Of a DNA stretch of 64,000 nt, positions 1-64,000 are shown piece after piece. Each line of letters starts with the position of its first letter. Within the stretch, counting starts at the first letter, position 1. The DNA comes from Flavobacterium sandaracinum. GTDB taxonomy: Bacteria; Bacteroidota; Bacteroidia; Flavobacteriales; Flavobacteriaceae. The translations under genes were made by a program, and so were the position numbers. The stretch spans positions 372,001-436,000 of the forward strand of contig NZ_SMFN01000001.1 of assembly GCF_004349135.1 (NCBI RefSeq), read 5' to 3'. Under the pieces are notes generated by a model. It ran no database searches and was not told where the DNA came from. It saw only the letters and a program-made list of their open reading frames with translations.

Positions 1-796
1 TATGAGCGAGATCGTGCCCTTCTTTCACAGTAATATTTGAATCAACCGTTGCATGTAAATCCACGTGATATTGCATACCGGCTTTTCGAATGAAGCATTT
101 CTCGGTATCAATAATTCCATCCACCTGAATAGAAATCATTCGGATTTGCTCGATCAAATCATCGTATAAATGCTCGTCCATTATTTCGCCCAAAGCGGGT
201 CTGAAAATAAGGTAACTGTTATAAAGTATGAATCCCGAAGCAAAAAGTGCTGCCCAATCATCAGCAGATTCGTAACCATTCCCCAAAATTAAAGCAAGCG
301 AAATCCCAAGAAATGCCGCCACAGAGGTTATTGCATCGCTGCGATGGTGCCAAGCATCGGCTCTTAGTGAGGAACTATTGGTTTGAATGCTTCTTTTCAT
401 CACGATTCGAAAAGAGTATTCTTTCCAAATTATTATTGCACCAAGAACGATTAATGTCCACGGTTTTGGCAATTGATGCGGCGTTCCAATATTGATGATA
501 CTTTCATAGGCAATAATTGTAGCCGATGTAATCAAAAAACCTACCACCAAAAAAGTAATCAAAGGTTCTGCCCTGCCGTGTCCATAAGGATGATTCTTAT
601 CCGCTGGCCTGTTTGAATATTTGATTCCAAACAACACTAAAAAAGAAGCAAAAATATCCGTAGTCGATTCAATTGCGTCGGCAATTAGGGCATACGAATT
701 TCCAAAAAAACCGGCTAAGCCTTTTATAATTGCCAGACAAGTGTTTCCTATGATACTAAAATAAGTCGCCTTGATTGCCGTTTGTTCGCTTGACAT
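1..796 (-). CDS. Cation diffusion facilitator (CDF) family transporter, 3' end outside window
   Basis: The reading frame runs leftward from an ATG at 794-796 and is still open at base 1, so about 265 codons are visible. CDF proteins are inner-membrane antiporters that export divalent metals such as zinc, iron or manganese in exchange for protons. The translation shows the family pattern: hydrophobic helices, an early helix with ADAIESTTD (metal-site aspartates), the loop motif HPYGHGRAE, and a later helix with DAWHHRSD holding the second half of the metal site. The soluble C-terminal domain begins around residue 205 (LIEQIRMISIQVDGIIDTEKC) and is incomplete. Family assignment is firm. The metal specificity cannot be read from the sequence. 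Confidence 0.93.
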   Translation of the reverse strand, partial: MSSEQTAIKATYFSIIGNTCLAIIKGLAGFFGNSYALIADAIESTTDIFASFLVLFGIKYSNRPADKNHPYGHGRAEPLITFLVVGFLITSATIIAYESIINIGTPHQLPKPWTLIVLGAIIIWKEYSFRIVMKRSIQTNSSSLRADAWHHRSDAITSVAAFLGISLALILGNGYESADDWAALFASGFILYNSYLIFRPALGEIMDEHLYDDLIEQIRMISIQVDGIIDTEKCFIRKAGMQYHVDLHATVDSNITVKEGHDLAH

Positions 797-910
797 GTAT
801 TTTATTTATAGGTGAACTAAAACTAAAATCGTTTAAGTAAACCGAATTGAATTTTAGATTTAAATCCTTTCTAGCTTACTTAAACGATATTTTTTTATGA
901 TTTATGTTAG

Positions 911-2221
911 TTACGCGCGTACGATATTCGCTCCAATGGCTCTCAATCGTTCGTCAATGCGTTCGTATCCTCTGTCAATTTGTTCAATGTTTTGAATCGT
1001 GCTCGTTCCTTTTGCAGAAAGCGCCGCTATCAATAAGGAGATTCCAGCACGAATATCAGGAGATGACATTGTGGTTGCTTTGAGTTGTGATTTGAAATCA
1101 TGTCCCATAACAACAGCACGGTGTGGATCACATAACATGATTTTTGCTCCCATGTCAATTAATTTATCGACGAAAAACAATCTGCTTTCAAACATTTTTT
1201 GGTGAATCAAAACATCGCCTTTTGCTTGAGTAGCCACCACTAAAACAATACTCAATAAATCCGGAGTAAATCCTGGCCAAGGCGCATCAGCAATTGTAAG
1301 AATAGAACCGTCAATATCTGTTTTCACTTCATATCCATCTACGTGTGCAGGAATGTAAATATCATCGCCACGACGTTCCAATGTGATTCCTAATTTTCTA
1401 AAAGTACTAGGTATAACTCCAAGGTTATCCCAACTTACATCTTTTATTGTTATTTCTGATTTTGTCATGGCAGCAAGACCAATCCAACTTCCGATTTCAA
1501 TCATATCGGGAAGAATTCTATGCTCGCAACCACCTAAACTTTCAACCCCTTCAATAGTCAATAAATTAGATCCTACACCTGTTATTTTAGCTCCCATAGA
1601 GTTCAACATCTTACACAATTGTTGCAAGTAAGGCTCACAGGCAGCGTTATAAACGGTTGTTTTTCCTTTGGCCAAAACAGCCGCCATAACAATATTAGCA
1701 GTTCCTGTTACGGATGCTTCGTCCAATAACATATCGGCACCTTTCAATCCTTTTGGTGCTTCTACGCCATAAAAATGATCTTCTCTGTTGTAACGGAATT
1801 TAGCGCCCAGATTGATGAATCCTTCAAAATGCGTATCCAATCTTCGGCGTCCAATTTTATCACCACCTGGTTTTGGAATATATCCTTTTCCGAATCGGGC
1901 CAAAAGTGGTCCAACAATCATAATAGAACCTCTTAAAGAACCGCCTTCTTTCTTGAATGCTTCGGTTTCCAGATATTGTATGTTCACTTCATCCGCTTGA
2001 AAAGTATACGATCCTGATCCTGTTTTTTGGATTTTTACACCTAAATTTCCTAAAAGCGTAATTAGTTTATTGATATCTATAATATCGGGAATATTATTGA
2101 TAATCACTTTTTCAGGTGTTAAAAGAACGGCACATAAAATTTGTAACGCTTCATTTTTAGCTCCTTGTGGCGTGATTTCTCCTTTTAGACTAATGCCTCC
2201 TTCTATTTTGAAAATTCCCAT
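911..2221 (-). CDS. murA: UDP-N-acetylglucosamine 1-carboxyvinyltransferase
   Basis: MurA transfers enolpyruvate from phosphoenolpyruvate to UDP-GlcNAc in the cytoplasm, the first committed step of peptidoglycan synthesis. The 436-aa length is normal. The N-terminal GEITPQGAKNEALQIL motif contains the substrate-contacting Lys-Asn pair (KN), and RGSIMIVGPLLARFG matches the conserved segment before the active-site loop. The loop reads PGGDKIGRRRLD, with Asp121 where E. coli MurA has Cys115, the residue alkylated by fosfomycin. Asp at this position is a known natural variant that keeps activity and gives intrinsic fosfomycin resistance. The gene lies about 100 bp downstream of the DUF4290 gene on the same strand and may be co-transcribed with it. 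Confidence 0.96.
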   Translation of the reverse strand: MGIFKIEGGISLKGEITPQGAKNEALQILCAVLLTPEKVIINNIPDIIDINKLITLLGNLGVKIQKTGSGSYTFQADEVNIQYLETEAFKKEGGSLRGSIMIVGPLLARFGKGYIPKPGGDKIGRRRLDTHFEGFINLGAKFRYNREDHFYGVEAPKGLKGADMLLDEASVTGTANIVMAAVLAKGKTTVYNAACEPYLQQLCKMLNSMGAKITGVGSNLLTIEGVESLGGCEHRILPDMIEIGSWIGLAAMTKSEITIKDVSWDNLGVIPSTFRKLGITLERRGDDIYIPAHVDGYEVKTDIDGSILTIADAPWPGFTPDLLSIVLVVATQAKGDVLIHQKMFESRLFFVDKLIDMGAKIMLCDPHRAVVMGHDFKSQLKATTMSSPDIRAGISLLIAALSAKGTSTIQNIEQIDRGYERIDERLRAIGANIVRA

Positions 2222-2321
2222 TTTTTACAGTTATGAGTTATAAATTATTAGATATAAGTTAAAAATTGAGCGCTAAAAGTTAGAAAATTTCATAACTAAA
2301 AACCCCTAATTAATAACTTCC

Positions 2322-3047
2322 TTACAAAGGTTTTCTATTTTGATTTTTGTGAACTGGATTTGGTTTTCCCGTTTTCGTATTCTTATTGCTAAGAATTTTC
2401 GGTTGGCCAACCGGTAAGATTTTATTCGAAACCCGTTTGTTGGTTCTTAATAAATCAGTGGTATTTAATAATTCTTCAGTACTTTGAATCAAATTCAATT
2501 TCCCGTCGGACAGTTCATATAAATGTTCGAAAATTACATCATCTTTCACCGTGTCTTTATTCCAACTCAAATAGGACTTTTTCATGTGATTGGCAATCAC
2601 TTTCACCAACGCACTTTTCATCTCGCCATCTTCCCATTTATTAGCCACATCAATCATATATTTGATGTTGTTGCCATAGTACCTGTATTTTGGAAAATTC
2701 TGTGGGTATTTTAAAACATCCGGTTTCAGCTGTAACACTTCACGCGATGGAATTGGATACGGAGAATCCGCCACCAATTTAAAATCAGACATAATAAACA
2801 GCTGATCCCACAATTTGTGCTGAAAATCAGGAACATCACGCAAATGTGGATTCAAACTACCCATCACCTGAATAATGTATTTTGCCGCTTTGTTGCGTTC
2901 TACATCATCTTCAATTTTAGTTGCTTGATCAATCAATTTCTGCAAATGACGGCCGTACTCTGGAATAATCAAATGCGATCTCTCGGCATTGTATTCCAAA
3001 TGATGCACAACATCATTCGAGTTTTCTTTAATGTATTTTGAATTCAT
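2322..3047 (-). CDS. DUF4290 domain-containing protein
   Basis: A 241-aa cytosolic protein with no signal peptide or membrane segment. The N-terminal part (LEYNAERSHLIIPEYGRHLQKLI, then NPHLRDVPDFQHKLWDQLF) is recognisable as the Bacteroidota-specific DUF4290 family, whose function is unknown to me. The last 40 residues are Lys/Asn/Pro-rich and probably disordered. The gene sits upstream of murA on the same strand, an arrangement I remember as common in Flavobacteriia, so it may share the murA transcript. No catalytic motif is evident. Confidence 0.85.
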   Translation of the reverse strand: MNSKYIKENSNDVVHHLEYNAERSHLIIPEYGRHLQKLIDQATKIEDDVERNKAAKYIIQVMGSLNPHLRDVPDFQHKLWDQLFIMSDFKLVADSPYPIPSREVLQLKPDVLKYPQNFPKYRYYGNNIKYMIDVANKWEDGEMKSALVKVIANHMKKSYLSWNKDTVKDDVIFEHLYELSDGKLNLIQSTEELLNTTDLLRTNKRVSNKILPVGQPKILSNKNTKTGKPNPVHKNQNRKPL

Positions 3048-3135
3048 ATTCGAAAGTATCTGTTTTGATTCCTAATGCTTTTTTTTCGAATCGTAATACC
3101 ATTCGAACTTAGCACATCAAAATCTTGTGTTGTAT

Positions 3136-3420
3136 TTAAAGGGAAATAATACCTTTTATTGTAGAAACTTCTAGGTATTTATCTACTATTTCTTGTGCAT
3201 CTTTCATAGTGACATCAACAGATATGCTGGTAAACTTTCCTGTCTTGGATTTTCTGGTTTTAATAACCGCGCCCATACAATCAAAAGCCAACTCTACTCG
3301 CTCTACATTGTCACTTTCTGTTGGTACAATAAATTTAAATAAGTATTCTGCTGGCCATGTATTACTCATATCCAACTCCACTTTTAATCTATCATAAAAT
3401 TCTTCAGTCTTCTTATCCAT
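3136..3420 (-). CDS. DUF493 (YbeD-like) family protein
   Basis: A 94-aa soluble protein with the DUF493/YbeD pattern: an N-terminal FYDRLKVELD segment, the central WPAEYLFKFIVP strand, and KTRKSKTGKFTSISVDVTM near the middle. These are small alpha/beta proteins thought to bind small ligands in a regulatory way. No catalytic residues are apparent. It is 88 bp upstream of the DUF4290 gene and on the same strand, so it may be the first gene of the unit that ends with murA. Confidence 0.85.
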   Translation of the reverse strand: MDKKTEEFYDRLKVELDMSNTWPAEYLFKFIVPTESDNVERVELAFDCMGAVIKTRKSKTGKFTSISVDVTMKDAQEIVDKYLEVSTIKGIISL

Positions 3421-3567
3421 TTTCTATTTAAAAATAAAGGCAAATATACGGTTTCAAACGTAAATTATGAATTTTGAATTATGATTTTTTGTCTAATCGC
3501 ATTTTAACCGCAATGATTTTTTCAAATCCCGATAAGTTTAAGTAAATTTGCCCCTTATTTTTTAAAA

Positions 3568-4107
3568 GTGCAAAAAGAAATCATAGTTATCATTGGCGGT
3601 CCAGGAACAGGTAAAACCACTATTATCGACGGATTGGTCGCTAGAGGACATTGTTGTTATCCCGAAATTTCCCGGGAAGTGACTTTGGAAGCAAAAAAAC
3701 AAGGAATCGAGCAATTGTTCCTTGAAAAACCTTTGTTATTCAGCGAATTACTTCTTGAAGGAAGAAAGAAACAATTTCAAAATGCTACAAAAGAGCCTCA
3801 CGAAGTTGTGTTTATCGATCGTGGAATTCCCGATGTTTTGGCTTACATGCATTATATTGGCGACAGCTATCCTGCTACTTTTGATGCCGCTTGCCGCGAA
3901 CATACCTACTCAAAAATATTCATTCTTCCGCCTTGGGAGGAAATTTATATCAGCGATCACGAACGTTACGAAAACTTCGAACAAGCAAAACTCATCTACA
4001 ATCATCTTACGGAAACCTATCAGAATTACGGTTACGAACTGATAGAAGTTCCAAAAGACACGATGGATAACAGAATTCTTTTTATCTTAGATGAAATTTC
4101 TAAATAG
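3568..4107 (+). CDS. AAA_28-type P-loop ATPase/kinase-like protein
   Basis: A 179-aa protein starting at a GTG codon. Walker A is immediately N-terminal (GGPGTGKTT, residues about 10-18). FIDRGIPDVLAYMHY around residues 85-99 acts as the Walker B/substrate region, and the C-terminal part has the YNHLTETYQNYGYELIEVP pattern of AAA_28 proteins, relatives of NadR-like nucleoside kinases. Substrate and pathway are unknown. A TAAATTTG box at 3543-3550 matches the Bacteroidota -7 element and would give a short leader, which supports the GTG start, though no good -33 TTG is placed before it. recQ follows after 59 bp on the same strand. Confidence 0.85.
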   Translation: MQKEIIVIIGGPGTGKTTIIDGLVARGHCCYPEISREVTLEAKKQGIEQLFLEKPLLFSELLLEGRKKQFQNATKEPHEVVFIDRGIPDVLAYMHYIGDSYPATFDAACREHTYSKIFILPPWEEIYISDHERYENFEQAKLIYNHLTETYQNYGYELIEVPKDTMDNRILFILDEISK

Positions 4108-4166
4108 GCTACAGGCTTAGGAATTAAGCTTTGGACTGTTTTTCAATGAAATGAAATCTTAACTTT

Positions 4167-6062
4167 ATGCAAGAAGCAGTAGCTATTCTTCAAAAATATT
4201 GGAAGCACGACAAATTCAGATCGCTGCAAAAGGAAATCATCGATTCCGTTTTAAGCGGTCATGACACTTTTGCATTGATGCCAACTGGCGGCGGAAAATC
4301 AGTTTGTTTTCAAATCCCCGCTATGATGAATAAAGGCATTTGCCTCGTCGTCTCGCCATTGGTAGCGCTGATGAAAGATCAAGTCGCCAATTTGCAAAAG
4401 CGAAACATCAAAGCGATCGCATTAACAGGCGGAATTCGATCCGAGGAAATGATTGATTTATTGGACAATTGCCAATTCGGAAATTACAAATTCCTTTATT
4501 TATCACCAGAGCGTCTTCAGTCCGATTGGATTTTGGAACGAATAAAAAATCTTCCTATCAATTTAATCACCATCGATGAAGCGCATTGCGTTTCCCAATG
4601 GGGACATGATTTCCGACCTGCTTATTTAAAAATTTCGGAATTAAAAAAGCATTTTCCAACAGTGCCCTTTTTAGCCTTGACCGCCACTGCGACGCCAAGA
4701 GTCAAAGAAGATATTATCAGTGAGTTGGGATTACACAAACCTCAAGTTTTCGAAAAATCATTTGCCAGAGAAAATATTGCTTACATGATTTTTGAGGTCG
4801 AGGATAAACTTTTTAGAATAGAACAAATTCTGAAGAAAAATCCTCAACCTTCCATAATATATGTGCGAAACAGAAAATCGTGTTTGGATATTTCTTCCCA
4901 ACTGAATTCGTTAGGATTTAAAGCTACGTATTATCACGGCGGACTTTCGTCCAAAGAAAAAGACAAAAACATGCAGTCTTGGATGAACGAAGAAGTGCAA
5001 GTTATTGTGGCTACCAATGCCTTTGGAATGGGAATTGACAAAGCCAATGTAAAAACGGTCATCCACATTCAGCTTCCAGAAAACATGGAAAATTATTATC
5101 AGGAGGCAGGACGTGCGGGAAGAAATGGAGAACGAGCTTTTGCGGTTTTATTGACCAGTCCATCCGATAGTATTCAGGCTCAAAGCCAATTCATTACTGT
5201 TCTTCCCGATAAAAAGTTTTTGAATCTCATGTATGTCAAGCTCTGTAACTATTTTCAAATCGCTTACGGAGAAGGAATCAACGAACAATTCAACTTCAAT
5301 TTGCATCATTTTTGTATAAAATATGAATTCCCAACCTTGAAAACGTACAATGCGATGCAATTCTTGGATAGACAAGGAATCATTAGCTTGTCTCAAGAAT
5401 TTTCAGAAAAAATTACGCTACAATTCTTGATTTCATCGAAAGAAGTGATTCGGTATATGAGTTTAAATCCAAACGACGAGGAAATTATTTTAGCCATTTT
5501 GCGCACGTATCCAGGAATTTACGAAATGCAAACCGCGTTCAATCTGCAGCTTATTGCCAAAAAATCAAATCATAAGGAAACTGAAATCCAAGCTGTTTTG
5601 CATAAATTAAAAGAAAAAGAAATTATAGATTACCATTCGAAAAATAATGACGCCACATTAATTTTCAATGAAGTTCGCGAAGATGACAGAACCATCAATC
5701 GGGTTTCAAAACATTTAGAGAATCAAAATCAATTAAAGAAAGAGCAGCTTCAATCTGTAATCCACTACATCAGTGAGAAAAAAGTATGCAAAAACAAGTT
5801 GATTCTAAATTATTTCGGTGAAAAAACAACCGTTGATTGTGGCATTTGTTCGTTTTGCATTACTAAGAAAATAAAGAAAAAAGATGTATCGCTGCTTTCT
5901 AAAGCAATTATTGCTTTATTACAAGCCGAAGATTTAAATTCGAGAGACATTCAAAATAAAACTAAAAATAGTCCGGACGAAGTTATTGGCGTACTGCAGG
6001 ATTTATTAGAAAACAACACAATTTTGGTTAAACCAAATAACAAATATACTTTACGATCATAA
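4167..6062 (+). CDS. recQ: ATP-dependent DNA helicase RecQ
   Basis: A 3'-5' superfamily 2 DNA helicase for recombination and replication-fork repair. Motifs in order: the WKHDKFRSLQKEII Q-like region, Walker A PTGGGKS (about residue 40), the DEAH box in IDEAHCVSQWGHDFRPAY, the SAT-like motif TATATPRV, and motif VI QEAGRAGRNG. The zinc-binding cysteines of the RecQ-Ct region are in KKVCKNKL and CGICSFC. At 631 aa it has the helicase core, RQC and a short C-terminus. I see no clear HRDC domain, so it resembles the shorter RecQ forms. Its stop codon overlaps the fmt start by one base (TAATG), indicating translational coupling. Confidence 0.95.
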   Translation: MQEAVAILQKYWKHDKFRSLQKEIIDSVLSGHDTFALMPTGGGKSVCFQIPAMMNKGICLVVSPLVALMKDQVANLQKRNIKAIALTGGIRSEEMIDLLDNCQFGNYKFLYLSPERLQSDWILERIKNLPINLITIDEAHCVSQWGHDFRPAYLKISELKKHFPTVPFLALTATATPRVKEDIISELGLHKPQVFEKSFARENIAYMIFEVEDKLFRIEQILKKNPQPSIIYVRNRKSCLDISSQLNSLGFKATYYHGGLSSKEKDKNMQSWMNEEVQVIVATNAFGMGIDKANVKTVIHIQLPENMENYYQEAGRAGRNGERAFAVLLTSPSDSIQAQSQFITVLPDKKFLNLMYVKLCNYFQIAYGEGINEQFNFNLHHFCIKYEFPTLKTYNAMQFLDRQGIISLSQEFSEKITLQFLISSKEVIRYMSLNPNDEEIILAILRTYPGIYEMQTAFNLQLIAKKSNHKETEIQAVLHKLKEKEIIDYHSKNNDATLIFNEVREDDRTINRVSKHLENQNQLKKEQLQSVIHYISEKKVCKNKLILNYFGEKTTVDCGICSFCITKKIKKKDVSLLSKAIIALLQAEDLNSRDIQNKTKNSPDEVIGVLQDLLENNTILVKPNNKYTLRS

Positions 6063-7009
6063 TGGAAAAATTACGAATTGTTTTTATGGGTACACCCGAA
6101 TTTGCGGTGGGAATATTAGACACAATAATCAAAAACAACTATGAGGTTGTAGGTGTCATCACTGCTGCAGATAAACCAGCAGGTCGCGGACAAAAATTAA
6201 AGTATTCTGCAGTAAAAGAATATGCATTGGCAAACAACCTTACTCTACTTCAGCCTATCAGTTTAAAAGACGAGACTTTTTTATCGGAATTGAAAGCGTT
6301 GAACGCTAATTTACAATTTGTAGTTGCATTTAGAATGTTACCAAAAGTGGTATGGGAAATGCCCTCTTTAGGCACTTTTAATCTTCATGCTTCACTCCTG
6401 CCGAATTATCGCGGAGCTGCACCGATTAATTGGGCAATCATCAATGGAGAAACTAAAACTGGGGTCACCACTTTTTTTATCGATGATAAAATTGATACTG
6501 GGGCAATGATTTTAAGTTCAGAAATTCCAATTGATGAAACTGAAAATGCAGGACATTTACATGACCGATTAATGGAATTGGGAAGCAAGACCGTTATTGA
6601 CACTTTGGAAATGATAGAAAAAGGAAATGTGTCGAGAGAAATCCAAAAAGACACCGCCGATATTAAAACAGCTTACAAACTCAACAAAGAAAATTGCAAA
6701 ATAGATTGGACAAAATCAGCTCAGGAGATAAACAATCTGATTCGGGGTTTGAGTCCTTATCCAGCAGCTTGGTGTTTCTTTGCAGATAAGACTGAAGAAT
6801 GGAATGTAAAAATATATGAAGCCAAAATAATTTCTGAGGAGCATAACCATACAATTGGAAGTTTAATATGTACCAAAAAAGAAATAAAAGTTGCACTAAA
6901 AAACGGATTTATCCAAATCCTTAATTTACAATTTCCAGGCAAAAAGAAAATGAGTACACCAGAATTACTAAATGGTCTTGCATTTTCAGTTGATGCAAAA
7001 GCTTATTAA
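6062..7009 (+). CDS. fmt: Methionyl-tRNA formyltransferase
   Basis: Formylates the methionine on initiator tRNA using 10-formyltetrahydrofolate. The 315-aa length is typical. The N-terminal domain has FMGTPEFAVGIL, the folate/catalytic loop FNLHASLLPNYRGAAPINW with the conserved Asn and His, and DDKIDTGAMI supplying the catalytic Asp. The C-terminal tRNA-binding domain contains IRGLSPYPAAW. The ATG overlaps the recQ stop by one base, so the two genes form a coupled pair. A long hairpin starts within the stop codon. Confidence 0.96.
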   Translation: MEKLRIVFMGTPEFAVGILDTIIKNNYEVVGVITAADKPAGRGQKLKYSAVKEYALANNLTLLQPISLKDETFLSELKALNANLQFVVAFRMLPKVVWEMPSLGTFNLHASLLPNYRGAAPINWAIINGETKTGVTTFFIDDKIDTGAMILSSEIPIDETENAGHLHDRLMELGSKTVIDTLEMIEKGNVSREIQKDTADIKTAYKLNKENCKIDWTKSAQEINNLIRGLSPYPAAWCFFADKTEEWNVKIYEAKIISEEHNHTIGSLICTKKEIKVALKNGFIQILNLQFPGKKKMSTPELLNGLAFSVDAKAY

Positions 7010-7041
7010 AGTCAACAAAAACGGGGTTTTTTTGACTTTAA
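7006..7041 (+). terminator. Hairpin at the fmt stop codon
   Basis: The arms TTAAAGTCAA (7006-7015) and TTGACTTTAA (7032-7041) are perfect 10-bp complements. Inside them AAAAAC and GTTTTT can extend the stem. The fmt TAA lies within the left arm. There is no long U-tract after the outer stem, but the inner stem ends in seven T, so it may act as a terminator separating recQ-fmt from the HU gene. Confidence 0.6.
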
Positions 7042-7114
7042 CGGGAAATAATTGATGATTTATCAACAAAAAAATTAAGTTATCAACAAAATAAACTAAA
7101 TTAACATAAAACAC

Positions 7115-7144
7115 TTGCAAGGAACGTATTTCCTATTAAATTTG
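7115..7144 (+). promoter_or_regulatory. Bacteroidota promoter for the HU gene
   Basis: TTG at 7115-7117, a 19-nt spacer and TAAATTTG at 7137-7144 match the Flavobacterium consensus TTG-N17-23-TAnnTTTG. Transcription would start near 7151, leaving a leader of about 37 nt before the HU ATG at 7188. Confidence 0.85.
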
Positions 7145-7187
7145 TGTATTAACAATTTTTTATAACCAACAATTAATAACTATTATT

Positions 7188-7460
7188 ATGAACAAATCAG
7201 AATTAATCGATGCTATCGCTGCTGATGCAGGAATAACAAAAGCTGCAGCAAAATTAGCTTTAGAGTCATTTTTAGGAAATGTAGGAGGTACTTTGAAAAA
7301 AGGTGGAAGAGTATCTTTAGTAGGTTTCGGATCTTGGTCTGTTTCTGCTAGAGCTGCAAGAGACGGTAGAAATCCTCAAACAGGAAAAACTATCCAAATC
7401 GCTGCTAAGAATGTAGTGAAATTTAAAGCAGGTGCAGAATTAGAAGGTGCTGTAAACTAG
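7188..7460 (+). CDS. HU family DNA-binding protein
   Basis: A 90-aa nucleoid-associated protein that bends and compacts DNA as a dimer. The N-terminal MNKSELIDAIAADAGITKAAAK helices and the GGRVSLVGFGSWSVSARAARDGRNPQTGKTI beta-arm motif identify the HU/IHF family. RNPQTGK is the DNA-contacting arm. It is a monocistronic gene with its own strong consensus promoter and a strong intrinsic terminator, as expected for an abundant protein. Confidence 0.95.
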   Translation: MNKSELIDAIAADAGITKAAAKLALESFLGNVGGTLKKGGRVSLVGFGSWSVSARAARDGRNPQTGKTIQIAAKNVVKFKAGAELEGAVN

Positions 7461-7482
7461 TTTTAGTTCGCCCTATATAAGC

Positions 7483-7511
7483 AAAACCTTCCATCTGGAA
7501 GGTTTTTTTAT
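7483..7511 (+). terminator. Intrinsic terminator of the HU gene
   Basis: Perfect stem AAAACCTTCC (7483-7492) and GGAAGGTTTT (7497-7506) with the tetraloop ATCT, followed by a T-run. Confidence 0.92.
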
Positions 7512-7578
7512 ACGTTTCAACGATTTTATTTGGCACTCTTATAATAAAAAACTTAAATTTAATAAAAAATCTAATCCC

Positions 7579-8139
7579 ATGATCACAGATAAATTAAAAA
7601 AAGGATATTTGCTTATAGCAGAGCCTACAATAATAGGGGATTTGTCGTTCAATAGATCGGTAATTTTATTAGCTGACTATAATGAAGAGGGGTCCGTTGG
7701 TTTTATAATTAACAAGCCCTTAAAGTACACGATACATGATTTAATACCAGATGTTGATGCACGCTTTAAAATTTACAACGGCGGTCCAGTGGAGCAAGAC
7801 AATCTATATTTTATACATAACATTCCAGAACTGATTCCCAACAGTATTGAGATATCGAATGGAATTTATTGGGGAGGAGATTTCGAATCTACAAAAGAAC
7901 TGATCAATAAAGGAGCAATTAGCAACGATAACATCCGATTTTTTTTAGGATATACGGGCTGGCATGAAAACCAATTAGAAAGCGAAATGGAAAGCAATTC
8001 ATGGATCATCACCGCTAATAGCTACGAGAACAAAATCATAGGAAAATCAGCAACGCATTTCTGGAAAGAACAAATCATGGAATTAGGCGGAGAGTATGTC
8101 ATATGGTCCAATGCTCCAGAAAATCCATACCTAAATTAG
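7579..8139 (+). CDS. YqgE/AlgH family protein
   Basis: A 186-aa cytosolic protein of the UPF0301 (YqgE/AlgH) family. Recognisable segments are KKGYLLIAEPTIIGDLSFNRSVILL, GSVGFIINKPL, IYNGGPVEQDNLYFIHN and FFLGYTGWHENQLESEM, which are family signatures. The fold is known but a biochemical role is not established, and there is no catalytic motif. The last four bases overlap the convergent aminotransferase gene. Confidence 0.92.
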   Translation: MITDKLKKGYLLIAEPTIIGDLSFNRSVILLADYNEEGSVGFIINKPLKYTIHDLIPDVDARFKIYNGGPVEQDNLYFIHNIPELIPNSIEISNGIYWGGDFESTKELINKGAISNDNIRFFLGYTGWHENQLESEMESNSWIITANSYENKIIGKSATHFWKEQIMELGGEYVIWSNAPENPYLN

Positions 8140-8975
8140 GTACTGCTGATCATTTCATTAAGTTTTTCTAACAGTTGCAGCGCTGTATTCGTTTCAAAAC
8201 TTTTTTTACGGTATTGGGTTATCGGTTGAATTCCCTTTATAACATTGGTAACAAATAACTCATCTGCTTTTTGAAGATCAAACGGAGAGATTACTGCCTC
8301 TTTCACTTCTAAATTTCCTATTTTTTTCGCCAAATTTAGAATTTGTCTTCGCATCACACCATTTAAGCACCCTTCAGAAACGGGCGGCGTAATTAATTTA
8401 TTTCCTACTAACATAAAGAGATTTCCTTGCAATGCTTCAACCACATTTTTACTATCGTTTAGCAACAAGCAATTGTCTAAACCATTTTCATCTGCAAAAA
8501 TACTTCCTGTTATATTTATTATTTTATTGGTCGTTTTTATTGACGAAAGTAATTGTTTAGTAATATAGAAGTCCTTGTATAAATCTACTTCATAATTCTT
8601 TTTTTCAATTGCATATAAAGTATTTTCTAGTGGTTGACTGTGAATTAGAAACGATATTGTATTATTTTGTGGTAAATAATAGCCACCATCATTTCTATAT
8701 ACCGTAATACGAGCACGAGCAGAAGCCGAGCAACCATTTGTAGCTACCACCGAAAGAATTTGCTCTTCCAAATATTCCATAGTAAAATTCATGGGGATTT
8801 CCATTCGAACCACCCGCATGGAAGACATCAATCTAAAGTAATGATCTTCCAAAAAAAGAATTTTATTGTTTATTATTTTAACTGTTTCAAAAACACCATC
8901 ACCGTATAAAAAAGCACGGTTTTCGGTCAATATATTGTCGTCTTGCGACACGATAGTTCCATTAAAATTAATCAT
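8136..8975 (-). CDS. Class IV pyridoxal-phosphate aminotransferase/lyase (PabC or IlvE-like)
   Basis: A 279-aa fold-type IV PLP enzyme. The N-terminus reads FNGTIVSQDDNILTENRAFLYGDGVFETVKI, the family hallmark. SIKTTNKIIN contains the candidate Schiff-base lysine, and SEGCLNGVMRRQIL is the phosphate-binding region. The size and the GDGVFET motif fit aminodeoxychorismate lyase (p-aminobenzoate/folate synthesis) or a branched-chain or D-amino acid aminotransferase. I cannot separate these from sequence alone. It converges on yqgE with a 4-bp overlap. The upstream START-like gene is separated by a minus-strand hairpin terminator. Confidence 0.88.
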   Translation of the reverse strand: MINFNGTIVSQDDNILTENRAFLYGDGVFETVKIINNKILFLEDHYFRLMSSMRVVRMEIPMNFTMEYLEEQILSVVATNGCSASARARITVYRNDGGYYLPQNNTISFLIHSQPLENTLYAIEKKNYEVDLYKDFYITKQLLSSIKTTNKIINITGSIFADENGLDNCLLLNDSKNVVEALQGNLFMLVGNKLITPPVSEGCLNGVMRRQILNLAKKIGNLEVKEAVISPFDLQKADELFVTNVIKGIQPITQYRKKSFETNTALQLLEKLNEMISST

Positions 8976-9003
8976 AAAAAAAGCCCTAAATTTTATTCAG
9001 GGC
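8976..9003 (-). terminator. Intrinsic terminator between START-like and aminotransferase genes
   Basis: Read on the minus strand, GCCCT (9003-8999) pairs with AGGGC (8987-8983) and is followed by a run of seven T (8982-8976) directly before the aminotransferase ATG. Confidence 0.7.
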
Positions 9004-9030
9004 AAATATAAGTCATAAAATATGATTTTA

Positions 9031-9423
9031 CTATACAGAACCAATGAGATGTTTCAAATCCGAAATTTGATTTTCCCATAATAGTGTAGCTTCATCTACC
9101 TCATCTTTGAGAGCAAAATCAACAACCATTAAAGAAACATCTTTGGTAAGTTCGTCGACTAAGATATGCAATTCAAAAAAGTACTCGGTATCCTTACTAT
9201 TTTCATCAACCCATTTGAATTTCACCTTTTCACCTGTTTTCTTCGAGGCTAATCTTGCTTTTTCCTCGGAGTCATTCCAGATAAAAGTAAAAAATTCACC
9301 ACGAGAATTCACATTATCGGCGAACCATTCAGACAGACCTGATGGAGTCGATATATATTGATACAATAATTGAGGCGAGGAATTTATGGGGAACTCGATT
9401 TCGTAACGTACTTTTTGATCCAT
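9031..9423 (-). CDS. START-like (SRPBCC/AHSA1-related) domain protein
   Basis: A 130-aa protein with a helix-grip fold pattern: a first strand (KVRYEIEFPINSSPQLLYQYISTPSGLSEWFADNV), beta strands with FTFIWND and VKFKWVDEN, and a C-terminal helix WENQISDLKHLIGS. It matches the small START-like family widespread in Bacteroidota. A hydrophobic ligand cavity is expected for the fold, but ligand and process are unknown. It has no signal peptide. The family call rests on recognised sequence patterns. Confidence 0.8.
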   Translation of the reverse strand: MDQKVRYEIEFPINSSPQLLYQYISTPSGLSEWFADNVNSRGEFFTFIWNDSEEKARLASKKTGEKVKFKWVDENSKDTEYFFELHILVDELTKDVSLMVVDFALKDEVDEATLLWENQISDLKHLIGSV

Positions 9424-9511
9424 GAGCTGCGTTTTATTTTTCCGAAATATATAGAATATAACTACATAAAAAAAGTCTTTTTAAAAATATTTTTTTTTCT
9501 TCAAAATATGC

Positions 9512-9541
9512 TTGCAAGCTGTATTATTATTTTTATATTTG
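9512..9541 (+). promoter_or_regulatory. Promoter of the tRNA-Met gene
   Basis: TTG at 9512-9514, a 19-nt spacer and TATATTTG at 9534-9541, a full match to the Bacteroidota housekeeping promoter, 36 bp upstream of the tRNA. The -33 context CTTGCAAG resembles the HU promoter. Confidence 0.85.
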
Positions 9542-9577
9542 CACCCGCGTTCAAGGGCAGTATTCCTTGAAACATTT

Positions 9578-9651
9578 GGCGAGATAGCTCAGTCGGTTAG
9601 AGCGCAGGATTCATAACCCTGAGGTCCCGAGTTCAAATCTCGGTCTCGCTA
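9578..9651 (+). tRNA. tRNA-Met (anticodon CAT), integration target
   Basis: A cloverleaf can be drawn: acceptor GGCGAGA with TCTCGCT (one G-T pair at 1-72), D stem GCTC/GAGC, anticodon stem CAGGA/CCCTG (closing A-C mismatch) around the loop TTCATAA with anticodon CAT, and T stem CCGAG/CTCGG around TTCAAAT. No CCA is encoded. The absence of the three G-C pairs of an initiator anticodon stem suggests elongator tRNA-Met; a tRNA-Ile read by lysidine modification is possible. The 3' half is duplicated at 27588-27631. The island restored the gene's 3' end, so the tRNA is intact. Confidence 0.93.
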
Positions 9652-9652
9652 C
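9609..9652 (+). repeat. attL: left copy of 44-bp direct repeat
   Basis: Bases 9609-9652, from the anticodon loop to one base past the tRNA 3' end, are identical to 27588-27631. A tRNA 3' half repeated at a distance with an integrase gene just inside is the standard signature of site-specific integration. Confidence 0.95.
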
Positions 9653-9673
9653 TAGATTAAAATCAACAGGAAT

Positions 9674-9704
9674 GCGGCTTAGTGTACACTAAGCCGCTTT
9701 TTTT
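9674..9704 (+). terminator. Island-borne terminator behind the tRNA
   Basis: A 24-bp perfect palindrome with arms GCGGCTTAGTGT (9674-9685) and ACACTAAGCCGC (9686-9697) is followed by seven T (9698-9704). It now ends the tRNA transcript. It belongs to the island because it lies to the right of attL, and its centre contains GTACAC. Confidence 0.88.
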
Positions 9705-9734
9705 ATGCAATCAATTTCACTACTTTTACGTGCC

Positions 9735-9753
9735 GTACACGTTTCCGTACACG
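9735..9753. promoter_or_regulatory. Paired GTACACG motif, left end
   Basis: GTACACG at 9735-9741 and again at 9747-9753, 12 bp apart, just before the integrase ATG. The same pair with the same spacing is found near attR (27508 and 27520). Candidate integrase arm-type, excisionase or repressor sites. Confidence 0.5.
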
Positions 9754-9761
9754 ATTTGCCT

Positions 9762-11069
9762 ATGAAACTTAACTACAACACACCTAAATTATACACTGGA
9801 GGAATTGATATTTCACGATGGAATAAGCTCTCCAAAGCTGAACAAAAAGAAGCTCTTTCTAAGGAATGGTATCTCTATTATTCTTTTAGAGACTCCAAAA
9901 CCAAAAAATTAGTTCGACAAAGCAATATAAAAGCAGGTGTCAATTTATTAAAGACAAAAGAGGAACGAGTAGAATGTTTAGAGATTCTTAAAATAAATCT
10001 TTTACATTTATTAAGAAGAGGTTTTGATCCAAATGAAAAAAACACCGCTCTTATCAATGAAGTTTTAAAGATTGAGAAGACAGTTGAACCAGAAGTTACT
10101 TTTCCTGCAACTGCAATTGCTCCACAAGCCAGTGAAACTAAAATCGAAGTTCCTGTAATTTCTATTCCTCACGAAATGACAATTCGCGAAGCCTTTGATT
10201 TTGGATTAAAGATTAAAGCTAAAGTAATAAACAAAACTTCCTATAGTGGGTTGCAAGGAAGAATCAATCGATTTTTAAAATGGCTGGATCTTGATGGCAG
10301 TTCTATTAATGGGATCTCCACTTTGGACAAAAAAACTATTATCAATTATTTGAATTTAGTTTTAGAAAATACTAGCGCACGTAACAGAAACAACACCCGT
10401 ATCGATTTAAGTTCATTGGTTACAGTACTAGTTGATAATGAAATCATAAAAGATAATATTGTTACAAGTATTAACACATTAAAATCCACTCCTGAAAGAA
10501 ACAAAACCTACTCTACCAATCAGGAAATTGCTTTATTAAAATATCTCCAAGAAAACGACGAAATATTACTTTTATTTATACAGTTCATATACTATAACTT
10601 TTTAAGACCTGTAGAAGTTTGCAGACTCAAAATAGGTGATTTAGATTTAAAAGGCAAAAAACTATTCGTTAGAGCCAAAAACAAGGCTGTCAAAATAAAA
10701 ATCATACCTCAAAAACTAATTGATTTATTACCTGATATATCGAAAATGAATTCTACCGATTACTTATTTACTCCAACACAAATTGGAGGAGAATGGGATG
10801 CGGAAGAAAAAAACAGAAGAGATCATTTCTCCAAGCGTTTTAGAACTGTAAAAGATCAATTTCAATTAGGAAAGGATTATGGGCTTTATAGTTTCAGACA
10901 CACCTCAATAACCAACTTATATAAAGAGTTAAACAAAACCCTTACTCCTTTTGAAACTAAAAGTACTTTAATGCAAATCACGGGACATCAAACTATGGAG
11001 GCACTTGAAAAATATCTACGTGATATTGATGCTGCTTTACCTGAGGATTATTCTCATTTACTTAAATAA
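9762..11069 (+). CDS. Tyrosine recombinase (phage-type integrase) of the island
   Basis: Catalyses recombination between attL/attR and the circular form. An upstream in-frame ATG exists at 9705, but it overlaps the terminator T-run and the GTACACG repeats. The ATG at 9762 (MKLNYNTPKLYTGG, about 435 aa) is preferred. The N-terminal part has an arm-binding-like region (WYLYYSFRDSKTKKLVRQ), a SAM-like core-binding domain around residues 150-260, and the catalytic domain: RPVEVCRLKIGDL (first Arg), YSFRHTS (second Arg and following His), TGHQTMEALEKYLRD (His and the Tyr nucleophile). This layout is typical of Bacteroidota tRNA-targeting integrases. Orientation is away from attL. Confidence 0.95.
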   Translation: MKLNYNTPKLYTGGIDISRWNKLSKAEQKEALSKEWYLYYSFRDSKTKKLVRQSNIKAGVNLLKTKEERVECLEILKINLLHLLRRGFDPNEKNTALINEVLKIEKTVEPEVTFPATAIAPQASETKIEVPVISIPHEMTIREAFDFGLKIKAKVINKTSYSGLQGRINRFLKWLDLDGSSINGISTLDKKTIINYLNLVLENTSARNRNNTRIDLSSLVTVLVDNEIIKDNIVTSINTLKSTPERNKTYSTNQEIALLKYLQENDEILLLFIQFIYYNFLRPVEVCRLKIGDLDLKGKKLFVRAKNKAVKIKIIPQKLIDLLPDISKMNSTDYLFTPTQIGGEWDAEEKNRRDHFSKRFRTVKDQFQLGKDYGLYSFRHTSITNLYKELNKTLTPFETKSTLMQITGHQTMEALEKYLRDIDAALPEDYSHLLK

Positions 11070-11143
11070 AAAAATTAATAGAAAAATATATCATAAACTA
11101 CGACGGAGAGCATCTAGACGAACTAGTCAGGAAAATAAATTTA

Positions 11144-11605
11144 ATGCAAGGAATCCCTTTATCAGATATTAGAATCAAAGATTTAGTATTTAATCGTTTA
11201 GATGGAGAACCTATTCGAACTGGTTGCGGAGTTTATATCTTTAAGAACTTTGAAAGAACATATTATGTAGGAAATTGTGTTGCCAGAAATTTTGTTGAGC
11301 GTATACCTGCTCATTTTGACATTAGGCCTGTCGGATAGTTTAATAGCTTATTGAAGTCAATAATTAAAGATAAAAATATTTCATTAAGGGATATAAGTGG
11401 CAATGAAATCAATTACGAATTAGAAACTTCAGCCCAATTTGCTTTTGACAATCTCAATTTAATTTTGATAAATTTCCCAACCTACAGCAAAGATCAAATT
11501 AATAATCTCGAGACGTTATTAGCGCAAAAACTCAATCCAATAAATAAAAGATTTAGAAGATTAAAAAACAATACAATTCCATACAACGAACAGAATTTAA
11601 TATAA
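11144..11605 (+). pseudogene. GIY-YIG nuclease-like gene interrupted by an in-frame TAG
   Basis: Two ORFs, 11144-11338 and 11351-11605, lie in the same frame and are separated by one TAG at 11336-11338. The first has GVYIFKNFERTYYVGN and RIPAHFDIRPVG, the GIY-YIG core. The second ends with LETLLAQKLNPINKRF, like the catalytic-Glu helix and the family's Asn segment. Reading through would give about 153 residues. The frame is also open upstream to 11066 with plausible sequence (YDGEHLDELVRKIN) but lacks an ATG there, so the 5' end may be lost too. TGG to TAG nonsense mutation is the simplest explanation. Natural readthrough is unlikely but not excluded. Confidence 0.7.
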
Positions 11606-11606
11606 A

Positions 11607-12299
11607 TTAACCAAACTCCTCTAACTTCTTTTTCCAACGCTCCCACAATGGATTTTCTTTGGTTTGTAGATCAAAGAACTTTTGAGTATGATTGTGGTGT
11701 ACTAAATGACATAATTCATGGATAATAACATACTCTATACAGCCTTTAGGAGTTTTGACTAATTCAGGGTTTAAGATAATCTTTCCTTCTGGTGTACAAC
11801 TCCCCCAACGAGTTTTCATTTCTTGAATATAGATTCCAGTGGGTTCTACATTGTATTTTTTAAATTTCTCTATAATAGGTTCTGCAATAGCTTGAAATTT
11901 TTCTTTAGCTTTTATGCGATACCAATCATTTAGTAACTCTTTAGCTTTGTTTTTATTTTTAGTATTGATTTGAATGTAACGCCCTTTGTAATGCACTTCA
12001 TTTTTTTTATCCTCAATAATTTCAATACGGTATTGCTTTCCTAAATAAAAATGAGATTCTCCCGTAACATATTTTTTATCATTGGGTTTTGGATAAAAGG
12101 TCAAAAAGAAGTTGAGCTGCTTGATAATCCAAGGCGCACGCTTTCTAACTTTAGCCTCTATTAATTCGAAGGAGGATTCTACAGGTGCTTTAACTACAAT
12201 TCCCATATCAGGATTGACTGTAATACCTAATGTCTTACGTTTTGTATACAAAATTGTATACACTATCTCCTTAGATCCAAAATTAAGGGTATGCAACAT
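11607..12299 (-). CDS. YgjP-like (DUF45/WLM) zinc metallopeptidase family protein
   Basis: A 230-aa protein with the metallopeptidase signature HELCHLVHHNHTQKF near residue 190: HExxH-type zinc ligands and catalytic Glu, with a third ligand likely in the following segment. The preceding MKTRWGSCTPEGKIILNPELV strand is diagnostic of the YgjP/DUF45 family. Genes of this family are commonly found directly beside hsdR in type I restriction loci. Here its start lies only two bases after the hsdR stop codon, so it is the last gene of the operon. What it cleaves, if anything, is unknown. Confidence 0.88.
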   Translation of the reverse strand: MLHTLNFGSKEIVYTILYTKRKTLGITVNPDMGIVVKAPVESSFELIEAKVRKRAPWIIKQLNFFLTFYPKPNDKKYVTGESHFYLGKQYRIEIIEDKKNEVHYKGRYIQINTKNKNKAKELLNDWYRIKAKEKFQAIAEPIIEKFKKYNVEPTGIYIQEMKTRWGSCTPEGKIILNPELVKTPKGCIEYVIIHELCHLVHHNHTQKFFDLQTKENPLWERWKKKLEEFG

Positions 12300-12301
12300 G
12301 A

Positions 12302-15300
12302 TTATCTGTAATTTAACTTTGCAATCTCAATACACTTCTCTGCCATTTCATCGGCTTTTTCTATTGAAACATGCATTTCATCAATTAAAAACTCTCCTAT
12401 GTAGAATGTCATTTTTCTAATAATGTCAGGTTTTGTACTCCAGTCTACAATCGAATATTGTTTGATAATTTGATCTACTTCCATGGCAAACGGAATGGTA
12501 TAATCATCTGAAATAAAATCATTTGCTTTTGCTAAACGATAAAACGGAATCACTTTGTCATTTTGCAAAATAGCTTCGGGAATATCGTCTGATTTTTTAC
12601 TAATCGCCTGTTCTCTTAATTCCTTCAATCTATTAATCGCCACCACGTCAGAAATCCGTAAGGCTCGTAAATCAGATATGGTTTCCCGAATCAACTCAGA
12701 TAGTTTTTTATAAAAAATTGGATCTTCATCCATTCGTTCCGAAATATGTTTTGCTGTTCTACTAGCAATCGTTTCTGCTTTAGCACGAGTACCAACCACC
12801 TTTTCTAGCTCTTTTTCGAATGCTTTTGCATCTAATATCGATACTTGCTCCGTTAATCGAATCACCTCTTCGGTGGTTACATGCTGATCCAACAGTTTCT
12901 GCAATTGCTTTTCGTATTTCTTAAAATCGATTTTATCTGAATAGGTATTTATAATCGAAATTCTCAATTGCGCATAAAACTTAAAATGGGTTTTATATAG
13001 CTCTTTTGTTTTGTCAGGAGTATTATTTTCGAAATCTATAGAAGAAAAAGCTAATTTTAAAATTTTAGCAAACTCCAAAAACTTCTGATAATAATCTACT
13101 CGAATCGCTTCATCTGTTAGCAAGGCAGCATAACTACTTATGTCCCATTTATTAGCCACATGCTTAAAAATAGCGTTCAATTCTGTATGTAATTGAGGTA
13201 ATTTTGCAATCTCTGTTTTAATATCGGTAAAAGTCCCCGCTAAATCATCATCGTCAAACTCGTTGAAATCTGAATAAGCATTCATAGCTTCATTTAGCTC
13301 TCCGATGATTCCTTCATAATCTACAATAAAACCATATTCTTTGCCCTGAGAAACACGGTTTACCCTTGCAATAGCTTGTAACAAGGTATGGTCGCGTAAT
13401 TTTCGACAAACGTACATAACTACTACTCTCGGTTCATCAAATCCAGTTAACAACTTGTCGATTACAATTAATAATTCTGGATAATCTGTTTTTTTAAAGT
13501 CTCGAATTAAGCGAACATCAAAATCTTTTCCGTGTTTGACTTCCATTTGTCTCCAGAAAGCAACTACTTCATTGCTGGGTTCACCATGAATATCGTCATT
13601 GCCTTCACGAGTATCTGGAGCTGACATAATCACTTCGCTGGTAACTTTGCCAATCAAGTCAAACGCTTTCTTGTATTTGACCGCTGTAGCTTTATCTGGT
13701 GTCACTACCATTCCTTTAAAACCACTGCGCTCGCCTGTTTTATCTAATCCCCAATTTTGAGTGTAGTGATCGGATATATCCCTTGCAATTTCATCAATAC
13801 GTTGTTCTGTTTTTGAAATTAAATTAGCTCTACTGAATTTCTTTTTCAAATCAACCTTTTCATAATCGCTTAATGGTTCTGATACGCTATCAAAACCTCG
13901 GTCTAATGCTTTTTGATTAACATCTTGCACAGCATGACGGCCTTCGTAGATAATGGGTACAATTGCACCATCTTCTACCGCTTGCAAAATAGTATAAGCA
14001 TCAATAATGCCACCAAATTTCTGAGCGGTACTCTTTTCTTTTTTCATCAAAGGCGTTCCTGTAAAAGCTAGAAAACACGCATTTGGCAACACCTTTTGCA
14101 TTTTTACATTGAAGGTTCCGTATTGCGTTCTATGGCCTTCATCAATCAAAACAAAAATGTTTTCACTTTCTAATGGAGTTGAACCCAATTGATTTACAGC
14201 TGCTTCAAATTTATTGACAATCGTAGTAACCACGGCATCACTTTTACTTTGCAGCAGTTCTACCAGTTGATTACCCGTTTTAGCATTGTATACAGGTACC
14301 TCTACACTCCTAAAAGTATCTGTAATCTGAGTATCTAAATCTACACGATCCGTAACTAATATTATTTTTGGATTTCTGATGGTGAGATAAATCTTTCTGG
14401 CCAACATAGCCATAGTAAGTGATTTTCCACTTCCTTGGGTGTGCCAAACCACTCCGCCGTTTCTTTTTCCACCTTCGGTAATCTGAATTCTTTTGATGAT
14501 TTTATTGATAGCAAAAAACTGTTGGTAACGGGCAATTTTCTTGCGTGTACCGCCTTCAAACAAAACAAAATCTTGAATTAAAGCCAACATTCGTTCCGGA
14601 CGACAAAGAAAATACAAATAACGGTCTTGTTCGCTAACGGTTACTTGCTCCTTTTCTTTGAGTTCAATAATGCGTTGCTCCCACTCTTTTCTGTTAAGGA
14701 ATAATTTTGCTTTTTGGGTCCCACTCAAAGTTTGGTTTACTAAATCTAAAATTATTTTTTCGTTCTCTTCACTTTTCTCTTTCCATGAAGCCCAAAACTC
14801 TTCTTTAGTATCTGTCGTAGCATATTTAGCTTGCAATGTAGAAATACTCAACAATAACTGACTATAAATATATAAATGTCTGATACCATCTTCCTGTTGG
14901 TTTCGGGTATGTTGCGAAATCGCTTCGGTAATGGGCTCTTTGATATCGGGGCGTTTACACTCGATAATTGAAAGCGGAATACCATTGATAAACAAAACTA
15001 TATCTGGACGATAATGATCTTTGCTACCAGTGCGCATGACACTAAATTCCTCGGTTACATGAAACACATTGTTCTCAAAGTTTTTCCAATCAATGTATTG
15101 CATGGTGAAACTCTTTTTATCTCCATCAATACTTTGCTCCAAAGCCTTCCCCAGCGTAATCATTTCGTAGATTTTTTTACTGGCAGCAATGTAGCCATCA
15201 TTCATAGGAATGTCTTTGAGTGCCTGAATACCGTTTTCGATATTAGCATCACTAAACAAAGCCATTTTGGTAGAACTGACCTGAATACTATTGATTTCGT

Positions 15301-15463
15301 TCAGTTGTTTCCTTAAAATAGGTTCTAAAATAACCGAAGCCGTTTTATTCCCTCGTAGGTTATCTACCTCCTCTGGACTTAAATAAGTATAGCCTAACTT
15401 TTGCAATAATTGCAAAGCTGGAATTTGTGATACTTGGTCTTCTTTGAAGGATGGAATATTCAT
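12302..15463 (-). CDS. hsdR: Type I restriction endonuclease subunit R (translocase/nuclease)
   Basis: The 1053-aa motor and nuclease subunit of a type I enzyme: it translocates DNA using ATP and cuts far from the recognition site. The N-terminal PD-(D/E)xK nuclease is visible as RPDIVLFINGIPLSIIECKRP (Asp, Glu and Lys in order). Then come Walker A HTQGSGKS (about residue 350), a DEGH-type Walker B in VLIDEGHRTQYG, FTGTPLMKKEK (motif III), and the second RecA domain with ARVNRVSQG (motif VI). The C-terminal region is helical and probably contacts the methylase. Length is normal. Upstream, 161 bp containing a TA dinucleotide tract separate it from the OLD-family gene. Confidence 0.95.
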   Translation of the reverse strand: MNIPSFKEDQVSQIPALQLLQKLGYTYLSPEEVDNLRGNKTASVILEPILRKQLNEINSIQVSSTKMALFSDANIENGIQALKDIPMNDGYIAASKKIYEMITLGKALEQSIDGDKKSFTMQYIDWKNFENNVFHVTEEFSVMRTGSKDHYRPDIVLFINGIPLSIIECKRPDIKEPITEAISQHTRNQQEDGIRHLYIYSQLLLSISTLQAKYATTDTKEEFWASWKEKSEENEKIILDLVNQTLSGTQKAKLFLNRKEWEQRIIELKEKEQVTVSEQDRYLYFLCRPERMLALIQDFVLFEGGTRKKIARYQQFFAINKIIKRIQITEGGKRNGGVVWHTQGSGKSLTMAMLARKIYLTIRNPKIILVTDRVDLDTQITDTFRSVEVPVYNAKTGNQLVELLQSKSDAVVTTIVNKFEAAVNQLGSTPLESENIFVLIDEGHRTQYGTFNVKMQKVLPNACFLAFTGTPLMKKEKSTAQKFGGIIDAYTILQAVEDGAIVPIIYEGRHAVQDVNQKALDRGFDSVSEPLSDYEKVDLKKKFSRANLISKTEQRIDEIARDISDHYTQNWGLDKTGERSGFKGMVVTPDKATAVKYKKAFDLIGKVTSEVIMSAPDTREGNDDIHGEPSNEVVAFWRQMEVKHGKDFDVRLIRDFKKTDYPELLIVIDKLLTGFDEPRVVVMYVCRKLRDHTLLQAIARVNRVSQGKEYGFIVDYEGIIGELNEAMNAYSDFNEFDDDDLAGTFTDIKTEIAKLPQLHTELNAIFKHVANKWDISSYAALLTDEAIRVDYYQKFLEFAKILKLAFSSIDFENNTPDKTKELYKTHFKFYAQLRISIINTYSDKIDFKKYEKQLQKLLDQHVTTEEVIRLTEQVSILDAKAFEKELEKVVGTRAKAETIASRTAKHISERMDEDPIFYKKLSELIRETISDLRALRISDVVAINRLKELREQAISKKSDDIPEAILQNDKVIPFYRLAKANDFISDDYTIPFAMEVDQIIKQYSIVDWSTKPDIIRKMTFYIGEFLIDEMHVSIEKADEMAEKCIEIAKLNYR

Positions 15464-15542
15464 ATTTTAATCTTTATTTTCAAAATAGTCTGTAAATTCT
15501 GCGTTCACTATCATAAATAACATAAACAGACATTGTATATTC

Positions 15543-15585
<43 letters not shown>

Positions 15586-15624
15586 GCAATACTCTCAAGT
15601 AACAAATTTTTAAAAATCTGTAAC

Positions 15625-17514
15625 TTAATTTTTTAGTCTTTTAATTTCTGAAAACCAATGTTTCATTTCATCATAACCACCTCTTTCTACAATTCTATCT
15701 ACTGTCATTTTTTCCACTGCTAATTGGTTTAATAGCTGCTTTTTTTGACTAGATTTCTCTTTCTTTTTCAATTCCTCTAAAACAGCCCAATCATTACCCG
15801 AATTGGTATATAAATTTTCTGCAACTTTAAAAGGTACGTCGTCAGTATCCGTTATTTCAGTTAGAGTACAAATATTTCCATTGGCAATATAAGCTTCATT
15901 AATGGCATTATGGTGCAAGTAACTTTCAAGCTCCTGTTTTGTCGTATTAAAAGCAATTTTATTTGGATTACCTTCTGCATTAATTTTTGCTACATACCCA
16001 ATATAAGCAGGTACATCGCTATCATAAATATGAACTTGAGGTTTTCCAAGACCTTCAAGATAATTGTTTTCGATATAATGCTTTAATGACGATCCCCCAA
16101 CAATCACCCAAGCTATATCATCTGAATTTAAATCCAAAATATTATTGTCTTGTGCATTTAAAATCAAACTGTATCTTTTCAATCCATTTACATCGTGATT
16201 TCCTTCTACAAAAATTATAATCTTAACTTTATCAGCAGGATTAGGTAAAATTCCTAAAGTTTGAATAATTTTTTGAATTGTAGCTTCGTTCTTTTCTCCT
16301 GTCACATAATCTAAACCATATTCAACTAATAAAGCATCTGGAACTTGAGAAATGTATCGTAATGATTGGATTGGTATTTCCCTAACTAAGTTTGCATTAT
16401 GAGAAGTAAACATAACTTGTGTGTTATTTTGCTCACTCAATTCAATTAATGATTTAATAAGTAACAGTTGATGGTTAGGATGTTGTGAGGTTTCCGGTTC
16501 TTCTATGGCATAAATAATTGAAGGAGCATTAATGTCCGATTTTCTTTTTTCGGCTTGAGCTTGAAAAAAACTCAATAAAACAAGCCTTCTAACACCGCTA
16601 CCTCTTTTATTTAATGGAATGTTGTTTTCATTCATCAATGTCAAATCAAAAACACTTTTCCAAGAAGGAGATTTTTTAAAATCTGTCTTTAATTTCTCTG
16701 CTAATGAGCTGTCAATATCTTTTAGCTTTGCAATAATTCCATCAGCAACCTCCGAAGATTTTTCTCTTACCTTTTCTTCGATTTGTTCCAATAAAACTCT
16801 AATTTCTGGCAGTGCTAATGTTTCATCAACAGCACTTTTCATTGGATCCTGAACATCTTTATCTTTGTCTTCTAGTGGTTTATCAACTTTAAATAAGGTA
16901 AATATGGGTAACATTACTTTTAACTTACCCCAAATAGTTTTTAAATTACTTTCAGAAGACAAACTTCCATCAACTTTAATCTCTTTCAATGCTCTATCAC
17001 CACCTATAAATTCTCTTATTGCTCTTCTTAAAGCTGGGTTCTGATTTTTCGGAACACCTGTTAAATCAATTCCAAGTTCTTCTTCAGCCTTTAAAATTAG
17101 TGTGTCTTTTTTTAAACTTAATAAATTATCAATTCTTAAATCTACAGGGTAAAAACAATTTATAAATATTGATTTTGAAACAGTTGCTCCTACACTATAC
17201 CTTCTTACTATCTCTAATTCATCATTCTCATTTAAAAGGCCTTCTTCTTTTGGTGAAGTTGGCACTGTAGCATCCAAAACAATTTTATCAGGAATTCCTG
17301 AGAAAAAACAAGTTACCTCTATAACATTACTATCCCCATTACTAGATAAATCTCCTGCATCAATGTTATCATTAAAGAAAGCATCTAAAGCCTCAATTAT
17401 TGTAGATTTTCCAATATCATTTTTTCCAATTATACAAGTTAAATCATCAACAATAAAAACTGTTTCAGTATTATAACATCTAAAATTTTTTAATTTAATT
17501 TTTTCTAATTTCAT
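15625..17514 (-). CDS. OLD-family ATP-dependent endonuclease (AAA ATPase with Toprim), R-linked ORF
   Basis: A 629-aa protein with an N-terminal SMC/RecF-like ATPase: KLKNFRCYNTETVFI, Walker A IGKNDIGKST (residues about 28-37), a signature-like region GSGVRRLVLLSFFQAQAE and Walker B YAIEEPETSQHP followed by the MFTSHN switch. The C-terminal Toprim domain has IIIFVEGNHDVNGL (catalytic Glu) and HIYDSDVPAY (DxD). OLD nucleases act in phage defence (P2 Old, GajA of Gabija). No GajB-like helicase is nearby, so this is not a Gabija pair. Its place between hsdS and hsdR matches the rlo (R-linked ORF) genes known from Campylobacter type I loci. It starts 11 bp after hsdS and is surely co-transcribed with it. 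Confidence 0.88.
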   Translation of the reverse strand: MKLEKIKLKNFRCYNTETVFIVDDLTCIIGKNDIGKSTIIEALDAFFNDNIDAGDLSSNGDSNVIEVTCFFSGIPDKIVLDATVPTSPKEEGLLNENDELEIVRRYSVGATVSKSIFINCFYPVDLRIDNLLSLKKDTLILKAEEELGIDLTGVPKNQNPALRRAIREFIGGDRALKEIKVDGSLSSESNLKTIWGKLKVMLPIFTLFKVDKPLEDKDKDVQDPMKSAVDETLALPEIRVLLEQIEEKVREKSSEVADGIIAKLKDIDSSLAEKLKTDFKKSPSWKSVFDLTLMNENNIPLNKRGSGVRRLVLLSFFQAQAEKRKSDINAPSIIYAIEEPETSQHPNHQLLLIKSLIELSEQNNTQVMFTSHNANLVREIPIQSLRYISQVPDALLVEYGLDYVTGEKNEATIQKIIQTLGILPNPADKVKIIIFVEGNHDVNGLKRYSLILNAQDNNILDLNSDDIAWVIVGGSSLKHYIENNYLEGLGKPQVHIYDSDVPAYIGYVAKINAEGNPNKIAFNTTKQELESYLHHNAINEAYIANGNICTLTEITDTDDVPFKVAENLYTNSGNDWAVLEELKKKEKSSQKKQLLNQLAVEKMTVDRIVERGGYDEMKHWFSEIKRLKN

Positions 17515-17525
17515 ATACTTTCATT

Positions 17526-18785
17526 TTAAAATTCCAGCCTCTTCTTCCCAGTGAATAAAACCTGCATCAAGCCTTTTTTCTGGTCTTTGAGTTGTTGCAA
17601 CTTATTTTTTAATAATTGTATTTCTTCGTCAGCACATTGTAAAATATTGGCAATAGTGGTTTGTTCTTTATATTCTGGAACCTTTATTTTTAATCCAAAA
17701 AAATCATTTGGAGTAACATTTAATAAACCGTGTGCTCTTCCTCCTTCATGTGCTATTTTGGTCAAGCCTTTGTCTAATGAATTTACTTCAAAAAATTGTT
17801 CAAAAAACTCTCCTGAATTACTAGCTTCACTTTTTATCCTAAAACATATATAGAGTGTTGTTACTACCGCTTTATCAAAGTCTGTTAATCTTTTAGTTGC
17901 ACCCCAAGGATAACCGTTAGAGTAACTTTTGTTATAACAAAAATCACCTTTTTGGACTAAAAAATAATTATCCAAAACATCACTTGCAACAATCTTATTG
18001 AAATAATCACCTTGTCTTATAAACCCTCTTTGCGCCGAAATTGTCACAACATTAGTATTTACCTCTACATTTTTACTTGTAACCCTTTCAAATACATCTC
18101 TCAACCTCATTTCCTTCCACTCTACACTATACCCTTTCAATCGTTTTTTACCTGAAAGCAATTGTTGCATTACCGCTTTTTTGTTCAATTCTTTTTGAGC
18201 AATAAGTTGGGTTTGTGTTGCAATGGCTTTGTCCCAAGTAGAAAGACAATTGGCTATGGCGTTTTGTTCTGGGAGAGGCGGGATTGGGAGTTTTAAAGAT
18301 GAATATTCGGAGCTATTAATTCCAGGCTGACCACTTCTCATACTAACTGACGTAACCCAATCCCAATATGGTTTTGACTTAGTAAATGACCATAAAAAAT
18401 AATCATTTGCTTTTGAAGTATCTACTCTAAATCTAATTAAGAAACCTGCAAATACTAATTTTCCGTCATTCTCATTATATAAATATGATTTCCCAACAGT
18501 TGCACCAGTTCTAACAAAAACCAAATCATTTTTATTTAGATAAAAATTACTTGAATTAACATCATTTACTGACTTTTTCTTCTCAGAACTAAAATTTCCT
18601 TCATCGTCAATATCAGTAATTCTTATATAAATTGGCAGTTGTTCGTCAAAATCAACGGCCGCAGCGTTTATTCCATAATCACCTTTGATAGTTATTACTT
18701 CCCCCAATGTTTTCACTTCCCAATCCTCAGGAATTAAACCTAAAGGAGAATTTTTGTAATTGGTTTTATGTTGTGTTGTGTTCAT
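17526..18785 (-). CDS. hsdS: Type I restriction-modification specificity subunit S, two TRDs
   Basis: HsdS recognises the bipartite DNA target and anchors HsdM and HsdR. The ATG at 18783-18785 (MNTTQHKTNYK) is preferred to a TTG nine bases upstream. The architecture is complete: TRD1 from GLIPEDWEVKTLGEVI, a first conserved helix near PIPPLPEQNAIANCLSTWDKAIA, a coiled spacer ending QLLSGKKRLKGY, TRD2 from WKEMRLRDVFERV, and a second conserved helix from VPEYKEQTTIANILQCADEEI ending VLFTGKKRLEF. The pseudo-symmetric repeats GKKRLKGY/GKKRLEF are typical. At 419 aa its length is normal. A second, half-size S gene lies upstream of hsdM. Confidence 0.93.
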   Translation of the reverse strand: MNTTQHKTNYKNSPLGLIPEDWEVKTLGEVITIKGDYGINAAAVDFDEQLPIYIRITDIDDEGNFSSEKKKSVNDVNSSNFYLNKNDLVFVRTGATVGKSYLYNENDGKLVFAGFLIRFRVDTSKANDYFLWSFTKSKPYWDWVTSVSMRSGQPGINSSEYSSLKLPIPPLPEQNAIANCLSTWDKAIATQTQLIAQKELNKKAVMQQLLSGKKRLKGYSVEWKEMRLRDVFERVTSKNVEVNTNVVTISAQRGFIRQGDYFNKIVASDVLDNYFLVQKGDFCYNKSYSNGYPWGATKRLTDFDKAVVTTLYICFRIKSEASNSGEFFEQFFEVNSLDKGLTKIAHEGGRAHGLLNVTPNDFFGLKIKVPEYKEQTTIANILQCADEEIQLLKNKLQQLKDQKKGLMQVLFTGKKRLEF

Positions 18786-18790
18786 TTTAT

Positions 18791-18865
18791 TCAAACTATT
18801 TTATTTTCTACTGTTAATTGAAAACCTCCAGAACCAGCAAACAAATCTATTATTGATTTTACAAC
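18791..18865 (-). other. Possible C5-cytosine methyltransferase motif I remnant
   Basis: Just before hsdS an open frame encodes SIIDLFAGSGGFQL, which resembles motif I at the N-terminus of DNA C5-cytosine methyltransferases (DLFAGxGG), and then stops within the next 8 codons. No other methyltransferase motif follows. It may be a gene fragment left by recombination or a chance match within the repeat region. Confidence 0.2.
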
Positions 18866-19101
18866 GGTTGTTCTAAGTTTCGATTTCTGCAAACAAATCT
18901 GCAAACAAAAATCAGTTAAAACACTGATAAATAACCTTTTTTTGTTTGCACTGTTTTGCATTTTCATTCTAAATATTGTTTTTATTGCAAACAAAAAAGT
19001 CACAATTTCGTTTGCATTGCTTTGAAAGTCGTTGTTTTTGCAAACGAAACCTGCAAACGAAACTTCGATAAATCCCCTACTTTACTGGGTTTTTCGTTTG
19101 C
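18837..19101. repeat. Cluster of nine GCAAAC(A/G)AA repeats in direct and inverted orientation
   Basis: The 322-bp gap between the AlbA-type gene and hsdS contains nine copies of a GCAAAC core: forward at 18837, 18889, 18901, 18987, 19040 and 19053, reverse (GTTTGC) ending at 18949, 19015 and 19101. Left copies read GCAAACAAA and right copies GCAAACGAAA. Some form perfect inverted repeats (12 bp: 18938-18949 with 18987-18998; 10 bp: 19006-19015 with 19040-19049). This looks like an iteron or operator array, or a structured leader before hsdS. No gene is convincing here. Confidence 0.8.
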
Positions 19102-19107
19102 AAAGTT

Positions 19108-20859
19108 TTACTTTATTCTTTCATACCATACTTTTCTATTATCTCTTCTAAGTTCTCTAATTAGACTATTTTCCTTCATTTCTGAAAACAACCTACTTAT
19201 AAAATAAATATCATTATCGCCAAGAATCAAAAGTTTTCTTGCTCCTTCATTATCAATTTCATCTGCTGTATCAAGGTAACGCAAAATAGCCTCAATTTGC
19301 TTCGCTTTTTCTTGCTTTTTTAATTTAGAATAACTGATTTTATCATCTGTGGAAATTAACTTTGTTTGATGAATAATGTATTTTACACCTGAAGTTTTAC
19401 CCGTAGTTTCAATAAATTCAATCTCTTGTAATTCTTTCAAAATCATTCGCAATTGATATTGATTGACAAAGGGATTAGCTTCTAATTGATGAAACGTTAT
19501 CTTCTTTTCTGTGTAGATAGTGTTGAGTACTAATAACTTTTCAAGGTCAATATCTGAGCCTGTAATTTGCTTATACTCATAACTCAATTCTGCGAGTTTT
19601 TCAGAATAAACATCGGCATCAATTCTAAAAATTATAGAGTGTTCATTTTGTATTGATTTGGGTAATTTTTTCCCTTTAGAAAGTAAAGCTGTGAAAATTT
19701 TATCAAATCCTGTTCCTGCTTTTTCTGCATAGCTTACTTCTCGCATTACATCCATAATGTTTGGATTGCGAGGATTTGTTTTTCTTAAAAAATTTGTTTC
19801 ATCAATGCCCTGAGGAAAATGTCCTGGACTTTCAAACTCAATATAGTTTGGATATTTTCTAATTTCAATGATTTGTTGTCTGCTATAATCACGATGGACA
19901 ATTGCATTAATTAACATCTCACGCAAAACAATTTCAGGGTAATCATCGATATAATCTCTAAACAATCCGAAATGAAATTCTTTTACCTTTATTTCTGATT
20001 TTAATTGCCTAAAACAAGCATCAGCAATTTCAATTAAATTCCCAGAATATTCGAATGGTTTATAACTACCATCTTCATAATATCTAATGTATTTTATTTG
20101 ACTATAAGGCATTTCTTTTAATGCTTTGCCATTACCAATAAATAAAATCCCTGTTGTCGTAGGTAGCTGAATTCCATTTTCTTCTTTAACCAATCCTAAA
20201 GTCTCGGTAAATTCATTAGCAGTATTTTTTAAATAAGGACTTTTAGGTTTTTCACTTTGAATTTTGGAAAACAATAAACGAGTTCTATCGATATCTTGCC
20301 AACCCGGAATTGGGTTTCCTTGTTTATCTTGATGTACAGATGCAAATGGTAAGTCCCAAGTTTTTTGATCGTATACAATTAGTCCTTTCTCAGATTGAAT
20401 AGTAGCTATTTCATGAGGTTCAATTGCTCTATTGCCATCGTTACTTCTAATTAAATATTCACTTTTTGAAGTACGGTGCATTTGTCGTGAAAATGGAATT
20501 TCAAGCACTAGAACTTCACTATTATTAATTTTAAGTTTGTGAGGATGTAAAGTTATTGAAGGAACCGTTCTGTCTTGAATTTGTCTAATTAGTTCAAAAA
20601 TTTTTGCATCTGTAGCTATAAAGCTCGGATTTATTTCTTTAGTATCATCAACAATTCCAACAAACAGAAATCCACCTTTTTTATTTGCAAAAGCAACAAC
20701 ATCTTTAGCAAGCTCTTCATATTTTGGAGCAAAATTTTTAATTGATTTACCAAAAACAACTTTGTCATCAAGTTGCTCTTTAAAATCAAGAATATCACAT
20801 TCTCCTTGAGCCAGAAGATTGTAAAACCATTGAATGCTATGTTTTGTATACTTGTGCAT
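19108..20859 (-). CDS. AlbA/Schlafen-type ATP-binding protein, M-linked ORF
   Basis: The ATG at 20857-20859 (MHKYTKHSIQWFYNLL, 583 aa) is preferred to the upstream ATG at 20925, whose extension is Cys-rich and unlike the family. The N-terminal AlbA_2 (Schlafen-related) domain shows ESxxxEFK-like CDILDFKEQLDD and VVAFANKKGGFLFVGIVDD. The central part has LREMLINAIVHRDYS and EFESPGHFPQG, typical of the HATPase_c_4 ATP-binding region, and the C-terminal third looks like winged helices (QLRMILKELQEIEFIETTGKTSGVKYII). Proteins of this type sit between hsdM and hsdS in many type I loci (mlo genes). Their role in defence or regulation is unproven. The gap upstream (158 bp) holds an inverted repeat and GTACAC motifs. 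Confidence 0.85.
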   Translation of the reverse strand: MHKYTKHSIQWFYNLLAQGECDILDFKEQLDDKVVFGKSIKNFAPKYEELAKDVVAFANKKGGFLFVGIVDDTKEINPSFIATDAKIFELIRQIQDRTVPSITLHPHKLKINNSEVLVLEIPFSRQMHRTSKSEYLIRSNDGNRAIEPHEIATIQSEKGLIVYDQKTWDLPFASVHQDKQGNPIPGWQDIDRTRLLFSKIQSEKPKSPYLKNTANEFTETLGLVKEENGIQLPTTTGILFIGNGKALKEMPYSQIKYIRYYEDGSYKPFEYSGNLIEIADACFRQLKSEIKVKEFHFGLFRDYIDDYPEIVLREMLINAIVHRDYSRQQIIEIRKYPNYIEFESPGHFPQGIDETNFLRKTNPRNPNIMDVMREVSYAEKAGTGFDKIFTALLSKGKKLPKSIQNEHSIIFRIDADVYSEKLAELSYEYKQITGSDIDLEKLLVLNTIYTEKKITFHQLEANPFVNQYQLRMILKELQEIEFIETTGKTSGVKYIIHQTKLISTDDKISYSKLKKQEKAKQIEAILRYLDTADEIDNEGARKLLILGDNDIYFISRLFSEMKENSLIRELRRDNRKVWYERIK

Positions 20860-20936
20860 AATTAAAAGTAGTTTGTAATAAATATTAAATTTTGTGATAC
20901 ACGGACAAAAGCCTGTTGCTTGCATCTATTTTATCA

Positions 20937-20970
20937 ACATGTACACAAAAAGAGTATTTTGTATACATGT
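20937..20970. promoter_or_regulatory. Inverted repeat with GTACAC/GTATAC core between hsdM and the AlbA-type gene
   Basis: Arms ACATGTACACAAAA (20937-20950) and TTTTGTATACATGT (20957-20970) pair at 13 of 14 positions around a 6-nt loop. Further TATAC/GTACAC copies follow at 20979-20986 and 21004-21009. The motif resembles the paired sites at the island ends, so it may be an operator of an island-encoded regulator. Confidence 0.55.
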
Positions 20971-21017
20971 TTTTAAAACGTATACATAAAACCATCATTT
21001 CATGTACACATCTTGCG

Positions 21018-22541
21018 CTAATCAATTAACTCTTGCAAGTATTTTTCCATCTGAATTTGTACTTCTTTCAATTCCACCTCCAGTTTCCCAATTTCTTGTT
21101 GCACAGCCTGAATATCGATTATATCTTCTTCTTCGAAAGTATCAACATATCTAGGGATATTAAGATTGAAATCATTCTCCAGAATTTCATCAAAAGTAGC
21201 TACGAAACTGTATTTTTCTTCGGCTAATCCGCTTTTCAATTTTCCGTTGTGAAAATCATCATAGGTCGCTACAATTTTGGCAATGTCTGAATCACGTAAC
21301 TTATTTTGGTTTTTACCACTTTCAAAATGTTTGCTGGCATCAATAAAAATAATATCGGTATTTTTTCCTTTGTCTTTATTGAAAACCAAAATGGCCGCAG
21401 GAATACCTGTTCCAAAAAATAAATTGGCAGGCAAACCAATTACGGCTTCCAGCAAATTGTCTTCAATGGTTTTTTGACGAATCTTCCCTTCGCTGCTTCC
21501 TCTAAACAAAACGCCGTGAGGAACTACAACACCTGCCTTCCCTGTTTCGTTCAAAGTTTCGATCATGTGACTGATAAAAGCCCAATCACCTTTGCTTTTG
21601 GATGGAACACCACGCCAAAAACGGTTATAAACATCGCCCGTCGCCATATCAGCTCCCCATTTATCTAAAGAAAAAGGTGGGTTTGCCACTACAGTATCAA
21701 ACTTCATTAAATAGTCGCCTTCTTTTAGTTTTGGGTTTCTAATCGTGTCACCCCAACGAATTGTGGCATTATCAAAACCGTGCAAAAACATATTCATCAC
21801 AGCCAAAGCCCATGTACTTCCGTTGGCTTCTTGCCCATAAAGCGAAAAGTTATTGTCGCCAACTTCTCGTCCTGCCTTAATCAACAAAGAACCCGATCCA
21901 CAAGTGGGATCACATATTCTTGCACCCGATTTTGACTTGGTGAGTTTAGCCAACAAAGTAGAAACTTCGCTTGGTGTAAAAAATTCTCCTGCTTTTTTCC
22001 CTGCATCACTAGCAAAGTTGGCTATCAGATATTCGTAAGCATTACCAATTACATCTTCACGCTCTAAATGAGAAGGACTCAAATCCAACACACTAAAATC
22101 AGTCAAAAGGTTTTTCAAACGATTGTTTTTGTCTTTTACTTCACCTAGATTACTGCTATTGAAATCGATGTTTCTAAAAATACCACTCCCATCTTCGCTG
22201 CTTAATTTCTCCCTATTGGCTTCTTCCAAATCAGCCAAAGCAATATTAATGAGTTCTCCAATATTACTTTCGTTTCTATGCTCGAATAAATGGTCAAAAC
22301 CACAATGTTCTGGCAATACAAAACGCTCCATTTTTAAAGCTCTTTCAGTTCGAGCTTCATCATTATTATATTTCGCTAAATATTCAATTCGTTTTTCTTT
22401 ATTTACATCACTAATGTATTTTAGAAAGAGCATCGTAAGTATGTAATCCTTATATTGAGACGGATCTATAACACCTCTAAAAGTACCACAAGCGTTCCAT
22501 ACGATTTGATTGATGTCTTTTTGATTTATTTTTGCACTCAT
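21018..22541 (-). CDS. hsdM: Type I restriction-modification N6-adenine methyltransferase subunit M
   Basis: Transfers methyl groups from S-adenosylmethionine to adenine N6 in the site chosen by HsdS. It is 507 aa. The N-terminal helical HsdM_N domain begins IVWNACGTFRGVIDPSQYKDYIL. The catalytic domain has AdoMet motif I DPTCGSGSLLIKAG (about residue 210) and catalytic motif IV VVANPPFSLDKW (NPPF). The C-terminal helix IGKLEVELKEVQIQMEKYL probably contacts HsdS. The ATG lies one base beyond the stop of the half-size S gene, so they are coupled. Confidence 0.96.
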   Translation of the reverse strand: MSAKINQKDINQIVWNACGTFRGVIDPSQYKDYILTMLFLKYISDVNKEKRIEYLAKYNNDEARTERALKMERFVLPEHCGFDHLFEHRNESNIGELINIALADLEEANREKLSSEDGSGIFRNIDFNSSNLGEVKDKNNRLKNLLTDFSVLDLSPSHLEREDVIGNAYEYLIANFASDAGKKAGEFFTPSEVSTLLAKLTKSKSGARICDPTCGSGSLLIKAGREVGDNNFSLYGQEANGSTWALAVMNMFLHGFDNATIRWGDTIRNPKLKEGDYLMKFDTVVANPPFSLDKWGADMATGDVYNRFWRGVPSKSKGDWAFISHMIETLNETGKAGVVVPHGVLFRGSSEGKIRQKTIEDNLLEAVIGLPANLFFGTGIPAAILVFNKDKGKNTDIIFIDASKHFESGKNQNKLRDSDIAKIVATYDDFHNGKLKSGLAEEKYSFVATFDEILENDFNLNIPRYVDTFEEEDIIDIQAVQQEIGKLEVELKEVQIQMEKYLQELID

Positions 22542-22542
22542 G

Positions 22543-23106
22543 TTACTGTATTGATTTGTATGTTAGTTCGTTTATATATACTTGTTTCAATTGGATTATT
22601 TGTTGTTGCAATTGATTCTCCTTCTTTTGTAAATTTGAAAACTCTAAAATAGAATTTTGTTTCGACACTGAAGGTATTGGAATTTCTATTTGTTCTAATG
22701 TAGATTTGGTTATGGATGAAATTGCAGTTCCACGAGCCATACTCCATAATATAGCTTGTGACTTAGAATGATTAAGAAACCAAACCACATACTCTGGTAA
22801 TATATTTTTTGCTTTCACTTGTAGTACTAAAAAAGTAGTTGAAGCGACAGCTGGTGCATACCTCCCATCATAAACCACAGCAAAAAACTCTCGACCTTTC
22901 ACAGCAAAGAGAATGTCACCTTGTTTCAAAATATGTTTTTCTAACTTTGGTCCTACACTCAAAACGGGATTTAAGTTTTCTACCCACTTTTTATATGAAT
23001 CAAAATCGGTTGACTGAATATAATAAACATCAGGATTTGTATCGCCTTTAGCAAATACTCCTGATTTCATCTTTATTATATCGGTTAGTTTATAGGTCAT
23101 AAACAT
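22543..23106 (-). CDS. Single-TRD HsdS-like protein upstream of hsdM
   Basis: A 187-aa protein that looks like half an S subunit: one target-recognition domain (YKLTDIIKMKSGVFAKGDTNPDVYYIQSTDF ... KQGDILFAVKGREFFAVVYDG) followed by one conserved helix (LEQIEIPIPSVSKQNSILEFSNLQKKENQLQQQIIQLKQVYINEL). ATG codons at 23106 and 23100 are both possible. Half-size S proteins can dimerise and specify a palindromic bipartite site. It is first in the operon, with one base between its stop and hsdM. Whether it works alongside or instead of the full HsdS is unknown. It could also be an evolutionary remnant, but the frame is intact. Confidence 0.85.
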   Translation of the reverse strand: MFMTYKLTDIIKMKSGVFAKGDTNPDVYYIQSTDFDSYKKWVENLNPVLSVGPKLEKHILKQGDILFAVKGREFFAVVYDGRYAPAVASTTFLVLQVKAKNILPEYVVWFLNHSKSQAILWSMARGTAISSITKSTLEQIEIPIPSVSKQNSILEFSNLQKKENQLQQQIIQLKQVYINELTYKSIQ

Positions 23107-23183
23107 ATTTAGTACACTGTATACTTAATTTTTTTTGTAAAGTTAATGAATTTTTATTAAGTTTGACAAAGAAACGAGAGTAA

Positions 23184-23197
23184 GTTTCGTACGAAAC
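23184..23197. promoter_or_regulatory. 14-bp palindrome between divergent operons
   Basis: GTTTCGTACGAAAC is a perfect palindrome, 18 bp before the ATG of the rightward unknown gene and about 80 bp before the leftward half-S/hsdM operon. It is a plausible dimeric repressor site for one or both transcripts. No standard promoter pair could be placed with confidence in the 109-bp gap. Confidence 0.45.
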
Positions 23198-23215
23198 AAT
23201 TAAAAATAAAGAAAT

Positions 23216-24217
23216 ATGAAATATTATGGCATTTTAGATCCTGAAGAAATAAATAAAATAGAAGATTTAACGATAGGAGATATTGAAAACGTATTACATG
23301 AGAAAGACATTTATCATAATGTATTTTCCCAAGAAACTTTCGAGAAATTATTGAAAGTTAATTTTACACCCGATTTTGAAGAGATAGAGATAAAAACTCA
23401 ATTTGTCCCACCGATCGATTTAATAAATGAATTTAATGATTTTATATACAATACATATAAACATAAATTTATTAAATCAAAGTCTCAATATTTTACGGAT
23501 TTCAATGAAACCTTTTATGGTTATGAATATTTCGATTTAAGAAAAGTTGCTTTAGAGGAATTTAATGAAATATATAAATCTCTTAATATCCTGCAAGTTT
23601 CGATGGTAGCCGAAAGTATTTCCGTCAACGGTATATCACATACACATTCAACTGGAAAATTATTTAAATTACATACTTACCATCATCAAGTAAAAAAAAA
23701 ATTAGCGACAACTGAAAATCTAACTTCCTATTTAACTGGGGATTCATCTTACTATGACGCCACTTTCTTTAGTGAGTCTGTTGAAACACAAGACGCAATG
23801 TACATAGAGTTAATGGCGCAAATATTAGTTGAAATAAATGATAAATACCAGTTTGAAGAAGACTTATATTATTCTAAAAAAACTAGTGAAGCTTTCAAAT
23901 ACAAAGATTTTGATACTATTTTTAAAAACTTAAAATCGTATCGATTTACTAACTCAACTTTAGTCAATTATAAAAATTTAAAAAGATCACACATTGAAAG
24001 CCTTTACCAAGTGTTACTTGAGTTTGATTTAATTACTGATAATAAGAAAAACTTCATTGATTTTATAAAAGATCAATATAAGTTTAAACTAACTAAAATT
24101 GCTACTTTTATTCCTAAAGAAAATTTACAAAACGATAAAAGAGTTGGTGCTTTACGTCAACGTTGGCTAAATTTTGACGTCCCAAAAAGTAATTTAGACT
24201 TGTTTTTTGATTTCTGA
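23216..24217 (+). CDS. Hypothetical protein of the island (333 aa)
   Basis: I do not recognise this family. The protein is soluble, Lys/Asp/Phe/Tyr-rich, without signal peptide, membrane helix or P-loop. Features that stand out are a central stretch with clustered His (SISVNGISHTHSTGKLFKLHTYHHQVKKK, described here by its His-x-His and His-His pairs), an acidic-aromatic region YFDLRKVALEEFNEIY, and a basic C-terminus. It is transcribed away from the hsd operon and precedes the HTH-containing module by 92 bp. By position it could be a regulator or an accessory to defence or excision, but nothing in the sequence proves this. Codon use is as AT-rich as its neighbours. Confidence 0.75.
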   Translation: MKYYGILDPEEINKIEDLTIGDIENVLHEKDIYHNVFSQETFEKLLKVNFTPDFEEIEIKTQFVPPIDLINEFNDFIYNTYKHKFIKSKSQYFTDFNETFYGYEYFDLRKVALEEFNEIYKSLNILQVSMVAESISVNGISHTHSTGKLFKLHTYHHQVKKKLATTENLTSYLTGDSSYYDATFFSESVETQDAMYIELMAQILVEINDKYQFEEDLYYSKKTSEAFKYKDFDTIFKNLKSYRFTNSTLVNYKNLKRSHIESLYQVLLEFDLITDNKKNFIDFIKDQYKFKLTKIATFIPKENLQNDKRVGALRQRWLNFDVPKSNLDLFFDF

Positions 24218-24309
24218 CATAAATTTCACTGTTTCTGACACTTTTTTAATTTGCTGATATTATACATGTTAAGTTAATTGCATATCAATTAATATTAACT
24301 AAATTTATC

Positions 24310-24606
24310 ATGAACACTCAGCAATTTTTTCAATCATTTGACAACCTCCAAGAAGAGGTAAAAGAACTCAAAGCACTTCAAAAAAGAGTTCTACTGCTAT
24401 TAGAAAACTTTAGACTTATCTCCGCAGACAAATCCTCCGTATTAGAAGACTGGATTTCTGTAAAGGAAACCTGCACGTTATTAAGTTGTAGCGAGGTTAC
24501 TTTGTGGAAAATTCGAAAGGAAGGCATAATACCATTTACAAGAATCAAACGAACGATTCGATTTAAGAGAATTGATGTACTTAATTATTTAAACCAAATA
24601 GGATAA
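24310..24606 (+). CDS. Helix-turn-helix protein, excisionase-like (MerR/HTH_17 type)
   Basis: A 98-aa protein with an N-terminal coiled coil (FDNLQEEVKELKALQKRVLLLLENF) and a C-terminal winged HTH: WISVKETCTLLSCSEVTLWKIRKEGIIPFTRIKRTIRFKRIDVLNYL. This is the HTH_17 pattern of phage excisionases and of the small DNA-binding proteins common in Bacteroidota mobile elements. A role as recombination directionality factor, bending DNA at the att sites, is inferred from family and context. It is followed two bases later by the ribbon-helix-helix gene, so the two are coupled. Confidence 0.85.
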   Translation: MNTQQFFQSFDNLQEEVKELKALQKRVLLLLENFRLISADKSSVLEDWISVKETCTLLSCSEVTLWKIRKEGIIPFTRIKRTIRFKRIDVLNYLNQIG

Positions 24607-24608
24607 TT

Positions 24609-25070
24609 ATGAAATCAGTCCCCTTACACGTGCGTGTACCTGAATACCTCAGTGACAAGCTAAACGTCGAATCTGCAGACTCAGGCACTTCCAATTCGGA
24701 GGTACTTCGAAAAATCATCTCCAATCATTATACGGTAACAGAAAATGACATTTACAATTCCAATAAATTTATTTATCTCACTTCATGGATTTTTCAAAAA
24801 AAAGGATTTCCACAAGATTCCAGTAATAAACAAACTTTAATTGATCTCAAAAACATCACATTGGAGGTTATTAAAAACAATAGTCTTCCTTCAAATCTTA
24901 TGGAAGAATTTGAAAAACTACTATTTGATCTTCAAAGATTCATTGCTGCGTATGGAACAGAAAATAACAAATTCCGATTTTGTGTGCTATACCATGAAGA
25001 TACCTTCGATTACACAGGACTGGCTGATTATATAGCTTACAAAGCTTTTGAAAACAGAATTCAACTTTAA
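24609..25070 (+). CDS. Ribbon-helix-helix-like hypothetical protein
   Basis: A 153-aa protein. Residues 1-40 (SVPLHVRVPEYLSDKL ... SNSEVLRKIISNHY) have the beta-strand plus two-helix pattern of a ribbon-helix-helix DNA-binding domain. The rest is helical with no recognised motif. RHH proteins in mobile elements act as repressors or as relaxosome accessory factors. No relaxase is present, so a regulatory role is more likely. The gene follows the HTH gene by two bases and is followed by a 21-bp inverted repeat that could be its operator. Confidence 0.65.
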   Translation: MKSVPLHVRVPEYLSDKLNVESADSGTSNSEVLRKIISNHYTVTENDIYNSNKFIYLTSWIFQKKGFPQDSSNKQTLIDLKNITLEVIKNNSLPSNLMEEFEKLLFDLQRFIAAYGTENNKFRFCVLYHEDTFDYTGLADYIAYKAFENRIQL

Positions 25071-25077
25071 ATCTATT

Positions 25078-25132
25078 TGTCTACAGAATGTATTACAGCT
25101 TGTCTTACATACTGTACTACATTCTGTAGACA
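25078..25132. repeat. 21-bp inverted repeat upstream of the AAA_25 gene
   Basis: The left arm 25078-25098 begins TGTCTACAGAATGTA and the right arm 25112-25132 ends TACATTCTGTAGACA. They pair at 20 of 21 positions around a 13-nt loop. It fills most of the 79-bp gap before the ATPase gene. Candidate operator, replication origin hairpin or transfer origin; a transcriptional terminator is less likely because no T-run follows. Confidence 0.8.
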
Positions 25133-25149
25133 ATTTAAAATAATCAGAT

Positions 25150-26205
25150 ATGCCAGAACAGCACCCAAATAACTTACAAACACCAATTGACTTCAAAAAA
25201 AGCTTAGAAAATGACTTGAAAATTCCATTTGAAAACACGAGTGTGGAAGAAAGTCGAAGTTGCTTCATGATTAAGCCGATGAATGAATGGATTGAAGAAG
25301 CCAAAAATCGTCCAATTCCCAATATGCTATTCAGTGAATTATGGTATCAACGGGAGACTTGCATCTTATTTGCCGATACTAATTTAGGAAAATCAATACT
25401 AGCCTTACAAATATCAAATTCTATCAGTAAAGGGATTTCTATTAAAGGATTCAAGAACGAAGTTGAACCACAAAAGGTATTATACTTTGATTTTGAATTA
25501 TCAGACAAGCAGATCGAAAATCGATATTCTAAAAGTTACACCGAACACTACGTATTCAATGAGAATTTAATAAGGGTAGAAATCAATCCTGAACAGGACA
25601 TTCCTGCAAAATTCAAAGATTTTGAAGAATTTTTATGTTTTTCCTTAGAAAAAGCAATTATTGAAACTCAAGCTAAAATTATAGTTATTGACAATCTAAC
25701 ATACTTAAAGAATGACACTGAAAAGGCAAAAGAAGCTTTGCCCCTAATGAAATATATAAATAGTATCAAGAAAAAATATGGCCTATCAATATTAGTTCTT
25801 GCGCATACTCCTAAACGAGATTCCTCTAAACCTTTGAGTAAAAATGACCTGTCAGGCAGTAAAATGCTAATCAACTTTTGCGACAGCTGCTTTGCAATTG
25901 GTGAAAGTATACAAAAAAATGGACTGCGTTATATCAAGCAAATAAAACAGCGTAATACGGAACTAATCTACGACACCGAAAATGTAATTATTTGCACAAT
26001 TGAGAAGCAGTCCAATTTTTTAGAATTTGTATTTGATAGCTATGATGATGAAATGGAACATTTGAAACCTCGAAATAACAGCGAACAAGTTAGTGAGATC
26101 ATTAGATTAAAAAACCAAGGACTAAGTAATGTTGAGGTTGGAACACAATTAGGCATATCAGAGGGAACAGTTAGAAATAAAATAAAAAAAGCAGATAACA
26201 CATAA
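25150..26205 (+). CDS. AAA_25/RepA-like ATPase with C-terminal HTH
   Basis: A 351-aa RecA-fold ATPase of the hexameric RepA/AAA_25 type, often found with primases in plasmids, phages and islands. Walker A is LFADTNLGKSILALQIS (about residues 73-89), YFDFELSDKQIENRY follows, and the hydrophobic strand IIVIDNLTYLK serves as Walker B, with LVLAHTPKRD downstream as a likely sensor. The last 40 residues, SEIIRLKNQGLSNVEVGTQLGISEGTVRNKIKK, form a resolvase/LuxR-like HTH. It probably loads on or unwinds DNA for replication of the excised element. The stop overlaps the next ATG by one base. Confidence 0.82.
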   Translation: MPEQHPNNLQTPIDFKKSLENDLKIPFENTSVEESRSCFMIKPMNEWIEEAKNRPIPNMLFSELWYQRETCILFADTNLGKSILALQISNSISKGISIKGFKNEVEPQKVLYFDFELSDKQIENRYSKSYTEHYVFNENLIRVEINPEQDIPAKFKDFEEFLCFSLEKAIIETQAKIIVIDNLTYLKNDTEKAKEALPLMKYINSIKKKYGLSILVLAHTPKRDSSKPLSKNDLSGSKMLINFCDSCFAIGESIQKNGLRYIKQIKQRNTELIYDTENVIICTIEKQSNFLEFVFDSYDDEMEHLKPRNNSEQVSEIIRLKNQGLSNVEVGTQLGISEGTVRNKIKKADNT

Positions 26206-26405
26206 TGACAGCACAACTAACTTATCAAATAATACAGACTCTCACCGAAAAGGAGAGAACGCTGCTATTTGATATGTTAGAATCTGAAAAGAAATCTTTC
26301 TCTCTTGAAGAATTAATTACTCCAAAGCGCAAAAAACCAGCCCTAGATTTAGACGTAATGAAGTATTTAATTAAAACCTGTTTTAGTAAAAATAAAGACT
26401 CGTAA
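26205..26405 (+). CDS. Small hypothetical protein (66 aa) in replication-like module
   Basis: A 66-aa helical protein (LTEKERTLLFDMLESEKKSFSLEELITPKRKKPALDLDVMKYLIKTCF). The ATG overlaps the stop of the AAA_25 gene by one base (TAATG), supporting translation. No known domain is recognisable. The position between a helicase-like ATPase and a primase-like protein suggests a small DNA-binding or adaptor role, which is inference only. Confidence 0.65.
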   Translation: MTAQLTYQIIQTLTEKERTLLFDMLESEKKSFSLEELITPKRKKPALDLDVMKYLIKTCFSKNKDS

Positions 26406-26407
26406 TA

Positions 26408-26442
26408 TTCGTAACATTCGTAAGTCCTACGAATGTTACGAA
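26408..26442. repeat. 15-bp perfect inverted repeat made of TTCGTAA units, upstream of primase-like gene
   Basis: TTCGTAACATTCGTA (26408-26422) and TACGAATGTTACGAA (26428-26442) are exact complements around AGTCC. The arms are themselves built from repeated CGTAA units, with more copies just outside (TCGTAAT before, TTTACGAAT after). Candidate replication origin, nicking site or operator. Confidence 0.8.
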
Positions 26443-26465
26443 GTTTACGAATAGAAAATAGACCT

Positions 26466-27470
26466 ATGTATCGTTACTCACTCGATAAATCCAGTAAAAA
26501 ATTTCCCTGTCCAAGCTGTGACATGAAATCCTTTGTAAGGTATTTTGATAACGAACAAAATAGCTATGTAGAAGGCGATTTCGGTCGATGTGATCGGCAA
26601 ACCAATTGCAAATGTCATTTAGCGCCCAAAAATAATGGTGCAATCACAACTCTTGAAAATGCTCCAGTAAAAGTAAAAGCATCTACATTAAATCCTGGAT
26701 TACTAAATCGATCCAAAAAGAATTTCACACAGAATAATTTTGTTCAATTTCTAAGAATTCATTTTTCAGAAGAGGAAATAGAGCTAGTAATTGAAAAATA
26801 TTTCATCGGAACGTCATCGCACTGGAAAGGAGCAACTGTGTTTTGGCAAATTAATGACCAAAATGAAGTTAGAACTGGCAAAGTCATGTTATATAATCCT
26901 ATTTCAGGATCAAGGGTAAAGAAACCCTCCAATCACATAACATGGGTGCATAAGCTTCTTAAAATAGATCCTTTTAACCTAAAACAATGCTTATTTGGGT
27001 TGCATTTAAAAAACTCGAACAAATCTAAAACAATTGCAATTACGGAAGCTGAAAAAACTACTGTTATGATGAGTTTATTGCTACCTAAGTATACATGGAT
27101 GGCAACGGGAGGCAAAGGAAACTTAAAAAGAGAATTACTATTACCTATTAAAGAATACAATATTGTTGTTTATCCCGACAAAGCAGAATTTGAAGACTGG
27201 AATAAAATTATAGCTGCATTACAAAGTGAAGGCTTCAGAATAAGATGTAGTCGATTTATAGAAAATTTAGATGTGCCTGTGGGTACTGATCTTGCCGACA
27301 TTTACTTAGAACCTAGACAAAGCAATTTTATAATTCCCACTCAAAGAAAACAATCTAAAGTTGAAATTGAAGTACAAAGACTGGCAGAGATCAACCCCGA
27401 AATCCTAACTTTGATTTCTGTTTTTGATTTATTGGATGAAAATGATAATCCTATTATTAATATTAAATAA
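26466..27470 (+). CDS. Primase-like protein with CHC2-type zinc finger and Toprim-like region (DUF6371-like)
   Basis: The ATG at 26466 (MYRYSLDKSSKKFPCPSC) is preferred to 26433, which lies inside the inverted repeat, giving 334 aa. The N-terminus has a zinc-ribbon: FPCPSCDMKSFVRYF, then GRCDRQTNCKCH. The middle includes TIAITEAEKTTVMMSLLLPKYTWMATGGKGNL (Toprim-like Glu) and YNIVVYPDKAEFEDW (Asp-containing strand), fitting a primase/Toprim fold. Such proteins accompany RepA-like ATPases in Bacteroidota islands. It is the last gene of the rightward module, about 120 bp from attR. Confidence 0.75.
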   Translation: MYRYSLDKSSKKFPCPSCDMKSFVRYFDNEQNSYVEGDFGRCDRQTNCKCHLAPKNNGAITTLENAPVKVKASTLNPGLLNRSKKNFTQNNFVQFLRIHFSEEEIELVIEKYFIGTSSHWKGATVFWQINDQNEVRTGKVMLYNPISGSRVKKPSNHITWVHKLLKIDPFNLKQCLFGLHLKNSNKSKTIAITEAEKTTVMMSLLLPKYTWMATGGKGNLKRELLLPIKEYNIVVYPDKAEFEDWNKIIAALQSEGFRIRCSRFIENLDVPVGTDLADIYLEPRQSNFIIPTQRKQSKVEIEVQRLAEINPEILTLISVFDLLDENDNPIINIK

Positions 27471-27507
27471 AATTGATTAATTTAGCTTAAATTTTTAATA
27501 TTAACCA

Positions 27508-27526
27508 GTACACGATTTCGTACACA
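27508..27526. promoter_or_regulatory. Paired GTACAC motif, right end
   Basis: GTACACG at 27508-27514 and GTACACA at 27520-27526, with the same 12-bp spacing as the pair near attL (9735 and 9747). It is 62 bp inside attR and lies in noncoding DNA, so it is a candidate arm-type site. Confidence 0.5.
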
Positions 27527-27587
27527 CTTTTGATATAAATCTAGTAAAACAAGGATATTTTCGATAATTTTTAGGAAATTTAATCGA

Positions 27588-27631
27588 ATTCATAACCCTG
27601 AGGTCCCGAGTTCAAATCTCGGTCTCGCTAC
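27588..27631 (+). repeat. attR: right copy of 44-bp direct repeat
   Basis: Identical over 44 bases to 9609-9652, covering the anticodon loop to the 3' end of the tRNA-Met gene. It has no 5' half, so it is a tRNA fragment, not a second tRNA gene. Confidence 0.95.
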
Positions 27632-27636
27632 AAAAC

Positions 27637-27670
27637 AAACCCTTAAACAGCAATTGTTTAGGGGTTTTTT
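27637..27670 (+). terminator. Original host terminator of the tRNA-Met gene, displaced by the island
   Basis: AAACCCTTAAAC (27637-27648) pairs with GTTTAGGGGTTT (27656-27667), with one wobble pair, and a T-run follows. It sits immediately after attR, where the tRNA's own terminator would have been before integration. Confidence 0.8.
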
Positions 27671-28188
27671 CATTTAAATAAATTCATCACTCCATGACGA
27701 ATTGGAGTGACGAATATACAAAAAAGAACGCGTTATCACCTTGATAATATGAATAATACACCTTACAGAACGCAGGAATATTACTATTCAGTCTTCGCAA
27801 GAGTATTATATTTTATAAACTCATACCCTTTTTTAAAAGAAAGGATTTATATTTTGGATAGCATTACTTGATCTTAATATTTTACATAAATAAAACAGTT
27901 TAGATAAAATTATTTCCTTCAAACTAAACAAGACTATTTCCAAATCTGATTTGTATCAAGAATAATTCAATTTTACAACTAAGCTTTTTACAGTTTTTTA
28001 AATAATTTATCATTCAGGACTGAATTGCTATTATCTAATCGGTAGCTAAAATTTTGTTTTTACTCATTTCATATTATTAAATCCATAACAATAAGTGTTT
28101 TTTCTCTAAATTGGTAAAAAACAAGTTCTTTTCACCAGATGTAACTATTTTTCACTTATTTTTGAATAATCAATTTTCACCAATACAC
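27671..28188. other. Noncoding stretch before the Fic gene
   Basis: About 520 bp with no convincing gene. It holds an inverted repeat TCACTCCA/TGGAGTGA (27686-27693 and 27703-27710), a GGAGTGACGAA motif at 27704-27714 that recurs after the Fic gene, and, close to the gene, several TTTTCAC repeats (28129, 28148, 28174). An in-frame TTG at 28111 could extend the Fic protein by 26 residues. Confidence 0.6.
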
Positions 28189-29727
28189 ATGAATACTAAT
28201 CAATTTTCACTAAAAATAAATGTTTTTCACGGTCATAACGCACCTGAAGAAGGAATACTGGTAGGTTATGGTGCTTTAATAGAAGCTTTAACTCTGGCTA
28301 TGCCATTCCCAGATCGTTTATCATTGATAAGTACTAAAAAACGTCAATATAAAACTGATCATTGGCAAGTATTTACTTCGCGTCACGAACCAGAAGACTC
28401 ACTGTATAAACAATTGGTATTTGCCTTAAAATACGAAGGAATAAATTTATTGTTTTTTAAAAAACTATTTGAACAACTATCAGAAGAAACAATAACTTCA
28501 TTGGTCCAAATAGAACCGCAAGGACAATACAGCCGTAAAATTTGGTTCTTATACGAATGGCTTATGGGGAAGTCACTTCCAATTCCAGATTTAAGTAAAG
28601 GAAATTTCGTTACTCTAATTGATGAAGACATACAATTTGCTTTGCCTATAAGTACAAATTCCAGCCGCCATCGTATAAAAAACAACTTGCCTGGCACTGT
28701 TGATTTTTGTCCGCTAATATTTAAAACTCCAAAGTTGAATGATTATATCGCTGATGATCTTTCCCATAAAAAAAATAGTTTTTTAAGCGAAATTCGTAAA
28801 GACGTACTACAACGAGCATCCGCTTTTTTATTGCTAAAAGATTCCAAAGCATCTTTTACCATAGAAGGAGAAACCCCCTCTAATACTAGAGCAATTAGGT
28901 GGGGAAAAGCCATAGGTCAGGCAGGTTCAAAACCATTAGAAAAAGAAGAACTATTGCGATTACAACAAATAGTGATAGAAAATAGTCGTTTCCTAAAAAT
29001 GGGTTATAGGGACGAAGGGGGCTTTGTGGGGGAACATGACCGAGTTAGTGGAGAACCAATGCCAGAACATATTTCAGCAAAATGTCAAGATATTGAAAAA
29101 TTGATGGACGGATTAATTGCAAGTTATAAAAACATTGAAGAAACTGGCTTTAATGCTGTTTTGGCAGCTGCAAAAATAGCTTTTGGATTTGTTTTTATTC
29201 ATCCTTTTGTAGATGGTAACGGAAGAATACACCGATATTTAATACATCATATTTTAACTAAAATGCAATTTGCACAACAAGGAATAATCTTCCCGGTGTC
29301 TGCTTCTATTTTAAATCATATTGACGATTATAGAATCGTATTAGAATCTTATTCACATCCATTATTGGACTTTATAGAATGGAAAACTACAGAATCTAAC
29401 AATGTAGCCGTACTGAACCAGACAATTGATTATTACCGTTATTTTGACGCAACTAAACAAGCAGAGTTCTTATTTGATTGCGTTAATGATACTATTGTAA
29501 ATGTCATTCCCAATGAGGTAAACTATCTACAGAAATATGATGCTATGAAAAAATATTTGGATGATATTTTTCAAATGCCAGACAAAACAGTAGCATTACT
29601 CATTCGATTTTTAGAACAAAATAATGGGATACTTTCAAAAAGAGCTCTAGAAAAAGAGTTTAATGTCCTATCTGAAATTGAGATAAAGGAAATTGAAGAA
29701 AATTATATTTCAATTTTTAATAATTAA
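28189..29727 (+). CDS. Fic family protein, class II (likely AMP-transferase)
   Basis: The ATG at 28189 (MNTNQFSLKINVFHG, 512 aa) is preferred. The catalytic core HPFVDGNGR lies at residues 338-346, with His338 as the expected general base. Fic enzymes transfer AMP (sometimes other groups) onto hydroxyl side chains of target proteins. The self-inhibitory motif (S/T)xxxE(G/N) is present as SFTIEG (Ser222, Glu226), N-terminal to the core, which defines class II. The N-terminal 200 residues resemble the region before the Fic core in large Bacteroidota Fic proteins, and the C-terminal part (LIRFLEQNNGILSKRALEKEFNVLSE) looks like a winged helix. The target is unknown. The gene stands alone just outside attR and is flanked by repeated GGAGTGACG motifs. 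Confidence 0.9.
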   Translation: MNTNQFSLKINVFHGHNAPEEGILVGYGALIEALTLAMPFPDRLSLISTKKRQYKTDHWQVFTSRHEPEDSLYKQLVFALKYEGINLLFFKKLFEQLSEETITSLVQIEPQGQYSRKIWFLYEWLMGKSLPIPDLSKGNFVTLIDEDIQFALPISTNSSRHRIKNNLPGTVDFCPLIFKTPKLNDYIADDLSHKKNSFLSEIRKDVLQRASAFLLLKDSKASFTIEGETPSNTRAIRWGKAIGQAGSKPLEKEELLRLQQIVIENSRFLKMGYRDEGGFVGEHDRVSGEPMPEHISAKCQDIEKLMDGLIASYKNIEETGFNAVLAAAKIAFGFVFIHPFVDGNGRIHRYLIHHILTKMQFAQQGIIFPVSASILNHIDDYRIVLESYSHPLLDFIEWKTTESNNVAVLNQTIDYYRYFDATKQAEFLFDCVNDTIVNVIPNEVNYLQKYDAMKKYLDDIFQMPDKTVALLIRFLEQNNGILSKRALEKEFNVLSEIEIKEIEENYISIFNN

Positions 29728-30392
29728 TTTTCATCACCACACTAGCTATAACTTGTTTTCACAACCTTTTTAACCTTACTATTTCCACAAATAAAGGAGT
29801 GACGAAAAAGAGTGACGAAATCATCTTAAAACTAGTCAAAACAAGATTATCAATAAAACTAAATATTTTTTATTAAGAGTGACGTTAAGGAGTGACCTTT
29901 TGTTGTTTAGAGTCTCTTTTCTTAATTAAGACTGCTATGACAATTTTTTACAATCGTGTTTATAGTAACAGTGAAAATAATTGCACTATTACGTTTATTT
30001 GAAATCAATCCTTTATTAGAAGGCAAAAGACAAATTGACTAGCTGTTTAAATTGTTATCTAAACTCTTTTTTTAAGCTAATTAAAGTGCCTTTATTTTCA
30101 TATAAGTAGTTGGACTTATTCATTACCGTACTATAAAAGGAGTGAAATACTATTTAACATAAAAAGTCATGTAAGCATTTAACCTTAAATGACCTTATTA
30201 TTGCTTAAGTTATCAGTCTCACACAAATGAAACTTCAATGACTTATATGGTAAAAAAATACGTCATTGTTTTATTCTTATTACTTAATTAGTAAATCTAA
30301 AGGTTAAGTTCTTATTTTCATACCGTTAGGCTATCATTGTATAATAAATGCCCACTTATTTGATTTTTTTACGACCCTGTTGCTAGAGTAAA
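29728..30392. other. Noncoding stretch after the Fic gene
   Basis: A 665-bp AT-rich region without a supportable ORF. It carries four copies of a (G/A)GAGTGAC motif: 29796-29806, 29809-29819, 29876-29884 and 29889-29897, the first two reading GAGTGACGAA. The rest has no recognisable structure. Confidence 0.6.
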
Positions 30393-31397
30393 TCAATAAT
30401 TTTTTGCATAATTGGGGCAACCAAAACACTTTACATCAAGATCAAACTGATACGTCAAGGACAATTCATAGATCCCTCCTGTTTTCCCTATTTTTGAGGT
30501 ACTAAAATCGTGTGATAACCCAAATTTTAAGTGCTCATATTGTAATCCGCCAAAAACATTTAACGACGTCACTAAATGACTGTTGTCTGACTTAGTTCCG
30601 GGATTTGTAGCAGCAGACAAACCAAAAAATACCGTTTTAAACATAACGGAAGATCCAAGATCCAAACGATTGTATTCGCCTTGATTCATGTAATTCGCTG
30701 TCAACAAAAACTTTGTTTCATAGGGAAACAAAGCCACATCTAAATAATCAACAACTAAAAATTCATATCCCCCACTGGCAGAAAAAAACATATTTAAAGG
30801 GATGTTTTTATCAGCAACAAAAGAAATATTAGGCTTGTTGATGTGTTTTAAAGAAAGTCCAAACCACGCATTCTCATTATTAAAAACCATCCCTGCGGTA
30901 AAATCAAAAAACTTAAATCTATCATTCAGCACTAAAGGATCTCCACTGGTAGGATTGATGGTTCCAGAACCTATATTAATTTGATCTTCTAATACTAGAT
31001 TACCAAAACCAAACGATTTGGTTCCAAAACCAACCTCAATAGCAGGTCTAAAATACCAATTATCATTGAGCCTAACTCTGTACGCATAATTGACATTGAA
31101 TTGGGTAAAACTGTACTGCGTTTTGTTTTCTCTATGATTCAAAATACTAAAACCAATACCACTATTGCTATTTTCGCTCCATGTATTAATAAAAGCATAA
31201 TCGGTGTCAATTTTCAAATCCAAATCTGGCCACTGCGATCGATGGATAATCCCAGCATAAGTTGTTTCCAAAAAACCAGAAAAACCAGGATTTAGCGTTT
31301 CGGGAATGAGAAAATATTGAGTAAATATTGGATCTTGCGCTTTTGCTTGATTGAAAAAGCAGCAGAATAATAGGGGAAATAATATTTTTAATTTCAT
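30393..31397 (-). CDS. PorP/SprF family type IX secretion outer-membrane protein
   Basis: A 334-aa protein with signal peptide MKLKILFPLLFCCFFNQAKAQ. DPIFTQYFLIPETLNPGFSGF and the alternating beta-barrel strands are the PorP/SprF family signature. SprF is needed for secretion of the adhesin SprB in Flavobacterium johnsoniae, and paralogues are paired with cargo bearing type B C-terminal domains. Here the gene starts 5 bp after the stop of a type B adhesin gene, in the same order as sprB-sprF. It is therefore the probable outer-membrane anchor or secretion partner of that adhesin. The C-terminus ends in a Cys-containing segment (DLDVKCFGCPNYAKNY). Confidence 0.93.
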   Translation of the reverse strand: MKLKILFPLLFCCFFNQAKAQDPIFTQYFLIPETLNPGFSGFLETTYAGIIHRSQWPDLDLKIDTDYAFINTWSENSNSGIGFSILNHRENKTQYSFTQFNVNYAYRVRLNDNWYFRPAIEVGFGTKSFGFGNLVLEDQINIGSGTINPTSGDPLVLNDRFKFFDFTAGMVFNNENAWFGLSLKHINKPNISFVADKNIPLNMFFSASGGYEFLVVDYLDVALFPYETKFLLTANYMNQGEYNRLDLGSSVMFKTVFFGLSAATNPGTKSDNSHLVTSLNVFGGLQYEHLKFGLSHDFSTSKIGKTGGIYELSLTYQFDLDVKCFGCPNYAKNY

Positions 31398-31402
31398 TTT
31401 TT

Positions 31403-34400
31403 TTAATTTATCAGCACTAATGCTCCTTTATCCTTAATTATTTTTCCGTAAAATGTTGTAGCGGTAATAGTGAAATAATAATTTCCATTTTCGCCTTCTT
31501 TAGTATTGATTTTTCCATCCCAGCCTCTAATATTTTCTCCAGATTCAGAATAAATTAAACTACCCCAAGTATCGTAAACATCAAAATGGATGTCGTTTAA
31601 TCCTAAAAGAACAGGCGCAAAATAATCGTTGATACCATCATTATTGGGCGTGAATCCTGTTGGAGGAATTAAGCGATATCCTTTCTCTACCTCCAGAGTG
31701 ATTTGGCGCACATATACACATCCAAAAGGATAAGTAACCGTTTGACTGACAATATAAGTTCCTTCCTTTTTATAAATATGAGTCGGATTTTCTTCGGTTG
31801 AAAAAGTAGCATCACCAAAATCCCAAGTTATTGCAGTATAATCTCCGGTTGCAGTATTGGTAAATTGAATTGGATCTTCAATAGAGTAAATGCCATAAGT
31901 ACTGTATCCTATTGAGGCGGTAGTAAAGGATGGCGAACCTAATTGGGGAATAGCGACGTCAAATGTATACGTTGTACTGCAATTTCTAGAGTCGATTGCA
32001 TTGAGCACCACTAATCCGTTTTGCGATGTACTCATTATTTCATTGTTAGGACCACTCACACTTCCGCTTGACCATACAAACTGATAAGGCGGAACTCCTC
32101 CTGATGTTTTGGCCACAAAAGACTGCTTGACAACTTTAGTTTCGCAGTTAAAATCAGTAGCGGTCTCTACTTTTACAGCTATGGCTGCCGGTCGGATAAC
32201 TGAGTAGCTTCCAGATGCACTACATTTTCTGGCATCCGTGACGGTAACTAAATAATTACCCGCAGGAATTGCATTCAAATCTTCAGTTACAGCACCATTA
32301 GACCACACATAAGAAAAAGGCGGCGTTCCCCCTGATACTAATAAATTAATTGCACCGCTATTGGCATCATCACAATTTAATGCATTGGTTGTATTTGCAG
32401 CCAAGACTAATGCCTGCGGTTCAATTATCACAAAGGTTTTAGTAATTGAACAAGGGGTTCCATCAATTATTGTAGCGGTATAAGTACCTGGTCCAAGATT
32501 ATTTCTAGTTGTTCCGGCCAAACTATTGTCACTCCAAACTAACTTCACACTAGGTATTCCTCCCACTAAGTTTAATTTAATACTTCCGTCACGAGCGCCA
32601 AAGCAAGAAATTTGAGTAACAGTAGGGTCCATTTTAAATAGTGGAGCCTCGGGTATATTTACTGTTATCGTTTTTATACAGTTATTAGCATCCGTAATCG
32701 TAGCCACATAATCTCCCGCCGAAAGATTCTCCTGAACTAGTCCCACAGCCAAATTACTCCATAAAACTGTATATAGCGCAACTCCTCCAGAAACAGTCAG
32801 ACGAATGGAGGCATCATTATCGCCATAACAAACAATGGGAGTGGTAGTAGCTGAAACTGTTACTAGGGATGGCTGTGTTAAAATCACCGTTAGCCTATCA
32901 GTGCATCCTGAATTATCGGTTACGATCAAATTATAGTTTCCAGCAAAAACAGCTATCAAATTCTGGCTGGCACTAGTAAAGCCATTTGGTCCCGTCCAAG
33001 CAAAATTATAACCAGAAGGGGAAGGAGTCCCTCCTATTACATTAACATTTATAGCTCCCGTTGCAGTACCAAAGCACTTAATATCCGTTTTACTACCAAA
33101 TGTTACTTCTAAAACTGGCGGTTCTGTAATGGTAAAAGTGGCTGTTTTTGGTCCACAATTGTTGGCATCTGAAACCGTTATTTGATAGATTCCTGGACTT
33201 AAATTGGATAAATCTTCGGTGTTGGCGAAAGCGGTTCCATCTTTGGTCCACGAATAACTGTAAACTGGAGTACCTCCACTCACCGTTATTTTTATTGCTC
33301 CATCTGAATCGCCAAAGCAAGTGACGTCTTTTTCCAAGTCAGTGGTGATAGCAAGATCAGCTGGCTCTGTGATATTAACTTCCTGTATTTTTTGACAGCC
33401 ATTAGCATCAGAAACGGTTAAATGATAGCTTCCTGCGACTAATCCTGAGGCACTTAACGTTGTGTTTACAGTAGCGGTATCCCATGAATAGGTTAATGGG
33501 GCTGTCCCTCCAGAAACAGATACCGTGGCTGAACCTGTACTTTTTCCGAAGCAATCAACATTGACTTGGGACGCAATAGCAGTCACTAGTCCGTTTGGTT
33601 CGGTTATTACTACTTGTTGAATTGTCGAACAATTATTACCATCGACAACCGTGACCAAATAGGTTCCTTTAGCCAGATTAATCCCTGTTGCAGTAGTTTG
33701 TATTGGAGTTGTATTCCACGAAAAAGTATAAGGAGCGGTGCCTCCATTTGGCATAATCGTTGCTGATCCCGAATCACTACCCGAACAGGCAACATTAGTT
33801 TGTGCTGAAATAGAAGTAGAAATTGCTGCTGGTTGTTCAATTGCAACCGCAGAGGTTGTTTCACATCCGTTAATATCAGTAATGCTAACGGAGTAATTTC
33901 CTTTCGTTAATCCAGTCGCTGTTGCCCCTGTTTGAATCGGTACTGTATTCCAAGAATAAGTATATGGAGCTGATCCATTTGTGACAGCAACAGTAGCCTT
34001 TCCGTCACTTCCACCAAAACAGCTTACGTTATTAAAACTGCTTATAGAGGACTCCAGCACGGCTGTTGGTTGTGTAATGATAACTTGTTGCACTTTTATA
34101 CAATTATTGGCATCCGTTACCGTAACATTATACGTACCCGCTGAAAGTCCAGAGGCTGTAGCACTAGTATTATTTATCAAAGTGCTCCAAGAAAAAGCAT
34201 ACGGTACTTTGCCTCCACTAACAGCAATAGTAGCCGTTCCAGTGCTGTTTCCAAAGCATAAAATATTTGTCTGCGTACTTATTGATGTAACCAAACCATC
34301 TGGTTCGGTGATTACAACCTGTTTTTCGATGGCACATGAATTGGTATCGGTGATGGTTACTTTATAGGTTCCTGCTGTTAATCCGACTGCTGTTGGCGTA

Positions 34401-37400
34401 GTCTGAATAGGAAGTGTATTCCAAGAATAAGTCAAAGCGCCACTACCTCCAATTGCAGTTGCGGTCGCGCTTCCCGTATTGTCTCCAAAACAAAGAACAT
34501 TCGTTTGGGCACTTATCGAAGCAGTTATACCTGAAGGTTGGGAAATAACAACTCCTACAATTGTCTTCACGCTTCCATTGCTATCAGTAACTTTGATGTC
34601 ATAAGTACCTGCGACTAATCCATCAAAAGTATAATCCAAAGCTGAATTGTTTAGACTGCTCTGAACAATGCCTCCGCCTTGTAAAATTAATTCATATTTG
34701 TAAGGTCCAATGGATTGCTGGGTAATAACCACTTTTATGCTACCCGTTGAATAGCCATTACAAAAAATGTTAGCGTGTGCCGCTGTATCTTCTTGAATAA
34801 TTAAGGACTGCGGTGCGGTTAAAGTAAAAGATAAAATTACGGGATCGCATAGTCCATCATTTATGGTAAGCGTATAATCTCCTGCTTTAAGATTAGCAAT
34901 ATTTTGGCTTGAAGCCAAAAAACTATTGGGTCCTGACCAGGAATAGGTATAAGATCCCGAGCCACCCGATACCGATACAGCAATAGAGCCATCATTTGCA
35001 CCTACAGCACTAAGGTTAAAACCATTATAATTGGACAAAACACTGGAGGTTATAATCGCTGGATTTACGGTTATGCTATAGCTATTAGGTGGACCTTGGC
35101 AAACCACTCCGTCATTTAGGGTTGCTGTTGCTGTATAAATAACTGTCAGTGGACCTGCGGTAGTATTGGTTAACGTTTGAATAGGAATTACAGCCGTTGT
35201 TCCTGATGATGTTGCTCCAGTAATTCCCGGAGGAATTGAAGCAGTCCAATTAAAAGTTACACTTCCAGTAGTTGGGCTTGATAAATTTATTGCGACAGCA
35301 TCATTTCCTGAACAGATTTTCTGATTCACGCGGGAGAACACCACTTTGGGAGATGGATTTACTGTTATTACTACAGGAAAAGCTATTCCTGCACAAGTTC
35401 CTGATCTTGGAGTTACCATGTAAGTAGCGACAGCCATTTGATCGGTCGCATTTACTAGCGTTTGGCTAATAGAAGATTGTGGAATACTTTGGGCATTTGC
35501 TCCCGAAATGGCTCCCACCGGACTAACTAAAGGCGCACTCCAAGTATAAACGGTTCCGCTTGGAACTATATTTCCTGAACCATCACTTGGTGTTATTGAA
35601 AACGCAGTAGTACTACAAATGGTTTGTGCCAATGGAGATGTTATCCTTGGTTGTGGTTTCACTATTATGGTATACTTAAAAGAAGCTCCTAAACAAGCCG
35701 TTACTCCTGCTACCGTTGCTGTGGCATTATACTCAATAGTAATGTCTGCGTTTGTAGTGTTGGTCAAGGTTTGTGTTGGAATAGTATTCGTTCCTGAAGT
35801 GGCTATGGTCTCACTTATTCCGGTTGGCTGTGTAGTGATCCAACCAAAAGCAACTCCTGCAGTAGCACTCTCTAAGGTTACTAATGCGTTAGAACTGCCT
35901 GAACAAATAGTCTGTGGACTTTGTGAAAAAGTGACAGCTGGTGATGGATTTACAGTAATTGTAAAAGTTTTAGTTGTTCCTGGGCATCCATTAATAGAGG
36001 GTGTCACAGTTATGGTAGCAATTATTGGATTTGTTCCATTATTGATGGCGGTAAATTGGGGAATATCTCCAATTCCATTGGCTCCAATCCCAATGGCTGG
36101 ACTGTTGTTGATCCAATTGTAGGTTGTGTTTGCAATTGCTCCCGAAAATACGATAGCATTTGTTGATTGTCCGTTGCAAACCGTTTGATTCGAAGGCAAA
36201 TCAACCGTCGGTGTTGGATTAACAGTTATGGTAAAATTTTTGGGTGTTCCAATACAACCATTCGCTTTTGGCGTGACAGTAATAGTGGCAATTAGGGGTG
36301 TTAAACCACTATTCGTTGCGGTAAAAGGGGCAATGTTTCCGCTACCAGCAGATGACAAACCTATGGATGGGGTGTCGTTCGTCCAATCAAAAGTGGCACT
36401 TCCAACACTTCCTGTAAATGCAATCATACTGCTTATCTCACCATTGCATTTGACTAGATTTAATAGTGTGGTAACTGTTGGCGTTGTATTAACCGTCACC
36501 ACAACTGGTTTTATCAAAGTACAACCATTAGTGTTTGATGCCTTTATATAGTAAGTTCCACTTACTGCTACTGCATTTGGATTACTTAATGCTATTGTAG
36601 CCAAACTATTTGTCCAGTACGTAAATGTTAACCCTGGATCCGAACCTGCTGTTGTACTTGAACTAGTAATATCAGCTGTAGCTGGACTACAAACCGAACT
36701 TGGATTGGTAATTATCAAATTTGGCAAAGCATTTGCGGTTACAGTTCCAGAAGCACTTGAACTAACACATCCTGTTGTGGAATTGGTAATAATTACACTA
36801 TAAGTTCCAGCGATTGTTGTTGGAAAACTGGCGACACTTCCGGGGTTTGTAAAGCCTGCTGGAACTGTCCAAGCGTACGAATAAGTGCCTGCAATTCCGG
36901 GAGTGGCTGTTACAGTCGTTGATACTCCCGAACAAACCACTGGACTATTTACAGCAACTGTTGGTAAGGCCTTTATAGTTACCACTATTGTAGCACGGTT
37001 TCCTTCACAACCAGTAGCTGTATTGGTTTGACTTGCATAATAGTTTACAGTACCTACAGTTGCTGTATTAGGTGTTGGCGCAGCTGCTAGTGGAGTTCCT
37101 GCTGTTGCAACCGTGTACCAATTTAAAGTATGATTAGATAAAGCTGTAGCTGTCAAAATATTTGCTGTAGTATTTTGACAATAGGAAACTGGACTTACTG
37201 CGGGCAAAGGAGGCAAAGGATTAACAATAACCACAACTGGTTTTATCAAAGTACAACCATTGGTGTTTAATGCCTTTATATAGTAAGTTCCACTTACCGC
37301 TACTCCACTTGGATTACTTAATGCTATTGTAGCGGCACTATTTGTCCAATACGTCAATGTCAATCCCGGATCCGAACCTGTTGTTATATTTGGACTTCTC

Positions 37401-40369
37401 AAATCAATAGTTAAAGGACTACATACTACAGCAGGATTTGTGATTACTAAAATAGGCAAAGCATTTGCTGTTACTGTTCCAGAAGCACTTGAACTGATAC
37501 ATCCTGTTGTAGTATTGGTTATAATTACACTATAAGTTCCCGCTACGGTTGTGGAAAAACTGGCGACACTTCCGGGGTTTGTAAAGCCTGTTGGAACAGT
37601 CCAAGCGTACGAATAAGTGCCTGCGATTCCGGGAGTGGCTGTTACAGTTGTTGATACTCCCGAGCAAACCACCGGACTATTCACGGTAACTGTTGGTAAA
37701 GCATTAACGGTTATGGTTGCCGTTTTTTGACATCCATTAAAATTGGTATAAGTAATGGTTGCACTTCCAGCAGCTATTCCATTCACCACTCCAGTAGTAC
37801 TGACTGTTGCAATTGCAGGATTTGAAGAAACCCAAGGATTTGTAGTTGCAGGAGTTCCACTTCCTATTAGAGAAGTTGACAAACCGACGCAAACCTTTAA
37901 GGTTCCTGTTATTGTTGGTAATGGATTAACAGTGACAATTAAGGTAAATGAATTACCCGAACAGGTACCAATTTTTGGTGTTATGGTGTATTTTGCTGTT
38001 TGAGCTGTTGTAGTATTATTTATTAATGCACCACTTATGGAAGTTTGATTTGTACCCAAAACTCCACCTGAAATCCCACCTGTTACAATTGGAGTGTTCC
38101 ACGAATAAGTTGTTCCCACTGGAATAGCGTTTCCAGAAGTTGCGTTTGAAGGAGTGACAGAAAAAGTAGTTCCACTACAAATAGCAATTCCTTCATTTTG
38201 TACCATTGGTGCAACTTGCACTGCAAAAGTATTACTTTCAACTGTTGTTGTTCCACATTCATTGGTAACCGACAGTGAAACCACATAGTTGCCGGGCAAT
38301 GCGTAAGAGACTGCAGGTGGAACAGCCGTCGTTGCTGTTGCCGGAGTTCCTCCAATAAAAGTCCATAAATAAGTTGTTCCTGCTGCATTAGGAGAGCAAA
38401 TAGTAATATTCGCTATTGGATTAAGAGTTGCATTTTGACAAAAATTAGATATTGTATTTATAGTAACTGTTGGCGGTTGCTTAACGATTACCGTTTTAAC
38501 TAAAGTTGTAACGGGTCCGCAGGAATTTGTCATTGTAAGTTTTATCGAATATGTTCCTGGAGTAACAAAATTGAACGTGGGATTTGCTGACGAAGCGCTG
38601 CCCGTTGCATAATTCCAAGAAGGCGTGCCACTTCCACAATACCCGTTTGCATAAGCAACTTCCCAAGCGTAAAGTGGCGGAGTGCAGGGATTGATTACGC
38701 TTGTTGCATTTGTAGTTACCACATTTAAGGGCGAACACCCTTCAGTAGTATTTAAGGTAAATTGAGGAATGAATGGGGATTCGATGCAAATTGTGCTCCT
38801 AAACACTGAAGGAGTACCGCAATAACCATAGGTAGTCAAAGAAATTGAATAAGTACCAGGCGAAGTATAACTATGATTAATATTTGGAATTCCCGTAGAT
38901 GTTATACTTGAAATAGGACTTCCATCGCCAAAATTCCATTCATAAAGTGTGTTTTGTACACAACTTTGATTCAATGATGGTGTTGAATTATTTGTAAATA
39001 CAATACTTGAATTAACACAACCATTAATTGGATTTGTAAATTTAGAAACTGGAGGTCTTAAAATACTTATTGGTGAGATCGTAGATTTTGTTGTTCCACA
39101 AGAATTAGTCATAACTAAAGTCGCTGTTATACTAGCATTAGGACAGCTTGTAGAATCATATATATGGGGTACTGGATAATTAGCAGATAAGGCTGGATTA
39201 CTTGAATTATAATAAACCGATGCATTTAATTGCGCTTGGGTTAATATAAGAGATGGCGTAGTATCTCCATAATCAATTGTATAGATTGTCGTTGGTGAAT
39301 TTTTACCCCAATTGGCTATCACAAATTCTAAATTAGGTGTTGGAGCACATAAGTTTTCTGTACTACCAGGACTACTCAAACTTCCAGATGGATTAGACTC
39401 GTTTTTTACAGTATACGTTTTACTACTTAAACAACCATTTGATCCTATAGCGGTTATTACCATTTGAAAAGCACCTAATTGCGTATAAGAATGATTTACA
39501 GGAAAACTAACATTTGATAATGAGTTACCATCTCCCCAATTTATTGAATAGGAAGTGATACAAGAAACTGATGATGACGAATTTGCTACAGAAACTGAAT
39601 AATTTGGGTTCGATGCAGATGCTGAACCACAATTACTAAATTGATTGGACAGATTCAACGGATTATAAGGAACATTGCCATCTTGAAAATTTACATCGGG
39701 CTGCTGTTTTATTTTTATTGTCTTCGTTATTGTATTTGAACAGCCGCTAGTGTTTGTAATCGTTAACGACACATTAAATGTGGCTATTCCGCAACCTAAT
39801 GAAGTAAAAATATGTGATGGATTTTTGAGAGCAGAGGTAGTTCCATCCCCAAAATTCCAAGTGTAAATAGTTCCAAAGCTTGCAGTGCTAAATTGAACTG
39901 CAGTTCCAGAACATAGGTTATCAGTAAAAGTAAAATCAACAACTGGAGGGGCAGTAACAGTTACGGTAACACTTCCATTTTGCGGAATTTCTACGATTGG
40001 CATCGATGCATCTCGAACACTTATTAAGGTGTATGCAAAACTTCCTATAGTAGCTGTTGGCACGTTGATTGTTGCAGCATTGCCTGAGGTAGTGGTTAAA
40101 GTAGGTTGTTGTACTCCATCAATACTATAGGTAAACGTATAAGGTGCCGTTCCTCCCGCTCCTGTAAAGGTGATTACTGGCAGGGATCCGTCTTTACAAA
40201 CAGAAGAGGTACTGGTAGTTATGGTTGTTGTAGGTGGAGCTAAATTAGTGTCTCCCTTATTTAGGATTTTTTTCTCCTTAATTAAAAAGCTGCTGGTGAC
40301 TTTAGCGCTTAATTGATGAACTGAAAATAGTAAAACAAAGAAAAATAGAATCCTGTAAAGGTGTTTCAT
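31403..40369 (-). CDS. Giant SprB-like adhesin with PKD and SprB repeats and T9SS type B sorting domain (2988 aa)
   Basis: A cell-surface protein exported by the type IX system. It starts with a signal peptide (MKHLYRILFFFVLLFSVHQLSA). Next come PKD domains (YTWNFGDGTTSALKNPSHIF; YEWNFGDGSPI), Ig/BIG-like modules (VNGIAAGSATITYTNFNGC) and a tandem block of Ig-like units. From about residue 1750 to 2730 there are roughly a dozen SprB-type repeats of about 80 aa, each opening with a Cys-Phe-Gly-like motif (VLCFGDNTGSATATAIGG) and ending in ITEP. A last PKD domain precedes the type B sorting domain: PPTGFTPNNDGINDYFAPV, VYDTWGSLIYS, ending KGALVLIN. Function as a gliding or adhesion filament is inferred from SprB. 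A TATATTTG box on the minus strand (40445-40438) may belong to its promoter. Confidence 0.95.
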   Translation of the reverse strand: MKHLYRILFFFVLLFSVHQLSAKVTSSFLIKEKKILNKGDTNLAPPTTTITTSTSSVCKDGSLPVITFTGAGGTAPYTFTYSIDGVQQPTLTTTSGNAATINVPTATIGSFAYTLISVRDASMPIVEIPQNGSVTVTVTAPPVVDFTFTDNLCSGTAVQFSTASFGTIYTWNFGDGTTSALKNPSHIFTSLGCGIATFNVSLTITNTSGCSNTITKTIKIKQQPDVNFQDGNVPYNPLNLSNQFSNCGSASASNPNYSVSVANSSSSVSCITSYSINWGDGNSLSNVSFPVNHSYTQLGAFQMVITAIGSNGCLSSKTYTVKNESNPSGSLSSPGSTENLCAPTPNLEFVIANWGKNSPTTIYTIDYGDTTPSLILTQAQLNASVYYNSSNPALSANYPVPHIYDSTSCPNASITATLVMTNSCGTTKSTISPISILRPPVSKFTNPINGCVNSSIVFTNNSTPSLNQSCVQNTLYEWNFGDGSPISSITSTGIPNINHSYTSPGTYSISLTTYGYCGTPSVFRSTICIESPFIPQFTLNTTEGCSPLNVVTTNATSVINPCTPPLYAWEVAYANGYCGSGTPSWNYATGSASSANPTFNFVTPGTYSIKLTMTNSCGPVTTLVKTVIVKQPPTVTINTISNFCQNATLNPIANITICSPNAAGTTYLWTFIGGTPATATTAVPPAVSYALPGNYVVSLSVTNECGTTTVESNTFAVQVAPMVQNEGIAICSGTTFSVTPSNATSGNAIPVGTTYSWNTPIVTGGISGGVLGTNQTSISGALINNTTTAQTAKYTITPKIGTCSGNSFTLIVTVNPLPTITGTLKVCVGLSTSLIGSGTPATTNPWVSSNPAIATVSTTGVVNGIAAGSATITYTNFNGCQKTATITVNALPTVTVNSPVVCSGVSTTVTATPGIAGTYSYAWTVPTGFTNPGSVASFSTTVAGTYSVIITNTTTGCISSSASGTVTANALPILVITNPAVVCSPLTIDLRSPNITTGSDPGLTLTYWTNSAATIALSNPSGVAVSGTYYIKALNTNGCTLIKPVVVIVNPLPPLPAVSPVSYCQNTTANILTATALSNHTLNWYTVATAGTPLAAAPTPNTATVGTVNYYASQTNTATGCEGNRATIVVTIKALPTVAVNSPVVCSGVSTTVTATPGIAGTYSYAWTVPAGFTNPGSVASFPTTIAGTYSVIITNSTTGCVSSSASGTVTANALPNLIITNPSSVCSPATADITSSSTTAGSDPGLTFTYWTNSLATIALSNPNAVAVSGTYYIKASNTNGCTLIKPVVVTVNTTPTVTTLLNLVKCNGEISSMIAFTGSVGSATFDWTNDTPSIGLSSAGSGNIAPFTATNSGLTPLIATITVTPKANGCIGTPKNFTITVNPTPTVDLPSNQTVCNGQSTNAIVFSGAIANTTYNWINNSPAIGIGANGIGDIPQFTAINNGTNPIIATITVTPSINGCPGTTKTFTITVNPSPAVTFSQSPQTICSGSSNALVTLESATAGVAFGWITTQPTGISETIATSGTNTIPTQTLTNTTNADITIEYNATATVAGVTACLGASFKYTIIVKPQPRITSPLAQTICSTTAFSITPSDGSGNIVPSGTVYTWSAPLVSPVGAISGANAQSIPQSSISQTLVNATDQMAVATYMVTPRSGTCAGIAFPVVITVNPSPKVVFSRVNQKICSGNDAVAINLSSPTTGSVTFNWTASIPPGITGATSSGTTAVIPIQTLTNTTAGPLTVIYTATATLNDGVVCQGPPNSYSITVNPAIITSSVLSNYNGFNLSAVGANDGSIAVSVSGGSGSYTYSWSGPNSFLASSQNIANLKAGDYTLTINDGLCDPVILSFTLTAPQSLIIQEDTAAHANIFCNGYSTGSIKVVITQQSIGPYKYELILQGGGIVQSSLNNSALDYTFDGLVAGTYDIKVTDSNGSVKTIVGVVISQPSGITASISAQTNVLCFGDNTGSATATAIGGSGALTYSWNTLPIQTTPTAVGLTAGTYKVTITDTNSCAIEKQVVITEPDGLVTSISTQTNILCFGNSTGTATIAVSGGKVPYAFSWSTLINNTSATASGLSAGTYNVTVTDANNCIKVQQVIITQPTAVLESSISSFNNVSCFGGSDGKATVAVTNGSAPYTYSWNTVPIQTGATATGLTKGNYSVSITDINGCETTSAVAIEQPAAISTSISAQTNVACSGSDSGSATIMPNGGTAPYTFSWNTTPIQTTATGINLAKGTYLVTVVDGNNCSTIQQVVITEPNGLVTAIASQVNVDCFGKSTGSATVSVSGGTAPLTYSWDTATVNTTLSASGLVAGSYHLTVSDANGCQKIQEVNITEPADLAITTDLEKDVTCFGDSDGAIKITVSGGTPVYSYSWTKDGTAFANTEDLSNLSPGIYQITVSDANNCGPKTATFTITEPPVLEVTFGSKTDIKCFGTATGAINVNVIGGTPSPSGYNFAWTGPNGFTSASQNLIAVFAGNYNLIVTDNSGCTDRLTVILTQPSLVTVSATTTPIVCYGDNDASIRLTVSGGVALYTVLWSNLAVGLVQENLSAGDYVATITDANNCIKTITVNIPEAPLFKMDPTVTQISCFGARDGSIKLNLVGGIPSVKLVWSDNSLAGTTRNNLGPGTYTATIIDGTPCSITKTFVIIEPQALVLAANTTNALNCDDANSGAINLLVSGGTPPFSYVWSNGAVTEDLNAIPAGNYLVTVTDARKCSASGSYSVIRPAAIAVKVETATDFNCETKVVKQSFVAKTSGGVPPYQFVWSSGSVSGPNNEIMSTSQNGLVVLNAIDSRNCSTTYTFDVAIPQLGSPSFTTASIGYSTYGIYSIEDPIQFTNTATGDYTAITWDFGDATFSTEENPTHIYKKEGTYIVSQTVTYPFGCVYVRQITLEVEKGYRLIPPTGFTPNNDGINDYFAPVLLGLNDIHFDVYDTWGSLIYSESGENIRGWDGKINTKEGENGNYYFTITATTFYGKIIKDKGALVLIN
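36495..37700 (-). repeat. Tandem near-identical repeat within the adhesin gene, period 732 bp
   Basis: The stretch 36495-36968 recurs at 37227-37700 with a constant offset of 732 bp (244 codons) and only scattered differences, for example at 36849 and 37581 where long runs are identical. It encodes two copies of an Ig-like unit containing VNSPVVCSGVSTTVTATPGI. The high identity points to a recent in-frame duplication or ongoing gene conversion. Confidence 0.85.
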
Positions 40370-40816
40370 AACTGTATTTTAAAAAAGTAAACCTAGAATA
40401 CATCTGTTTTCACTGTAAGAAAAAAGATAATTTTGACCAAATATAACGTATTCGTTCTTGACCTTTTTATGGTTTACCGTAAAGACACCCTTTTTTCGTT
40501 AAAAAATCAATACAAAAAAAGTAAATAGGTTAAAAAAACTATTAAATGACAATATTGCAAATAATTTAGAGCTTTATTGATAGCGCTGCAATAGATAGCT
40601 AATGCTATAATACATTTCCTTACAGACCTATTTAGCAAAACGATAGCATACGTAAGAAGCTTGTATCACATTTAAAAACACCTATGATTTAACAATTTAA
40701 CTATTGAAAACGTAGTCATAGCGCTTTTAATTGATTAAATAATACGTTAAACCGTAAAATTTATTGTTTTTTTTAATTATTTGATATAGTTTTGGGCTTC
40801 CAAAACCAAATCCCAT
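40370..40816. other. Divergent intergenic region between adhesin and peptidase genes
   Basis: A 447-bp AT-rich gap between divergently transcribed T9SS cargo genes. It contains a full promoter for the right gene (separate entry) and a TATATTTG-type box on the minus strand at 40438-40445, without a well-placed -33 TTG, for the adhesin. No small gene or repeat is convincing. Confidence 0.6.
40764..40794 (+). promoter_or_regulatory. Promoter of the M14 peptidase gene
   Basis: TTG at 40764-40766, a 20-nt spacer and TAGTTTTG at 40787-40794 match TTG-N17-23-TAnnTTTG. The ATG follows 23 bp later. Confidence 0.75.
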
Positions 40817-43800
40817 ATGAAGAAAAATTACTTTGTAGCTTTATGTATCATTTTGCTATTGAACCAATTATCATTTGCTCAGTCAAAAGACGAATCAGAA
40901 AAAATTCAGAAAGAAATTTACAAAAAAATAAAAATTGCTAATCCTTCATCGGAATTAATGAATAAGTTGGGAAGAATGGGACTCGATTTAGATTGCGGTT
41001 CGCAATTTGATTCAAATGGGGATTTACTAATTGAAGTTTCTACTTATGAAGAAAAAAAAATCAAAAATATAACTCCATACAAAGTCGTTGTAGATGATAT
41101 GGAAAGTTTTTATGCAAATCGTGCTTTAAAAAATTTACCGCAAGCTAAATCAATTTTAAGAACCCAAAAATTAAACAAGACTAAAAACACAAATAAAACG
41201 ACAAGCCTTAAAACGACAACTTTTGGAAACATTACACACCGATTTGAAAATACAGAAATCGATTGGAATGTCCCAACAAACTACCAACTTGGCGCTTCAT
41301 TTGGGGGCTGTTTAACCGTTGACGAAACCAATGCTCAATTGGATTTGATGAGAAGTAAATATCCAAACTTAATAACTGCAAAAATAAATGCTTCGCCTAC
41401 AGACCAACTTACTATAGAGAACAGACCTATTTATGTAGTCAAAATTTCTAACTCAGCTATCAGTGGAACCAAACCAGAAACACTATATACTGGAATGACT
41501 CATTCAAGAGAAGTAGCCAGCTTAATGAATCTTACCTATTTTATGTGGTATCTTTTAGAAAACTATACAACCGACCCAGATGTAAAAAATTTAGTGGACC
41601 ACCACGACCTTTACTTTATTCCAATCGTAAATCCTGATGGATTGGCTTACAACCAAGCACAATCACCAACTGGTGGGGGAATGCAAAGAAAAAACAGAAG
41701 AGAAACTGGAGCTTGTACTACTTTTTTAGACGGTATTGATCTGAACAGAAACTGGGGAACGTATTGGGGATACGATGATCAAGGCTCATCTCCTAATGGA
41801 TGCAATGATACATACAGAGGAACTGGAGGATTCTCTGAAGCTGAAACTACAATTATCAAAGATTTTTTCTTATTACATAATTTCAAAACATCTGTAAATC
41901 ACCACGCCTATAAAAACGCTGCCCTTCATGGTAGAGCTGCTTTTTATCGTACAAATAATTTATCCACAAATCCAGGAGTACCAACAGGAAGAGAAAATGA
42001 GTACTATCAATATTCTCATGATATGACGCAATTCAGTCGTTACGCTTACGGATCAAGCCCTAATATCAGCTACTGGAACAATGGAAATTGTAATGACTGG
42101 ATGAGTGAAGGCTCAGGAAAAAACACTCTATGTTGGACGCCTGAAAATGGAGCGACAACTGGCGAAGGGGGTTTTTGGCCTACACCAATTCAAATAACAC
42201 CAATAGCCCAAAGAGCAGTAAGAATGAATTTCATTGCAGGATATTACAGCGGTGTTTATGCTAAATTACACGATTTAACCAAGTCAGATATAACAAACAC
42301 CAGCGGATCTTTAAGCTTTGGACTGGAAAGAGTAGGACAAACTTCTGGAGACTTCACCCTAACGGTAACTCCAATTTCTTCAAATATTCTATCCGTTACC
42401 AATGTTGAAACACAATCTGGGATGACTGTTCTAGAACAAAGAAATCTTGATGTCAGTTTTACTCTCAGCCCTACAATTGCAGCGAAAGAGAAAATTGAAT
42501 TTGAAGTCACTTTGTCAAATGGATCGTATACCATTTACAAAACTAGAATAGAAAAATATTACAACCCAACAAGCCTTTTTACTTCAGTAGCTAATCCAAC
42601 TACGCTTGCTTTGGCTGGTTGGACTGCTTCTGGAACTACATCTTGGGCAATAACCACTACAGATGGTTTTGGAGGGACTCCAGGTATAACAACCAACGCT
42701 GCGGCTGCTTATTCTAGCGCAATAACTACTGCAAATCTTACTCAAACAACAGCCATTTCATTAGCTGGAAAACAACAAATTGCCATTCAATTCAATGCTA
42801 AGTGGGATTTAGAAAGAAGTTTTGACTACGTACAATTACAAGGGACAACAGATAATGGAATTACTTGGATACCAATGAATGGAAAATACACAAAACCAGG
42901 TACAACAACTGCTGTTACTGATTACTCCACTACTCTCTCAACAACATCAAAAACTTTAGGAGATAAAGACTTCCAACCGGACGGTCAACCATTGTATGAT
43001 GGTGATAAATTTGGCAAATGGGTGTTAGAGGAATACTATATAAGCGCTACTGAAAACGCTGGACTATTCAACAAAACCAATGTTAAGTTTCGATTCATAC
43101 TAAGAACAGATTCCAACAATCGAAATCATGGATACAACACTACTTTCAAAGGGTTTCGATTTGACAACTTTAAAGTATTAGAAATTATTTCTTCGCCTCC
43201 TGTAGCCAATTGCAAGAACGCAACGCTAAACTTGAGCAGTGCTGGCGAATTAATTGTGCTTCCTAGCGATGTTAACAATAATTCAACTGACGACATTGGA
43301 ATTACAGCTATATCTGTATCTCCTAACAGTTTCAATTGTGCACATGCTGACACAGTACAACAAGTAACACTTTCTGTAACAGATGCTGATGGTCAAACGA
43401 GTACTTGTGTTGCCAACGTAACCATAAAAGATGTAACTCCTCCAGTAACGCCAATACTTACGAACGTTACTGCACAATGCGCTGCATCACCCACTGCACC
43501 TACAACTACAGATGTTTGTGCAGGTACAGTTACTGGTACAACCACTACAACTTTCCCTATCACGACGCAAGGAACAACAATAGTAACTTGGTCTTTCGAT
43601 GATGGAAACGGACAAATTGTAACCGCTGATCAAAATGTAATTATTGATGATACAGTTGCTCCAGTTACTCCAACTTTAGCCGATATAACAGGGCAATGCC
43701 TCGTAACTCCAATTGCTCCTACTACCACTGATTCATGCGCAGGAACGATTACTGGAACAACCACAACTACTTTTCCAATTAGTTCGTCAACTGTAATAAC

Positions 43801-45403
43801 TTGGACTTTTAGTGATGGAAACGGACAATCTGTTACTGCTAACCAAAATGTAATTATTGGCTCAACAATATGGAATGGCAGCACCTGGTCAAATGGATTA
43901 CCTGTAGCTGGAATGAATGCCATAATATCCGGAAACTTACCTATTTCAACTAACCTAACTGCTTGCAGTTTGACTATCAATAATAATGCGGTCGTAAAGG
44001 TAAATCCAGGATTTAATTTAAATGTTGAAGGAGATATAACAGTAGCGTCAGGAGCTTCTTTAACTTTTGAAAGCAACGCGAACTTGCTACAAAACAAAAA
44101 CACTAATGGCAATTCTGGAAATATTATTGTAAAAAGAAACACATCGCCTTTGATGCTTTTGGATTATGTTCTGTGGTCATCACCAGTTTCTGGACAACAA
44201 TTACAATCCTTCTCCCCACCTACCCTATCCAATCGTTTTTACACGTATAATCCAAGTACAAATTTGTACAACGCAATCGTTCCTACAAATAATTTTGCAA
44301 CTGGAACCGCTTACTTAATTCGCATGCCAAATAATCATCCTACATCACCCACAATTTGGGAAGGACAGTTTCAAGGGGTTCCTAACAATGGGGATTACAC
44401 TATTACAGTGGCAAACAATGCGTACAATGCAATTGGGAATCCGTATCCTTCAACTATAAATGCCAATACATTTATTTCAACAAATAATATCAGTGAAGCA
44501 TTGTACTTTTGGAGAAAAACGAATAACACAGCTACTTCTTCTTATGCCACGTACACCACGGCTGGAGGAACTGCTAATGCAGGTGGTCTAAGCAGTATTG
44601 AACCCAACGGAATTATTCAAGTGGGTCAGGGATTTATTGCTAAGTCGTCTACTCCAACCATTTCGTTTACTAACGCTATGCGTGTAGCCAATAACGCCAA
44701 TCAATTTTTAAAAACTAAAGAAACAGAGTTGCACCGAATTTGGCTAAATCTTTCCAAAGAGGCCACGCCTGTAAACCAAATGTTGATTGCCTATATGCCA
44801 AAAGCAACTTTGGGAGTTGATGCCACAATCGATGGAAGATACATAAATGATAATGCTACGGCTTTGAATTCGCTGATTGAAAACGAAGAATTTGTGATTC
44901 AGGGAAGGAGTCTGCCTTTTTCTGATTCGGATGTTGTGCCGCTTACTTTCAAAACGAATACTGCGGGTAACTTTACGATCGCAATTGATCATGTTGACGG
45001 TTTATTTACTGCCAGTCAAAACATTTTCTTAAACGATAAGGTTACAAGTTTAAACCATGACTTGAAAAAGACTAGCTATTCCTTTACTACAGCAGCGGGA
45101 ACATTCAACGATCGATTTGAAATTGTGTACAAAGAAAATTCGACATTAGGTCTTGCAGAGGGCGTTTTTAATGAGAATACGGTGCTTGTTTACAATCAAA
45201 AAGGAATTATAAACATCAATGCTGGTGAAAAAACAATAGCTACAGTCAAAATATTTGATATTCGAGGAAGATTAGTTTATGAAAAAAACAACATCAATTC
45301 GTCTCTAACGGCATTAGATTCCTTTATGGCGGCTCATCAAACCTTGATTATCCAAATAACATCTGACGAAAATAAAGTAGTCCGTAAAAAGCTGATGTAT
45401 TAG
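40817..45403 (+). CDS. Secreted M14 zinc carboxypeptidase with T9SS type A sorting domain (1528 aa)
   Basis: An exported exopeptidase. Signal peptide MKKNYFVALCIILLLNQLSFAQ. The M14 catalytic domain spans about residues 140-480: zinc ligands His229 and Glu232 (HSRE), substrate-binding Arg311 and Asn312 region in DLNRNW (308-313), the HH pair at 362-363 giving the third zinc ligand, and Glu443 in WTPENG as catalytic base. After it come a beta-sandwich (590-790, choice-of-anchor-like), two Ig/HYR-like repeats (795-1015) with VTPPVTPILTNVTAQC units, a module with YVLWSSPVSG and GNPYPS also seen in the two giant proteins downstream, and a type A sorting domain from about 1450 (VKIFDIRGRLVYEKN ... 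VVRKKLMY). The substrate is unknown. Confidence 0.93.
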   Translation: MKKNYFVALCIILLLNQLSFAQSKDESEKIQKEIYKKIKIANPSSELMNKLGRMGLDLDCGSQFDSNGDLLIEVSTYEEKKIKNITPYKVVVDDMESFYANRALKNLPQAKSILRTQKLNKTKNTNKTTSLKTTTFGNITHRFENTEIDWNVPTNYQLGASFGGCLTVDETNAQLDLMRSKYPNLITAKINASPTDQLTIENRPIYVVKISNSAISGTKPETLYTGMTHSREVASLMNLTYFMWYLLENYTTDPDVKNLVDHHDLYFIPIVNPDGLAYNQAQSPTGGGMQRKNRRETGACTTFLDGIDLNRNWGTYWGYDDQGSSPNGCNDTYRGTGGFSEAETTIIKDFFLLHNFKTSVNHHAYKNAALHGRAAFYRTNNLSTNPGVPTGRENEYYQYSHDMTQFSRYAYGSSPNISYWNNGNCNDWMSEGSGKNTLCWTPENGATTGEGGFWPTPIQITPIAQRAVRMNFIAGYYSGVYAKLHDLTKSDITNTSGSLSFGLERVGQTSGDFTLTVTPISSNILSVTNVETQSGMTVLEQRNLDVSFTLSPTIAAKEKIEFEVTLSNGSYTIYKTRIEKYYNPTSLFTSVANPTTLALAGWTASGTTSWAITTTDGFGGTPGITTNAAAAYSSAITTANLTQTTAISLAGKQQIAIQFNAKWDLERSFDYVQLQGTTDNGITWIPMNGKYTKPGTTTAVTDYSTTLSTTSKTLGDKDFQPDGQPLYDGDKFGKWVLEEYYISATENAGLFNKTNVKFRFILRTDSNNRNHGYNTTFKGFRFDNFKVLEIISSPPVANCKNATLNLSSAGELIVLPSDVNNNSTDDIGITAISVSPNSFNCAHADTVQQVTLSVTDADGQTSTCVANVTIKDVTPPVTPILTNVTAQCAASPTAPTTTDVCAGTVTGTTTTTFPITTQGTTIVTWSFDDGNGQIVTADQNVIIDDTVAPVTPTLADITGQCLVTPIAPTTTDSCAGTITGTTTTTFPISSSTVITWTFSDGNGQSVTANQNVIIGSTIWNGSTWSNGLPVAGMNAIISGNLPISTNLTACSLTINNNAVVKVNPGFNLNVEGDITVASGASLTFESNANLLQNKNTNGNSGNIIVKRNTSPLMLLDYVLWSSPVSGQQLQSFSPPTLSNRFYTYNPSTNLYNAIVPTNNFATGTAYLIRMPNNHPTSPTIWEGQFQGVPNNGDYTITVANNAYNAIGNPYPSTINANTFISTNNISEALYFWRKTNNTATSSYATYTTAGGTANAGGLSSIEPNGIIQVGQGFIAKSSTPTISFTNAMRVANNANQFLKTKETELHRIWLNLSKEATPVNQMLIAYMPKATLGVDATIDGRYINDNATALNSLIENEEFVIQGRSLPFSDSDVVPLTFKTNTAGNFTIAIDHVDGLFTASQNIFLNDKVTSLNHDLKKTSYSFTTAAGTFNDRFEIVYKENSTLGLAEGVFNENTVLVYNQKGIININAGEKTIATVKIFDIRGRLVYEKNNINSSLTALDSFMAAHQTLIIQITSDENKVVRKKLMY

Positions 45404-45457
45404 CGATAGTTTTCAACTTTAACCCAACCAACTACATCAGGTTATAATCATCAAAAA

Positions 45458-45685
45458 ATGAAAATGAAACATACTTTATTAAAAACATACTGCACTCTTT
45501 TTTGCCTTTTGTCCAGTTTCCTGCTATTTGCAATTCCACCGGGAGACGACAGTGATACTGGCGATTTAGAAAGCGCTGATGCTCCTGCTGCGCCAATAAA
45601 CGGGAAATTGTTTGTATTAGCCATTGCAGGAATACTTTTTGCCTATTATACGTTCAAAAAACTAAGAGAAAAACAAGCTGCCTAA
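45458..45685 (+). CDS. Small signal-peptide and single-helix membrane protein (75 aa)
   Basis: MKMKHTLLKTYCTLFCLLSSFLLFA is a signal-peptide-like N-terminus. It is followed by an acidic linker (PPGDDSDTGDLESADAP), PINGKLFVLAIAGILFAYYTF as a C-terminal membrane helix, and a basic tail KKLREKQAA. Proteins with this PINGKL-helix-basic-tail pattern resemble short C-terminal membrane anchors and are common next to T9SS cargo genes in Flavobacteriia, as I remember them. It begins 55 bp after the peptidase gene and may share its transcript. Function unknown. Confidence 0.75.
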   Translation: MKMKHTLLKTYCTLFCLLSSFLLFAIPPGDDSDTGDLESADAPAAPINGKLFVLAIAGILFAYYTFKKLREKQAA

Positions 45686-45809
45686 ATACAGCTATTTGCT
45701 TATTCAGTTAATCCTTTAAAGTAAAAAAGTATCAAAATTTGAATCTAAAATTTAGATTAAAGTTTTTCAAATCTAATTCTCTAACACTAACAATTGATAA
45801 AAAACAACT

Positions 45810-45872
45810 ATGGTAATCATTATTATATTAATAGAAATCATTAATTCACTAACAGTATTATTAACCAATTAA
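45810..45872 (+). CDS. Microprotein ORF 1 (20 aa, hydrophobic), tandem copy A
   Basis: ATG at 45810 to TAA at 45870-45872 encodes MVIIIILIEIINSLTVLLTN, a single hydrophobic helix-like segment with one Glu at position 9. A second ORF 73 bp downstream encodes the same peptide with three conservative changes. The two ORFs differ in seven codons, four of them synonymous, and share an A-rich leader (AAAAAACAAC) directly before the ATG. That pattern implies selection on the peptide. It resembles in length and composition type I toxins such as Ibs, but there is no sequence identity that I know of. No antisense promoter could be placed. Confidence 0.65.
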   Translation: MVIIIILIEIINSLTVLLTN

Positions 45873-45882
45873 AAAAACAACC

Positions 45883-45945
45883 ATGATAATCATTATAATT
45901 TTAATAGAAATCCTGAATACACTTACAGTACTATTAACCAATTAA
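45883..45945 (+). CDS. Microprotein ORF 2 (20 aa, hydrophobic), tandem copy B
   Basis: ATG at 45883 to TAA at 45943-45945 encodes MIIIIILIEILNTLTVLLTN, the partner of the preceding ORF. The spacing between starts is 73 bp, with the unit made of leader plus ORF. After it, the leader repeats again (ACCAATTAAAAAAT) and is followed by GTGATACTGCTATAA at 45955-45969, which looks like a truncated third copy. Expected location is the inner membrane. Function unknown. Confidence 0.65.
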   Translation: MIIIIILIEILNTLTVLLTN

Positions 45946-45979
45946 AAAATAATTGTGATACTGCTATAATAAGAATTAT

Positions 45980-46007
45980 AGCCAACTGTAATTGAAAACA
46001 GTTGGCT
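45980..46007 (+). terminator. Hairpin after the tandem microprotein ORFs
   Basis: AGCCAACTGT (45980-45989) and ACAGTTGGCT (45998-46007) form a perfect 10-bp stem with an 8-nt loop, 35 bp after the second ORF. No strong T-run follows, so it could be a transcript end, a stabilising 3' hairpin or part of a small RNA. Confidence 0.55.
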
Positions 46008-46443
46008 GTAATTCCTATTATATGATTAAGCGCACATAATGAAATTTGATTATCTAACGTAAATAGCAAAATATTTTGTGATTGTATAAAGTATATTTAA
46101 CAGTGGTAATTATAAAAAAAAACGAAAAGTATCATATGACTTAAAAGTATAACCTTTTCCTTAAAAAATTGAACGTAAAAAAAGCTATTCTGATACGATC
46201 GCTTTTATAGATTCGATTTATTCTGTATTTAAAAAAAAAAAATTAAAATGACAACTTTAAACGTTATTAATTGCTCTTTATCGTTTACAAGACATTGTAA
46301 TTAGAATAAAATATTTTACTTTTGATGCGTTAAAGCATTCATTTTAAGAGGGAATACGTTAACAATAAAAAAAATGTAATAAAATTTATATTCTTACTTT
46401 ATAAAATAAGTACGGTTCTTAAATAAATACCACACAACACTAT
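46008..46443. other. Intergenic stretch before the glycine-rich T9SS protein
   Basis: About 436 bp, strongly AT-rich. I see no supportable ORF, RNA gene or repeat. It must contain the promoter of the next gene, but no clean TTG/TAnnTTTG pair could be assigned. Confidence 0.5.
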
Positions 46444-49400
46444 ATGAATAAAACTATACTTTTTACAAAAAAAACCTATTTTACAATAGCGCTTTTAAGT
46501 CTTGTTTTTTTAGGATATTCTCAATCTCCAAAAACTTATTCAAATTCTGGTAATTTTAACGTACCAGCTGGAGTTACAACTGTTAGAGTCCAAGCATGGG
46601 GAGGGGGTGGTGCAGGTGGCGGTGTAAATGGTGGTGGTGGCAGTAACAGAACTGGAGGTGGTGGCTCAGGAGGAACGTATACAAATAACACATCGGTAAC
46701 CGTAACCGCTGGTAACACAATAAATATTGCTGTTGGAGCTGGTGGTATTGGAGCAAATGCTGCTGATGGAAATTCAGGAGGTACATCCACGTTTAATTCA
46801 ACGATTCCAGTATCTGCAGTTGGTGGTGGTGGTGGTAGAGTTGGAAACGCTACCAATAATAATGGTGCTGGAGGCGCAATAGCGACAGGAATTACAAGAA
46901 ATGGTGGAACTGGAGCTGCAGGTAGTGCTACTTTAGGAAGTGGTGGTGGTGGTGGTGGTGCAGGAAGTACCGGTAATGGCGGTAATGGTGGTACCGTTGG
47001 TTTTGGTCCAGCTGCCGGTGCTGGAGGTACTCCAGAAGGAGGAGCTGGTGCAACTGGTTTTAGTTCAACTACCGCTGGAGTTGGTACATCCGCAACTTTA
47101 CTTAGCGGAGGAGGTAGCGGAGGAAGAAGTACAGGTAATACTGATAGAACCGGAGGTAATGGAGCAAATGGACAGGTAATTGTTACATGGTCATGCCCTA
47201 GTTATAGCTTAACAGGTACTTCAATAGCTTCACCATTATGTACCCCAAATGGAGCAGTGGTTACACTTGCAGGAGGAACAGGTTTACCAACCGGAAACTA
47301 TATCGTAACTTATAACCTTACTGGAACAAATACGGCTACAAATGCTACAGCCACTATGAGTGTAACAACTGCAGGAATAGGAAGTTTCACTACAACAGCA
47401 TTAGCTAACGTAGGACTTACAAATATTCAAATCACCAATCTTTCAAGTGGTGTATCGTCAGATAATTGTACTAATACTATAACTAGTGGTAATACTGCCA
47501 GCGTTACGCTAACCGCGTTACCTAATCAACCAAGTACCATAACAGGAAATGCAAGTTCTTGTTCAAATACGTCACAAACCTATAGTGTCACAGCAGTAGC
47601 TGGTGTAACTTACACATGGTCATTCCCTGCTGGTTGGGTACAAACTGCTGGAACAAATACTAACTCTATAATCGTTACTACTAGTTCAACTTCAGGAAAT
47701 ATTAGCGTTACCCCATCAAACAACTGCGGAAACGGTACTGCAAGAACTCTCGCAATAACAATCAGTACACCAATCGCTAATGCAGGTGCAGCATTAGCTA
47801 CCATTTGTCAAGGCAGTACAACAGTAGCATTAGGAGGTTCTTTTGGCGGTACAGCAGCAGCAGCAATCTGGTCTGATGGCGGCATTAGCGGGACATTTAC
47901 CAACAATACTGGATCAACTCCAAATACTACAACCTGGACACCTCCAGCGGGCTATACTGGCACAGCAACCTTAACATTGACAACCTCTGGTGGTAGTTGC
48001 GGCACTACATTTGCCACCAAAACACAAAGCGTCGTTACAGGACCCGTAGCGACCGTAGGAAGCGCTATGACAATTACTGGTTCGCTTACCTCTACCTCAT
48101 TAGGTGGAAACACTCCAAGTCCTGGATCAGGAGCATGGACTAGGGTTTCAGGTCCTGCAGGAACTGTAACTTTTAGCAATAGTACAAGTGGTTCTTCGAC
48201 AGCTACAGTACCTACGATAGGAACTTATGTTTTTAGATGGACTGTAACTAGTAGTTGTGGTACTAGTACAGCTGATATTACTGTAACCTATTTAGATGCT
48301 AACACACATAGAGATTACACCATTTTTTATGAAGATTTTGATGCTTCAAACGGAGGTTGGTCAAATACAACTACTACTAATGGTTCATGGGTAAGAACAG
48401 ATACATTTCCTGGCGTTGCCGAAATTGGTGAAAATTCATTTTGGAGAACAAACAACTTTAATGATTACTCAAATAATACTGCCATAGAGATTACTAGTCC
48501 TGTTTATAATTTTACAGGATACGAAAACTTACTATTCAACATAGACATACGTTATAAAACAGAAACAAACTATGATGGTATGCGAATTTTATACTCTATC
48601 AACAATGGTGCTTTTGTAGTACTTGGCGCATCCGGAAACGGAGTAAACTGGTATAATTCAACAACTGTAGCTGCTTTGGGTGGTAACGGATGGAGCAATA
48701 ACAATGCTACAGCTAACCTAGCCTTTACTCCAGTAGGTGTTGGAGCAAACAGATTCATTAAAGCAACAACTACATTAGCTGACGGAACTTTTAGAAACCA
48801 ATCAAATGTTCGCTTCAAAGTAGAGTTTAGATCAGATGCAAGTAATGTAGATGACGGAGTAGCTTTTGACAATGTATCCGTAGAAGGAAATCCTATGGTA
48901 GCATTAGCACTATCTCCTATTGCCCCTGCGAAAGTAAACCAAAACCTAAGTCTTTGGTTCAAAAGTAATGCAGGAATAGCAGTAACAGACGGAGCAGCAT
49001 TAACAGCATGGGAAGACCAAGCTTATGATATTACAAGAGCCGATTTAGTTAATAAAGAAAGTGTAAAAGCTTTAGCAGATGATGCGCCTACTTTTCGTGA
49101 TAATAGTACTCGAAATATCAACTTTAATCCTGTTGTTGACTTTAACGCTGCAAACAAGGATTATATGAATGGTAAAGGTGGCTTATACTCACAAGATTAT
49201 TTTATAGTGGTATATCCTAATGATATTGTGCAAAATACGATGGGAACTAACGGACGACAAATTCCCTTGGGAGGTAAAAGTGACGACAGTAATTTTCACG
49301 AAGATCCAACTGGGTTAGGGTTTGGAAACACAACTGCTCGCTACACCCCAGATGAAGTTATTTCACACAGTGTTGGGGCCTATGCGCCAGGAACAGACTC

Positions 49401-52400
49401 TCCTGCACCAGGAGTAGATTCTTACGGTAGAGCATTTACATCAACAACAGTAACCTACAACGAACCACTTATTATAAACGTAAAAACAAATGCAAGCGGT
49501 ACTCAATCAGAAATATATAAAAATGGTATAAAAATAGACAATACTGCGGGTAGAACAGGTAATAATGGCGACCAACAACTTTTAAACTTTTATGAATATA
49601 GAAATTTACCTTTCTATTTAGGAACTGGGCGAAGTGGAATCAGCGGTAGAACCTTTTCAGCCTTAAATGGAAGACTTTCGGAAGTAGTCGCTTATACAGC
49701 ACCTAACAGCGCCTTAAACCAACAAAAAATACAAAGTTATCTAGGTTTAAAGTATGGAATAACGCTACATGCGACAGGGAGTACTAATCCAACTGAGCTA
49801 AATGACGTTAACTATATAGACGCGGCAGGTAACACCATCTGGAACACCACTGCAAATAATGGATTTAATTATGATATTGCAGGTATAGGTAGAGATGATG
49901 ATTCTCAATTAAATCAAAAGCAATCAAAAACAGTAAATACAACTGATGATATCACCATTGGATTAACAGATATCTTTGCAACCAATACTGCAAACACCAA
50001 TACCTTTGACTCAGACAAGAAATTTCTGGTATGGGGAAATAATAGAGGTACTCTCGCTGCCCAACCTCAAGTAATTGTTAACATAAGTTCTGGAATTACC
50101 TCACCATCTGCCCTAACAACGAATGTTAGTTTTATTTCTGTAGGCCGTACTTGGAAAGTGGTAGAAACGGGTGGAAATGTTCCAACCGCGAAAGTATCTA
50201 TTCCTGCAGCAATGCTTACCGCTACTATAACTCCGCCGGGAGATTACTTAATGTTTATCTCAAGCACACCCAATTTTGATCCGACTGCTGAGTACAGAGT
50301 CATGAGAGCAAATGGATCTAACCTCGAAACTACCTATGACTTTGATGGTGCTAAATACATTACTTTTGGATATGCACCAGAGAAAACCGAAGTACGTAGC
50401 ATAAAATTCAACGGTACAACTGATTATATGGATGCGGGTAAAGTGTTGGACTTAAGTCCGGCATTTACCGTTTCGGCATGGATTAATAAAAATGACAACA
50501 ATTTCAATAAAACTATTCTTTCCAAGAGAAATAGCGCTTTTTCTACAGGATACGATTTAGGTATTAATGCAAGTGGACGTGCAGAAATGAGTTGGTATTC
50601 TGGTGTTACGAAACAAACGATAACTTCCAATGCTATCATTCCAATAGGAAAATGGCATCATATAGGGGTGACTTTTGATGGTACAACTGCCAAAATGTAC
50701 GTAGATGGTGTAAATAAAATAAGTTCGATTTTAACCGGAATTCCATCCGTAACGACAAATTCTTTCTTTATTGCAGCAGCAGATGGTGCAATTCCATCCT
50801 CTTATTTCAATGGTTCTATTGATGAGGTACGAGTTTGGAAAACAGCCCTAACTGATGCTCAGTTTCGCTATGTAATGAATCAGGAAATCCTTAGTGACGG
50901 TGCTCTTACTAATGGTTTTATAATTCCCAACACCATAACATTAAATGACATAATAAGTATTCCTTGGATTGATCTTAACGCCTACTATCCTATGTCTACG
51001 TACACATACACTAATGCTAAAGACAAATCCAGTTATGGATTAACGGCTGCCTTAAGAAATTTAAAAACGGTAGATAGACAAACAGCACCATTGCCATACG
51101 AATCGGCATCCACTGGAAATTGGGAAACCATTGGAACTTGGACGAACAGTGACTTACAAAATTTACCTTACAGCACTTCAATAGAAGACCCCTTAGAAAC
51201 AACATCGCCTCCTACACCTCCAGGAATACCCGTAACCATTGACTGGAATATAGTTCGTGTTAAAAATTCTCATACAATAACTTCCATTGGAAATAAAAAG
51301 GTTTTAGGTCTTGATATTGAACCAACAGCAAATTTAATAGCTACCACCTCAAGCGGATTACAAACGGATGGAACCAAAATAGAAGTTTCCCATTACCTCA
51401 AACTGAATGGTAAAATTGATTTAGTAGGTCGTTCGCAATTAGTACAAACCTCTGGAAGTGACTTAGACATAGCAAGTGAAGGTTCACTAGAAAGGGACCA
51501 ACAAGGGCAAGCTAATAAATTCAATTATAACTATTGGGGATCTCCTGTAGGTGCTATAAATGCAACAACAAATAACACTGATTTTACAGTTGCCGAAGTT
51601 TTAAAAGATGGTACAAATCCTGCGTCACCAGGACCAATAACGTGGATAGATGGTTTTAATGGAGCAACATCTCCTTTTAGTTTAGCCCGTTACTGGATTT
51701 ATAAATTCGATAGTAACGACAAAGCAACTGATTATGCCAATTGGACACAAATAGGTGAAAATGGAATACTTGAAGCAGGAAAAGGATTTACTTTGAAAGG
51801 ACCGGGAACTTCAGGAACACAGAACTTAGTTTTCACAGGGAAACCAAATAATGGTACGATTACAAATACCGTTGGTTCAGATCAATTATTACTAGTAGGA
51901 AATCCATATCCATCAGCATTGGACGCTGATCAATTTATAAATGATAATATTGGTTCCATAGAAACATCTATAATAGATGGAACTATAGACGGTGCTTTGT
52001 ATTTCTGGGAACATTACGCTAGCAACAACTCCCATAATTTAGGTGCATACGAAGGAGGATATGGCGTACGCAATTTAGCAGGAGGGGTCGCTCCAAGTGC
52101 TCTTGGAGTTGATTTCATAAGTGGCGCTGGATCTACCTCAAAATTGGCTCCTAACAGATACATCCCTGTAGGTCAAGGATTTTTTGTAATTGGAAAAATT
52201 GGATCTGGGGGAACAGTCACTTTTAACAACGGTCAAAGAGAATTTATTAAAGAGGATAATACAACATTTTCACAAACAACCTATAGAATTCCTTCTAATC
52301 CCAAAACAGAATCGCATTGGACAGACAATAAGGATGCTGTCATAGCAATAGACACCCATAAAAGAGTGCGTTTGGGTTTCAATTTTTACAATCAAAGTTT

Positions 52401-53043
52401 TCATAGGCAAGTTTTATTAGCCTTTATGGATGAAAAAGCAAATAGTGACATGAACGATGGTTATGATGCCTACAACATCGATGATTCACCAAGCGACATG
52501 TATTTATTGAACGGAAAAAATAAATTAGCTATAGCAGGCGAAGGTTATTTTGATGAAGAAGCCTCCTTCCCTATTGGTATTCGATCTGAAACAACAGGGA
52601 AAATCTCTTTCGTTTTAGATGGCTTAGAGAACTTTGACGAAAGTCAAAATATATTTATCCACGACAACGATACAGATACCTATCATAGTATAAAAGATAC
52701 AGCGTATGAGGTAGAACTTACAGAAGGAACTTTCAACGAGCGCTTCTCCTTGCGTTTTACGGATAAGAGTCTTGCTGTGAAAGATCCGGTGTATGCCAAC
52801 GCTATTACGGTGTTGTTTACCCGTTCTAACAATACGTTGAATATTAAAAACAAAGCTGCTGACAATACCGTTTTGGCCGTTTCCTTGTACAGCCTTCAAG
52901 GAAAATTAGTTTCAAAATGGGAGGTAAAAGAGAAAGAGCAATCTAATATTCAAATCCCTATTCAGGACAAAACTTCGGCAGTGTATCTTGTAAAACTGAA
53001 AACTTCAAAAGGAAACATCAGCAAGAAAATTATTATTAAGTAA
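46444..53043 (+). CDS. Giant glycine-rich, LamG-containing secreted protein with T9SS type A sorting domain (2199 aa)
   Basis: Signal peptide MNKTILFTKKTYFTIALLSLVFLGYSQ. Residues about 40-250 are a Gly-rich domain (AWGGGGAGGG and similar), encoded by GGT-rich DNA with short GGT microsatellites at 46817 and 46940. Ig/PKD-like modules follow (TGNASSCSNTSQTYSVTAVAGVTYTWSFP). Next is a CUB/anchor-like sandwich (about 620-820), then a lectin-like module opening NLSLWFKSNAGIAVTDGAALTAW. A LamG/concanavalin fold spans about 1315-1480 (IKFNGTTDYMDAGK). After that comes a shared C-terminal module with QQGQANKFNYNYWGSPVG and GNPYPSALD, then a type A sorting domain (VSLYSLQGKLVSKWEVKEK ... KKIIIK). It is probably a surface adhesin or glycan binder; the ligand is unknown. 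Confidence 0.92.
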   Translation: MNKTILFTKKTYFTIALLSLVFLGYSQSPKTYSNSGNFNVPAGVTTVRVQAWGGGGAGGGVNGGGGSNRTGGGGSGGTYTNNTSVTVTAGNTINIAVGAGGIGANAADGNSGGTSTFNSTIPVSAVGGGGGRVGNATNNNGAGGAIATGITRNGGTGAAGSATLGSGGGGGGAGSTGNGGNGGTVGFGPAAGAGGTPEGGAGATGFSSTTAGVGTSATLLSGGGSGGRSTGNTDRTGGNGANGQVIVTWSCPSYSLTGTSIASPLCTPNGAVVTLAGGTGLPTGNYIVTYNLTGTNTATNATATMSVTTAGIGSFTTTALANVGLTNIQITNLSSGVSSDNCTNTITSGNTASVTLTALPNQPSTITGNASSCSNTSQTYSVTAVAGVTYTWSFPAGWVQTAGTNTNSIIVTTSSTSGNISVTPSNNCGNGTARTLAITISTPIANAGAALATICQGSTTVALGGSFGGTAAAAIWSDGGISGTFTNNTGSTPNTTTWTPPAGYTGTATLTLTTSGGSCGTTFATKTQSVVTGPVATVGSAMTITGSLTSTSLGGNTPSPGSGAWTRVSGPAGTVTFSNSTSGSSTATVPTIGTYVFRWTVTSSCGTSTADITVTYLDANTHRDYTIFYEDFDASNGGWSNTTTTNGSWVRTDTFPGVAEIGENSFWRTNNFNDYSNNTAIEITSPVYNFTGYENLLFNIDIRYKTETNYDGMRILYSINNGAFVVLGASGNGVNWYNSTTVAALGGNGWSNNNATANLAFTPVGVGANRFIKATTTLADGTFRNQSNVRFKVEFRSDASNVDDGVAFDNVSVEGNPMVALALSPIAPAKVNQNLSLWFKSNAGIAVTDGAALTAWEDQAYDITRADLVNKESVKALADDAPTFRDNSTRNINFNPVVDFNAANKDYMNGKGGLYSQDYFIVVYPNDIVQNTMGTNGRQIPLGGKSDDSNFHEDPTGLGFGNTTARYTPDEVISHSVGAYAPGTDSPAPGVDSYGRAFTSTTVTYNEPLIINVKTNASGTQSEIYKNGIKIDNTAGRTGNNGDQQLLNFYEYRNLPFYLGTGRSGISGRTFSALNGRLSEVVAYTAPNSALNQQKIQSYLGLKYGITLHATGSTNPTELNDVNYIDAAGNTIWNTTANNGFNYDIAGIGRDDDSQLNQKQSKTVNTTDDITIGLTDIFATNTANTNTFDSDKKFLVWGNNRGTLAAQPQVIVNISSGITSPSALTTNVSFISVGRTWKVVETGGNVPTAKVSIPAAMLTATITPPGDYLMFISSTPNFDPTAEYRVMRANGSNLETTYDFDGAKYITFGYAPEKTEVRSIKFNGTTDYMDAGKVLDLSPAFTVSAWINKNDNNFNKTILSKRNSAFSTGYDLGINASGRAEMSWYSGVTKQTITSNAIIPIGKWHHIGVTFDGTTAKMYVDGVNKISSILTGIPSVTTNSFFIAAADGAIPSSYFNGSIDEVRVWKTALTDAQFRYVMNQEILSDGALTNGFIIPNTITLNDIISIPWIDLNAYYPMSTYTYTNAKDKSSYGLTAALRNLKTVDRQTAPLPYESASTGNWETIGTWTNSDLQNLPYSTSIEDPLETTSPPTPPGIPVTIDWNIVRVKNSHTITSIGNKKVLGLDIEPTANLIATTSSGLQTDGTKIEVSHYLKLNGKIDLVGRSQLVQTSGSDLDIASEGSLERDQQGQANKFNYNYWGSPVGAINATTNNTDFTVAEVLKDGTNPASPGPITWIDGFNGATSPFSLARYWIYKFDSNDKATDYANWTQIGENGILEAGKGFTLKGPGTSGTQNLVFTGKPNNGTITNTVGSDQLLLVGNPYPSALDADQFINDNIGSIETSIIDGTIDGALYFWEHYASNNSHNLGAYEGGYGVRNLAGGVAPSALGVDFISGAGSTSKLAPNRYIPVGQGFFVIGKIGSGGTVTFNNGQREFIKEDNTTFSQTTYRIPSNPKTESHWTDNKDAVIAIDTHKRVRLGFNFYNQSFHRQVLLAFMDEKANSDMNDGYDAYNIDDSPSDMYLLNGKNKLAIAGEGYFDEEASFPIGIRSETTGKISFVLDGLENFDESQNIFIHDNDTDTYHSIKDTAYEVELTEGTFNERFSLRFTDKSLAVKDPVYANAITVLFTRSNNTLNIKNKAADNTVLAVSLYSLQGKLVSKWEVKEKEQSNIQIPIQDKTSAVYLVKLKTSKGNISKKIIIK

Positions 53044-53067
53044 TTCTACTTGCGTTTTCTACTTCAC

Positions 53068-53099
53068 AAAAACTTCTCTTAACGGGGAAGTTTTTTTTA
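53068..53099 (+). terminator. Terminator after the 2199-aa protein gene
   Basis: AAACTTC (53070-53076) pairs with GAAGTTT (53087-53093), and the stem runs into eight T. It is 27 bp after the stop codon. Confidence 0.75.
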
Positions 53100-53689
53100 T
53101 AAAAATACCACTTAAAAAGGAATCGAATAATAACTAAATTTTTCTAAAAAGACTGCTAAAATCAAAAAGCCATTTTTATCATTTAAAATTTTAGATTGTA
53201 CTCTAATTTCAAAAAAAAATGACTTAAACTGGTGAAGATAAAATAATAAAGATTGTTATACCTCCTTTAAAAGTCAACAATAAAAACTCAATTATCACAA
53301 TATAATTTTATACGTTTTTACTTATATTAAATACAAAAAGATGTATTTAATCGATTATATATGCTTTTTATCTATTATATGAAACAAATATTCATAAATT
53401 TATCATCGAAAAATCAACTATTTCTCTGAATAGGTTTTATTTCATTGTAGACTGATACAAATCAATTAAGTTTTTAAAACTTTTGTATTGCTTGCTATTT
53501 CTAATTTATGCTTTGATTTTTAGTTTTAAAAAATTCGCACACCGGGAGCTAACTAAAAAGCACCTTTTGATTGCTTTTTAGTTAGAGAACTTTATAAGAA
53601 TCTTTGAAATAAGTAGAAAAATTAAAAACAAGATTTGCTTAACTATTAATCGGAGAATGATGGAGTTATTTAAATCATAATTAATTTAA
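53100..53689. other. Intergenic region with a 13-bp perfect hairpin
   Basis: About 590 bp of AT-rich DNA without a supportable ORF. The notable structure is CTAACTAAAAAGC (53549-53561) and GCTTTTTAGTTAG (53573-53585), a perfect 13-bp inverted repeat with an 11-nt loop, 105 bp before the next gene. It could be a leader hairpin controlling the T9SS protein gene or a terminator. Confidence 0.6.
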
Positions 53690-56600
53690 ATGAAGAAAAT
53701 TATGGAGAAAATTACTTTTGTGCATAAAAGAATAAGTAGACTAGTGCTAATTTTAATTCTAATTATTCCTACAATCAATGCTACTGCCCAAACATTAACA
53801 ACTCCGCAAGTTAATTTCACGCAAAGGACCTCGGCTGCCACACCGGCTCAGAGTGTCTACAACATTAAAGGTGATTTTACTTTATTAGGAAACACTAATT
53901 TAACTCTTACTAATTACGGAACAAATAGTGACAATCAAAGTGCTGACATGAAGTTCGTTGATATTGATGGAGATGCCAATACATGGAATTCCTCTAAGGC
54001 AACACTTGAGCTTTCAAATTCAGGAGAGAATAGTGCTGCTCAAAATTGCTCAACGGTACTTTTTGCTGGACTTTACTGGACAGGAAAATCCGAAGATGCT
54101 GATACCTTTACAGCTTCTAAGCTAATTCCAAACGGCACACAAACGGTTAACACCAATTCGACAGTAATTCATAATCAGAAAATTATAAATTCAAACTACA
54201 CACTACTGGTTACTAGAGCCAGTTCAGGAAGTAGCCGCTGGCCTATTTATACTTTTAGCGGGAATGGAAATACCTATGTATTTGAATTTAATAATGTTCC
54301 CGCTATACGAGTATCAGTAAATGGCGGAGCTTCCACTGCTATACCTTCAAGTATCGTAATTTCAGGTGGTGTTGCAACTGCAACTCTCACAACTCCTTAT
54401 GTCATAATTGATGGTGATGCAAATCTAACCATCAAACAATTGATACGAAGTTCATCAACAGCTTTAAGCCTTGCAGATATTCAAACTACATCATCAGCTG
54501 AAGTTAATTTATCAGGAACCGTTCCTGCTTATACGACTATTACTAAAAATTATGACAAAAAAGTTGTTTCACTAAAAGGACCAGGCGCTAGTAACTACAC
54601 TTCAATCACAGCAAAAACTACTGGAGCCACTCCTAATATTTATTTTCCTGGAGCTGCAAATAGTGGGATTTTTGTTGGCTACCAAGAAATCACTGATTAT
54701 GTAAAAGAGCACGGACCAGGTGCATACACAGTTGCTGATTTAGCACTAAAAGAAGGAGTAAATACAAATCCAGGTTTTTCTGGCGGTTGGGTTATGGTTG
54801 TTATTTACCAAAATCCATTAATGAAAAGTCGAGCAGTAACACTTTTTGACGGAAATGCGTTTGTAAATGGACAAAGGGCCGCGGTAAACGGCGTACAAGG
54901 CGAATATGGTAATATTAACATTTCAGGATTTACCACCGTAGGATCAGGAGCAGTAAATATGAAGCTAGGCATTATGGCCGCTGAAGGAGATATTGACTTA
55001 TCTGGAGATTATCTTGCAGTACAAAAACTTACTGCTGATCCGAATAAAACTTATGACACTACTAACTATCTTACACTAAATCACGCAAGAAATTCTACCG
55101 CAAACTTCTTCAATTCCTCTATTTTTCCGATTCCTACTGGCACGGATAGTAATCCCAACTTACAAAACAATACCGGAGTCGATTTTAGTATGTTTACAAT
55201 TCCAAATGCATCCAATTCAGTGATCGCAAATAATCAAACTGCCACTACTTTTAGATTCGGCTCAACTTCTGACGTCTTTACCATATTTGGTTTTGCAATG
55301 TCAGTAGACGCTTATATACCCGAACCGAATGGTTTAATAAGTGTAAATTCCATTAATAATGTTATTAACCCCCCAGCATTAGTAGCTTTACCGGGACAAA
55401 CAATAAATTATACACTTACTATCACTAACGAGGGTACAGAAAGCACTACCAACACCCTAATTTCAATTCCAATTCCAGCCACAGCAATCTTCAATGTAGG
55501 CAGTACTATTTCATCTAGCACCCTTAATGGATTTTCTACTACCAACCTCCCTTATTATGATTCAGCTACCAATAAAATTTTATGGGATTTAGGCACACTA
55601 CCCATAACAGTGGGTCATCCTGAATATATATATGCTAGTTTAAGTTTTAATCTAGAAGTTACAAGTGATTGCAGTATCATATTAAATGCAGGGTGTACTC
55701 CGGAGGTAACGCTAGCAACGGGTACGATAACTGGTACAGGTAGCACATCAGACTCTTCCTTTACTAGGTATTTTTTTCAGGGCAATGATAACACTGCCTG
55801 TTATTTACCAATTGAAGGTTCTATTAAGGTAGCCATAGACGGAAGCTCCTGTTCATCAGTAATGGCTGGTATCGATTTGTCTCCTATTTGTGGACTTGAA
55901 ACTGTACAATTAGCTGCAACTGCTGGTACAACTGGCTCATGGTCAATTGTCAATGGGCCATCTGGTGGTGGAGAAATTTTTTCAAGTTCAACTAGTCCTA
56001 CTTCTGAATTTTACAGTCCAAACACCGGTATTTATACCCTTAGATGGACAATCCCTGCTAGCGGTGGTTGTTCTCCAATTACTGATGATGTGCAAATTTC
56101 AATTGGTGCTTGTCTGGTTTTGAATTTTGATGGAATTGATGATAACGTTAATTTAAAAGATAATTTCAATTTTAACAGCGGATCTTTTAGTATTGAAACT
56201 TGGTTAAAACCTGGCATAACAAATGGAAATATTCAAACTATTTTTTCTAAAAGAAACCCAAGTTCACTTACTGATGGATATGATTTAAGAATAGTAAATA
56301 ATATTATTTCATTTAATTGGAACAATGGAAATTCAATAACATCAAATTACCAAGTTAGCACTAACAGATGGTATCATGTGGCAGTTACATTTGACGGAAC
56401 AGCTTACAATCTTTACATAGATGGAGTTAGTGTTAAAAATGCTACAGCTGGTTCAAATCCAATAGCAAATTCAAATGCCCAGTGCGTCATGGGGGCTATG
56501 GCTCCAAGTGTATCTTATCCTTACCTGCCAACTAATTTCTTTACTGGTTGGATGCAAGAGCTCCGTATTTGGAATGTAGCTTTAACCACAGTGCAGACGC

Positions 56601-58690
56601 ACCAGATGATGAATCAACGAATTACAAATAATAGCAGTAGCGTTTTTGGCTCCACCGTACCACAATCAATTCCGAATTTAAGTTGGAGTAACTTAGAAGG
56701 ATATTATCAAATGGCGCAATCTACTGATCTTTTAAATGGATTTTTGATGGATAAAACGAGTAACCTCCGCAACGGAAAATTAATAGGAATTGTCACTGCT
56801 CAACCTGAAACAGCTCCTTTGCCTTACACTTCCCAAGCAAATAATGCATGGGAATCAAATGACACTTGGACCCATGGAACTATATGGAACATCCCAAACA
56901 CATTGGGAGTTGATAACAGTACATTTATTGATTGGAATATTGTCAAAACCAATCATAATATAACTACTGCCGGAAATAAAACGGTTTTAGGATTATTGGT
57001 AGAAAGCAACACACTTGCGGCTAATAATGACAATAAAATTGAAATATCTCACTATCTAAAACTAGATGGTAAAATCGATTTAATAGCAAAATCACAATTA
57101 ATACAAACTGAAGGAAGCGAACTAGATGTCACTAGTGCTGGGTCAATCGAAAGAGACCAGCAAGGACAATCTAACTTGTACAATTACAACTATTGGAGTT
57201 CGCCAGTAAGCCCTATAAATGCTATTACTAACAATACAGACTATACTGTAAATGGCGTTTTTAAAGATGGGACAAACCCTGCAGCACCTGCAAATATTTC
57301 GTGGATAAGTGGATATAACGGTGCTCCTACAAGTCCAATTAGTCTGGCCCGCTACTGGCTTTATAAATTTGATAACTATGCAAGCGCTTACGCCAATTGG
57401 GTACAAATAAATGAAACAAGTCCGTTGCGAGTAGGTCAAGGATTTACTTTAAAAGGAAGCGGCGCAGTCTCTGGAACTCAAAATTACACCTTTGTAGGGA
57501 AACCTAATAATGGAACTATACTAACCAATACCGTTAGCGCGGAGCAATTATTGCTTACTGGAAACCCATACCCATCCGCTTTAGATGCGTATGCGTTTAT
57601 AAATGACAATCTGAATTCAGTAGACCGAGTTGATGATGCTGGTTTAGACGGAACCATTTATTTTTGGGAACATGCCTCTAATAATAACACACATATTTTA
57701 AAAGATTATTTAGGCGGATATGCCGTACTCAATTTGTCCGGCGGTTTACCACCTGTTGTTCCAGATCTAATCAGTGGTGTTGGGTTGAGTTCTAAAATTC
57801 CGAAGCAACATATACCAGTAGGGCAAGGATTCTTTGTCTTCGGAAAAACAGGTGGCGGTGGTACTGTAATTTTTAATAATGGCCAAAGAGCATTTCAAAG
57901 AGAAACGGATGCTACGTCTAATACCCTTTTTAAAATTAATGCTAAAACCAAAACAGAAAATGCATGGGATACAAATGCCAATGATCCCATACAACAAGAC
58001 ACGTTAAAAAGAATTCGTTTGGGATTCAATTCAACTACTAATTTTCACCGTCAGGTATTGTTAGCGTTTATGCAAGAAAAAGCAACAAGTGCAATTGATT
58101 ATGGTTATGATGGTTATATTTTAGATAATTTCCCAAGTGATATGTATTTCCTCAACGGAGCTGATCAGTTGGTTATTCAAGGTGAAGGCTATTTTGATAT
58201 GGAATCCTCCTACCCTATTGGCGTAAAAACAGATCGTGAAGGGTCCGTAAAATTCATGATAGATGCTATTGAGAATTTTGAAACCAACCAACCCATTTTT
58301 GTGTATGATGAAGAGACTAAAATGTACCATAACATCCGCAATGGAACTTTTGAAATTATGCTTCCAAAAGGGGAATTCCACAGCCGTTTTTCATTGCGTT
58401 TCAAAGACAAAACCTTGGGTACAAATGAACAAATTAAGAATGAAAATGGCCTTACATTCCTCTATTCACAAAATAGTAATTCACTTGTAATCCAAAATAA
58501 ATCACTGGATACAACGGTTCAAGAAGTTACCTTATTCACTATTTTGGGACAAGCAGTTGCTAATTGGGAAATAGAAAACCAAGGTCAGGAAAATATTCAG
58601 CTTCCTGTCAAAAAAATGAGCACTGGCGTTTATATTGCAAAACTTAAAACATCAACGGGAGTTATAAGCAAAAAAATAATCATCAAATAA
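53690..58690 (+). CDS. Large LamG-containing secreted protein with T9SS type A sorting domain (1666 aa)
   Basis: The signal peptide is MEKITFVHKRISRLVLILILIIPTINATA (start at either 53690 or the second ATG at 53702). The N-terminal 500 residues have no certain family (FVDIDGDANTWNSSKATLELSN; VLFAGLYWTGKSEDAD). Residues about 560-660 form a DUF11-like repeat (PGQTINYTLTITNEGTEST). A LamG/concanavalin domain is at about 807-985 (NFDGIDDNVNLKDNFNF ... WYHVAVTFDGTAYNLYIDGV). The C-terminal 600 residues parallel the 2199-aa protein closely (QQGQSNLYNYNYWSSPVS, GNPYPSALDAYAFINDN, IPVGQGFFVFGK) and end in a type A sorting domain. The two genes are paralogous in their C-terminal halves. Surface location is expected. 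Function unknown. Confidence 0.92.
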   Translation: MKKIMEKITFVHKRISRLVLILILIIPTINATAQTLTTPQVNFTQRTSAATPAQSVYNIKGDFTLLGNTNLTLTNYGTNSDNQSADMKFVDIDGDANTWNSSKATLELSNSGENSAAQNCSTVLFAGLYWTGKSEDADTFTASKLIPNGTQTVNTNSTVIHNQKIINSNYTLLVTRASSGSSRWPIYTFSGNGNTYVFEFNNVPAIRVSVNGGASTAIPSSIVISGGVATATLTTPYVIIDGDANLTIKQLIRSSSTALSLADIQTTSSAEVNLSGTVPAYTTITKNYDKKVVSLKGPGASNYTSITAKTTGATPNIYFPGAANSGIFVGYQEITDYVKEHGPGAYTVADLALKEGVNTNPGFSGGWVMVVIYQNPLMKSRAVTLFDGNAFVNGQRAAVNGVQGEYGNINISGFTTVGSGAVNMKLGIMAAEGDIDLSGDYLAVQKLTADPNKTYDTTNYLTLNHARNSTANFFNSSIFPIPTGTDSNPNLQNNTGVDFSMFTIPNASNSVIANNQTATTFRFGSTSDVFTIFGFAMSVDAYIPEPNGLISVNSINNVINPPALVALPGQTINYTLTITNEGTESTTNTLISIPIPATAIFNVGSTISSSTLNGFSTTNLPYYDSATNKILWDLGTLPITVGHPEYIYASLSFNLEVTSDCSIILNAGCTPEVTLATGTITGTGSTSDSSFTRYFFQGNDNTACYLPIEGSIKVAIDGSSCSSVMAGIDLSPICGLETVQLAATAGTTGSWSIVNGPSGGGEIFSSSTSPTSEFYSPNTGIYTLRWTIPASGGCSPITDDVQISIGACLVLNFDGIDDNVNLKDNFNFNSGSFSIETWLKPGITNGNIQTIFSKRNPSSLTDGYDLRIVNNIISFNWNNGNSITSNYQVSTNRWYHVAVTFDGTAYNLYIDGVSVKNATAGSNPIANSNAQCVMGAMAPSVSYPYLPTNFFTGWMQELRIWNVALTTVQTHQMMNQRITNNSSSVFGSTVPQSIPNLSWSNLEGYYQMAQSTDLLNGFLMDKTSNLRNGKLIGIVTAQPETAPLPYTSQANNAWESNDTWTHGTIWNIPNTLGVDNSTFIDWNIVKTNHNITTAGNKTVLGLLVESNTLAANNDNKIEISHYLKLDGKIDLIAKSQLIQTEGSELDVTSAGSIERDQQGQSNLYNYNYWSSPVSPINAITNNTDYTVNGVFKDGTNPAAPANISWISGYNGAPTSPISLARYWLYKFDNYASAYANWVQINETSPLRVGQGFTLKGSGAVSGTQNYTFVGKPNNGTILTNTVSAEQLLLTGNPYPSALDAYAFINDNLNSVDRVDDAGLDGTIYFWEHASNNNTHILKDYLGGYAVLNLSGGLPPVVPDLISGVGLSSKIPKQHIPVGQGFFVFGKTGGGGTVIFNNGQRAFQRETDATSNTLFKINAKTKTENAWDTNANDPIQQDTLKRIRLGFNSTTNFHRQVLLAFMQEKATSAIDYGYDGYILDNFPSDMYFLNGADQLVIQGEGYFDMESSYPIGVKTDREGSVKFMIDAIENFETNQPIFVYDEETKMYHNIRNGTFEIMLPKGEFHSRFSLRFKDKTLGTNEQIKNENGLTFLYSQNSNSLVIQNKSLDTTVQEVTLFTILGQAVANWEIENQGQENIQLPVKKMSTGVYIAKLKTSTGVISKKIIIK

Positions 58691-58743
58691 GAGGGTACTT
58701 TCAGAGTAAAATCAACGCACTTAAGTAAATATTAATACAAATA

Positions 58744-58776
58744 TTGAAGATTAATTTGAATAATTATTTATATTTG
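58744..58776 (+). promoter_or_regulatory. Promoter of the small Cys/Lys-rich protein gene
   Basis: TTG at 58744-58746, a 22-nt spacer and TATATTTG at 58769-58776. The ATG follows 53 bp later. Confidence 0.7.
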
Positions 58777-58829
58777 GTTAGAAATTTGAGATAATATCCA
58801 AAGACAGAAAACCAATTAAACAGTATAAA

Positions 58830-59039
58830 ATGAAAAAAATTGTAACATTTGTAGCAATCGCATTCCTTACCCTAAGCGTCAATGCTCAGGAAGTAAAAGC
58901 TGTCGCAAAAGAAAAAGCAAAAAAAGAATCTTGTTGTGCCAATAAAGACACGAAAGCTAAAACTATGACTGCTGCAGAAGTGGCTAAGTGTAAAGCTAAA
59001 TGCAAGGCGGAAGGTAAAACGTGCAAAACGGCTTGCTAA
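58830..59039 (+). CDS. Small secreted Cys/Lys-rich protein (69 aa)
   Basis: Signal peptide MKKIVTFVAIAFLTLSVNAQ, leaving a mature chain of about 49 residues that is mostly Lys, Ala and Cys: KKESCCANKDTKAK and CKAKCKAEGKTCKTAC, six or seven Cys in all. The spaced CxxxC pairs suggest metal binding or disulfides. I do not recognise a named family; short Lys/Cys-rich periplasmic proteins of this kind occur in Bacteroidota. It is a single gene with its own consensus promoter and a strong terminator shared with the convergent DUF4442 gene. Confidence 0.8.
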   Translation: MKKIVTFVAIAFLTLSVNAQEVKAVAKEKAKKESCCANKDTKAKTMTAAEVAKCKAKCKAEGKTCKTAC

Positions 59040-59076
59040 TTCAAAGTTGATTTATTGCATTTAATTTGATGCAAAG

Positions 59077-59110
59077 AAAAACGCCTCTTCACATCAGTAA
59101 GAGGCGTTTT
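59077..59110. terminator. Bidirectional terminator between convergent genes
   Basis: AAAAACGCCTCTT (59077-59089) pairs with AAGAGGCGTTTT (59099-59110). A-runs and T-runs flank both sides, so it serves both strands. Confidence 0.88.
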
Positions 59111-59139
59111 CTATTTATATATTCTTCTGGAAACTTTTT

Positions 59140-59592
59140 TTATTTGATTCGTACACTCCATTCAAAATCCATTTCGGAAACTTGTATTCCCTTTTCATCT
59201 GTTCCTATGGATTTCATCCAAAAGGTTTGCCCTTCTCCGGTGGCAATTGTATCTTGAATTGCTTTTTCTATTAAATGCCCATCCTTGCAGGTGAAAGTGA
59301 TTCTTCCCGTAGCTTTTTTGGTAAAATTTCCTTTGTTATTCGCTACTAACATTGAGATTTTCCTGCCGCTTTTTTGAATTTGAAACATCACCAAAGCGCC
59401 TGTAGACAATTCAGCCGCCATAGCTTGCACCGCAAAATACATGGAGTTAAATGGATTTTGGTTGATCCAACGGTGCTTCACCGAAACCACACATTGGTTC
59501 TCATCTATTGTTTTTACGCGCACTCCACAAATAAATGCCGACGGTAATTTGAACAATAGAAATTTATTAAGTTTTGATGCTGTAAGTTTCAT
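59140..59592 (-). CDS. DUF4442 (hotdog-fold) protein
   Basis: A 150-aa protein with the DUF4442 pattern, a relative of PaaI-like thioesterases: VKHRWINQNPFNSMYFAVQAMAAELSTGAL forms the long central helix of the hotdog fold and KATGRITFTCKDG the strand region. No signal peptide. A thioesterase activity is plausible but not shown, and substrates are unknown. It converges with the small secreted protein gene across a shared terminator. Confidence 0.85.
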   Translation of the reverse strand: MKLTASKLNKFLLFKLPSAFICGVRVKTIDENQCVVSVKHRWINQNPFNSMYFAVQAMAAELSTGALVMFQIQKSGRKISMLVANNKGNFTKKATGRITFTCKDGHLIEKAIQDTIATGEGQTFWMKSIGTDEKGIQVSEMDFEWSVRIK

Positions 59593-59900
59593 ATTTAGCT
59601 ACTATTTATTTTTTATCTGACTCGAGCAACAGCGAACAAGCGAAGCAATATGCTATCAACTTAGTTCGTTGTTTTTTATGATTTTTGAATCATGGCGAGT
59701 TCATTATCACTGGGTTTTTTGCTAAAATACAAAAAAATAGTATGCGTGCCTATAAAATTAATTTGTTAATATTATGTTAATATTTGGTACTATGCGAAAC
59801 AAGATACTGTCCTTTAGATATATATTTGCATAAGAAATTACTATGCAGCCTAAATGCTATTATAGTTAACCCGTTTCAATCATCATCAAAATCAAAAAAA
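59593..59900. other. Divergent intergenic region upstream of DUF4442 and DUF4870 genes
   Basis: 308 bp with no supportable ORF beyond an unlikely N-terminal extension of the DUF4870 frame. TATATTTG at 59821-59828 matches the -7 box for the rightward gene but lacks a -33 TTG at the right distance. Confidence 0.45.
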
Positions 59901-60356
59901 ATGGAAACCACTACTGAAAAAAACATCGCAACATTTACACATTTGAGTTCGTTAACACAATACTTTATTCCTTTTGGGAATTATATTTTTCCAATAGTGC
60001 TTTGGAGTACTAAAAAAGAGCAATCGGAATTTGTGGATCACCACGGAAAACAAGTCTTGAATTTTCAATTAAGTTTACTATTGTACTCTTTATTGCTCAT
60101 TATGATTGCCATTCCTTCGTTTCTTGTTTCGGTGTTTCAGAACACCTCATTTCAAACCTTAGTACATCATCATGACATTACGCTTTCCAATTTCAACTTT
60201 GAAAATAATATTGGCGCGTTAACTCTGGGATTGATTTGTGTATTGATTTTTGGTCTTTTGAAAGTGGCTGAATTCTTTTTAATCATTTATGCTTCAATCA
60301 AAACATCAAATGGAGAAAAATACAAGTATCCAATAACGATTCCGTTTATTAAATAG
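59901..60356 (+). CDS. DUF4870 domain-containing membrane protein
   Basis: The ATG at 59901 (METTTEKNIATFTHLSSLTQYF, 151 aa) is preferred; an in-frame ATG at 59784 would add 39 unlikely residues and lies upstream of the -7 box. The sequence has the DUF4870 pattern: LTQYFIPFGNYIFPIVLW, the conserved DHHGKQVLNFQLSLLLYS, and further hydrophobic segments at about 95-130 (IGALTLGLICVLIFGLL). It has about three to four membrane helices. Family members are small inner-membrane proteins of unknown role. It precedes the PadR-PspC-head-GIN operon, which carries functionally similar membrane-stress-type proteins, but a 272-bp gap with a repeat element separates them. Confidence 0.85.
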   Translation: METTTEKNIATFTHLSSLTQYFIPFGNYIFPIVLWSTKKEQSEFVDHHGKQVLNFQLSLLLYSLLLIMIAIPSFLVSVFQNTSFQTLVHHHDITLSNFNFENNIGALTLGLICVLIFGLLKVAEFFLIIYASIKTSNGEKYKYPITIPFIK

Positions 60357-60405
60357 GAAGTAATCCGATTAAAAGAGAATAGACGTAATACATAAAGCGA
60401 ACGAA

Positions 60406-60530
60406 CTAGCCCTGATTACTTCACATTTTATATATCTTCAGAGGAGTTCAGTGAATTTCATTTGCAGCGGCATCCTTTACTTGCTTTCTTTAAGCAAGTA
60501 AAGATAAAGTGGAAAGCAGGAATATGCTCC
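60406..60530. repeat. Dispersed intergenic repeat-like element of the Flavobacteriia type
   Basis: The block runs CTAGCCCTGAT ... GCGGCATCCTTT ... AAAGAT ... GGAAAGCAGGA ... GCTCC. I remember this ordered set of motifs as a common structured intergenic element in Flavobacterium genomes. It includes a perfect inverted repeat CTTTACTTGC (60475-60484) and GCAAGTAAAG (60494-60503). Its role is unknown: it could be a mobile repeat or a conserved RNA element. The recognition is from memory only. Confidence 0.5.
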
Positions 60531-60628
60531 AAATAAAATAAATAATCATCACCCAGCCAGCAAGACGAACTGGCTAAACAATCAAAAAATGAACTGTTTA
60601 ATCAACACAAAATCAAAAAAAAGGAATT

Positions 60629-60961
60629 ATGAACATTGAAAACACAAAAGCCCAGATGCGCAAAGGTGTTCTCGAGTTTTGCATCTTATCTGTATTGAAA
60701 GAAAAAGATGCCTACACATCGGAAATATTAGACACCTTGAAAAACGCAAAATTATTAGTCGTGGAAGGAACCATTTATCCCCTATTAACGCGATTAAAAA
60801 ATGATGGATTACTCAATTACCGTTGGGAAGAATCGACCTCAGGACCACCGAGAAAATATTACGGACTGACCGAAATTGGACAAACTTTTTTAAATGAACT
60901 AAATAGCACCTGGACTGAATTATCCGATGCCGTAAATCTAATAACCAACCAAAAACAATAG
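60629..60961 (+). CDS. PadR family transcriptional regulator
   Basis: A 110-aa winged-helix repressor. MRKGVLEFCILSVLKEKDAYTSEILDTLK, then EGTIYPLLTRLKNDGLLNYRWEES, GPPRKYYGLTEIGQTFLNEL are the PadR family signature. It is the first gene of an operon with PspC and head-GIN genes (2-bp spacings), so it probably autoregulates that operon in response to a cell-envelope or ligand signal. The DNA target is not visible as a clear palindrome in the sequence before it. Confidence 0.93.
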   Translation: MNIENTKAQMRKGVLEFCILSVLKEKDAYTSEILDTLKNAKLLVVEGTIYPLLTRLKNDGLLNYRWEESTSGPPRKYYGLTEIGQTFLNELNSTWTELSDAVNLITNQKQ

Positions 60962-60963
60962 TC

Positions 60964-62700
60964 ATGAACAAAACTGTAAATATAAACCTAGGCGGAATGT
61001 TCTTCCATATTGATGAAGATGCATACCAAAAAATGACCCGTTATTTTGACGCTATAAAACGTTCTTTATCCAATTCATCAGGACACGATGAGATTATCAA
61101 AGATATTGAAATGCGTGTTTCGGAATTATTGAACGAAAAACAAAAATCAGACAAATATGTTATTGGTTTGAAAGATGTAGATGAAGTGATTGCCGTTATG
61201 GGACAACCAGAAGATTACATCATTGAAGATGAATTAAAGGGAACAAATACCTACAACAACAATACAACCAGAAGAACAAAAAAACTATACCGTGACCGAG
61301 AAAAAGGGATGATTGGTGGAGTTTCGGCTGGATTAGGACATTACTTTGGCGTAGATGCTGTGTGGATCAGAATCGTACTTATCTTATTGGTTTTTGCTGG
61401 ATTTGGAACTGGAATTTTAGCCTATATCATACTTTGGATTGTGACTCCGGAGGCGATCACAACAACTGAAAAACTAGAAATGACGGGTGAACCGGTTACG
61501 ATTTCAAACATTGAAAAAAAAGTGAGAGAAGAATTTGAAAACGTTTCTGACAAAATAAAAAATGCCGATTATGACAAATATGGCAACCAAATAAAATCAG
61601 GTGCAGGGAAAATTGGAAATTCTTTTGGTGACTTTATTATGACCATTTTCAAGATTTTTGCAAAATTTTTAGGTATCATTTTAATCATTACCGGCGTATC
61701 AACATTATTTTTTCTGTTGATTGGTATTTTCACCTTAGGCTCCGGAGCATTCATTGATTTCCCTTGGCAAAGTTTTATTGAGGCTGGTAATTTTACAGAT
61801 TATCCGGTTTGGTCTTTTGGACTTTTGATGTTCTTTGCTGTTGGAATTCCTTTCTTTTTCCTAACGCTATTGGGTTTCAAATTATTAGCTCCAAACATGA
61901 AATCTATTGGAAATATTGCAAAATACACCTTGTTAGCACTTTGGTTAATCGCAGTAGCATTAGCGATATCAATTGGAATAAAACAAGCCAGCGCTTTTGC
62001 AGTAGATGGACGAATAGTTAAGAAAGAAACTATCAATTTGAATCCAAATGATACACTTTTCATTAAATTCCAACACAATGATTATTTTGCTAAAAATGTA
62101 GAAGACCGCAACGATTTCATGGTAACACAAGATTCAACTGGAACGGATATCATTTATTCAAATGAAGTTAGTTTTAAAATTGAAAAAACAGAGGAGAAAC
62201 TTCCTTACCTTCAAATTGAAAAAGAAGCGAGAGGAAAATCGTTATCAGAAGCAAAACAAAGAGCCGAACAAATTAAATACAGTTACAAAATAATTGGCAA
62301 CCAATTGATTTTAGATAATTATTTGCTAACTGAATTAAAAAACAAATACAGAGACCAAGAGATTGAAATAACACTATTTGTTCCCGAAGGATTACTATTG
62401 AAAGTGGATTCTAGTGTACAAAATTACGATAGATCAGACGATGAATACTTCAATTTACACTACAGTTCAGACAATTACATTTACAAAGTAGAAAATTCTC
62501 AAATAAAATGTTTAAATTGTCCCGCAGATGAAAACGAGTATAATGACGTGGATACTGCTCCTGAAAATGACAGCATTGAAACATCCGTTACTATCAATAA
62601 AGACGGAGTTTCTGTAAAGAATGACACTTTGATTAATTCAAAAAAGAATCTTAAAGAATTAAAAATAAATAAAGACGGTATCATCATTAAAACGAACTAA
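60964..62700 (+). CDS. PspC domain-containing membrane protein
   Basis: A 578-aa protein. The N-terminal cytoplasmic region (residues 1-90; VNINLGGMFFHIDEDAYQKMTRYFDAIK) resembles the N-terminal part found in many Bacteroidota PspC fusions. The PspC domain is at about 103-155: KKLYRDREKGMIGGVSAGLGHYFGVDAVWIRIVLILLVF plus a second hydrophobic helix. More membrane segments occur at about 220-360. The C-terminal region is a periplasmic or cytosolic beta-rich domain ending in repeats of DGVSVK/DGIIIK. PspC proteins act in envelope-stress responses. It lies two bases after padR and two before the head-GIN gene. Confidence 0.9.
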   Translation: MNKTVNINLGGMFFHIDEDAYQKMTRYFDAIKRSLSNSSGHDEIIKDIEMRVSELLNEKQKSDKYVIGLKDVDEVIAVMGQPEDYIIEDELKGTNTYNNNTTRRTKKLYRDREKGMIGGVSAGLGHYFGVDAVWIRIVLILLVFAGFGTGILAYIILWIVTPEAITTTEKLEMTGEPVTISNIEKKVREEFENVSDKIKNADYDKYGNQIKSGAGKIGNSFGDFIMTIFKIFAKFLGIILIITGVSTLFFLLIGIFTLGSGAFIDFPWQSFIEAGNFTDYPVWSFGLLMFFAVGIPFFFLTLLGFKLLAPNMKSIGNIAKYTLLALWLIAVALAISIGIKQASAFAVDGRIVKKETINLNPNDTLFIKFQHNDYFAKNVEDRNDFMVTQDSTGTDIIYSNEVSFKIEKTEEKLPYLQIEKEARGKSLSEAKQRAEQIKYSYKIIGNQLILDNYLLTELKNKYRDQEIEITLFVPEGLLLKVDSSVQNYDRSDDEYFNLHYSSDNYIYKVENSQIKCLNCPADENEYNDVDTAPENDSIETSVTINKDGVSVKNDTLINSKKNLKELKINKDGIIIKTN

Positions 62701-62702
62701 TC

Positions 62703-63443
62703 ATGCTAAAAGTCATCACATTAATTACCAAATTCATTCTGGTTGTCTTAACTGCTTTGTTATTTGCTTCTTGCAACCACTCCATTAATTTGAATTCAAT
62801 AGAAGGAAGCGGCAATATCACAACCGAGAAAAGAAATGTTGACGATGATTTCAAAAGCATAGAAGTCAACAATTCTATCGACCTTGTCATCGAACAATCA
62901 GATAAAACGGAAATAGTGGTTGAAGCTGATGATAATTTACAAAAACACATTACTACCAAAGTAGAAAATGGAACTCTTGTTATTTCATTTGATAAAAATT
63001 CATTCTCTACTGCAGGTTCTAAAAAAGTAACGGTAAAAATGCCAATAATTGATGAATTAGAAGCTACAAGCAGCGCAACAATCACGAGCAAAAATACGCT
63101 GAAAGGTGAAAACATCCGCTTGAATACTTCTAGCGCGGGTTCCATTGATATCAGTATAGAATCGGATAATATTACTTGCGATACCAGTAGCGGAAGCACG
63201 ATAACAATTAACGGAAAAGCACTTCAAATGAAAACCACTGCATCAAGTGGCAGCGAAATTAATGCTGATAAATTATTGGCCAACGAAATCACTGCGGATG
63301 TTTCCAGTGGAGCTTCCATAACTGTTCATCCTATAGTAAAATTAGTTGCACAAGCATCCAGCGGAGGAAATATCTCCTACGTCGTACAACCAAAATCGAT
63401 ACAAAAAGACACAAGTTCTGGAGGAAGCATAAGCCGAGAATAA
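62703..63443 (+). CDS. Head-GIN domain (DUF2807) lipoprotein
   Basis: A 246-aa protein with a lipoprotein signal: LTKFILVVLTALLFASC, Cys at the end of the lipobox. The body is a beta-helical DUF2807 head-GIN domain (SIEGSGNITTEKRNVDDDFKSIEVNNSIDLVIEQSDKTEIVVEADD) followed by repetitive SSAGSIDISIESD and SSGSTITINGKA rungs. The family is common in Bacteroidota and often follows PspC. The function is not established. It is the third gene of the padR operon. Confidence 0.9.
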   Translation: MLKVITLITKFILVVLTALLFASCNHSINLNSIEGSGNITTEKRNVDDDFKSIEVNNSIDLVIEQSDKTEIVVEADDNLQKHITTKVENGTLVISFDKNSFSTAGSKKVTVKMPIIDELEATSSATITSKNTLKGENIRLNTSSAGSIDISIESDNITCDTSSGSTITINGKALQMKTTASSGSEINADKLLANEITADVSSGASITVHPIVKLVAQASSGGNISYVVQPKSIQKDTSSGGSISRE

Positions 63444-63468
63444 GAAATGCTCCAAGTAAAATAATTGA

Positions 63469-63500
63469 AATCATCCATCACAAGTGGATGATTTTTTTAT
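63469..63500 (+). terminator. Terminator of the padR operon
   Basis: AATCATCCA (63469-63477) pairs with TGGATGATT (63485-63493), and the stem continues into a T-run. It overlaps the -7 box of the next gene. Confidence 0.85.
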
Positions 63501-63505
63501 ATTTG
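63498..63505 (+). promoter_or_regulatory. -7 box of the second head-GIN gene
   Basis: TATATTTG at 63498-63505 matches TAnnTTTG, 22 bp before the ATG. A -33 TTG at the expected distance is not clear. Confidence 0.5.
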
Positions 63506-63527
63506 TGTAGACTCAAACCAATTCATC

Positions 63528-64000
63528 ATGAAAAAATATACAGTTATACTCCTGCTCCTTTTATCAACTACATTGACTTTGGCACAGAAAAAGGAAAAAA
63601 TTAAAGGATCAAAAACAGTTACTGTTGCCCAACGAGAAGTGGGAAATTTTGATGCATTAATAGTTGAAGACAACTTAGAAGTTCATTTGCAAAGAGGCGA
63701 ACGAACCGAACTACAAATCGAAGCCGATGACAACTTGCACGATATTATTTCATTGGATTTAAGTGACAACACTTTGCGCGTTTATACTACAAAGCAAGCT
63801 ACAAATTACAAAAAAATCATTGTGAGAGTTACCTATACCAAAGATTTGAATCTCATTACCTCAAAAGATGAATCGACAGTTAATGCAATACAAGAACTTT
63901 TATTAAATACCATTACACTAAAAGCACATGACGCTTCCAAATTGTTTTTGAACGTGAACACCAAGGATTTTTTACTTCAAGCAGATGATAAATCAAAAAC
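63528..64000 (+). CDS. Second head-GIN domain (DUF2807) protein, 3' end outside window
   Basis: ATG at 63528, signal peptide MKKYTVILLLLLSTTLTLAQ, then KGSKTVTVAQREVGNFDALIVEDNLEVHLQRGERTELQIEADDNLHDIISLDL, the head-GIN start, like the preceding lipoprotein gene but with a normal (non-lipid) signal peptide. The frame is open to base 64000, 157 codons. It has its own -7 box, so it is not simply the fourth gene of the padR operon. Function unknown. Confidence 0.85.
   Translation, partial: MKKYTVILLLLLSTTLTLAQKKEKIKGSKTVTVAQREVGNFDALIVEDNLEVHLQRGERTELQIEADDNLHDIISLDLSDNTLRVYTTKQATNYKKIIVRVTYTKDLNLITSKDESTVNAIQELLLNTITLKAHDASKLFLNVNTKDFLLQADDKSK

What the first reader, a model, noticed from the sequence alone, without database searches (positions are those of the whole stretch)
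45810..45969. Tandem 20-codon ORFs encoding near-identical hydrophobic peptides
Seen: two ORFs 73 bp apart encode MVIIIILIEIINSLTVLLTN and MIIIIILIEILNTLTVLLTN. Seven of twenty codons differ, four synonymously and three conservatively (V/I, I/L, S/T). Both have the same A-rich leader, and a third truncated copy (GTG ATA CTG CTA stop) follows, then a 10-bp hairpin. Random noncoding duplication would not keep the frame or favour synonymous change. Known: short hydrophobic peptides in tandem copies are typical of type I toxins such as Ibs. Inference: a membrane-acting microprotein family, possibly a toxin with an antisense RNA. I know of no description of this peptide.
Basis: partly seen in the sequence, partly recalled or inferred. 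Interest (0 to 1): 0.8.

Follow-up and report, generated by a model that had tools for sequence, protein, structure and literature searches.

The report
Duplicated tiny membrane-peptide gene in Flavobacterium
Two neighbouring 20-codon frames encode nearly the same water-repelling peptide, and a related Flavobacterium keeps one intact copy in the same place, so this is probably a real but rare membrane micro-peptide whose job (toxin or other) is still unknown.

Summary
In detail: window 45810-45872 and 45883-45945 encode MVIIIILIEIINSLTVLLTN and MIIIIILIEILNTLTVLLTN on a 73-nt tandem repeat. An intact, single-copy, syntenic orthologue exists in Flavobacterium fryxellicola DSM 16209 (MVIIIILIELMNSLTVILTN). 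A third, unnamed Flavobacterium (G317) has the same site, but a deletion fuses MVIIIILIE to the downstream hairpin (MVIIIILIEIMTNWI). Among the three full copies 12 columns vary, by codon position 6/0/6; a neutral simulation gives no position-2 change with P 0.0044, and intact frames with such conservative residues with P 0.0002. All four starts have A at -3 and -6. So the frame is probably translated, as a single-helix membrane microprotein found in few species. The toxin/antisense inference is not shown: one near-consensus antisense -7 box lies in the hairpin of two of three loci, without a -33 box, and no RNA or toxicity data exist. The 'third copy' is not supported; the hairpin has 17 pairs plus 4, not 10. 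Against: three genomes only, the G317 truncation, and flanks conserved almost as well as the ORF.

The parts
45810..45872 (+). Micro-ORF copy 1, MVIIIILIEIINSLTVLLTN and stop
   Evidence: orthologue in F. fryxellicola
45883..45945 (+). Micro-ORF copy 2, MIIIIILIEILNTLTVLLTN and stop
45799..45871 (+). First 73-nt repeat unit, A-rich leader plus ORF
45872..45944 (+). Second 73-nt repeat unit, 88% identical to the first
45965..46022 (+). Strong hairpin behind the ORFs, terminator-like with a weak U tract; a homologous hairpin is present in all three loci
45458..45685 (+). Gene of a small protein with signal-like N-terminus and C-terminal helix (75 aa; in F. fryxellicola the start is the second Met, window 45464), upstream neighbour; no Pfam or NCBIfam match
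45741..45758 (+). AT-rich palindrome between the 75-aa gene and the ORFs, perhaps a weak terminator of the 75-aa gene (inference)
   Evidence: one base differs in F. fryxellicola; compare the clear terminators at this place in G152 and G010
40817..45403 (+). M14 zinc carboxypeptidase with T9SS type C sorting domain, upstream gene
46444..53043 (+). Glycine-rich / PKD / laminin-G T9SS cargo, next gene downstream

Best explanation
A gene for a translated, very short (20 aa) hydrophobic peptide, tandemly duplicated in this strain and found in only a few Flavobacterium species. Ribosomes start at the A-rich, SD-less leader. The peptide is long enough for one membrane helix (one acidic residue, E9, no basic residue) and inserts into the inner membrane, where it acts as a microprotein. 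The transcript ends at, or is protected by, the strong hairpin that follows. Shown: the frames, the orthologue, the codon-position pattern, the start context, the hairpin. Inferred: translation, membrane insertion, and transcription by read-through from the M14/75-aa genes. Whether it harms the membrane when abundant (as IbsC does) or serves a non-toxic role is open; I hold harm at about one chance in four.
For: Full-length orthologue in the same gene order in F. fryxellicola, E 8e-7 with a profile of the two window copies, named, read. Three full copies: variable columns by codon position 6/0/6; neutral star simulation P(no position-2 change) 0.0044, P(all frames intact and BLOSUM sum at least as high) 0.0002. 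First 9 codons of G317, those before the deletion, against window copy 1: 5 changes, 1/0/4, all synonymous. ORF without gaps at 87.3% identity to F. fryxellicola, against 81.5% with 2 gap columns upstream and 69.2% with 1 gap column between stop and hairpin. A at -3 and -6 in all four starts; these positions trend with ribosome density in F. johnsoniae (PMC6847099, passages seen). Hydrophobic ORFs of this size without K/R/H/D are rare in the local null.
Against: Only three of the genomes examined have it. G317 lost codons 10-20 but kept the hairpin, so the C-terminal half, or the whole peptide, is dispensable there. The noncoding spacer (81.5%) and hairpin (89.7%) are conserved about as well as the ORF. 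Taken pair by pair the frame tests are weaker: P(no position-2 change) 0.02-0.11, and amino-acid identity of copy 2 with F. fryxellicola is reached in 10.7% of simulations. No TAHHTTTG promoter was found in front of the ORFs in the three loci. The window copies come from one genome, so the test rests on 12 variable columns from two species. Copies of the small upstream gene in four other species have no peptide behind them.
Confidence: 0.57

Rival explanations
1. Type I toxin-antitoxin module (a special case of the best explanation): the peptide is a growth-arresting membrane toxin and an antisense RNA over the ORFs represses it.
For: Size, hydrophobicity, tandem copies and stable hairpin resemble Ibs and Zor; ZorO was found by searching for tandem small hydrophobic proteins, and IbsC (19 aa) likewise lacks a positively charged C-terminus (PMC8309996, passages). 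A near-consensus minus-strand -7 box (TAnnnTTG) lies at the same place in the hairpin of the window and F. fryxellicola and would read into the ORFs.
Against: That box misses one of the near-invariant bases, has no TTTG at the -33 distance and is absent in G317. F. fryxellicola has one copy only. No relative on plasmids, phages or viral contigs; narrow distribution. In the review passages a glutamate put into the Lpt membrane helix abolished toxicity, and residues 6-19 of IbsC matter while its N-terminus does not; here a glutamate sits mid-helix and G317 lost the C-terminal half.
Confidence: 0.15
2. The RNA, not a peptide, matters: the 3' region makes a structured RNA or terminator, and the frames are incidental.
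For: The hairpin is kept in all three loci, with 2 of 16 pairs changed on both sides and 43 of 48 cells paired; G317 kept the hairpin and lost the C-terminal half of the ORF; flanks are conserved about as well as the ORF.
Against: A hairpin behind the ORF does not explain 0 of 12 variable columns at codon position 2. The hairpin covariation is itself weak: 61 of 500 shuffles reach it.
Confidence: 0.2
3. Leader peptide of an attenuator: 13 of the 20 residues of copy 1 are I, L or V, and a terminator-like hairpin follows.
For: Composition of the peptide and hairpin placement.
Against: No branched-chain amino-acid gene follows; the next gene is a T9SS cargo that starts 420 nt behind the hairpin, and the sequence behind the hairpin is only 54.7% identical to F. 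fryxellicola. Two tandem leader peptides would be odd. One literature search on attenuation in Bacteroidetes listed one paper, on Staphylococcus.
Confidence: 0.04
4. Neutral duplicated AT-rich spacer, with apparent peptide conservation by chance.
For: AT-rich DNA readily gives I/L codons; few sequences; G317 is broken; flanks are similarly conserved.
Against: Simulated P 0.0044 and 0.0002; intact single-copy orthologue.
Confidence: 0.12

Closest known systems
IbsC and the Ibs peptides (Ibs/Sib type I toxin-antitoxin, E. coli)
   Same: 19-20 aa, almost wholly hydrophobic, no basic C-terminus (PMC8309996, passages), chromosomal, several copies (copy number of Ibs recalled)
   Different: No sequence homology shown; no antisense RNA shown; one glutamate in the middle; toxicity untested
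ZorO / OrzO (type I, E. coli)
   Same: Tandem duplicated small hydrophobic proteins were the criterion for its discovery (PMC8309996, passage)
   Different: ZorO is 29 aa and its mRNA hides the ribosome site in a 5' structure (same passage); no counterpart of its antitoxin RNA (recalled) found here
Non-toxic single-helix membrane microproteins of bacteria (such as CydX, KdpF, AcrZ; recalled)
   Same: One short hydrophobic helix, small gene
   Different: Those act on a known membrane complex (recalled); here the neighbours are secreted T9SS proteins
Branched-chain leader peptides such as IlvL (recalled)
   Same: Rich in I, L, V and followed by a hairpin
   Different: No biosynthetic operon downstream, tandem copies

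Membership tests
Type I toxin-antitoxin system | Short hydrophobic ORF with a predicted single membrane helix | tested here: met
   20 aa, at least 70% hydrophobic, no K/R/H/D, one E; helix inferred from composition, no predictor run
Type I toxin-antitoxin system | Antisense RNA, cis or trans, that pairs with the toxin mRNA | tested here: inconclusive
   Consensus scan: no exact minus-strand TAHHTTTG in the stretches scanned; a near-consensus TAnnnTTG in the hairpin of window and F. fryxellicola, not G317, without -33 box. No RNA data
Type I toxin-antitoxin system | Over-expression of the peptide stops growth or kills | not testable with these tools
   Needs an induction experiment
Ibs family | Match to a described RNA family of such loci in Rfam | tested here: not met
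   No Rfam family at gathering score at the locus; permissive scan gave only two eukaryotic families far below their cut-offs
Translated gene | Reading frame conserved in relatives with excess silent or conservative change | tested here: met
   but G317 is truncated and pairwise tests are weaker
Translated gene | Start context favoured in Flavobacterium (A at -3, -6) | tested here: met
   context from PMC6847099 (passages)
Branched-chain attenuator leader peptide | Biosynthetic operon directly downstream | tested here: not met
   next gene is a glycine-rich T9SS protein

The most novel reading that the evidence does not exclude
A new Ibs-like toxic micro-peptide family of Bacteroidota, repressed by an antisense RNA that might start in the hairpin, or by a trans RNA, and embedded behind a type IX secretion cargo gene. 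My searches of the paper library listed no description of a type I toxin of this phylum or of this peptide (listings only, plus passages of one review in which the word start 'bacteroid' does not occur).
Probability: 0.14. Interest if true: 0.6.

Novelty: new member of a known kind. Interest (0 to 1): 0.36.

Why it matters
Genes of about 20 codons are easily missed by annotation, above all in Bacteroidota, which start translation without Shine-Dalgarno sequences (PMC6847099, abstract). A pair of duplicates plus an orthologue with a conserved frame is a ready test case for whether such micro-ORFs are made and what they do in the membrane. If toxic, it would bring type I-like toxins into this phylum.

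Tried and rejected
Weak profile hits. Apart from the window's own genome, F. fryxellicola and G317, the further hits that I read in frame were pieces of longer, start-less or antisense frames (for example a TatA-like frame in L071, recognised by eye; similar frames in L012, L081, L082, L084) without synteny. From I read 19 of the 21 places outside the own genome and G223 (not L021 and L028, in frames of 643 and 128 codons); the 7 outside the own genome; the 6 outside the own genome and G223, which lists 71 places, 24 loci and some others already read. In one search I read minus-strand hits on the wrong strand; one search repeats them correctly. The DNA search with the repeat alone gave four short AT-rich matches besides the own locus among 60 genomes, without the ORF.

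Synteny without the peptide. In G152, G029, G176 and G010 an M14-type gene end and a 68-74-aa gene are followed by other sequence, and no short ORF resembles the peptide. So the ORF block looks like a gain in part of the genus, but loss elsewhere is not excluded.

Hairpin elsewhere: in the own genome only 16-22-nt pieces match besides the locus, so it is not a dispersed element. Antisense ORF in copy 1 (22 codons): its ATG is missing in copy 2 by inspection, so rejected. Third copy: rejected, see observation check. The sigma-70-type promoter scan is not meaningful in this phylum. My note says that no antisense promoter is conserved; on checking, a near-consensus box is shared by two loci, and the report now says so.

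Full report
What is there. The window lies in a Flavobacterium genome (own genome 4.03 Mb, 65 contigs; the genome identified as F. fryxellicola is listed as same genus). Two ATG frames of 20 codons at 45810-45872 and 45883-45945 sit on a 73-nt tandem repeat that is 88% identical. They follow an M14 carboxypeptidase with a T9SS type C sorting domain and a 75-aa small protein without a Pfam or NCBIfam match, and precede a long hairpin and a glycine-rich/laminin-G T9SS cargo. Upstream on the other strand are a 2988-aa SprB-repeat protein and a PorP/SprF protein.

Relatives. A profile of the two peptides, run on 398 genomes of the genus, gave hits at E up to 1 in 21: the own two copies, one full-length match in G223 (E 8e-7), and 21 places in 19 other genomes, of which the 19 places that I read in frame were not credible. 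The gene order there is the same: M14 end, 75-aa gene, one peptide (MVIIIILIELMNSLTVILTN), hairpin; the contig ends about 200 bases later. Another contig of that genome begins with DNA that by eye resembles the stretch in front of the G317 glycine-rich gene; it was reached with a made-up query. In 396 genomes and 299 genomes of the genus, draws that overlap with the first, only G317 was added. In 397 genomes of the family nothing credible came up outside the own genome. Plasmids, phages and viral contigs gave nothing (with copy 1; with the profile, 112 pattern stretches, none confirmed).

G317. This genome has the homologous SprB-like gene on one side, then a 134-aa frame that shares only its first 37 residues with the window's M14 protein (62% identity), then AAAAAAAGACAATT-ATG and MVIIIILIEIMTNWI, then a glycine-rich gene. 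The three-way alignment places a deletion from codon 10 to the start of the hairpin: the last codons of the G317 peptide are the hairpin's 5' arm. The nine codons before it differ from window copy 1 by 5 changes, 1/0/4 by codon position, all silent. This can be read as a still functional shorter peptide or as decay.

Is it coding? Copy 1 against copy 2: 8 changes, codon positions 4/0/4, 4 silent and 3 conservative codons. Copy 1 against F. fryxellicola: 8 changes, 3/0/5, 5 silent and 3 conservative. Copy 2 against F. fryxellicola: 9 changes, 6/0/3, 4 silent and 5 conservative. Together the three full copies vary in 12 columns, 6/0/6. With mutations placed at random on a star tree from the majority sequence the chance of no position-2 change is 0.0044, and of intact frames with such conservative residues 0.0002; pair by pair the first figure is 0.02-0.11 and the identity of copy 2 with F. 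fryxellicola is reached in 10.7% of simulations. Window against F. fryxellicola identity: 75-aa gene 85.6%, spacer 81.5%, ORF 87.3% without gaps, stop-to-hairpin 69.2%, hairpin 89.7%, downstream 54.7%; the last 3000 bases of the M14 gene 67.4% with 172 gap columns. Rate alone therefore does not set the ORF apart from its flanks; the pattern does. The starts have A at -3 and -6, which trend with ribosome density in F. johnsoniae (PMC6847099, passages). In the intergenic DNA of this window, hydrophobic ORFs of this size without K/R/H/D are expected 0.15 times and seen 3 times, two being this pair.

Hairpin. It folds at -26.7 (window), -17.3 (F. fryxellicola) and -22.7 kcal/mol (G317, a stretch with two hairpins). 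Of 16 pairs, 8 never vary, 2 change on one side, 2 on both, 4 depart by unpaired cells; 61 of 500 shuffles reach the covariation, so support is weak. It has only a weak U tract. Only 16-22-nt pieces of it recur in the own genome.

Promoters. In the stretches scanned no TAHHTTTG lies in front of the ORFs on the plus strand in the three loci; the only exact plus-strand match is in the window at +507 from the first ATG, in front of the next gene. On the minus strand a near-match TAGATTTG at -42 exists only in the window and would read away from the ORFs; TACAGTTG (window) and TACTGTTG (F. fryxellicola) lie at the same place in the hairpin and would read into the ORFs, but lack one near-invariant base and a -33 TTTG, and G317 lacks the box. 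Read-through from the upstream genes is my working assumption. In F. psychrophilum 287 transcribed regions lie antisense to genes, mostly from imperfect termination and non-canonical starts (PMC9723704, passages), so absence of a motif is weak evidence.

Verdict. Most likely a real membrane micro-peptide of few Flavobacterium species, duplicated here. The toxin reading remains open: the peptide resembles IbsC in size and lack of a basic C-terminus, and IbsC can be cut to 15 residues; but there it is the N-terminus that is dispensable, whereas G317 lost the C-terminal half, and a glutamate in the helix of Lpt abolished its toxicity (PMC8309996, passages). Antisense RNA and toxicity were not shown. 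Three short strings of the peptide occur in no paper of the library.

Noticed in passing
window 60453-60527 +: Flavo-1 RNA motif (RF01705), 43.1 bits, just above the gathering score of 42; it lies between the ORFs 59784-60356 and 60964-62700, the latter a PspC-like protein.
   Followed up: no
window 30393-40369 -: PorP/SprF-type protein beside a 2988-aa protein with SprB repeats, PKD domains and a CHU_C signal: a SprB/SprF-like pair.
   Followed up: partly
window 45458-45685 +: 75-aa protein with signal-like N-terminus, acidic middle and C-terminal helix plus basic tail; similar 68-74-aa genes follow M14-type/T9SS gene ends in G152, G029, G176 and G010, but no Pfam or NCBIfam model matches the window protein.
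   Followed up: partly
L078 6240-6644 - (G317): A 134-aa frame at the place of the M14 gene that shares only the first 37 residues with it, suggesting recombination or replacement at this site.
   Followed up: partly
window 60771 -: Another hydrophobic ORF, uncharged, MIIYFIWSIFLLSTLSLLA (position as printed by the script, not turned into plus-strand coordinates); no homologue search was made.
   Followed up: no
L038 2640-3110 (G176): Array of repeats around TTTGCGTCCTTTGCGGTTTTT behind the small gene (by eye).
   Followed up: no
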